DNA from: a virus
Length of the DNA stretch: 32,798 nucleotides
Direction: 5' to 3' (one strand)
Virus record (IMG/VR): IMGVR_UViG_3300030382_000678
Coordinates: 1 to 32,798 of that record
Below the pieces are notes generated by a model. That model saw only the letters and a list, made by a program, of their open reading frames with translations. It searched no databases and had not been told where the DNA came from. This document shows, in pieces, positions 1 through 32,798 of this stretch. The translations under genes and the position numbers were made by a program. Every line of letters begins with the position of its first letter. The stretch's first letter is position 1.

Positions 1-312
1 TTGACACTCTATCGGGTGATGGGGAACATTCCTAGAGCATCAACACACGAAAGATAACAGTCCCTCACTGGCTGTCCATATATGAAGAAACAGATTCATC
101 CCCTATCTAAGATCGATCTTGCTTTTTTACCGAAAAAATCTGAGGGGTTTATCGCTTATTTGGCGGAGAGGCTGCACCCCCCATGGCCTTTCTATATGAA
201 TGAGGCAGGGGGTACCCCACTACTCCACGCAATCTTTGACAATCGGGGGGCGTTCTGTAATGAATTTATGCAGTCAGGGGGCGGGGTCTGACTGTTTCTT
301 TTTAGCCGCCCA

Positions 313-341
313 TTGTCAAAAGACTCTCGAGGGACTATGAT
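313..341 (+). promoter_or_regulatory. Sigma70-type early promoter
   Basis: TTGTCA at 313-318 and TATGAT at 336-341 each match the bacterial consensus at five of six bases and are separated by exactly 17 bases. Transcription would start near 348, giving a leader of about 120 bases before the first confident early gene at 467. Host RNA polymerase reading early genes from the left end, including the phage RNA polymerase gene, is the T7 pattern. The call rests on sequence match only. Confidence 0.6.
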
Positions 342-425
342 AGATATATGGACGGAATCCATCGGGACTGGCAAGTCTTTTACGGGATCGTCTCTCTTCA
401 CTGGTAGCCCCAGGTCGTAAAGAAA

Positions 426-466
426 GAGGAGTCGCACTCCTCGCAGAACCTAGACAACCCACCACC
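426..466 (+). promoter_or_regulatory. Leader hairpin and ACCCACCACC motif before first early gene
   Basis: GAGGA (426-430) pairs with TCCTC (438-442) around a seven-base loop, GTCGCAC. It is followed by ACAACCCACCACC at 454-466, which touches the ATG at 467. There is no Shine-Dalgarno sequence. The layout (short hairpin, then CCCACCAC, then start codon) recurs in expanded form before the next two genes, so this looks like the first member of a family of early-gene leaders. Function is unknown; RNA processing or translation initiation are possibilities. Confidence 0.4.
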
Positions 467-694
467 ATGAACAAGAAGGTATCTTCCACCGTCTTACTTG
501 CACTCGTCTACGAGGCTTATAAGCACGATCCAGAGGGTTTCGTTGATGACCTACGAATCATCGTAGAGAACGAAGAAAGTCTCTTGGATTTTGCCAAGCA
601 AGCTATTGAAATGATCGAGATGGAAGACGACGAAGGAGAGATCGAATACGAGGAGGAACTAAAGAAAGTTCCAGCCTTGTTAGCTAATCGGTAA
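467..694 (+). CDS. Small acidic early protein, function unknown
   Basis: A 75-residue protein that I do not recognise. It is strongly acidic, with about 20 Asp/Glu against 8 Lys/Arg, and has an acidic cluster around residues 50-65. It is the first confident gene after the early promoter, the position occupied in T7 by gene 0.3, whose product Ocr is an acidic DNA mimic that blocks restriction enzymes. Position and charge make an anti-defence or host-takeover role possible, but there is no sequence match that I can see. The start is the ATG directly after the CCCACCACC leader; no ribosome binding site is present. The end of the gene overlaps the start of the stem-loop region at 682-744. Confidence 0.65.
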   Translation: MNKKVSSTVLLALVYEAYKHDPEGFVDDLRIIVENEESLLDFAKQAIEMIEMEDDEGEIEYEEELKKVPALLANR

Positions 695-727
695 GGCCGA
701 GAGGGCGGTTCAATTCCGCCCTTAGCT
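682..727 (+). ncRNA. tRNA T-arm-like stem-loop, copy 1
   Basis: GGGCGG (703-708) pairs with CCGCCC (716-721) around the seven-base loop TTCAATT, which fits the tRNA T-loop pattern TTCRANY. Directly after it, TTAGCT (722-727) is complementary to AGCTAA (682-687), which would stack an acceptor-like stem on the T-arm. The segment TTAGCTAATCGGTAAGGC at 680-697 also resembles a D-arm with its GG. There is no anticodon arm and the space is too short for a full tRNA, so this is tRNA-like rather than a tRNA gene. The stop codon of the preceding gene lies inside it. Confidence 0.45.
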
Positions 728-730
728 CTT

Positions 731-763
731 CCCTCGAAAGAGGGACAACCCACCACAAAGAGG
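731..763 (+). promoter_or_regulatory. GNRA hairpin, CCCACCAC motif and ribosome binding site
   Basis: CCCTC (731-735) and GAGGG (740-744) close a GAAA tetraloop. ACAACCCACCACAAAGAGG follows at 745-763, and its AAAGAGG is a plausible Shine-Dalgarno sequence six bases before the ATG at 769. The same arrangement occurs at 1126-1162. Confidence 0.5.
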
Positions 764-768
764 CCACT

Positions 769-1077
769 ATGTCACGTTTATTCGATGCTTTAGATGAAAG
801 GTTTGATGACCTTGATGAGTGCCGAGACGTTGCCCAATATGGGTGCGATATGGGGGTAACTGGTTTCATCTACTACTGGGAAACACGTAAGTTTTTCTTT
901 GAGCATGAAGATGAAATAGAAGCTTATCTCGACGGCATTTATGGGGATTCAATACTCGAAGACTTAAGCAAAAAGAATAATTCAATTAATCAACTCATCA
1001 ATGCGATGGTTTGGATAGTTGTTCAAGATCACTGCTGTTGTGCAGCTGGTAAAGCTGAAGAACTACAAGCGGTCTAG
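769..1077 (+). CDS. Small acidic phage protein, function unknown
   Basis: A 102-residue acidic protein. Its middle, with GCDMGVTGFIYYWETRKFF near residues 25-43 followed by HEDEIE, resembles a family of short phage proteins that I have seen with a G-x-D-x-G-x-x-GF-x-YY pattern and a following HxxEI. I cannot name a function for that family. The C-terminal part has a hydrophobic stretch (NAMVWIVV) and a run of three cysteines. The start is supported by the AAAGAGG site. It lies in the early region between two T-arm-like stem-loops and is probably expressed straight after infection. Confidence 0.7.
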   Translation: MSRLFDALDERFDDLDECRDVAQYGCDMGVTGFIYYWETRKFFFEHEDEIEAYLDGIYGDSILEDLSKKNNSINQLINAMVWIVVQDHCCCAAGKAEELQAV

Positions 1078-1123
1078 TTAATCCGTAAAAGCGGGGGGCC
1101 AGGTGCAAACCCTGGCCTAGCTA
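1075..1123 (+). ncRNA. tRNA T-arm-like stem-loop, copy 2
   Basis: GGCCAGG (1097-1103) pairs with CCTGGCC (1111-1117) around the seven-base loop TGCAAAC, one base away from the TTCRANY T-loop pattern. TAGCTA (1118-1123) can pair with TAGTTA (1075-1080), again giving an acceptor-like stem stacked on the T-arm. The stop codon of the preceding gene (1075-1077) is part of that stem. Spacing, flanks and downstream hairpin match the copy at 682-727, while the two T-stems differ in sequence but keep full pairing, which argues for a selected structure. No anticodon arm is present. Confidence 0.45.
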
Positions 1124-1125
1124 TT

Positions 1126-1162
1126 CCCTCTTAACTGAGGGACTAAACCCACCACAAAGGAG
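1126..1162 (+). promoter_or_regulatory. Hairpin, CCCACCAC motif and ribosome binding site
   Basis: CCCTC (1126-1130) and GAGGG (1137-1141) close a six-base loop. ACTAAACCCACCACAAAGGAG follows at 1142-1162. AAAGGAG is a strong Shine-Dalgarno sequence seven bases before the ATG at 1170. This is the same arrangement as at 731-763. Confidence 0.5.
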
Positions 1163-1169
1163 TTATCAA

Positions 1170-1418
1170 ATGACACGAAGAACTAACGCTGATTTATTAG
1201 AAGAGAACAGGGCATTGAAGAAAGCACTTGAAGAAAGGGACGCTGAACTAATTAGTTTTGCTACCTATCAAAGAGACTTTCAAAATCGCTGGGCTTTACA
1301 TGCTGATGAGTGGCACAATCTTTATTCGATTGACTGCCCTCAATACTGGGCCAACTTGATTAAATTCGCTGGCCAAGCAAAGCAAGAAGTTCTATCCCTG
1401 ATTCCTATTACCAAATGA
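1170..1418 (+). CDS. Early protein with N-terminal coiled coil, function unknown
   Basis: An 82-residue protein that I do not recognise. Residues 6-28 form a charged leucine-rich helix (ADLLEENRALKKALEERDAE) typical of a short coiled coil, so it may oligomerise. The rest is rich in aromatic residues, including two WxxL/W motifs. The start has a strong AAAGGAG ribosome binding site. Its stop overlaps the start of the following 47-residue frame as ATGA, indicating translational coupling. Confidence 0.65.
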   Translation: MTRRTNADLLEENRALKKALEERDAELISFATYQRDFQNRWALHADEWHNLYSIDCPQYWANLIKFAGQAKQEVLSLIPITK

Positions 1419-1558
1419 ATCGTTTAGTTATTCTCTCAGCCCTCGTCTTATTGACGGGGAGCTGGGCTTTTTTTTCTATCTCTAGTGGAATTAAAAAGTC
1501 ACCACTGGGCAACCAGTTGGAACAAAGACGTTTACTTATTGAGAGGCTAAGCAAATGA
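1415..1558 (+). CDS. Small single-span membrane protein
   Basis: A 47-residue frame with ATGA overlaps at both ends: its ATG overlaps the stop at 1416-1418, and its stop overlaps the ATG at 1555. Residues 4-23 (LVILSALVLLTGSWAFFSIS) form one hydrophobic span, followed by a basic tail (KK, RR, ER). The coupling on both sides and the clean membrane span support a real gene. A small early inner-membrane protein could act on the host envelope or host enzymes, but nothing shows which. It is unlikely to be the main lysis gene given its early position. A terminator-like hairpin lies inside the coding sequence at 1437-1475. Confidence 0.6.
   Translation: MNRLVILSALVLLTGSWAFFSISSGIKKSPLGNQLEQRRLLIERLSK
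1437..1475 (+). terminator. Terminator-like hairpin with eight-T tract
   Basis: CAGCCCTCGTC (1437-1447) pairs with GACGGGG-A-GCTG (1453-1464) around a TTATT loop, giving eleven pairs with one bulged A, followed by GGC and eight T (1468-1475). This has the form of an intrinsic terminator. It sits inside the 47-residue membrane protein frame and upstream of the RNA polymerase gene, so partial termination (attenuation of early transcription) is more likely than a full stop. The T tract may instead simply encode the Phe-Phe of the membrane span. Confidence 0.4.
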
Positions 1559-1803
1559 GCGCAATGAAACACTATGACCACGCACTAGAAAGCAACAAGG
1601 CTTTGTTAGTTGAGTGTTGGTCACGCATGGAGACCAGTCGCAGTGCTGAGACCCGTGAGAAGATGACTAAGATTGTAGAAAGATTGCGTTCAGAGTTGCC
1701 TAAGACTATTGTGGAAGAGTGCAGGTTATCTGCACATGACCTGATAGCAGGTATCAAAGGTAAACGCCAGACCGACTGGGAATTCAACGACTATGAAGAG
1801 TGA
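1555..1803 (+). CDS. Early helical protein, function unknown
   Basis: An 82-residue mostly helical, charged protein that I do not recognise. The start ATG overlaps the stop of the upstream membrane protein frame in an ATGA, so translation is probably coupled. A second in-frame ATG occurs at codon 4. It has no cysteine cluster or known catalytic motif. It belongs to the string of small early genes before the RNA polymerase, where T7-like phages keep host-takeover genes that vary from phage to phage. Confidence 0.65.
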   Translation: MSAMKHYDHALESNKALLVECWSRMETSRSAETREKMTKIVERLRSELPKTIVEECRLSAHDLIAGIKGKRQTDWEFNDYEE

Positions 1804-1966
1804 GGAAAAGCCAAGCCGATACGCACAGGACAGAGAGATCTTCCAATGCTATCGAGCTTGGCACTTATCTCGTTATGGAACAGAACCCAGCTCGCAGCAG
1901 ACTTTGCTCTGTTGTGACTGGGGGATTCACTTAATCAACAACCCACCACCACAAAACAATGAGTAG
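1793..1966 (+). CDS. Possible small early gene, 57 residues
   Basis: This frame begins 11 bases inside the end of the preceding gene and runs 57 codons to TAG at 1964-1966, just past the next ATG at 1959. It fills the otherwise empty space between the two neighbours. The predicted protein has two adjacent cysteines and several aromatic residues. No clear ribosome binding site is visible, and its last part is written through the CCCACCACC motif (as NNPPPQNN), so the leader function of the next gene and this tail compete for the same bases. It could be real or chance. Confidence 0.4.
   Translation: MKSEEKPSRYAQDREIFQCYRAWHLSRYGTEPSSQQTLLCCDWGIHLINNPPPQNNE
1937..1958 (+). promoter_or_regulatory. 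AACCCACCACC start-proximal motif
   Basis: AACAACCCACCACCACAAAACA lies directly before the ATG at 1959. It is the fourth occurrence of the AACCCACCAC motif before an early start codon, here without a stem-loop of the T-arm type and without a Shine-Dalgarno sequence. Confidence 0.4.
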
Positions 1967-2276
1967 TTTCAAAACCTACGATCTTAAGACTGATCCACCT
2001 AAAATTGGACAGGCTAATGATGAGGGCAAAGTATTATTCTGGAGTCGAACTATTGGGTGGCATATAGGTAATTTCCAACTGCCTTGGGATGATGATACCG
2101 CTTGGACTTATGCACCTCAACCACTGCTAGAGAAGGCAAGCCGAGAGGAATTACTTGAAGCTCAATTCAAAAAAGTGTGCGAGGAAAATGGTTGGACTAA
2201 GGAAAAAGAATGCAATGAGTTTATGCTCTTTCATTTGAAAGCTGCATACTTATTGGGTACTAATTCCATTCTCTAA
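1959..2276 (+). CDS. Early protein, function unknown
   Basis: A 105-residue protein that I do not recognise. The N-terminal half is rich in tryptophan and aromatic residues (FWSRTIGWH, LPWDDDTAW) and reads like a small beta-rich domain. The C-terminal half is helical and charged, with EELLEAQFKKVCEENGW. The ATG follows the CCCACCACC motif with no Shine-Dalgarno sequence. It lies between two short overlapping frames in the early region. Confidence 0.65.
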   Translation: MSSFKTYDLKTDPPKIGQANDEGKVLFWSRTIGWHIGNFQLPWDDDTAWTYAPQPLLEKASREELLEAQFKKVCEENGWTKEKECNEFMLFHLKAAYLLGTNSIL

Positions 2277-2282
2277 CTAACA

Positions 2283-2447
2283 ATGAATCCAAACAATCCA
2301 TTGGCAGGGGATCAGTTTATTGATCCCGCTACTGATAGAACTTTCTATTTCACAGGTGAACGATGGGTTGATATCACAAGTAAAGACTCATCCACCTGTG
2401 AGAAGGAAGAAGTACCCATCAAACTAGGACTAACTTCAAATGACTGA
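2283..2447 (+). CDS. Small protein with phage-type GxxW motif, 54 residues
   Basis: A 54-residue frame that fills the gap between the genes at 1959 and 2440 and overlaps the latter by eight bases. The N-terminal sequence (GDQFIDPATDRTFYFTGERW) resembles a short repeat common in marine phage proteins in which an asparagine or glycine turn is followed by an aromatic strand and GxxW. That resemblance and the neat overlap support a real gene. The function is unknown. No strong ribosome binding site is visible, and translation may be coupled to the gene just upstream, whose stop is six bases away. Confidence 0.5.
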   Translation: MNPNNPLAGDQFIDPATDRTFYFTGERWVDITSKDSSTCEKEEVPIKLGLTSND

Positions 2448-2622
2448 AACCACACCCAATCCAAAGCTTCAAGTTGTACTAGCACCCAAGCTATTCAAAA
2501 GGTATGACGACCTCGCCTCTGAAATGGGTATTGATCGAGCTGATCTAGCTCGTCGTGCTCTGACTGAGTGGGCAGAAGTTAATTACTTTGAGCTAATAGG
2601 AAAATGGGAGCAAGTGAATTAG
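2440..2622 (+). CDS. Putative ribbon-helix-helix DNA-binding protein
   Basis: A 60-residue protein. Residues 9-45 read as a short strand (LQVVLAPKLFKRYDDLA) followed by two helices (MGIDRADLARRALTEW), the form of a ribbon-helix-helix (Arc/CopG type) domain. Such proteins bind DNA as dimers and often repress transcription. It lies immediately before the RNA polymerase gene and overlaps its start, so a role in switching early transcription is possible but not shown. The fold assignment is by pattern only. Confidence 0.55.
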   Translation: MTETTPNPKLQVVLAPKLFKRYDDLASEMGIDRADLARRALTEWAEVNYFELIGKWEQVN

Positions 2623-4976
2623 AGCAAAGGGCTCTCGAAAGAGAGATGCTAACGCTGGGTTGTGATCGAGTCCGACTCATCACACATCAACAGCAAAAGA
2701 AAAAGATGGAGTCTCTTTCTAAATATGGAGAGGCTCTGTCTGCCTATGGTGTTGACAAAATAGTTGTCCACCTAAGGGCAGTAAGAAAAAGGATTGAGTC
2801 AGGCAAAGCAGGAGTTAGCTTTGCCCAACTACTTCCCATCACCCACTTGCCGCCACAACAGGTGGCAGCTGCAAGCATTAGAACTGTAATTGATTCCTTG
2901 AGTGCATGTCCGACACTTCACAGTGTCTCGATGGATGTAGCTGACAAGCTATGGATTGAGACCATGTTGGATAGGGCAACAACTCAAGAGCTATTCAGAT
3001 TTAAGAAGGGTCGTAGTCGTCAAGCTCACAAGATGGCTGCCATCAGAAGGATGCAGCAAACAGAGAACTGGACTCCAAGAGAGAAGATTGCATCAGGTTT
3101 ATTCCTGGTCAATCTGATAGCTAGAGAGACTGGACTCATTCAAATAGTCAGAGAAGATCTACCTCACAAAAAGCAGCGTGTCGTCAAGGCAACTGATGAG
3201 TGCATGGCATGGATCAATGACGTCAAAGAAATGCAGGAGTTAATGACTCCTAACTACCTGCCCATGTTGATACCACCTAAGCCTTGGACTTCTCCAAGTA
3301 ACGGGGGGTATTACACAAAGATGCCCTTGAAATTATTCAAGAGTAATAACGAGATCATCCAAGCAAATTGCACAGGTGATGAGCCTTGCTTTAAAGCTGC
3401 AAACATTTTTGGATCTGTTGCTTGGAGAGTACACACATGGATGTTGGAACAGGTAACACATGCCTATGACAACAACCTAGAAATTGGTTGCCTCTTACCT
3501 AGAGATGGCTGGCCTATTCCTCCTTATCCAAAGCACTTGGATGAAGAAGACTTAGGTGTACTCAAGTGGAGAAAGAATGCCAAGATTCTCCATGAAAAGA
3601 ATGATCGGACTAGGAACACACGCATAGCAAACGCAAAGATTCTTTGGGTTGCTCGCAGGTTCGAAGAGGAGGAGGAAATATTCTTTCCAACTTCTATGGA
3701 TTGGAGAGGAAGATTTTATTACCGACCTCCCTATCTAAATCCACAAGGCAATGATGTATCTAGGTCGCTGCTTCTCTTTGCTAAATCAAAACCAATTACT
3801 GAAGAGAGTCATGTTGACTGGCTGAGAATACATGGAGCTAATCTCTATGGTCTCAAGTCAGATTGGCAGACTCGCATTGATTGGGTAAAGCAAAGAGAAC
3901 AGCTCATCATTGGAGCTGGCAATGACCCTTGGTTGAACAGTGAGTTTTGGTTGAGAGCTGATAAACCTTGGAGTTTCTTAGCTTTCTGTCGTGAGTATTG
4001 CAACTTCAGTAGACAGGGATGGGGGTATGAATGTGCCCTGCCCATAATGCTCGACTGCACGTGCTCAGGTATCCAACATTTCGCAGGACTATTGAGATCA
4101 AAACAACTTGGAGCTGAGGTTAATCTCTATCCAAGTGATAGACCTCAAGATATCTATGCGACTGTCATCACCAAAGTCAATGAACATCTAAGAGATTGCA
4201 CTGATGATCGAGCTAGGAAGTGGCTGATGCTGCAACCTGATCGTTCATTAGCCAAGCCATGTGTAATGACCACTCCTTATGCAGCTAGTCGAACAGCGTT
4301 CTATTACTACGCTTATGACTGGGCACAGAAGAGAGCTAAGGACATGTATGGACATGGATCTTGGACAGTTCAGAAGGGATGTATGACAACCATGCACTTC
4401 ATGGCCAACATCCTTCATAAAGAATCAACCAAGGTGATTGCTCCAGCAGTAGAAGCCATGAATTATTTCAAGGCTATAGGTCTACGAGCTGGTAAAGAGA
4501 ACAAGCCGCTGCAATGGAGATCCCCTAGTGGATTACTAGTGCAACAGCAGTATCAGAATCAAAGAGAATCTAGGATTCGTCTTAGATATCTCTCAGATGT
4601 CTCTCTTGATATACGGACAGCAGTCGAAACCCCAGGCCTAGACAAGACTCGGATGGCTAACGCTTTAAGTGCAAACATTTTGCATAGTTTCGACTCAAGT
4701 CACATGGCAATGGCATCTATCCTTGCTAGAAAGAGAGACCCCACCACAAACATAGGAGGTGTGCATGATTGCTTTGCCACCGATCCTGCAAGCATGAGCA
4801 AGCTAAGGGATTCTGTTAGGCAGAGCTTTGCTGATCTATATCAAACAGATTGGCTTACACAAATCAAATCAAAGCTCGAATCACAACTTACAAACACCGA
4901 GGATCTACCACCTGAGCCTCAGCTTGGAGAGTTAGATCCAACTATCACAAAATCATCAACCTATTTCATCACATGA
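2604..4976 (+). CDS. 1: T7-like single-subunit RNA polymerase
   Basis: A 790-residue DNA-directed RNA polymerase of the T7 family, which transcribes the phage middle and late genes. T7 gp1 is 883 residues, so this one is shorter. All catalytic motifs are visible: DWRGR at about 366-370; motif A, D484 in DCTCSGIQHF; motif B with R547, K551 and Y559 in RSLAKPCVMTTPY; motif C, D722 in GGVHDCF. D484 and D722 correspond to the two metal-binding aspartates of T7 (D537 and D812). The start at 2604 overlaps the preceding small gene by 19 bases; a slightly later start cannot be excluded. The stop overlaps the SSB start as ATGA. Its promoter sequence was not recognised in this window. Confidence 0.97.
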   Translation: MGASELEQRALEREMLTLGCDRVRLITHQQQKKKMESLSKYGEALSAYGVDKIVVHLRAVRKRIESGKAGVSFAQLLPITHLPPQQVAAASIRTVIDSLSACPTLHSVSMDVADKLWIETMLDRATTQELFRFKKGRSRQAHKMAAIRRMQQTENWTPREKIASGLFLVNLIARETGLIQIVREDLPHKKQRVVKATDECMAWINDVKEMQELMTPNYLPMLIPPKPWTSPSNGGYYTKMPLKLFKSNNEIIQANCTGDEPCFKAANIFGSVAWRVHTWMLEQVTHAYDNNLEIGCLLPRDGWPIPPYPKHLDEEDLGVLKWRKNAKILHEKNDRTRNTRIANAKILWVARRFEEEEEIFFPTSMDWRGRFYYRPPYLNPQGNDVSRSLLLFAKSKPITEESHVDWLRIHGANLYGLKSDWQTRIDWVKQREQLIIGAGNDPWLNSEFWLRADKPWSFLAFCREYCNFSRQGWGYECALPIMLDCTCSGIQHFAGLLRSKQLGAEVNLYPSDRPQDIYATVITKVNEHLRDCTDDRARKWLMLQPDRSLAKPCVMTTPYAASRTAFYYYAYDWAQKRAKDMYGHGSWTVQKGCMTTMHFMANILHKESTKVIAPAVEAMNYFKAIGLRAGKENKPLQWRSPSGLLVQQQYQNQRESRIRLRYLSDVSLDIRTAVETPGLDKTRMANALSANILHSFDSSHMAMASILARKRDPTTNIGGVHDCFATDPASMSKLRDSVRQSFADLYQTDWLTQIKSKLESQLTNTEDLPPEPQLGELDPTITKSSTYFIT

Positions 4977-5587
4977 TTAAATCAGAAGTACTAAACCTGA
5001 CTACACCTAAATGCGGATTTGAATTTGCCTGGTTAGTAGAGGCAGATACAAAATTTGAAACGCCAGGGGTATGGAAAGTTAATTGCCTGATCCCAGCTGA
5101 TAAGGCAGCCGAAATTGAAGAGCAACTCTCTGGATTACTAGACAGATGGAAGGCTCAACTTAAAGCAGCTGAACCTGATACGAAATTCAAACTTGCCAAC
5201 ATGCCTTGGTCTTATGAAGAGCGTGATGGTAATCCAGTCTTTGTAATCAAGGCCAAGATGAGAGTCGGAGGTCTTAACAAAGACAACAAGCAATGGAGTA
5301 ATAGACCTCCTGTTTTGCAGAACTCTCAAGGTCAACCCATGACCGAGGAAGAGAAGCAAGCAGTAAGCAAGATGGGGCCTGGTACAGAAGGCCAAGTCTT
5401 CTTACGTTGCTCTGGCTACTCAGGAAACTTTGGAGTCGGTATCAAGATTCAACCTGAAGCTGCCATTATTTATAAGCATGTCGAATACTCAAAAAGTTCT
5501 ACGAGCTACGGATTTCAGGTCGAAGAATCCACGAGCGAACCTGCCGCTTGTACGCCAACAAACGTATCGTCGGGGGACGAGTTCTAA
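4973..5587 (+). CDS. 2.5: Single-stranded DNA-binding protein, gp2.5-like
   Basis: A 204-residue protein in the position of T7 gene 2.5. The family coats single-stranded DNA at the fork and contacts the helicase and the polymerase through an acidic C-terminal tail ending in phenylalanine. Here the protein ends in GDEF, which keeps the terminal Phe, but the tail is much less acidic than in T7. That is notable because no phage DNA polymerase is present as a partner. The N-terminal part (LTTPKCGFEFAWLVEADTKF) and the LANMPW segment fit the phage OB-fold SSB family. Its last 110 bases also encode the start of endonuclease I in another frame. Confidence 0.88.
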   Translation: MIKSEVLNLTTPKCGFEFAWLVEADTKFETPGVWKVNCLIPADKAAEIEEQLSGLLDRWKAQLKAAEPDTKFKLANMPWSYEERDGNPVFVIKAKMRVGGLNKDNKQWSNRPPVLQNSQGQPMTEEEKQAVSKMGPGTEGQVFLRCSGYSGNFGVGIKIQPEAAIIYKHVEYSKSSTSYGFQVEESTSEPAACTPTNVSSGDEF

Positions 5588-5951
5588 ATACAGAAGTAAG
5601 TTCGAGGCCCGCTTAGCGGCGGGTCTCACTGATAAGAAAGTCAGCTTCACTTATGAAGATATGACTTTGCCTTATGTAATTGAGGCAAACTATCGACCTG
5701 ACTTCATTCTGGATAACGGAGTAATTATTGAGGCCAAAGGTTTCTTTGCTCCAATGGATAGAAGGAAGATGCTTGCTGTTAAGAAGCTGCATCCTGACTT
5801 AGATATCCGCTTGTGTTTTCAGAATGCAAAAGACAAGATCAGCCGAGCCAAGCGATCCATTACTTATGGCCAATGGGCCACACGACATGGATTCAAATGG
5901 GCTAGCGGTTCTATTCCCCAAGATTGGTATGACTCCCCTCCAAGGAACTAA
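5478..5951 (+). CDS. 3: Endonuclease I (Holliday junction resolvase), gp3-like
   Basis: A 157-residue endonuclease of the T7 gp3 family, which cuts branched DNA and helps degrade host DNA. The catalytic residues are E43 (KFEARL), D75 (YRPDFIL), E85 and K87 (IIEAKG). The D-to-E spacing of ten and the E-x-K match T7 D55/E65/K67. The C-terminal part (DRRKMLAVKKLHPDLDIRLCF) is also T7-like. I chose the ATG at 5478 because nothing later in frame can serve as a start before the conserved core; an ATG at 5430 is possible. Either way it begins deep inside the SSB gene. The N-terminal 35 residues are extra compared with T7. Confidence 0.93.
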   Translation: MSNTQKVLRATDFRSKNPRANLPLVRQQTYRRGTSSKYRSKFEARLAAGLTDKKVSFTYEDMTLPYVIEANYRPDFILDNGVIIEAKGFFAPMDRRKMLAVKKLHPDLDIRLCFQNAKDKISRAKRSITYGQWATRHGFKWASGSIPQDWYDSPPRN

Positions 5952-5982
5952 ACACATCTCGATAAGAGGAGGTAAGCAAACA

Positions 5983-6186
5983 GTGACTGAAGACTACGCA
6001 CTAATTAAAAAGAAAGATCGAGCTGGGTCTGATGGTAAAAACATCATGTGTCCTAAGTGTCAAAAGACATCAAGGATTTATAACCTCGCCTGGTCTGAAC
6101 TCAATTGTCTGCACTGCGGTAAGTGGAGTCCTAAGTATGAAGGCTGGATGATTGACCAGCTCGACACCTGGCAGACTCCAAGATGA
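5983..6186 (+). CDS. Free-standing zinc-ribbon protein
   Basis: A 67-residue protein with CPKC at 23-26 and CLHC at 42-45, a CX2C-X15-CX2C zinc ribbon. The start is taken as GTG at 5983, which has a strong GAGGAGGT ribosome binding site about nine bases upstream. An open frame extends further upstream but overlaps the endonuclease gene and lacks such a site. The cysteine spacing is identical to that of the primase zinc domain encoded 300 bases downstream. Function is unknown; nucleic acid binding is the usual role of such ribbons. Confidence 0.7.
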   Translation: MTEDYALIKKKDRAGSDGKNIMCPKCQKTSRIYNLAWSELNCLHCGKWSPKYEGWMIDQLDTWQTPR

Positions 6187-6311
6187 ATACACAACAACGT
6201 ATCGACGTAGCCAAGCAGCGAATCAAGGAGCTCGAACTCCTAATCCACCACTGGGAGAAAGCCAATGAGTCTAGAAGTACAAGTCCATCTAACTCCAAAC
6301 ACTCTGAGTAG
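6183..6311 (+). CDS. Possible small coiled-coil protein, 42 residues
   Basis: A 42-residue frame whose ATG overlaps the stop of the zinc-ribbon gene as ATGA. Residues 4-28 form a charged amphipathic helix (RIDVAKQRIKELELLIHHW). It fills the space before the gene at 6265 and overlaps it by 47 bases, and the Shine-Dalgarno-like GGGAGA of that gene lies inside it. It may be a real tiny protein or a coupling frame that carries ribosomes to the next start. Confidence 0.45.
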   Translation: MNTQQRIDVAKQRIKELELLIHHWEKANESRSTSPSNSKHSE

Positions 6312-6474
6312 TGGAGGAGATTTCTACACCATCACATGGAGAAGAGACCCTGCTCCTGAAGGAGAAGAGAATGGTAAGTGCCGTGTATGCACAGGCAGAG
6401 ATGACTTTGCTAATGACGGATTACCTGAGGATGTCCTTCAAGTAGTAAGGGAAATACGAGATGGAAAAAAGTAA
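6265..6474 (+). CDS. Small protein of unknown function
   Basis: A 69-residue protein that I do not recognise, with one CRVC cysteine pair near residue 39 and a charged C-terminal helix. The start has GGGAGA about six bases upstream. Its end overlaps the start of the primase-helicase gene by 14 bases, so it is co-translated in the replication cluster. It lies in the region where T7 has the 3.5 lysozyme but shows no resemblance to an amidase. Confidence 0.6.
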   Translation: MSLEVQVHLTPNTLSSGGDFYTITWRRDPAPEGEENGKCRVCTGRDDFANDGLPEDVLQVVREIRDGKK

Positions 6475-8068
6475 ATACATAAGGCATGAGCCTTGCGCTG
6501 TATGTGGAAGCAAGAATAATGTTGCTGTCTTTGATGACGGACATACACATTGCTTTGGATGTGGCGACCAGTACCAACCATCAAAAGAAAAAAAACCAAG
6601 ACCAATGCCAACCTCACCACCAAGACAAGTATCACCACTAATTAAATTCATCAAACCAAGTGCATTAAAAAAGCGTGGCATCACAGAAGAAACAGTTACT
6701 CATTTCCCCTATGGCATCGCTGAATATCACAACCAACCTGTTCAAGTTGCCAACTATCACGATCACTTAGGCAGACCATGTGCTCAACATGTGAGATTTA
6801 AAGATAAGAAATTCATTTGGCTAGGTGATACCAGCAAGATGATGCTCTTCTCCCAACACACATGGAGACAAACAAACCAAGGTAATACTTTCGTTGTTAT
6901 TACTGAAGGAGAGATAGATGCAATGTCTGTCTCTCAAGTACAAGGCAACAAGTTCCCTGTTGTGTCACTGCCAAACGGAGCTCAATCAGTTAAAAAGTAT
7001 TTATCCACTCCTGAAGTACAGAAATGGTTAAACACATTTGTTCGGATTGTCCTTTGTTTGGATACGGATGAGCCTGGTATGGCTGCTGCCGAGAAAGCAC
7101 TTGAAGTCTTACCTCTTGGTAAGGCAGCTATCTGTCGACTACCAAGAAAAGATGCTAATGAAATGCTCCTCGCAGGAGAGGGGGATGCGCTTAGGGACTT
7201 GCTTTGGAAAGCCGTACCTGCAAGACCTGATTCAATCATACAAGCCGCTGACCAATGGGAAGCACTGATAAAACCAGGGGCCTCCTCAGTCTGTGAATAT
7301 CCTTGGCCCAAATTAAATGAGGCGACTAAGGGATATCGCAAGGGTGAGATGGTAACAGTCTGTGCAGGATCAGGGACTGGGAAATCATCCATGTGTCGAG
7401 AGCTGGCCCATCACTTTCTAAGAAATAAAATGAAAGTGGGGTACATCGCACTCGAAGAAAGTATTCAAAGAACACTGCAAGGAATAATCGGAGTTGAGTT
7501 ATCAAGACCTCTACATTTTGAAGACAATCTTTCTGAAGATGCAGAGCTTAAGGATGCCTTTGATCGATTACTTGGAACTGGCCGCCTCTTTTTATACGAC
7601 CACTTTGGATCAATAGATCCTGATCGCTTAGTTGAACAGATTCAATATCTAGCTACAGCTGAGGGAGTTGATGTCGTTATCCTCGATCACTTGACCATAG
7701 TTATTTCTGGCATCAGTGATCTAGATGAGAGGCGAGCACTCGACGTTACCTGTACCAAGCTGCGACAAGTAGTAGAAAGTACAGGCGTTGGTCTCATAGT
7801 TGTCTCACACTTGAGACGACCTGAAGGCAAGGGACACGAAGAAGGAACTCAGGTTTCTCTCTCGCACTTAAGAAGCTCACATTCCGTGGCCCAGTTAAGT
7901 GACTTAGTCCTTGCCGCCGAAAGAAACCAACAGGGAGATCCAGCTGAGAGATCAGAACTCCAACTGCGACTCCTGAAAAATCGCTTTAGTGGGGTCACTG
8001 GCCCTATGGACAAGCTGCTCTACGACCAGCAAACAGGTCGATTAAAACTACCCCTATTTGCACTATGA
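6461..8068 (+). CDS. 4: Primase-helicase, gp4-like
   Basis: A 535-residue bifunctional replication protein (T7 gp4 is 566). The N-terminal zinc domain has C12, C15, C31 and C34. A TOPRIM primase domain follows, with TEGEID near E149 and CLDTDEPG near 199-206. The C-terminal RecA-type helicase has Walker A GSGTGKSS at 303-310, Walker B VVILDHLTIV near 408-417, and the HLRRPEGKGHEEG...LRSS...ERNQQGD series also found in T7. All parts needed for priming and unwinding appear intact. Its TGA overlaps the exonuclease ATG as ATGA; in T7 the DNA polymerase gene lies between these two. Confidence 0.96.
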   Translation: MEKSKYIRHEPCAVCGSKNNVAVFDDGHTHCFGCGDQYQPSKEKKPRPMPTSPPRQVSPLIKFIKPSALKKRGITEETVTHFPYGIAEYHNQPVQVANYHDHLGRPCAQHVRFKDKKFIWLGDTSKMMLFSQHTWRQTNQGNTFVVITEGEIDAMSVSQVQGNKFPVVSLPNGAQSVKKYLSTPEVQKWLNTFVRIVLCLDTDEPGMAAAEKALEVLPLGKAAICRLPRKDANEMLLAGEGDALRDLLWKAVPARPDSIIQAADQWEALIKPGASSVCEYPWPKLNEATKGYRKGEMVTVCAGSGTGKSSMCRELAHHFLRNKMKVGYIALEESIQRTLQGIIGVELSRPLHFEDNLSEDAELKDAFDRLLGTGRLFLYDHFGSIDPDRLVEQIQYLATAEGVDVVILDHLTIVISGISDLDERRALDVTCTKLRQVVESTGVGLIVVSHLRRPEGKGHEEGTQVSLSHLRSSHSVAQLSDLVLAAERNQQGDPAERSELQLRLLKNRFSGVTGPMDKLLYDQQTGRLKLPLFAL

Positions 8069-8796
8069 CTTTATTAATTGATGCTGACTGGCTGATCTAT
8101 TCCTCCTGTTGTGCATGTGAAACAGATATCAAATGGGATGAGAACCTTCACACCCTTCACCTAGATGAACGTGATGCAATGCAACTGATTGAAGATCGTG
8201 TTGCTCAGTATCAGATCATCAGTCCTGGCAAACCAATCATGTGCTTCTCTGATTATCCCACCTTCAGGCATGGAATCTATCAAGACTACAAAGCCAATCG
8301 ACTAGGTAAGCGCAAGCCTCTCGGTCTTAAAAACATAAGAGAAAGAGTTGCCAAAGAATTTCATGCCATCAGCTTCAATGGTTTAGAAGGTGATGATGTT
8401 ATGGGATTACTTGCAACAGGACAGAAGTACCACGATCCAGTAATTGTGTCGCCTGATAAAGACATGAGAGGTGTACCTTGTACTCTCTTGGCTAATGATG
8501 ATCTTGAATTAATTACTCGCAAGAAAGCTGATAGACACTGGATGATTCAGACTTTGAGTGGCGACAAAACAGATAATATAGAAGGATTGGTAGGAGTGGG
8601 GCCAGTTACAGCAGGGAAATTATTAGGTGAAGCTGAAACTCTTGAAGAAATGTGGGCGAAGGTTCATGCTGCTTATGTCAAAAAGAAAAAGACTTATGCT
8701 GATGCCGTCCTAACTGCAAGGTTGACTCGCATCCTTAGGGATGGAGAGTACAACCATGTAACAGGAGAAGTAAAACTTTGGGAGCCAGCAATATGA
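8065..8796 (+). CDS. 6: 5'-3' exonuclease, gp6-like
   Basis: A 243-residue exonuclease of the T7 gp6/FEN group (T7 is 300), which degrades host DNA and removes RNA primers. Visible motifs are LIDADWLIY at the N-terminus, YKANR, LEGDDVMGLLA, VSPDKDM, and the helix-hairpin GDKTDNIEGLVGVGPVTAGK. The C-terminal ILRDGEYN...LWEP is shared with T7 gp6. It is translationally coupled to the primase-helicase and to the next small gene, both by ATGA overlaps. No DNA polymerase fragment lies on either side. Confidence 0.93.
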   Translation: MTLLIDADWLIYSSCCACETDIKWDENLHTLHLDERDAMQLIEDRVAQYQIISPGKPIMCFSDYPTFRHGIYQDYKANRLGKRKPLGLKNIRERVAKEFHAISFNGLEGDDVMGLLATGQKYHDPVIVSPDKDMRGVPCTLLANDDLELITRKKADRHWMIQTLSGDKTDNIEGLVGVGPVTAGKLLGEAETLEEMWAKVHAAYVKKKKTYADAVLTARLTRILRDGEYNHVTGEVKLWEPAI

Positions 8797-8984
8797 ATGA
8801 TGATGAAATGCTCTGGCCTCCGATAGATGAGATGCTCATCCGTCGTTTAAAAGAAGTTTATCCAGACAAATGTCCCTCCATTGATACTCCTGATCGAGAG
8901 ATATGGAGGTACTTAGGTCAAGTTGAATTGGTAAGAATGCTTGAATCCGTCTACACTGAGCAAAATAAACTTAGCGAGGATTGA
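8793..8984 (+). CDS. Small acidic protein, function unknown
   Basis: A 63-residue protein that I do not recognise. The start is taken as the ATG at 8793, which overlaps the exonuclease stop as ATGA; an in-frame ATG 15 bases earlier is less likely. The sequence is helical with charged residues at both ends and WPPIDEMLIRRLKEVYPDK near the N-terminus. It closes the replication block before the head genes. Confidence 0.6.
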   Translation: MNDDEMLWPPIDEMLIRRLKEVYPDKCPSIDTPDREIWRYLGQVELVRMLESVYTEQNKLSED

Positions 8985-8987
8985 TTC

Positions 8988-9290
8988 ATGTGCGGAGGCG
9001 GCGGAGGTGGAGGCGGTTCTGGTAGTGGAGAGAGTCTCGCACTCCAAAGAGAATCCCTCGCATTATCTAAAGAACAATTCGCTGAGACAAAAAGACAATG
9101 GGGTGAATCTTTCTCTTGGCAGCAAAAAAAAGCTGCTGAGCAAAAAGCAGCTGCTGTAGCTAGACCAGGGAAAGGCCCAATAAGAACTACCGACTATGCA
9201 GCCTCTGCTTTAGGGGACAGATCAGCCTTAGGCTTTGGAAAAGATAGACTGACGAGAGGCGTAACAGGGAAGGGCCTCGCAATTGTTTAA
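8988..9290 (+). CDS. 7.3: gp7.3-like tail assembly protein (putative)
   Basis: A 100-residue protein that starts MCG followed by a run of glycines, then a Gln/Glu/Lys-rich helical part, and ends in a basic glycine-rich tail (DRLTRGVTGKGLAIV). T7 gp7.3 is 99 residues, lies directly before the portal, and has a similar basic tail ending in GGGINI. Position, length and tail support the same virion/tail-assembly role. The sequence similarity is weak, so the name is tentative. An N-terminal cysteine after Met occurs in many T7-like phages at this position. Confidence 0.55.
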   Translation: MCGGGGGGGGSGSGESLALQRESLALSKEQFAETKRQWGESFSWQQKKAAEQKAAAVARPGKGPIRTTDYAASALGDRSALGFGKDRLTRGVTGKGLAIV

Positions 9291-9293
9291 CTT

Positions 9294-11030
9294 ATGGAAC
9301 TCAATCTAACTACCAATGTTGATGCTCAGCCAGGCAAAGCTCCTGACAAAAGAGAAGGAACTATTGCTTCTCGGTATGAACAGTTAAAAACAAATCGCAA
9401 TCCTTTTGAAGATAGAGCAAGGGATAGTGCCAAGGTAACAATTCCAAGTCTCTTCCCTGATTCTGGTCAAGGGGATCAAGGTCGATTGAAAACTCCTTAT
9501 CAATCAACAGGTGCTAGAGGTTTACTTCATTTATCAAACAAGCTTGGTCTTTCTCTTTTTCCTCCCAATACACCCTTCTTCAAATTAGAAATAGATAGTC
9601 TTGCTTTAAATGTAGAAGAGGCAGGGCCAGAGATTAAGACTGAACTTGATACTGCATTGGTCAAGGTTGAGCAAGCAGTTATGACAATGCTTGAGACCAT
9701 GTCAGCTAGAGCTTCAATGCACGAAGCATTCAAGCAACTGCTTGTATCTGGCAACGTACTTCTATATGTAAATGCAGAAGGAATAAGAGTTATTCATCTA
9801 CAAAATTATGTAGTTCAACGTGATCCTATGGGTTGCGTTAAAGAAATTATTGTCGAAGAAGAAGTATATCCTGAGGCATTGCCTGATGGATTCTTACCTG
9901 ACAAATCAGATCAGAAAGAAACAACTGGGCCTGTAAAGAAAACAGTCAAGGTCTATACCTGCGTCAAGCTTGAGGATCAAATCTGTACTTGGTATCAGGA
10001 AGCAAAAGGAGAAGAGATACCCAATACATATGGCATGTGTCCAGAAAGATGTAGTCCTTGGATCCCATTGAGATTCAATCGACTCTCAGATGAAGAGTAC
10101 GGACGCTCATATGTTGAGCAATATTACGGCGATCTTCTATCCCTTGAGTCTTTATATCAAAGCGTCTTGGAAGGTAGTGCAGCCGCTGCCAAAATCCTAT
10201 TCCTAGTTAATCCAAATGGAACTACTAGGCCAAGGACAATAGCTAATGCAGCTAATGGTTCAATCATTCAAGGCAATGCAGCTGATGTCAGCGTTATTCA
10301 AAGTCAGAAGGCGCAAGACCTTGGCATAGCTCAACAAACAATTGAGCGAATAGAAGGAAGATTGCAATTTGCTTTCTTACTTAACACTGCAATTCAAAGA
10401 CCAGGCGAAAGAGTTACAGCTGAAGAGATCAGATTCATGGCGCAAGAATTAGAAGCATCTATTGGTGGTTTGTATTCAATTCTCACTCAAGAACTACAGC
10501 TACCACTAGTACATAGGCTTATCTACATCTTGCAAAGGCAAAAGAAATTACCTAACTTCCCCAATAGCGAAGAAACGGGGGAGCCATTAGTTAATCCAAA
10601 ACCAGTCACAGGTTTAGAAGCTATTGGTAGAGGAGATGATCGCAACAAATTAGTTGAGTTTATCTCCGTCGCTAACCAAGCTCTTGGCCCTGAAGTCATG
10701 GCTCAGTATCTAAATATGGATGAAGCTCTTAGGCGTTTAGCTGCGAGTGGATCTATAGATACAACTAACCTAGTCAAGACTCAAGAGCAATTACAGCAAG
10801 AGCAGATGGCTGCTCAACAACAACAAGAGCAAGCCCAGCAGCAAGAAATGATGCTGTCTGCTATGAAATCAGGAGCAGCTGCGAAAGTAGCTGACAACTA
10901 CACACAACCAGGATCACCCTATGGCCCCCAATTCTCAGAAGGAGGAGACCAACCTAACGCCCTCCCAGAACCAGTCCAAGACCCAGGAATCCCAAGCGGC
11001 CCCTCAGGAGGCCAAGCCCAAGGAATCTAA
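9294..11030 (+). CDS. 8: Portal (head-tail connector) protein, gp8-like
   Basis: A 578-residue portal protein (T7 gp8 is 536) that forms the ring through which DNA enters and leaves the head. The N-terminal segment (RYEQLKTNRNPFEDRARDSA) and the GARGLLHLSNKLGLSLFPP motif near residues 73-91 are typical of T7-like portals. So are RFNRLSDEEYGRSYVEQYYGDL near 260-280 and the GRLQFAFLLN...PGERVTAEEIR segment. The C-terminal tail is Gln-rich (QEQLQQEQMAAQQQQEQAQQ) and then Pro/Gly-rich. Its last 110 bases overlap another frame starting at 10921. Confidence 0.96.
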   Translation: MELNLTTNVDAQPGKAPDKREGTIASRYEQLKTNRNPFEDRARDSAKVTIPSLFPDSGQGDQGRLKTPYQSTGARGLLHLSNKLGLSLFPPNTPFFKLEIDSLALNVEEAGPEIKTELDTALVKVEQAVMTMLETMSARASMHEAFKQLLVSGNVLLYVNAEGIRVIHLQNYVVQRDPMGCVKEIIVEEEVYPEALPDGFLPDKSDQKETTGPVKKTVKVYTCVKLEDQICTWYQEAKGEEIPNTYGMCPERCSPWIPLRFNRLSDEEYGRSYVEQYYGDLLSLESLYQSVLEGSAAAAKILFLVNPNGTTRPRTIANAANGSIIQGNAADVSVIQSQKAQDLGIAQQTIERIEGRLQFAFLLNTAIQRPGERVTAEEIRFMAQELEASIGGLYSILTQELQLPLVHRLIYILQRQKKLPNFPNSEETGEPLVNPKPVTGLEAIGRGDDRNKLVEFISVANQALGPEVMAQYLNMDEALRRLAASGSIDTTNLVKTQEQLQQEQMAAQQQQEQAQQQEMMLSAMKSGAAAKVADNYTQPGSPYGPQFSEGGDQPNALPEPVQDPGIPSGPSGGQAQGI

Positions 11031-11142
11031 GGTAGAAGAAATTACCATTAAGGCTGAGAAACCAGCCAAGAAAAAAGTTACTACTCCAAACAACCCTGAG
11101 GGAGTAACTCAGGACAACGACTCACACTACACAATTCGCTAA
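10921..11142 (+). CDS. Small Lys/Pro/Gln-rich protein overlapping the portal end
   Basis: A 73-residue frame, +1 relative to the portal gene, that starts inside the portal's last 110 bases and continues 112 bases past its stop, filling the gap before the scaffold gene. AGGA eight bases before the ATG is a modest ribosome binding site. The protein is very hydrophilic, with Gln/Pro/Lys-rich repeats and a basic stretch (AEKPAKKKV). No start codon lies after the portal stop, so it is either translated from 10921 or reached by frameshift from the portal; I favour independent translation. The function is unknown. Confidence 0.55.
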   Translation: MAPNSQKEETNLTPSQNQSKTQESQAAPQEAKPKESKVEEITIKAEKPAKKKVTTPNNPEGVTQDNDSHYTIR

Positions 11143-11150
11143 CACCCACC
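11141..11150 (+). promoter_or_regulatory. AACACCCACC motif before scaffold start
   Basis: AACACCCACC abuts the ATG at 11151 with no Shine-Dalgarno sequence. It resembles the AACCCACCAC motif that precedes four early genes and could be a later member of the same class. Confidence 0.3.
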
Positions 11151-11942
11151 ATGCCAGAAGCACTTACTATCAAAGACGCTCCCACTACAGCAGAAGCTCC
11201 AGAACAATCAACTGAAACCACAGAAGAATCTGACCTGCTTGCGGGTAAATACAAATCTCAAGATGAGTTGGAGAAAGGTTATCTCGAACTCCAAAAACAA
11301 TTAGGACAGCAACCTTCTGAAGATTCTGGAATCACTGAACCTGAACCAGAACAAGGAGAGAAAGAAACTCCTCAAGGTGCTAAAGAAATTTATGGTGACT
11401 ACATAGGTAGCAAGTTTGAAGAAGCTGAGATTGATTACGAGGGGATGAATGCCAGATGGCAAGAGTCAGGACAATTAACAGATGAGGATTATGGTGAATT
11501 AAATGAGGCAGGTTTCAGCCGTGACATGGTTGAAGCGTATCTTCAAGGCGTTCAATTCAATGCACAAAGAGATACCGACTTACAACAGGGACAAGTCAAA
11601 GAGATTCAAGATCAGTATGGAGGGGAGAAAGCTTATGGAGATATGATCACTTGGGCGGCTGGAGTCTTAACAGATAGTGAGAAATCTGCTTTCGACATGG
11701 CAATTAAGAATCCAAACTATGACATGGTTAAGCTTGCAGTTGCTGGCCTACATGCTCGTTATCAATCAGAAGGGAATCGTGAGCCAAAGCTAGTCAGTGG
11801 AAGAGCTAACAGAAGAGGATCAAGAGAGAAGTTCGACTCAACTGCACAAGTTATTGCAGCAATGAATGACCCTCTATATAAAACAGATCCTGCATACAGA
11901 TCGAAAGTAGAAGAGAAACTTTCTAGATCAAATGTCATGTAG
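11151..11942 (+). CDS. 9: Scaffold (capsid assembly) protein, gp9-like
   Basis: A 263-residue acidic scaffold protein between portal and capsid, as in T7 (gp9). It guides assembly of the procapsid and is released afterwards. The segment DLLAGKYKSQDELEKGYLEL near residues 29-48 is the typical N-terminal signature of this family. The middle is rich in Glu and Gln, and the C-terminal part, which in this family contacts the capsid protein, is helical and more basic (SGRANRRGSREKF). Confidence 0.92.
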   Translation: MPEALTIKDAPTTAEAPEQSTETTEESDLLAGKYKSQDELEKGYLELQKQLGQQPSEDSGITEPEPEQGEKETPQGAKEIYGDYIGSKFEEAEIDYEGMNARWQESGQLTDEDYGELNEAGFSRDMVEAYLQGVQFNAQRDTDLQQGQVKEIQDQYGGEKAYGDMITWAAGVLTDSEKSAFDMAIKNPNYDMVKLAVAGLHARYQSEGNREPKLVSGRANRRGSREKFDSTAQVIAAMNDPLYKTDPAYRSKVEEKLSRSNVM

Positions 11943-12054
11943 GAGCTATTATTTAAACACCTAGACCTATTCAAGAAACAACGGCCCCTTGCGAGGGATA
12001 CCCAGAGTGGAAGGAATTGAGGTCAGGAACCTTCTTTCTTTCTAGGTATTCTTT
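11943..12054 (+). promoter_or_regulatory. Capsid gene leader
   Basis: This is a 112-base gap before the most highly expressed gene, so a phage promoter and a structured leader are expected here. CCCT and AGGG around 11993-12003 close a TGCG loop, and a short ACCT/AGGT pairing flanks a pyrimidine stretch just before the ATG. AGG eight bases before the ATG may serve as ribosome binding site. No T7, T3 or SP6-type promoter is recognisable. Confidence 0.35.
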
Positions 12055-13020
12055 ATGGCCAACATGACCGTTTCCAGGCTGGGCCTGGTTAACGCAACAG
12101 GCACTTCTTATGATGCACTTTTCTTAAAGGTCTTCAGTGGAGAGGTACTGTCTGCATTTCGTAAGGCCACAATTTTTGAGAGCTTACATAACGTAAGAAC
12201 CATTGCGTCAGGTAAGTCTGCACAGTTCCCAATCATCGGTCTTAGCTCCACTGCTTATCACACACCTGGTACACAGTTAACAGGTAATGCGATCAAGCAC
12301 GCCGAAGCGACTATAAACATTGACGACAAACTTGTCTCTAATGTTTTCATTGCTGACATCGACGAAGCTAAGAATCACTATGACGTAAGATCTCAGTACT
12401 CAACTGAGATGGGGAACGCATTAGCTTACACTTTTGACAAGAATGTAGCGGCCACTATTGCACAAGCTGCAAGAACTGGTACTAACTTCAACACTGATCT
12501 TCCAGGCGGTACTCGCATCAAGATCGTTGCTGCAACCAAAGCAGCTGTAACAGGTGCAAACCTTGTTACTGCTATGTGGACAGCAGCCGAGAAGATGGAC
12601 ATCAACAATGTCCCTGAAGATAATCGTTACGTTGTTCTTGGCCCAACTGAGTATTACAAGTTGGCTCAAACAACTGACGTCCTCAACAGAGACTGGGGTG
12701 GTTCTGGAGCATACGCAGATGGAACAGTCTTGAAGGTAGCTGGCATCAGCATCCTCAAGTCCAACCATCTACCAACTACAAACCGTTCAGCAGTGACAGG
12801 TGAGAACAACACCTATCACGCTAACTACACGGATAGCGTCGGCCTTGTTTTCAACAAGCAAGCTGTTGGTACTGTGAAGTTAATGGATCTGAAGATGGAA
12901 CAAACTGGATCTGATGTTCATGCCTTATGGCAGGGAACATTCATGGTTGGTTCCATGGCTCACGGTACAGGCGTTCTTCGTCCTGACTGTGCAGTTGAGA
13001 TCTACTGGGCTACTAGCTAA
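12055..13020 (+). CDS. 10: Major capsid protein, gp10A-like
   Basis: A 321-residue major capsid protein (T7 gp10A is 345), expected to have the HK97 fold. The segments FEKVFSG-like (FLKVFSGEVLSAF), HNVRTIASGKSAQFPIIG and DEAKNHYDVRSQYSTEMG are typical of T7-like capsid proteins. An example near the middle is NNVPEDNRYVVLGPTEYYKL. The gene is flanked by a leader region and a strong terminator, as in T7. The stop is followed closely by the hairpin, and there is no obvious frameshift extension of the T7 10B kind. Confidence 0.96.
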   Translation: MANMTVSRLGLVNATGTSYDALFLKVFSGEVLSAFRKATIFESLHNVRTIASGKSAQFPIIGLSSTAYHTPGTQLTGNAIKHAEATINIDDKLVSNVFIADIDEAKNHYDVRSQYSTEMGNALAYTFDKNVAATIAQAARTGTNFNTDLPGGTRIKIVAATKAAVTGANLVTAMWTAAEKMDINNVPEDNRYVVLGPTEYYKLAQTTDVLNRDWGGSGAYADGTVLKVAGISILKSNHLPTTNRSAVTGENNTYHANYTDSVGLVFNKQAVGTVKLMDLKMEQTGSDVHALWQGTFMVGSMAHGTGVLRPDCAVEIYWATS

Positions 13021-13030
13021 CTTCTATAAC

Positions 13031-13062
13031 GGGGGGTCTTCTGCATGGCCCCCCTCTTTTCT
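13031..13062 (+). terminator. Intrinsic terminator after the capsid gene
   Basis: GGGGGGTC (13031-13038) pairs with GGCCCCCC (13047-13054) around an eight-base loop, followed by TCTTTTCT. It lies between the capsid and tail tube genes, the same place as T-phi in T7, which lowers transcription of the tail genes relative to capsid. Confidence 0.85.
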
Positions 13063-13070
13063 TATTCGTC

Positions 13071-13676
13071 ATGGTTTTAACTCTCACTACTGAACTAGAA
13101 GCAATAAACAAAGTGCTTCAGATGACAGGCGAAGCTCCTGTTAACAGTACAGTTGGCCAAGTAGGAATTGCGAAGCAAGCACAAGATGCTTTGAATAGTG
13201 CGATGCGTGAAATTCAAACAGAAGGATGGACATTCAATACTGACTATGAAACGGATTTAATTAGGAATACTTCAGATGAAATTGAAGTAGGAGTAACAAC
13301 TACTCGTGTATATATCAACCCTCATACTTATCCTGACTATGACATTGTTGTTAGACAAGGCAAGTTGTATGACAGGAAAACTCAGAAGTCTACTTTTACT
13401 GAAGATCTAAAAGCAGACGTAACAACTATTCTTGATTGGTTAGAACTTCCTGAGTATGCCAGAAGATATATCATGGTGAGAGCTGGAAGGCAATTGCAAG
13501 AGGCTGTAGTTGGCAGCTCAGATTATGCAAAGATTAATCTAACTGCTGAGCTAGAAGCAAGAAGTCATTTCTTAGAAGAAGAAACAGTAAGAGATGAGCA
13601 CAGTATGCTTCGAGGCAATACAAATAACACTGGACATTTCTCCACTTATAGCCCTCATCGTGCTCTTACTAGATAG
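13071..13676 (+). CDS. 11: Tail tubular protein A, gp11-like
   Basis: A 201-residue protein (T7 gp11 is 196) that forms the ring joining the portal to the tail nozzle. The N-terminal ELEAINKVLQMTGEAPVNS and the AMREIQTEGWTFNTDYE segment near residues 43-60 are strong family signatures, as is LPEYARRYIMVRAGRQLQ in the second half. It directly follows the capsid terminator and precedes tail tube B by two bases. Confidence 0.95.
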   Translation: MVLTLTTELEAINKVLQMTGEAPVNSTVGQVGIAKQAQDALNSAMREIQTEGWTFNTDYETDLIRNTSDEIEVGVTTTRVYINPHTYPDYDIVVRQGKLYDRKTQKSTFTEDLKADVTTILDWLELPEYARRYIMVRAGRQLQEAVVGSSDYAKINLTAELEARSHFLEEETVRDEHSMLRGNTNNTGHFSTYSPHRALTR

Positions 13677-13678
13677 CC

Positions 13679-16393
13679 ATGCCATTAGTAACCAAGTCAA
13701 TTCCAAACCTTATTAATGGTGTTAGCCAACAACCAGCTGCACTAAGACTTGCGTCACAAGCAGAGACAGTAATCAATTGCATCCCTAGTTCTGTTGAGGG
13801 TTTAAAGAAGCGGCCTCCTTTCTATCATCAAGCAAGGATGTTTACTGGTACAGCAGGTAGTACTAGACCCTTTAGTCATATTGTTGATCGTGATGGAACT
13901 GTTCAATATTTAGTTTATATAACTGATGGAGACTTAAAAGTATTTAACCTCGCTGGTACTGAGCAAACAGTTAGCTTTCCAGATGGGAAAGGATATCTTG
14001 GTATAGCGAATACATCAGAACCTGCAAATACTTTTCGACTGGCAAGTATTGCAGACCATACTTTTATTACTAATAAAGAAAAAACTATAGCGATGGACAG
14101 CGCAACATCGCCTACATTTGCTGTCAATACTGGTATCGTATTTATTAGGCAAGCTGAATACAATACAACTTATTCGGTAACTTTAAATGCTAGTGACCAT
14201 ACTGAAGTTAAGGAGGAATTCACTACACCTATCATTGGATCAGGTTCATCTTCTAATGCTCCTAGTAACAAGAGTGTATGTGATGGATTAAGAGATCTAA
14301 TTAATAATGACAGTACCTTGGGGTCAGAATATACAGCGACAACAATTGAAGATTATTTATTGAAGATAGTTAAAGATGATGGAGGCGACTTCACAATAAA
14401 AGTAAGCGATACAATTGCAGATATGTTTATTGTAGGAATTAAAGGAGAAGTAGAAGCAATACAGCAGCTACCACTAAAAGGAATCAATGGACAGATATTA
14501 AAAATAATCGGATCTAGTTCTACAGAAGCAGATGACTATTACGTTAAGTTTGAAACAACTGATGGAGGAACTAGCGGTAAAGGAATATGGAGAGAGACTG
14601 TCTCACCCAATATTGTTTATAAGTTAGATGCAACAACAATGCCTCATACTTTAATTAGAAATACAAATGGTACATTTACTTTTCAGAAACATACATGGGA
14701 AAACAGAATTGCAGGTGATGCAACTAGCGCAGTCAATCCTCCTTTTGTTGGAGAGACAATAAAAAACATAAACGTATTTAGAAATAGATTAGTTTTCCTT
14801 GCTGATGAATATGCTTGCCTATCAGCAGCTGACGACTACACAAGGTTTTGGCCTGAGACTGTACAAACAGTTATAGATAGTGATCCAATCTTTGTAAGTA
14901 CAGGTGGTACTGATATTAACTTCCTTACTTCGAGCATGGCATTTGCTAACACCTTGCTCTTGTTTAGTCCTCATGGTCAATTCAGATTAGATACAGGTGC
15001 TTCAGGGTTAGGTGCTCCACTTACACCTAGAACTGCAACGATCACATCAATGACAAAATATGATTCAGTTGATTTGATTGATCCCATAGGTGTAGGTCGT
15101 ACTGTTTTCTTCCCTATTAATAAAGGAGATTTCACTGGACTACGTGAGTTCTACCTGCCTGACGTAACAGGTTCAACTCCTATCTCAGCAGAAGTAACAG
15201 CATCAGTTCCTAGATATATTCCTAAGAACTTAGTAGCTATAGCAGCATCTGTTTCGGAAGAAACAATTGTATTAGTTAGCAAGGATGAGCCGACACGTTT
15301 ATATATCTATAAATTCTTATTCCAAGATGAAACTAAACTACAGTCTGCTTGGTCTTATTGGGAAATGAAAGGTAGTAAATCCATTCTCTCAACTACAATC
15401 TTAGACAATGATCTTTATATTATTACTGAATATGCTGATGGAGTTTATCTTGAGAAAGCTTCTCTTAGACCTGAGACTGTTGATACAGGAACTGAGATTG
15501 AAGTACTTGTTGATAGGAAAACAACAGAAGCTAACTGTACCTTTAGTGTTACAAATGCAGGTGGTTTGAATGCTCAAACAGTAATCACTCTTCCGTATCC
15601 ATTAGCTAATGCGGGAGTTACTAAATTAGTAGGAAGACCATTAACAGTAGGAGGAACAAACTATGCAGATATCAATAGCTTCCCAACTTCTCAACCTTCA
15701 ACCAATGCAGTCATCACAATTGTAAACGCAAAAGGATTAGTTATTACAAGCACAGGAGGTTCGACTACAGGTAAAACTACAGGTAATGCGACTGTTACAA
15801 TTACTGATTTCCCTTCTTACTTATTCAGTAAAACATTGCAAGACAATGTAGCAGTATCTTTTACCAAGCAAGCAGCAACTAATACATATAAGTTTAAAGC
15901 ATTAATCAAATTAAAACATGGACAAGTCCTTACCCCTACAGCGGAGACAGTCGGTGATGCTTCTAATAATGGGACTATAACTGTTGATGGTGATGTTAGT
16001 ACTTCTGCTTTCTTTATAGGAGAACCGTATGATATGACCTATCAATTTAGTACACCTTATTTAAAACAACAAGATGAATCAGGAACAATATCTGTTACTA
16101 GTAGTCCTTACTTACAACTTAGAAAATGGTCAGTAACTTTTGATAAGACTTCTGCTTTTGAATTAAAAATAACTCCCTATGGAAGAGATACTTCTACTTA
16201 TCCTTATAACGGAATACAAATTGGTCAGAATTTAATAGGTCAAGTTGGTATTCCAAAAGAAAGTTTCAGAGTTCCAGTGATGACTCGCAACATTGATGCG
16301 ACTATTCAAATAGTTAGCAGCAGTCCTTTACCTTGTACTTTTCAATCAGCTGAGTGGGAAGGTTGGTTACAGCAACGAGCCAAGAGGATATGA
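13679..16393 (+). CDS. 12: Tail tubular protein B (nozzle), gp12-like
   Basis: A 904-residue tail nozzle protein (T7 gp12 is 794). The N-terminus SIPNLINGVSQQPAALRLASQ is the diagnostic signature of this family, followed by GLKKRPP. The middle (RNRLVFLADEYACLSAADDYTRFWPETV) and LFSPHGQFRL also match the family. The longer length comes from loops in the middle and from an extra beta-rich part around residues 610-780, rich in Thr, Gly and Asn. The stop overlaps the next start as ATGA. Confidence 0.95.
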   Translation: MPLVTKSIPNLINGVSQQPAALRLASQAETVINCIPSSVEGLKKRPPFYHQARMFTGTAGSTRPFSHIVDRDGTVQYLVYITDGDLKVFNLAGTEQTVSFPDGKGYLGIANTSEPANTFRLASIADHTFITNKEKTIAMDSATSPTFAVNTGIVFIRQAEYNTTYSVTLNASDHTEVKEEFTTPIIGSGSSSNAPSNKSVCDGLRDLINNDSTLGSEYTATTIEDYLLKIVKDDGGDFTIKVSDTIADMFIVGIKGEVEAIQQLPLKGINGQILKIIGSSSTEADDYYVKFETTDGGTSGKGIWRETVSPNIVYKLDATTMPHTLIRNTNGTFTFQKHTWENRIAGDATSAVNPPFVGETIKNINVFRNRLVFLADEYACLSAADDYTRFWPETVQTVIDSDPIFVSTGGTDINFLTSSMAFANTLLLFSPHGQFRLDTGASGLGAPLTPRTATITSMTKYDSVDLIDPIGVGRTVFFPINKGDFTGLREFYLPDVTGSTPISAEVTASVPRYIPKNLVAIAASVSEETIVLVSKDEPTRLYIYKFLFQDETKLQSAWSYWEMKGSKSILSTTILDNDLYIITEYADGVYLEKASLRPETVDTGTEIEVLVDRKTTEANCTFSVTNAGGLNAQTVITLPYPLANAGVTKLVGRPLTVGGTNYADINSFPTSQPSTNAVITIVNAKGLVITSTGGSTTGKTTGNATVTITDFPSYLFSKTLQDNVAVSFTKQAATNTYKFKALIKLKHGQVLTPTAETVGDASNNGTITVDGDVSTSAFFIGEPYDMTYQFSTPYLKQQDESGTISVTSSPYLQLRKWSVTFDKTSAFELKITPYGRDTSTYPYNGIQIGQNLIGQVGIPKESFRVPVMTRNIDATIQIVSSSPLPCTFQSAEWEGWLQQRAKRI

Positions 16394-16857
16394 GTATTGC
16401 CACTGTTCGCCCTTCAGTTCTTAAAGACGTTGCGATTGTCGCAGAGAACATGAGGAAAGAAGATGTTGATGAAGTCAAAGCTCAGACAGGAGCTTGTCCC
16501 AAGGGGGGTTTGCTTTATGCTTATTTTATGAGTAAGCCTTGTCTCACTGTTATCAATCGCAAAGGTGAGTTGATGGCAATGGGTGGAGTTGTCCCATCAG
16601 CAGAGAACACAGGTCGCATCTGGCTACTAGGATGTCAATCAATGGTTGACGACTCTATTGACAAGAGATGGTTCCTACGCAAATCAAAGGAGAAACTAAT
16701 TGAGATGCAATCTTTATACCCTCTACTATTCAACATGGTTGATGCTCGAAATGAAGTTCATGTAAAATGGATTGATTGGTTAGGTTTTACCTTTATCAAA
16801 AAACATCTACACTGGGGCCCAGAAGGTCGGATGTTTTATGAGTTCGTGAGGATCTAA
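16390..16857 (+). CDS. 13: gp13-like virion protein, GNAT-like fold
   Basis: A 155-residue protein in the position of T7 gene 13 (138 residues), involved in virion morphogenesis. The start is the ATG at 16390, which overlaps the tail tube B stop; an upstream in-frame ATG lies inside that gene and is less likely. The order of segments (TVRPSVLKDVAIV, then GELMAMGGVV, then RIWLLGC, then RNEVHVKWIDWLGFTFIKKH) is that of acetyltransferase-like phage proteins and matches T7 gp13 (TIRP..., HIRFLKTIGAVF). Catalytic activity is not implied. Confidence 0.82.
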   Translation: MSIATVRPSVLKDVAIVAENMRKEDVDEVKAQTGACPKGGLLYAYFMSKPCLTVINRKGELMAMGGVVPSAENTGRIWLLGCQSMVDDSIDKRWFLRKSKEKLIEMQSLYPLLFNMVDARNEVHVKWIDWLGFTFIKKHLHWGPEGRMFYEFVRI

Positions 16858-16860
16858 AGA

Positions 16861-17586
16861 ATGTGCCCTCCTGCTGTCATTGTTGGTGTTCTGTCTGCTG
16901 GACTTGGTTTCATGCAGCATCAACAGAGTGTGGCTGCACAAAATAGAGCGATTGAAGTACAGAATCAAAATGCTGTAGCACAGTTTGAAGTATCAAAAGT
17001 ACAGACAGAAGCAAATAGATTTAGAGAACAGCAACAGAAGATGACTACAGAGCTAGCAAATGAAACAAGTGAATTCTTAGCTCAAAGAGCTTTTGAGAAA
17101 GAAATAGCAGGTGTTAATTTACAAGTTACAAAAGCACAAGAAGAAGCTGCAATTAAAAAACGAGAGAAAAAATTAGAAGCATTATCAGCTCAAGGGGAGA
17201 TTCTTGCAACAGGTAAAGGAGGCTTGAATGTTGTTAACTTATTAGCAGATGTTGATGCTCAGTTTGGTCAGTATGATTGGAACTCAAATAGGAACCTTGC
17301 CTTTGTTGGTGCTCAAGGAACTATGGATAAGAAGAGTGCAAATATTAGATTAGCAAGCAGAAGATCTCAGCTCAACCCATACATAACACGAACGTACATA
17401 GATCCTGCACGACCAATACTTGCACCTAAGGTTAAGAAGAATACAGGCTTGGCATTGCTAAGTGCTGGACTACAAGGTGCTAGTGCAGGTATGTCTTGGA
17501 GTAGTGGTGTGTCTGATGCAGGTTATGAATGGAAAGGATGGGGAGGAGGTGGTGGCTACCACAAAATCCCTAAAGTCCCTGCTTGA
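16861..17586 (+). CDS. 14: Internal virion protein, gp14-like
   Basis: A 241-residue core/ejection protein (T7 gp14 is 196), which in T7 enters the outer membrane to begin the ejection channel. It starts with a hydrophobic segment (PAVIVGVLSAGLGF) and continues with a long Gln/Glu/Ala-rich helix over about residues 20-110. A GKGGLNVVNLLADVDAQ segment and a glycine-rich end (WGGGGGYHK) follow. Position between gp13 and gp15 and the overall pattern support the call. Its end overlaps an upstream TTG-started extension of the next frame, which I do not use. Confidence 0.85.
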   Translation: MCPPAVIVGVLSAGLGFMQHQQSVAAQNRAIEVQNQNAVAQFEVSKVQTEANRFREQQQKMTTELANETSEFLAQRAFEKEIAGVNLQVTKAQEEAAIKKREKKLEALSAQGEILATGKGGLNVVNLLADVDAQFGQYDWNSNRNLAFVGAQGTMDKKSANIRLASRRSQLNPYITRTYIDPARPILAPKVKKNTGLALLSAGLQGASAGMSWSSGVSDAGYEWKGWGGGGGYHKIPKVPA

Positions 17587-17591
17587 TAATC

Positions 17592-20500
17592 ATGGCAACA
17601 ACTAAGTACACACACGGAAAATCAAAGGGGACTTCTGATCGTAAAAGTTCAGGCAGGTTTTCATCTCCTGGAGGAGAGACTGGTGCGCCAATACAAAAAT
17701 TTAAATTAACAGGTACAACAACCGCAGCTGCACCATTAAATATTTCTAATCAGGATTATTTCGAATCCAAACCTCTTAGCTTTCCAGCAGCTCCTAATAT
17801 TCCTGATGCTCCAAAGAGACCTGATGATAGTCGAAACTTAAAAAACCTAGCGACTGCTTTTGGTGAAGTAAATAGCAACTTGCAAAAATTTACCACTGAC
17901 TTCTGGGACTTTCAGAAAGCAATGGATAGATCAGCAAGACAGAGAGCAGAGATACAAGCAGAAGAAGGAAAAGATAAGAATGCCCAATTAAATAGTGCAA
18001 AGAATGCTTTAGAAAAAAAGGCAGAAACTGATGAAGAAGCTGCTAGTAGCTATGGCCTATTTGCTTCAATGGATCAAAGAGTAGAGAGAGAATATGTTGT
18101 CGTAACAGCAAAGAGAGATGCGATGGACACAATAACTAATCTCCCTTCTCTTTTAGAAGAAGTGTATCAAGAGTCTTTTAATGATGAAACAAGAGAAGAT
18201 GAAAGTGGAAGTATCGTACCTCTTAATCCATCTTCTCCAGAATTCACACAAGCAGCAAATGCACTAATAGCAACTAAGATTCCAAATGCTCAAGCAAGAT
18301 TAGAATTACAACCTCAAATTCAAGCTGCTATATATAATTCAAGACGATCATTAACAGCGACACATAATGAATATAAAAACAATAAAGCCAATAGCGGTCA
18401 TGCAAATAATATTGGAGCAAAAATCTTATTAGCAAAGACAGCTACTCAGGGAACACTGACAGGTTATACAGAATCGACAACTGATAGTGAACCAGGCAAG
18501 GTAATTCCAGGGATGAGTCTTTCCCCTGAATACGATCATTACAATAAGAAGTCAGGGACTTCGATGAAAAACTATAATAAGAATACGCAACCAGATCAGA
18601 TATTAACGACAGTTGCAAATCAAGTAATTCTTGTATCTAACAATGCAGGCGAAGTAATAACCAATTCAGATAGAGCTTTAACTCTTTTAAGGAATACAAA
18701 GATAGGTACTGCAAAATTAGTTGATATGGTTGGAGGAGAGAAAAGATTAGCAAGAATGTGGGAACTTGCTATAGCAGAAAAGAGAAATGAAGCCAGAAGG
18801 CTATTAGATACAGATGATAAGAATAATGCTACAACATTAGCTCGTACAGACTTTGGAACTATTAATCAACAAGATGGTGACATGAGTACACCAGAGATAG
18901 ATCCAATCCTTAATGGTAATAGTCAAAGAACTGTAATTGTAGATGGTAAACCCTATCTAATTCCATCAGGGCCAAACGCAATAAATATTGAAGGTACTTT
19001 AGGGAAGATAGATTCATTAATGTTTGGAGCATATGATAAATTCTCTACATTTGGAGAAGCAAAAGCTTATGTTGATGAACTGAAATCACTTAAAAGTAAT
19101 TTCATAGATTCTCGTACACCAGGGCAAAGAGAAGAGAATTATTTATGGTTAAAAGAAAGAGTAAATCTTGATCCAGATCAAGCAGTAAGGAATCAAAATC
19201 TAATCAATTATTTTTATAGAACAAAGAGAATAGATACAGATCAATATACCTTATTGAATAATTCTGTTAATCCAAATTATCTACAAGAGAAAACAAATTA
19301 CAATACATATATGAATGGAGATGGCAGTAATGATGGAGTTCTAAAAGGAGTAGATGGAATGATTACTTCATACTATTTAGACAAAACTGGTATTGGTCTT
19401 AAGGCGATAAACAAATGGGATCAAGAAGATCGTGTTGCTTATGCAAATGACAAAGCTGAATTTAGAAGAAAAGCTCTGGCTATATTCCGAAAGCCAATTC
19501 CATATGCACAAAGATTAGAAGAGATAGATGCTTTAGCTCAAACAACAATCACGAATTTTGAAAACAAAAGGAAAGAATGGAAAGCAAATCAGACAGGGAA
19601 AGGTGATGGGAATACTCAAGTTGGAACTAACGCACCTCTAACTAATAATAATCAAACTACTAATAATAATCAAACTACTACTAACGAGACTCAAACATTT
19701 GCTTATCAAACCCCAACAGATTTAATCAATACCCTAGCTGGAGGTTTAAATGGTAGAGGTAATCCTCAAGAGAATAGTTCTTTAGCAACAGCAGCAAGAG
19801 CTAATACTTTATATTCAACACCAATACTCGCTCAACAAATAAATTCAATTGAAGCTTTAGCAAAAGTTTTAGAAAATAAGAATATGACTGGAAACAGTCT
19901 TAATGTTTGGGGATATATTCAAGGATTGGAAATACAACCTATTACTGGCCCAAGAGCATTGAATTATGCAAGAGAGATGCCATCTATTCTTGGCAGAATT
20001 AATAAAGATATGTCGCCTAAGGAATACTTTATAACCCAAGCAAAATTACATGGGCTCCCTCTTAGTAAGAAATTCTATGAGCGTTTAGATTTAGTCTTCC
20101 CTGATGATCGCAATGATCAATTTCAATTTGAAGAAGCAACCCCAGTCGAAGAAGTAACTCCAGTCGAAGAAGGAGATCAAGCTTTCAATATCTCTGGTCA
20201 AGAGATAGCACAAGTAGCTTCAGTCGGCCCTCCTCCTTTACCACCTCTGCCTTCTAAAGAAATTACTTCCAAAGATTTAAGCAAAGAAACCCATGATGTA
20301 ACAAGAGCTGAAACCAACTATCGAACAATTTATGATTTAGCTAAAGAAATAGGCATTAAATTTCCAGAAGTAGCTGCTGCTCAATTTGGACAAGAAAGTA
20401 AATGGGGCTTAAAAGAGTCAGGGAAAAATAACTATTGGGGAATAAAAGCAACTCAGAAAGAAATTGATGGAGGCCAGGCTGTCTATCTTCCAACAATAGA

Positions 20501-20795
20501 ATATGTAAATGGTAGAAGAATGAAAACATATGCTTGGTTTAAACATTTCCCAACAATTAGAGCGGCCTTAGAGCAATACAAGAGCGAATGGAATGATGAC
20601 TTCATGGATAGAAAAGGAGCTGTTAATGCAAATTCAGCAGAAGAAGCTATCCAGTTAATTTATGAAGGTGGATATGCAACTGATCCAGCATATATAGATT
20701 CAATCAAAGTCCTTCTCAGAGAATACAAAGACCTAAATAAAGAGCCTGAGCAGAAGGAATCCAGTACCATAAGCGGAAGGTCTGATATCGCTTAG
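17592..20795 (+). CDS. 15: gp15-like internal virion protein with C-terminal glucosaminidase domain
   Basis: A 1067-residue ejection protein (T7 gp15 is 747). Most of it is helical and charged. Low-complexity linkers occur around residues 680-705 (Asn/Thr/Gln) and 845-865 (EEVTPV repeats). After a Pro-rich hinge (PPPLPPLP), residues about 905-1050 look like a FlgJ/Bax-type N-acetylglucosaminidase (Glucosaminidase family): AAAQFGQESKWG with candidate catalytic E935, NNYWGIKA, YAWFKHFPTIRAALEQY and GGYATDPAYIDSI. In T7 the peptidoglycan-cutting domain is at the N-terminus of gp16, so it appears to have moved. The ATG at 17592 is preferred over a TTG nine bases earlier. Confidence 0.85.
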   Translation: MATTKYTHGKSKGTSDRKSSGRFSSPGGETGAPIQKFKLTGTTTAAAPLNISNQDYFESKPLSFPAAPNIPDAPKRPDDSRNLKNLATAFGEVNSNLQKFTTDFWDFQKAMDRSARQRAEIQAEEGKDKNAQLNSAKNALEKKAETDEEAASSYGLFASMDQRVEREYVVVTAKRDAMDTITNLPSLLEEVYQESFNDETREDESGSIVPLNPSSPEFTQAANALIATKIPNAQARLELQPQIQAAIYNSRRSLTATHNEYKNNKANSGHANNIGAKILLAKTATQGTLTGYTESTTDSEPGKVIPGMSLSPEYDHYNKKSGTSMKNYNKNTQPDQILTTVANQVILVSNNAGEVITNSDRALTLLRNTKIGTAKLVDMVGGEKRLARMWELAIAEKRNEARRLLDTDDKNNATTLARTDFGTINQQDGDMSTPEIDPILNGNSQRTVIVDGKPYLIPSGPNAINIEGTLGKIDSLMFGAYDKFSTFGEAKAYVDELKSLKSNFIDSRTPGQREENYLWLKERVNLDPDQAVRNQNLINYFYRTKRIDTDQYTLLNNSVNPNYLQEKTNYNTYMNGDGSNDGVLKGVDGMITSYYLDKTGIGLKAINKWDQEDRVAYANDKAEFRRKALAIFRKPIPYAQRLEEIDALAQTTITNFENKRKEWKANQTGKGDGNTQVGTNAPLTNNNQTTNNNQTTTNETQTFAYQTPTDLINTLAGGLNGRGNPQENSSLATAARANTLYSTPILAQQINSIEALAKVLENKNMTGNSLNVWGYIQGLEIQPITGPRALNYAREMPSILGRINKDMSPKEYFITQAKLHGLPLSKKFYERLDLVFPDDRNDQFQFEEATPVEEVTPVEEGDQAFNISGQEIAQVASVGPPPLPPLPSKEITSKDLSKETHDVTRAETNYRTIYDLAKEIGIKFPEVAAAQFGQESKWGLKESGKNNYWGIKATQKEIDGGQAVYLPTIEYVNGRRMKTYAWFKHFPTIRAALEQYKSEWNDDFMDRKGAVNANSAEEAIQLIYEGGYATDPAYIDSIKVLLREYKDLNKEPEQKESSTISGRSDIA
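19641..19676 (+). repeat. Two 18-bp tandem repeats in the gp15 linker
   Basis: ACTAATAATAATCAAACT occurs twice back to back and encodes an Asn/Thr/Gln-rich flexible linker. Copy number could vary between relatives. Confidence 0.85.
20130..20165 (+). repeat. Two near-identical 18-bp repeats before the hydrolase domain
   Basis: GAAGAAGCAACCCCAGTC at 20130-20147 is followed by GAAGAAGTAACTCCAGTC at 20148-20165, encoding EEATPV and EEVTPV. They form a spacer in front of the glucosaminidase-like domain. Confidence 0.8.
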
Positions 20796-20800
20796 AAAAA

Positions 20801-23800
20801 ATGGGTTACACACAGGTTATTGATCCTGTATCAGGAGCAGCCACATATGAGTGGGAAGACAGAGACGAAACTCTTTCAGAAGAAACACGTAGAAAAACAG
20901 CAGAACGTCAAACCAATACTGAACCTGTTGATTTAAAAGCAGCAGCAATAGGTACAGCAAAAGCTGTTCCTCGCATGTTTGTTAATGCAGGGATTAATGC
21001 TGTTCAAGAAGGTAGCGATTTAATTAGAGATGTTGGTGGACATTTCGGAATTCTTGAAGGAACTACAAATGAAGAACACGATAAGCCAATACTCGGACTA
21101 GGTGACTGGAAGCCAGAACCACTAGAAAGTAGTGGAATGGCTGAAGATATAGGAACAGGAATACTTCAGTTCGGACTGGAATGGGTTCTACTTACAAAAG
21201 CATTACGCCTTGCTAACTGGGGATTAAAAGCAACTCCTTTAGCTAGACCCCTTGCATATGCAGGAGCTAAGTCGAAACAAATAAAAGGAGGCATCCTTAA
21301 AACAGTAGGCAAATCTCCTGTTGCTCCAAGAACTTTACAAGACCTTACTAAGTTTGGAATCAAGACAGCAACAGCAACAAGTCCGAAAGCAGCAATAATA
21401 GATTTCGCAGGATTCGATCAATACGAAGGTCGTCTTTATGACTTAGCTGCCAATAGCGACACTTGGTTTAATAACGTTAAACATATTCCTATCCTTAATC
21501 AGCTTGCTACTAATCCAGAAGATGAAGGATTAAAAGGCCGCTTTAAGAATGCACTAGAAGGAGCTTTTATTGACCTAGGAATTGGTTCAGTTATATCTGC
21601 AAGATCAGCTTCTAAGGTAATCGATCAAAGAATTCAATTAGCAGAACTGCAAAAACTAGTAAAAGGTACTCCTGCTTACAATAGGCAACTTGAAAAGGTA
21701 ATAGCAGCAGGTGCAGAATTAGAGAAAGTCCCTGAAATTAAAACTGCTTTAAGAGATAAAAGAGTATTAGACAGACAGAACAAACAGATAACACAAACAG
21801 ATAGAAGAAAATTCGACCAAGCCTTTGCACATAAATCTCCAGAATGGAGAGAAGCTGCTTGGAAGAAAACAAGAGAATCACTAGACAGACCAGTTAAAAG
21901 AGTTGACTTCATTAAAGAAAGGAAAGTCAAAGTAGAGGGTGATCTTCAATCAATCAGACAACAAATAGATGAACTAGGCCCAGAGCCACAAAGACCAGCT
22001 AAAGGCCAAACTAGAACTCCAGATGGGAAATGGACTCCTGCTTATAGAAAATGGGATAAATGGAATAGAAGGAATAAATCATTACAAGCTCGACAGACAG
22101 AATTAACAACACTTGAACCAAGCAAACCTCTTCCTCCAAGTCTCGAAGGAGATTATCGTATCGAGTCAATGGATCAATTTGAGGTCAAGGATACAGGTGA
22201 AATGCGTGTTGATGATACTCAATGGTATGACCCTGAAGGTAAACCTATTGCAGCAGCAGATGCTTCTGATGAAGACTTATATAGAAATGCTTTTATGCAA
22301 AGAGCTAAAGATATTGCTGATGGAATTGAATCAGGTGATCTTCCTTATTTCTATGGCAAGGACGGGAAAACAGATGAAACAATTGCAGCACAAGTAATAG
22401 AAGGTCGATCTATTAGTCAGATTATTGAGAAGTTAAAAACAAATATTCCTAAACCATTTGTACCTATTGGGGAAGCAAAAGGTATTTCTCTATCTAATTA
22501 TAGAGGTGCAGAGAAAATCATTAAACGCCTTAAAGATCAGGTAGGTAAACAAGGCTTTACACGTGGAGAAGTTGAAGCAGCTGAAGACTTTATAGATACT
22601 ATTGGTCGTCATATGTTCGATGATGTTGCCTTTAGTTTTAACAGCTCTATTGGATCACCTGGCCAATTTAGTTTCAATAGAAAATTAGTAGAACTTAGAA
22701 AGAAAGTAATCGATACTGGAGATTTTCAAGAGTCATTAGTACATGAGTTATTGCATAGTTTATCGAGATATTTACCTGCTTCAGACTTAAAAAGATACCG
22801 TAGAGAATGGAAAAATCAGAGAGCAAAATATGAAAGAAGCATGAAGAAGAAGTTTAAATTCTGGGAGGAAGATGGGACACCTTCAGACATGAGGAAGATG
22901 AAGAAAATGATGCAAGACGCTCAAACAAGAGCTAATGCAGAGGCAAAAGCAACAGGCGATATCTCAGATAAAACGATGAAAGAAGTAAATGATATAGCTA
23001 ATCATTCTCTTGCTTATGTAGAATTTACACAATTCCTGTCTGGGAAAGGATATACAAAGCAAAACTATAGGTTTAAAGAACTAGATGAATATTTTGCAGA
23101 GATGCTAACAGATCATTTTATGCTTGATTATACGCCAGTTGATTTTGCACCGAAAGGAACATTTAGAAGACTTGTTCAAGAAATAGGAATCTTCTTTAAA
23201 GAACTATGGATTGAGATTCATGCAAGAATAGGCCCACATAATACTGAAAAAATATTCAATGATTATTTAAAAGGAAGAAATAATAAGCAGCTTAGAAAGT
23301 ATTCACTTGAAACATATTTCGACCCAGATCAGGCTGAAAGAGTGAGGGAAGGATTCTTAGGCATCGGTATAGAAATTAATGAAAAAGCTCAAGACTTTGA
23401 TGTTATTCATGGTTCAGTTTTTGATGAAGACTTTATAAAAAGAAGAGTTGAATTTGAACCTGACGAGATGGCAGATCTTTCTGACTTCATCGAGAGTTTT
23501 GAAGATCCAACTTATGACAAACTTCTGAGAAAGATTAATGATTATCTATATCCAGAGAAAGGAGATAAAGCAGCTCCTTATCCTATTAATGAAAAGGATG
23601 GAGAACGGATAGATGATCTCTTGGACATTCTTCAAGAAGAAGATCCAAAAGCCTATCAAGAATGGGAATGGATGCGTGATGAACCTGTTGAAACAACAGC
23701 TGAACGAAAGACAAGAACAGATGCAGAAGATGAAGCTCGCTTCCAAGAGGAGTCAAGGCTCTATGACGAGCAACAAGGAAGAACAGAAGCAGGAGATGAT

Positions 23801-26800
23801 CCTCGTGGATTCTATGAAAACGAAGCAAGAATCTACGACTCAGAAATGGCTGGTCGATCAGAAGAACCTGCTGGAGGCAGGATTCCAAGAGAAGAAGTAG
23901 AGCAAGTTGGAGAAGAAATTACTGAGAAAATTAAAAGTGGAGATGCTGAACTACTTGATACCCCTCAACTGTGGCAAGACGTAACGACTCTTAGATCACC
24001 AAAAGGAAGAGAGTATTACCCAGGTTCAAGTGAAGCAGGAGGAGACTTTGAACAGATCCTTGATTCTGTAAGCCGTCGCTTTGAAGAATTCTGGACACAA
24101 GTTCAAGGGCCGAGGTCACTTGAGACAGGGATGCCTTCCATAAGTACAAATAGACTTGCACAAGAACTAGGTGCAATATTCAGAGAAGAAGGTATAAATT
24201 TAGATGCGATTTTATATAATCCAAAACTTGTAGAAGCTACAGAATTCCTTTCTAGAAATGTTGAAAATATTACCAATCTATTAGAGATACGGTTTGGTTT
24301 GAATTTTGCTGGAGAAGAAACTGCTAAATGGGCAAAATTAGCAGATAGGGCAACTGATGATCCTTCTATAAATAAAGCAGAAGCTATAACAAATATGCTT
24401 AGACATTTAGAAACAACCTTACAATTCTCTAGGGTTTATCAAACTTGGACTAGAGCAGCAGGTGGTTTGCTGCAATCAGCTCAAGCTGAAATACTTACTG
24501 AAGGAATAACAGAAACGACTAAGAGAACAAATCTTAATTTCGATAAGATCACAGCAATAAGTGAAGCATCAAAAGTACCAGCTCAAACAGTCGTTTCTAA
24601 TCTTCCTGATGAAGTCTTAAATGGAATCAGGACAGGAGAATGGACTCCTGAAGCAGAAGGATTTATGGATCAATTGATATTCCTTTCAAGAGATACAAAT
24701 ACAAAGCATGGAATGAAAACACTTCAAGATTTACTTGGAGCTAATCAGCAAATAAGTAGCATGAGAAATGCTCCTAAGATTTCCAGTTATGAGAGATGGG
24801 GTAAAGGAACAGCTAATTACTACGTTAATAATCTTCTTTCTGCTGTTGATACATGGGGAGTTCAGCTCTCAGGTTTAGCAAAAGCAGTTAGCACAGAACC
24901 ATTAAGCATGGGTGTTAATGCATTAGCTCATCGTGACTTCCAGAATGCAAGATTGATGATGTTGCAATACGACTATTTAAGGAGAACTTTCTATGGTGCT
25001 CTTAAATTAGGAGCAAAAGCATTTGAGCTAGGTCAATCTTTATATGATCCCAAAATGCGAACAGCTGCTTGGGCATCAGATTTAGCTCAAGAAACGAATA
25101 TCAATAAAGGTTATGCAAGGGATCGTGCTTTCCAATTGGAAGATCCTCATCCATCTTTCAACTTAAATACAAATCCATTCACAAGAGAAGCAAAAGGAAA
25201 TCCTGGTCTTAATGTTGCAAATGTCCTATGGAGATTGGGTACTTGGAATATTAGAGGCCAATTAGCAATAGATACTTTTACAAGATCTCTCGCTGGTAAT
25301 TCTCTTGCATGGGTAACTGGAGTAGATCAAGGATTAAATAAAGGCAAGCGATTAGGACTAAAAGGAATTGAGTTAGAAAATTATGCAAGAAAATACGCTC
25401 AAGGAAGAATTGAGTTCTATACATTCGACGCTGTTGTTAATGGAGAAACAATTGCAGATGCACTTATGAAAGATGAAGCAGCAGTACAAATAGGACGGAT
25501 ACTTACCTTTACGGATCAGACCAGAGCAAGAATGCCACAAAGGCATAGTGGATATGCAGAAGAGATCGCAAGACAAAGAGGAATAACAGATGAAAAAGAA
25601 GTAGCAGAATTCGTAAAACGTTATATGAATGGTGAATTAGAAGGTGCTCAAAAAATATATAACGACTTCATGCGAGGTAATACTGGGAAAAGTGCAAAAG
25701 ATCAGAAAGGACTCCCAGATCCAGGAGAAGTTACTCCTGTAATGACTTCTGCTTGGTCTCAAATACCGATGAGATGGGGAAGATTGCAAGCTGGTCAGCA
25801 TGGATTTTGGGCCAGCTTTATTCAACCCTTTAACAGATCTCCTGGTGATATGACAAAGCAATGGATCAGAATGACTCCACTTAACTGGACTGTTGATACC
25901 TTCTATAGAGATCTCTTTAATGAAAACGTTCATCTAAGGAATAGATGGAAAACTGAATTAGCAACAGGAACAACAGCAGCAGGACTCTTTGCCATGACTG
26001 CTTTGCATGATGACGACTTCCCGATTGAGTTCACAGGATATGGGCCAAACAGTCCAGACATGAGAAAAGAATGGACAGATCAGGAAAGGCCTCCTCTCTC
26101 TTGGAGATCGAGAGGCCGAGACAAAGATGGAAATCCTTCTTATGGAGAATGGCATTCTTTCAGAGGCTATGAGCCTGCTGCAACTTTCATTGGAGGATTA
26201 GCTGATTACAAGATGCTCTATGCAGAGCTCTCTGAAAAAGACAGAGATGATCTTGTTGCAGGATTCTCTATGTCAATAACTGCACAAGTAATATCAGGTA
26301 GATTTAATGCTACTTATTACAAAGGAATAGTAGACTTTATTGATGCAATTGGATTGTTCCGACAGAATCTCCCAGGAAGAAGAGAATTAGAACCATCAGA
26401 AAGAACAAAACTAGCTAGATATGTTCAAAGATTCCTTGCTAACTTCATTCCTGAATCAGGTCGAATGAGAGAAGTAAGTAGAGCAATGGATCCGTATAAG
26501 AGAGAAATCTCTTCAGGAGTTAGACCAAAAGAAGCTTTTGATGAAGCAGATAAAGACCTCGTTAAAATGCGAGATCATTTAGGTCGTACTGTATATCTTA
26601 AGAAGAGAGATACAGAGGAAGGAAGTACTTTTGATCAAATGATAGATTGGATTAGTGGTTTTGCTAGGCAACAAATAGATGAAATAAAGAATACAATTCC
26701 AGGTTTCTCTGAAACATTACCTGAAAGAATAAACTGGATCACTGGACTGCCTATAAGGAATAAAGGCTTTTTAGGTAGTGATCAATTACCTTTAGATGAT

Positions 26801-27445
26801 GCTCCCTGGTTATCACGACTTTCAAGTGCTTACTTTAGAACAATACCAGGAGCTGCTAGTAGCTATGGAATAGGGGCAAGAGGGCATGAGTTCGATCCTC
26901 GATTAGATATTCAAAAGAAAAAAGGAGTAGAAACTTATGAGTATAAGAGTGCAATTGTTAATGATGAATTAATTAAATTAAATAGAGCTGGGGATGTCTT
27001 TGCACCACCAAGACCTACTGATTTTGGAGATAGAATTAGATTAAGTCCTCCAGCCTTTAGAAAATACAAAGAATACATTTACACTGTTACCTTGCCTGAA
27101 TATGGAGGAAAGAATCTCACTGAGGCTTTATATCAATTGATTCAATCAAAGGATTATCAAGCTCAAGAATATACAGCTCATCCAATGAACGGAACTGATC
27201 CATTAGAAGGTATCGTAAGATCAGATGACATCCAAGAAATCATCAATAAATATAAGCACGCAGCAAAAGAAAGGTTTAGGAATGATGGATCTAATGAGTA
27301 TAGAATGGAAGTAACTTTGCCAGAACATCGCCTTAAGGAAGCAGAGATACAACAAGAGGAGATAAGAAGAAGCAGGCCCCTTTATGATCAAGGCGATAAC
27401 ATGGAACTAAATGCTCAGGACTTTGCAGCCTCAATCAACAGGTAA
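20801..27445 (+). CDS. 16: gp16-like giant internal virion protein with HExxH motif
   Basis: A 2214-residue ejection protein in the T7 gene 16 position (T7 gp16 is 1318). The T7 N-terminal transglycosylase domain is not seen. Instead residues about 575-770 hold a metalloprotease-like segment: VHELLHSLSRYLP with H648, E649 and H652, and a candidate third ligand in DEYFAEMLTDH (E763 or E767). This is the layout of a gluzincin-type zinc peptidase. An acidic low-complexity part covers about 905-1050. The remaining C-terminal half is long and helical with aromatic segments (RMTPLNWTVDTFYRDLF), as expected for a channel-forming ejection protein. Whether the motif cleaves virion or host proteins is unknown. 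Confidence 0.85.
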   Translation: MGYTQVIDPVSGAATYEWEDRDETLSEETRRKTAERQTNTEPVDLKAAAIGTAKAVPRMFVNAGINAVQEGSDLIRDVGGHFGILEGTTNEEHDKPILGLGDWKPEPLESSGMAEDIGTGILQFGLEWVLLTKALRLANWGLKATPLARPLAYAGAKSKQIKGGILKTVGKSPVAPRTLQDLTKFGIKTATATSPKAAIIDFAGFDQYEGRLYDLAANSDTWFNNVKHIPILNQLATNPEDEGLKGRFKNALEGAFIDLGIGSVISARSASKVIDQRIQLAELQKLVKGTPAYNRQLEKVIAAGAELEKVPEIKTALRDKRVLDRQNKQITQTDRRKFDQAFAHKSPEWREAAWKKTRESLDRPVKRVDFIKERKVKVEGDLQSIRQQIDELGPEPQRPAKGQTRTPDGKWTPAYRKWDKWNRRNKSLQARQTELTTLEPSKPLPPSLEGDYRIESMDQFEVKDTGEMRVDDTQWYDPEGKPIAAADASDEDLYRNAFMQRAKDIADGIESGDLPYFYGKDGKTDETIAAQVIEGRSISQIIEKLKTNIPKPFVPIGEAKGISLSNYRGAEKIIKRLKDQVGKQGFTRGEVEAAEDFIDTIGRHMFDDVAFSFNSSIGSPGQFSFNRKLVELRKKVIDTGDFQESLVHELLHSLSRYLPASDLKRYRREWKNQRAKYERSMKKKFKFWEEDGTPSDMRKMKKMMQDAQTRANAEAKATGDISDKTMKEVNDIANHSLAYVEFTQFLSGKGYTKQNYRFKELDEYFAEMLTDHFMLDYTPVDFAPKGTFRRLVQEIGIFFKELWIEIHARIGPHNTEKIFNDYLKGRNNKQLRKYSLETYFDPDQAERVREGFLGIGIEINEKAQDFDVIHGSVFDEDFIKRRVEFEPDEMADLSDFIESFEDPTYDKLLRKINDYLYPEKGDKAAPYPINEKDGERIDDLLDILQEEDPKAYQEWEWMRDEPVETTAERKTRTDAEDEARFQEESRLYDEQQGRTEAGDDPRGFYENEARIYDSEMAGRSEEPAGGRIPREEVEQVGEEITEKIKSGDAELLDTPQLWQDVTTLRSPKGREYYPGSSEAGGDFEQILDSVSRRFEEFWTQVQGPRSLETGMPSISTNRLAQELGAIFREEGINLDAILYNPKLVEATEFLSRNVENITNLLEIRFGLNFAGEETAKWAKLADRATDDPSINKAEAITNMLRHLETTLQFSRVYQTWTRAAGGLLQSAQAEILTEGITETTKRTNLNFDKITAISEASKVPAQTVVSNLPDEVLNGIRTGEWTPEAEGFMDQLIFLSRDTNTKHGMKTLQDLLGANQQISSMRNAPKISSYERWGKGTANYYVNNLLSAVDTWGVQLSGLAKAVSTEPLSMGVNALAHRDFQNARLMMLQYDYLRRTFYGALKLGAKAFELGQSLYDPKMRTAAWASDLAQETNINKGYARDRAFQLEDPHPSFNLNTNPFTREAKGNPGLNVANVLWRLGTWNIRGQLAIDTFTRSLAGNSLAWVTGVDQGLNKGKRLGLKGIELENYARKYAQGRIEFYTFDAVVNGETIADALMKDEAAVQIGRILTFTDQTRARMPQRHSGYAEEIARQRGITDEKEVAEFVKRYMNGELEGAQKIYNDFMRGNTGKSAKDQKGLPDPGEVTPVMTSAWSQIPMRWGRLQAGQHGFWASFIQPFNRSPGDMTKQWIRMTPLNWTVDTFYRDLFNENVHLRNRWKTELATGTTAAGLFAMTALHDDDFPIEFTGYGPNSPDMRKEWTDQERPPLSWRSRGRDKDGNPSYGEWHSFRGYEPAATFIGGLADYKMLYAELSEKDRDDLVAGFSMSITAQVISGRFNATYYKGIVDFIDAIGLFRQNLPGRRELEPSERTKLARYVQRFLANFIPESGRMREVSRAMDPYKREISSGVRPKEAFDEADKDLVKMRDHLGRTVYLKKRDTEEGSTFDQMIDWISGFARQQIDEIKNTIPGFSETLPERINWITGLPIRNKGFLGSDQLPLDDAPWLSRLSSAYFRTIPGAASSYGIGARGHEFDPRLDIQKKKGVETYEYKSAIVNDELIKLNRAGDVFAPPRPTDFGDRIRLSPPAFRKYKEYIYTVTLPEYGGKNLTEALYQLIQSKDYQAQEYTAHPMNGTDPLEGIVRSDDIQEIINKYKHAAKERFRNDGSNEYRMEVTLPEHRLKEAEIQQEEIRRSRPLYDQGDNMELNAQDFAASINR

Positions 27446-27452
27446 CTAACCC

Positions 27453-30089
27453 ATGGCTCACGCATTCGATACTTATTCAGGAAATGGGTCACAGACCGAT
27501 TTCAGTATCAGCTTTCCTTATATCAATGAGGATCACGTAAAAGTATATGTCAACTATACGGATACCTCATTCACCTTTGAGCCGAACAAGTCAACAGTTC
27601 GTTTGGCTAGTGCTCCTGACAGTGGAGTAGTTGTAGAAGTCAGAAGAATCACACCCCTAACAGATGTTCTCGTTGACTATGCAGATGGCTCGACTCTGAC
27701 AGCAGGAGATCTAGATACCAGCAACCTCCAGCATTTATATAACGCTCAAGAGCTAGATGACATTCAAAATAAAGCTATTGCCCTTTCTCCTACTACTGGT
27801 CTACCTACAGCTAACAGTAGAAAGATTACTGAAGTTGCTGATCCAACAGCAGCACAGGATGCAGCGACAAAGAATTATGTAGATACACAAGATGCAACTA
27901 AGCAGCCATTAGATGCAGAGCTAACTGAATTAGCAACAATGGCTAGCACAACTGCTAGTGCATTAGCTGATTTAACACAAGCAGAAGTACAGGCAATAGA
28001 TGGACTAACAGCTAGTACTGCTGAACTAAACCTTATCGATGGAGTAACTGCTACGACAGCAGAAATTAATTACGTCGATGGTGTTACTTCTAATGTCCAG
28101 ACCCAGCTAGACGCAAAGCAGCCGCTAGATGCAGATCTAACAAGTCTGGCTAGTTGTCAATCAGGAGGTGCCGCAGCATTAGCAGCTCTGACTTCTACTG
28201 AGATAGGAATCATTGATGGTGCAACTCTTACTACTACTGAACTGAACTATGTAGATGGAGTTACTTCTGCTATTCAAACACAGATAGATGGGAAGCAACC
28301 ACTAGATGCAGATCTAACTTCTCTCTCTAGTTGCCAGTCAGGATCAGCCGTCAACCTTGCATTACTTACATCAGGTGAGGTCGCTGTTCTTGATGGTGCG
28401 ACTCTCTCTACTAATGAGCTGAATACCTTAACTGGAATCACTTCAACAGCAGCAGAACTAAATAAGTTAGATGGTGTTACTGCTACTACTACAAACTTAA
28501 ATGTAGTAAGTGGCATGACCAAGGCCACCTCTCTTACAAGCAATAGCGACACAGAATTACCAACATCAAAAGCAGTAGCAGATCATGTAACCAGTGTTGT
28601 TAATGCGCTTGGTGGTTTCGTTGCAGTCAATGGGCCTACTAACTTCCCTGCTACACAACCAGCTCAAGGTGTAGTTGTCAGTATTAAGGATGTTGGCTCA
28701 GGATTTACGACCAGTTCTAATGAGATAACCATTACAAATGGAGCTGGTACAAATAAGAATGTAAGAATTACAGGCTTTCCTTCTGAATATGCAGCAGCGA
28801 CACTGACAGATGACACTGGCTTACAGGTCACATCTGATATTACGAACAGTACAAGTGGAACACCTGCTGTTCATAGATATGTTTATCACAAGCAGCTAGC
28901 AAAAGAGAGTGACGTTAAAGCACTAAGTGATGACATCAACGATTTCAATGAGAGATATAGAGTTGTCGAATCACTTACTGGTTTAGGTGATAACGATGAA
29001 GGAGATTTGGTATATGTGAAGTCAACAGACAAGATGATGGTATATGACGCAACTACTAGCGCATATAAAGAAGTTCAATCAATCGGTAGCTTTAACTTTA
29101 ATACTCTTAGTTCTTATAACGGAACAGGTGGTAATAGTGCAGCATTTGATGGAACTGCCTATAGGTTTGTATTAAGTAATCCGCCTTCTTTTGCTCAACA
29201 ATTAATCTGTTCTGTTAACGGTGTTGTTCAAAAACCTAATACAGGTACGAGTCAACCATCAGAAGGATTTGCAATAGATGGAAGTTCGATACTCTTCGGT
29301 TCTCCACCAGCTCAGAATGCTCCTTTCTTTATCATTACGCTAGGATCAACAGTTAACATTGGCACTGTATCTGATGGGACAGTTACTGAAGCAAAGCTAA
29401 GTGTTGGTAATGATCCGAGTAACGGAAAGTTCCTCCAAGCACAGTCAGGACAGACAGGTGGGTTGTATTGGGCTGATGCTGCTGATACAGATAAAATAGA
29501 AAAGTTTGATTCTAAAGTTGAGGTTTCAGATACTGATGGTAATGCTGCTGGTAAAATATCTTTTTATATAGATAATAGTGAACAAGTAAGAATAGATGGA
29601 GGAACATTTCTAGCCGATGGGTTCCCACTAAGATTAGGTGATTTGGGTGGTACTTATACTAACTCACTACACCTATCTGGTAGCAGCAGCGGCCATAGTA
29701 TAGGTTCAGGTCAACAAAATATAACATTCGAAGCTGGTGGAGTTAATAATAATGTTAATACTTTCCATGACTGGATTAAATTAATTCACTCTCCTACTTC
29801 AGGTACAACTGCTACTAAGGTTGAACTTTATGCTTCAGATGTAAAACGATTAGAAACTTCAACTACTGGAGTTACTGTTACAGGAACACTAGCTGCAACG
29901 GCTCTTACAGGTGACGGTTCAGCTTTAACAGGAATAGCTTCTACCAGTCTTGATGGTTGTGGCTACGAGAACGATCAGACAATTGCAGCAGGCTCATATA
30001 GTATTGCAGCAAACAAGGGCATGCACTCCGTCGGCCCTATTACAAACAATGGAACCGTTACTGTTAGCGGAACCTGGGTTATCAGTTAG
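27453..30089 (+). CDS. 17: Tail fibre protein, gp17-like
   Basis: An 878-residue tail fibre (T7 gp17 is 553). Residues 1-150 are the T7-type virion-attachment domain (FDTYSGNGSQTDFSISFPYI, VEVRRITPLTD, LDTSNLQHLYNAQELDDI). Residues about 145-370 carry repeats built on QPLDADLTSL and DGVT units, a shaft typical of trimeric fibres. The distal part is beta-rich and ends in GDGSALTGIAST followed by a Thr/Gly-rich strand region, as in many marine phage adhesins. No chaperone or autoproteolysis motif was recognised. It is the anchor for the adhesin-like genes downstream. Confidence 0.92.
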   Translation: MAHAFDTYSGNGSQTDFSISFPYINEDHVKVYVNYTDTSFTFEPNKSTVRLASAPDSGVVVEVRRITPLTDVLVDYADGSTLTAGDLDTSNLQHLYNAQELDDIQNKAIALSPTTGLPTANSRKITEVADPTAAQDAATKNYVDTQDATKQPLDAELTELATMASTTASALADLTQAEVQAIDGLTASTAELNLIDGVTATTAEINYVDGVTSNVQTQLDAKQPLDADLTSLASCQSGGAAALAALTSTEIGIIDGATLTTTELNYVDGVTSAIQTQIDGKQPLDADLTSLSSCQSGSAVNLALLTSGEVAVLDGATLSTNELNTLTGITSTAAELNKLDGVTATTTNLNVVSGMTKATSLTSNSDTELPTSKAVADHVTSVVNALGGFVAVNGPTNFPATQPAQGVVVSIKDVGSGFTTSSNEITITNGAGTNKNVRITGFPSEYAAATLTDDTGLQVTSDITNSTSGTPAVHRYVYHKQLAKESDVKALSDDINDFNERYRVVESLTGLGDNDEGDLVYVKSTDKMMVYDATTSAYKEVQSIGSFNFNTLSSYNGTGGNSAAFDGTAYRFVLSNPPSFAQQLICSVNGVVQKPNTGTSQPSEGFAIDGSSILFGSPPAQNAPFFIITLGSTVNIGTVSDGTVTEAKLSVGNDPSNGKFLQAQSGQTGGLYWADAADTDKIEKFDSKVEVSDTDGNAAGKISFYIDNSEQVRIDGGTFLADGFPLRLGDLGGTYTNSLHLSGSSSGHSIGSGQQNITFEAGGVNNNVNTFHDWIKLIHSPTSGTTATKVELYASDVKRLETSTTGVTVTGTLAATALTGDGSALTGIASTSLDGCGYENDQTIAAGSYSIAANKGMHSVGPITNNGTVTVSGTWVIS
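28080..28433 (+). repeat. 177-bp tandem repeat in the tail fibre shaft
   Basis: Two degenerate 59-codon units start at 28080 and 28257. Each runs GVTS, then QxQxDxKQPLDADLTSL, a SCQSG segment and a DGATL segment. Partial copies precede them from about 27900. The DNA differs between copies while the protein pattern is kept. Confidence 0.75.
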
Positions 30090-30098
30090 AATCTTATT

Positions 30099-30683
30099 AT
30101 GGCTTTAGTTTTCAACGGATCAGCAAATACCATTGCAGGACTCTCAGTCGGAGGTCTACCCGACGGATGTGTAGACACAGATACATTAGCAACAACAGCA
30201 AGAGGTAAGCTTCTAAAAACTGCATATAAAACAACTACAACTACAGGGGCAATAATTTTTGATTCCACCGATTGGGGTGAAATTGATACAAATGCAAGGT
30301 TATCTTATACCCCTGCATCATCTAGTTCAACAATATGGATATATACTCAAGCTAGTGCAAAAGTATATTCTGGTGAAAAGTACTCAGTCTTATGTGGAGT
30401 TGATAATGGAAGCACTATTAAATGTATAAACGAAAGTGGGGCATCTTCTTACGATGTTACATTTAGTGGAACAGATCCAACTGGATTTAGTGAAATGTTC
30501 CGGGATAGTTCAAGTTCTAATTACAAGCATATGCATCCTTTCGGCTTCTGGGGTCATTTCATAAGTGAGGGTACTAGTGCTTTAACTTTAAAATTAATGG
30601 GAAGAAGCCACACAAATACGGATTCGTATCTTAATGACAATGGCTTGGCTTCCTCATTTTATGTAATGGAGGTAGCAGCATAA
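30099..30683 (+). CDS. Adhesin-like tail protein 1
   Basis: A 194-residue protein with an N-terminal segment (MALVFNGSANTIAGLSVGGL) and a beta-rich C-terminal domain beginning at GKLLKTAYKTTTTTG, with SYTPASSSSTIWIYTQAS and ending SFYVMEVAA. The same domain plan (GK-x-LQ, then ITP-x-x-x-SSKI, then a final E-x-A) is found in the next gene and in many marine phage tail proteins. I infer a distal fibre or receptor-binding component. Its TAA overlaps the next ATG by one base. Confidence 0.7.
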   Translation: MALVFNGSANTIAGLSVGGLPDGCVDTDTLATTARGKLLKTAYKTTTTTGAIIFDSTDWGEIDTNARLSYTPASSSSTIWIYTQASAKVYSGEKYSVLCGVDNGSTIKCINESGASSYDVTFSGTDPTGFSEMFRDSSSSNYKHMHPFGFWGHFISEGTSALTLKLMGRSHTNTDSYLNDNGLASSFYVMEVAA

Positions 30684-31336
30684 TGGGCAGTCTTAAATTC
30701 CCCCACGCATCAGGAAATAGCATGAGCATCGCAGCTCCTGCAACAAATCCTAATGAAGATTTAGAACTTAAATTACCTGCAACTATTGGTACTGCTGGTC
30801 AAGTATTAAAGAATAGTTCTACTGCTGGAACGCTTGAATTTGGTGATGATTCCGCAGGTAAAGTACTTCAAATTCAATACACATCAGTAGCAGCAGATAA
30901 CTCTAATGAACAAGATAATACGACTACAGATGGTAGTTGGGTAGCTTTAACTAAACCAACCTTAGTTATTACTCCAGCTGCAACCTCTAGTAAAATCATG
31001 GTTCAACTGAACATCTATGCTGGTATTGATCAAAATGATTCTGGCACTGAAATTGAGTTGGCAGTACGAATGCTAAGATCTCAGAGTGGCCAATCTGATG
31101 TAATAGTTGGATCAGGGCTGTGGAATATGAGAGCAGAGCATACGGCTTCAGGTGGATGGACTGGAGCCAACGCAATGATTCAAATGTTACACGTTGATAC
31201 TAGTTTTCCAAATACAAATGCAATCACCTATTCATTTACATCACAACTAGAGAAAGATGCAGATAGCTGTAGGTTCCATATGGGATCTTCTTATTCTGGG
31301 AATGGTACAACACTTGTAGCTACGGAGTTCGCATAA
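30683..31336 (+). CDS. Adhesin-like tail protein 2
   Basis: A 217-residue protein. The N-terminal part (FPHASGNSMSIAAPATNPNE, LPATIGTAGQVLKNSSTAGT) is a standard attachment/linker segment of marine phage tail proteins. The C-terminal domain (GKVLQIQYTS, ITPAATSSKIMVQLNIYAG, ending TTLVATEFA) has the same plan as the upstream gene, so the two look like distant duplicates with different surfaces. Start and stop are joined to the neighbours by one-base TAATG overlaps. Confidence 0.72.
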   Translation: MGSLKFPHASGNSMSIAAPATNPNEDLELKLPATIGTAGQVLKNSSTAGTLEFGDDSAGKVLQIQYTSVAADNSNEQDNTTTDGSWVALTKPTLVITPAATSSKIMVQLNIYAGIDQNDSGTEIELAVRMLRSQSGQSDVIVGSGLWNMRAEHTASGGWTGANAMIQMLHVDTSFPNTNAITYSFTSQLEKDADSCRFHMGSSYSGNGTTLVATEFA

Positions 31337-32523
31337 TGAGCACACTCAAAGTCAACGCCATATCAGATGCAGCAGGAGCTAATGGGAATGCCATTACACT
31401 TGCTACTGATGGAACGTGTACGGCAAAGGTTACTAATAACCTAAGCAATCGCAATTTAATAATTAACGGCGGGATGCAAGTTGCTCAAAGAGGTACGTCA
31501 GGCACAGGTAATGACTTTAAATCAGTAGATAGATACCAAATTCAAATGGGTGGTCATACTGATCAAATCCAAGCACAAGTTGCTTTAACTTCTAGCGATA
31601 CTGGACCTTGGGAAAAGGGTTTTAGAAAGAGCTTAAAAATTACTAATGCTACTACTGCTGATGAAACAAATACGTCTTCAGAAGCTAGATTAACTTATAA
31701 CATAGAAGCACAAGATATATCAAATAGTGGCTGGGACTACACTTCTACTTCTAGTGATTTAACCCTATCATTTTGGGCTAAATCATCCGTAGCTGAAACG
31801 TTCTATATAGTATTTAGGACTCTTGATGGTACTAATCAGGGCTATTGTACACCTGTAACTTTAGCGGCTAATACTTGGACAAACTTCACTAAAACTATAC
31901 CAGGTGCGGCTAATAATCAAATTGATGATGATAACGGGGCCGGCTTTGCTATCCACTTTTATTTCTATTTAGGTACAAGCTCTACCACCAGTAGCCATAC
32001 AAATAATGCATGGGGTGCTTACAATGGAAGTGACACAACTCCAGACTTTGAGTCTAGTGGAAGTTGGTTTGCAGGTGATGCTAGCTCTACTATGCAATTT
32101 ACAGGATGGCAATTAGAAGCAGGATCTACAGCCACTGACTTTGAACACAAATCATTTAGTGATGAACTGATGAGATGCCGTCGTTATTGTCAAGCATCAA
32201 CGGCTGATGATACTGATTACTTATTTGGTCCTGGTTATGACGGTGGTGCAGGAAGCTTTTATATGCCTGTAATGCTCAACCCTCCTATGAGGGCAGCACC
32301 ATCCATGACAGTACATTCAGGCAATTGGTACCAGCAAGGTGATGGTGGTGGATCGTCTGAGTACACAGCCGCTATGACCCGTTTCGATGAACAACCTGGT
32401 CCGATTCATACATCCTTATTGTTCTGGAAAGATACAGATTATCCAAGTGGTAAAGATGGGCGAACTCAGTGGATGAGGGCAGGAACAGACAGTACAGTTG
32501 TAGCACTTGAGGCGGAGATTTAA
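31336..32523 (+). CDS. Adhesin-like tail protein 3, carbohydrate-binding-like
   Basis: A 395-residue protein. The N-terminal 30 residues are a linker (STLKVNAISDAAGANGNAIT). NRNLIINGGMQVAQRGTSG followed by VDRYQ starts a well-known phage tail-fibre module that contains a jelly-roll-like carbohydrate-binding region (LTLSFWAKSS, GWQLEAGSTATDFEHKSF). The module ends with DELMRCRRYCQAS, after which a C-terminal beta domain follows. Receptor binding on the host surface is the likely role. It is joined by TAATG to the gene before and separated by two bases from the next. Confidence 0.78.
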   Translation: MSTLKVNAISDAAGANGNAITLATDGTCTAKVTNNLSNRNLIINGGMQVAQRGTSGTGNDFKSVDRYQIQMGGHTDQIQAQVALTSSDTGPWEKGFRKSLKITNATTADETNTSSEARLTYNIEAQDISNSGWDYTSTSSDLTLSFWAKSSVAETFYIVFRTLDGTNQGYCTPVTLAANTWTNFTKTIPGAANNQIDDDNGAGFAIHFYFYLGTSSTTSSHTNNAWGAYNGSDTTPDFESSGSWFAGDASSTMQFTGWQLEAGSTATDFEHKSFSDELMRCRRYCQASTADDTDYLFGPGYDGGAGSFYMPVMLNPPMRAAPSMTVHSGNWYQQGDGGGSSEYTAAMTRFDEQPGPIHTSLLFWKDTDYPSGKDGRTQWMRAGTDSTVVALEAEI

Positions 32524-32525
32524 TC

Positions 32526-32714
32526 ATGGCAGAGAAATACAAATGGGTTAAACACCCAGAATTTCCAGACGATACAAACAAAAATAGCTTGTTATATGCA
32601 GAGGATGGAACTAACTATCGAGTATCTATAAGTCGTAGTGATTCTGACAGCCATCTTTATAAGCAATACCAAGCCTGGGTAGCAGCAGGTAACACACCGG
32701 AGGCAGCAGACTAA
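32526..32714 (+). CDS. Small tail-associated protein, function unknown
   Basis: A 62-residue protein that I do not recognise. It is aromatic and polar (EKYKWVKHPEFPDD, YKQYQAWVAAGNTPEAAD). The end resembles the C-terminal xYxxWVAAGNxPxxAD motif that I have seen in small phage tail proteins and tail-fibre ends. It lies inside the adhesin cassette, and its stop overlaps the next ATG by one base. Confidence 0.6.
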   Translation: MAEKYKWVKHPEFPDDTNKNSLLYAEDGTNYRVSISRSDSDSHLYKQYQAWVAAGNTPEAAD

Positions 32715-32798
32715 TGGCACTAACACAAGTCAACACTGACGGCGTTAAAGATGATGCTGTCACTCAAGCCAAAGTAGCCAACGATGCTATTGATCTAA
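32714..32798 (+). CDS. Start of a further tail protein, cut by the window end
   Basis: The ATG overlaps the preceding stop by one base (TAATG). The 28 visible codons (MALTQVNTDGVKDDAVTQAK, then VANDAIDL) form the alanine/aspartate-rich N-terminal segment typical of marine phage tail proteins of this cassette type. The frame is open at the end of the window, so length and product are unknown. Confidence 0.6.
   Translation, partial: MALTQVNTDGVKDDAVTQAKVANDAIDL

Follow-up and report, generated by a model that had tools for sequence, protein, structure and literature searches.

Missing DNA polymerase gene and an altered helicase C-terminal tail in an uncultured cyanopodovirus record of the MPP-C lineage

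The window analyzed here is the whole of IMG/VR record IMGVR_UViG_3300030382_000678, a linear metagenomic assembly of 32,798 bp in which about 5 kb of the genome, including the terminase, is missing. A megablast search with the window found no match among phage records; therefore, we used protein searches instead. All sizeable window proteins were scanned with Pfam, and the replication and internal virion proteins were scanned with PHROGs. The plus strand carries a T7-like single-subunit RNA polymerase (2604–4976; Pfam RNA_pol, PHROG 414), a gp2.5-like single-stranded DNA-binding protein (SSB) with an acidic tail ending in SSGDEF (4973–5587; PHROG 112, tail comparison), a gp3-like endonuclease I (5430–5951, start uncertain; Pfam Phage_endo_I), a T7-type, gp4-like primase-helicase of 535 aa with a TGA stop (6461–8068; PHROG 239 with an E-value of 6e-163, Pfam DnaB_C, Helic-prim_T7_N and Toprim; 57% identity to the helicase of the cultured phage P-SCSP1a) and a gp6-like 5'-3' exonuclease of 243 aa with an ATG start (8065–8796; Pfam 5_3_exonuc_N and 5_3_exonuc, PHROG 107; 67% identity to P-SCSP1a). 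These matches agree with the initial annotation, which had listed the SSB, primase-helicase, endonuclease and exonuclease as present. On the virion side, portal, scaffold, capsid, tail tube, nozzle, internal virion proteins and tail fibre were matched. A 2214-aa protein (20801–27445) gave nothing above the Pfam cut-off, and its PHROG likeness to an internal virion protein was confined to region 1720–1906. A small ORF between exonuclease and portal (8988–9290), which starts MCGGGGGGGGSGSG, had no family match.

The ORFs confirmed that the helicase stop and the exonuclease start share the four bases ATGA (plus strand, 8065–8068). Such an overlap alone is an ordinary sign of translational coupling. 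The helicase ends in the tail KLPLFAL (plus strand, 8045–8065), which in the tail comparison replaces the acidic tail ending in DF of polymerase-bearing relatives. The overlap lies at the slot where a family A DNA polymerase gene would be expected: as first proposed, this gene sits between helicase and exonuclease in the annotations of T7, Syn5 and P-SSP7, and also of HTVC031P and CRP-125. In polymerase-bearing relatives (L075, L077, L079 and these annotated phages), the gap between the two genes is about 2.4–2.9 kb and holds the polymerase and small genes. T7 and the MPP-A/MPP-B cyanopodoviruses (Syn5, P-SSP7) share with the window the RNA polymerase, gp2.5, gp3, gp4, gp6 and virion genes; unlike the window, T7, Syn5 and P-SSP7 encode a family A polymerase, placed between gp4 and gp6, as well as an acidic helicase tail ending in DF.

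The initial annotation had found no polymerase A motifs in any window protein, and the Pfam and PHROG scans likewise gave no DNA polymerase. Six-frame profile searches over the whole public record of 32,798 bp were empty for PF00476 (family A), PF00136 (family B) and PF07733 (family C). PF00476 was also not found in 28 related IMG/VR records (24–60 kb), in two further clade records (L257 and L258) or in the complete genomes of cultured P-SCSP1a and P-SCSP2. As a positive control, the PF00476 search matched all 16 polymerase-bearing records to which it was applied, T7, Syn5 and P-SSP7 among them, indicating that it is sensitive enough. A PF03175 search gave no match in its controls either and is thus uninformative on absence; the same holds for searching the window with the T7 gp5 protein, which had no positive control. 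Judged by the family profiles, the DNA polymerase gene is absent from the window and across the clade.

Two explanations had been offered at the outset, namely a polymerase encoded outside the window or dependence on a host polymerase. The former does not hold as worded, since the window is already the whole record and only DNA missing from the incomplete assembly could count. A sister record of 41,243 bp (G002, examined in the pieces L005, L088 and L327) has a helicase 95% identical to that of the window and carries the terminase genes missing from it; profile searches for families A, B and C found no DNA polymerase in this record. Therefore, a polymerase elsewhere in the genome is disfavored, and host-polymerase dependence stands by exclusion.

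The window is a metagenomic assembly, and an assembly error that deleted the polymerase gene at the junction had been considered from the start. The chance of this is negligible, because the junction recurs in dozens of independent contigs and in cultured isolates; the complete P-SCSP1a genome has the identical ATGA overlap at 6168–6171. GU943031, an earlier record of an uncultured Mediterranean phage (MedDCM-OCT-S08-C159, Jalkavirus), resembles the window in having a four-base helicase-exonuclease overlap with no polymerase between, but it is a 10-kb fragment and lies nearer P-SCSP2 on the helicase tree. In some relatives, genes of 0.2–0.9 kb occupy the slot. We rejected these as polymerase remnants: the scanned ones were a DNA methyltransferase (L011, 7722–8309), a Mom-like DNA modification protein (L030, 2153–2851) and ThyX (L153, 4880–5650), and none was a polymerase. 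An ORF in the slot of L125 (2643–3230) reads nearly like the L011 methyltransferase, and short Cys-rich, zinc-ribbon-like slot ORFs were recognized by eye in L153, L158 and L257. The ThyX gene in L153 indicates that some polymerase-less relatives do carry metabolic genes.

A marine cyanopodovirus lineage without DNA polymerase, put forward in the initial annotation, does exist as MPP-C (Cai et al. 2022, PMC9860041), and the window nests inside it. In a tree of seven concatenated conserved proteins, the window was sister to P-SCSP1a with P-SCSP2 next outside (support 100/100), and the three together were sister to MPP-A, MPP-B and P-RSP2. In a helicase tree of 123 rows with the tails removed, all 26 polymerase-less rows formed one clade at full support, opposite the 97 polymerase-bearing rows; on this tree the polymerase-less rows are one lineage. 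The gene order, in which the exonuclease directly follows the helicase with the same ATGA as in P-SCSP1a, also matches that of polymerase-lacking cyanopodoviruses. These comparisons support the window as a new and uncultured member of MPP-C, and as it is nested in a published lineage, the basic finding of polymerase loss is already known.

MPP-C phages have been described as lacking the polymerase and auxiliary metabolic genes and as having small genomes of 37.3–37.9 kb; they infect Prochlorococcus with a long latent period, their cultured isolates grow without a DNA polymerase of their own, and about 44% of the cyanopodovirus reads from the surface ocean belong to them (PMC9860041). Against this size range, the window record has 32.8 kb without the terminase, and its sister G002 has 41.2 kb. 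Pfam scans of the window proteins found none of psbA, hli, mazG, rnr, talC and thyX, with about 5 kb of the genome missing. The window and the MPP-C isolates P-SCSP1a-u (OM416763–OM416779) and P-SCSP2 (OM416780) share the lack of a DNA polymerase, a T7-like gene order, the absence of these six auxiliary metabolic genes and a non-acidic helicase tail, with helicases 54–57% and capsids 51–77% identical. Unlike the isolates, the window has its own tail KLPLFAL and its own tail-fibre region, and it is uncultured and known from sequence alone. The present findings support the published warning that surveys based on polymerase miss such phages.

A phage family A polymerase and an acidic, F-ending helicase C-terminus are two marks of the T7-type replisome; the window has neither, and its helicase ends in KLPLFAL. 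In T7, the acidic C-terminal tail of gp4 binds basic patches on the gp5 polymerase (PMC12593628, PMC5997990). We compared the last 15 helicase residues in 144 polymerase-bearing loci (128 distinct tails) and 117 polymerase-less loci (45 distinct tails), some loci sharing a contig. Mean net charge was -3.66 in the distinct polymerase-plus tails and +0.20 in the polymerase-minus tails. Among the former, 110 of 128 ended in F and 80 of 128 in [DE]F, an ending that occurred in 0 of the 45 polymerase-minus tails. Conversely, [FYLM]F within the last six residues was present in 40/45 polymerase-minus tails and in 1/128 polymerase-plus tails. Tails within the clade vary, VVPMETYFGN being one example; recurring polymerase-minus forms were KLPLFAL, found in the window and its close sisters, [VLI]P[ML]xx[YF]F, STPLFN, VQQTTFFQ and TTSISSFFQ. 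The acidic DF ending is likewise missing from the tails of P-SCSP1a (MVAASDFFGEKL) and P-SCSP2 (IVYENVFGD). As a control, SSB tails ended in F in 96/99 polymerase-plus and 46/48 polymerase-minus cases and were acidic in both groups, indicating that the change is specific to the helicase. By this comparison, the helicase tail is neutral and hydrophobic/aromatic clade-wide, whereas it is acidic and mostly F-ending in polymerase-bearing relatives. The change falls on one branch of the helicase tree, where one change suffices; its link with polymerase loss thus rests on a single event and is statistically untestable within the clade. Cai et al. make no mention of the helicase C-terminus, a clamp or acidic residues (PMC9860041), and we found no report of the tail switch in the literature searched, so it appears to be new.

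We assessed constraint on the new tail by pN/pS, choosing pairs by helicase core identity only, since grouping by tail pattern would be circular. In polymerase-minus tails, pN/pS was 0.22 at 80–90% and 0.21 at 90–100% core identity, compared with 0.51 and 0.37 in polymerase-plus tails; these values come from tails of 5–11 codons in equal-length, non-independent pairs, with the last codon, which overlaps the exonuclease start, left out. KLPLFAL was kept in helicases down to 88% identity, except for one K-to-R change. These codon comparisons show purifying selection on the new tail within subclades. This bears on the possibility that the tail only decayed once its partner was lost and gained no new one. 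Tail length and sequence do differ between subclades, and at lower core identity pN/pS of polymerase-less tails rises to 0.4–0.9, as decay would predict. Within subclades, however, synonymous sites change while tail residues stay (0.21–0.22), and hydrophobic/aromatic residues recur in 40 of the 45 distinct polymerase-minus tails. The constraint at the protein level counts against simple decay, which we consider unlikely; the divergence between subclades suggests that they may dock differently.

For MPP-C replication, Cai et al. put forward host Pol I, host Pol III or a cryptic polymerase (PMC9860041). That host Pol I, the cellular family A enzyme, simply substitutes for the lost polymerase was their first suggestion (PMC9860041), and Pol I and T7 gp5 do belong to the same family. 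However, the T7-type link consists of the acidic tail held on the gp5 basic patches, and exactly that tail is gone in the polymerase-less helicases, which makes a T7-like contact with host Pol I less likely. Moreover, Pol I is not known to have the thioredoxin-binding domain, which carries one of the gp5 basic patches. We therefore regard plain substitution by Pol I as improbable. Far less probable still is a phage DNA polymerase too divergent for the profiles. Cai et al. raised a cryptic polymerase as a possibility (PMC9860041), and some of the small early ORFs, like the 2214-aa protein, match few families or none; however, the large unassigned proteins occupy virion-protein positions, the 2214-aa one matches a PHROG internal virion protein, and the other early ORFs, at no more than about 120 aa, fall short of the size that a replicative polymerase needs. 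The loss of the polymerase-binding tail from the helicase also argues against a hidden phage enzyme.

The reading we consider probable is that the window belongs to MPP-C, that the family A DNA polymerase gene was lost in an ancestor, so that the genes for helicase and exonuclease came to overlap head to tail, that a host polymerase copies the phage DNA, and that the helicase tail docks on the host replisome. The phage helicase-primase would open and prime the fork, the phage SSB would coat it, and a host polymerase would, by exclusion, make the DNA, with exonuclease and endonuclease still supplied by the phage. Released from the phage polymerase, the tail would dock on a host replisome component, which may be the clamp, the clamp loader or the polymerase. 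The likeliest partner would be on the Pol III side, either the beta clamp or the DnaX/tau clamp loader, as the SPP1 helicase acts via DnaX. We propose, more tentatively and at somewhat less than even confidence, that the former polymerase-docking tail became a short linear motif by which the Pol III machinery of the host, through its clamp or clamp loader, is drawn into a hybrid replisome. If true, a self-sufficient T7 replisome has been turned into a hybrid of phage helicase and host polymerase. The tail switch offers a concrete handle on how MPP-C DNA is copied, as it involves only 5–11 residues, conserved within subclades, and a short list of host proteins.

For docking on the clamp, the bacterial beta-clamp ligand motif is QL[S/D]LF (PMC9690074). 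In eleven cyanobacterial genomes, none of them from marine picocyanobacteria, so that the motif of the likely host may differ, the clamp-type motif of DnaE was Q-x-[NST]-[LI]-F in nearly all (e.g., QGNLF, QVTLF and QGSIF; one had QGNLL). The window's KLPLF has the LF in common with it but K instead of Q. A beta-clamp ligand is a pentapeptide with a leading Q at an exposed terminus; KLPLF does not fit this description, and most clade tails fit worse. Since the Q is missing, we rejected the claim that the tail is an established clamp motif. Most clade tails lack the Q and many lack the LF; therefore, a candidate clamp docking site in the window tail is only suggested. Contact with the clamp loader has a precedent, by analogy, in Bacillus phage SPP1, whose helicase gp40 binds two host proteins, DnaG and DnaX, and recruits the host replisome (PMC6316719). 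SPP1 (gp40 with host DnaG, DnaX and PolC) resembles the window in having no phage polymerase and a helicase that may serve as host-replisome hub. Unlike the window helicase, gp40 is a DnaB-type protein of a different family that works with an origin binder, a loader and host primase, whereas helicase and primase of the window are fused in one T7-type protein.

Several minor observations concern the rest of the record. ARAGORN called a 95-nt tRNA-Trp (CCA) at 634–728, overlapping ORF 467–694, with a folding z-score of -3.7; the Rfam tRNA model did not reach threshold on this interval. The call is kept in the sister record G001 (99% over 86 bases) and was not seen in P-SCSP1a or P-SCSP2, nor was there a good match among 386 cyanobacterial genomes; a tRNA-derived attachment site at 634–728 is possible but unsupported. 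In comparison with window positions 1–8796, G002 (piece L005) has the terminase and early genes through the exonuclease inverted relative to the late genes, and the terminase lies on the minus strand in P-SCSP1a and on the plus strand in P-SCSP2. Either the genome arms are truly inverted in parts of the clade, or assembly produced the inverted block. Finally, the RNA polymerase of the window (2604–4976) shares 64% identity with its P-SCSP1a counterpart and only 25% with that of P-SCSP2, while neighboring genes are far less divergent, which suggests that the RNA polymerase was replaced within MPP-C.
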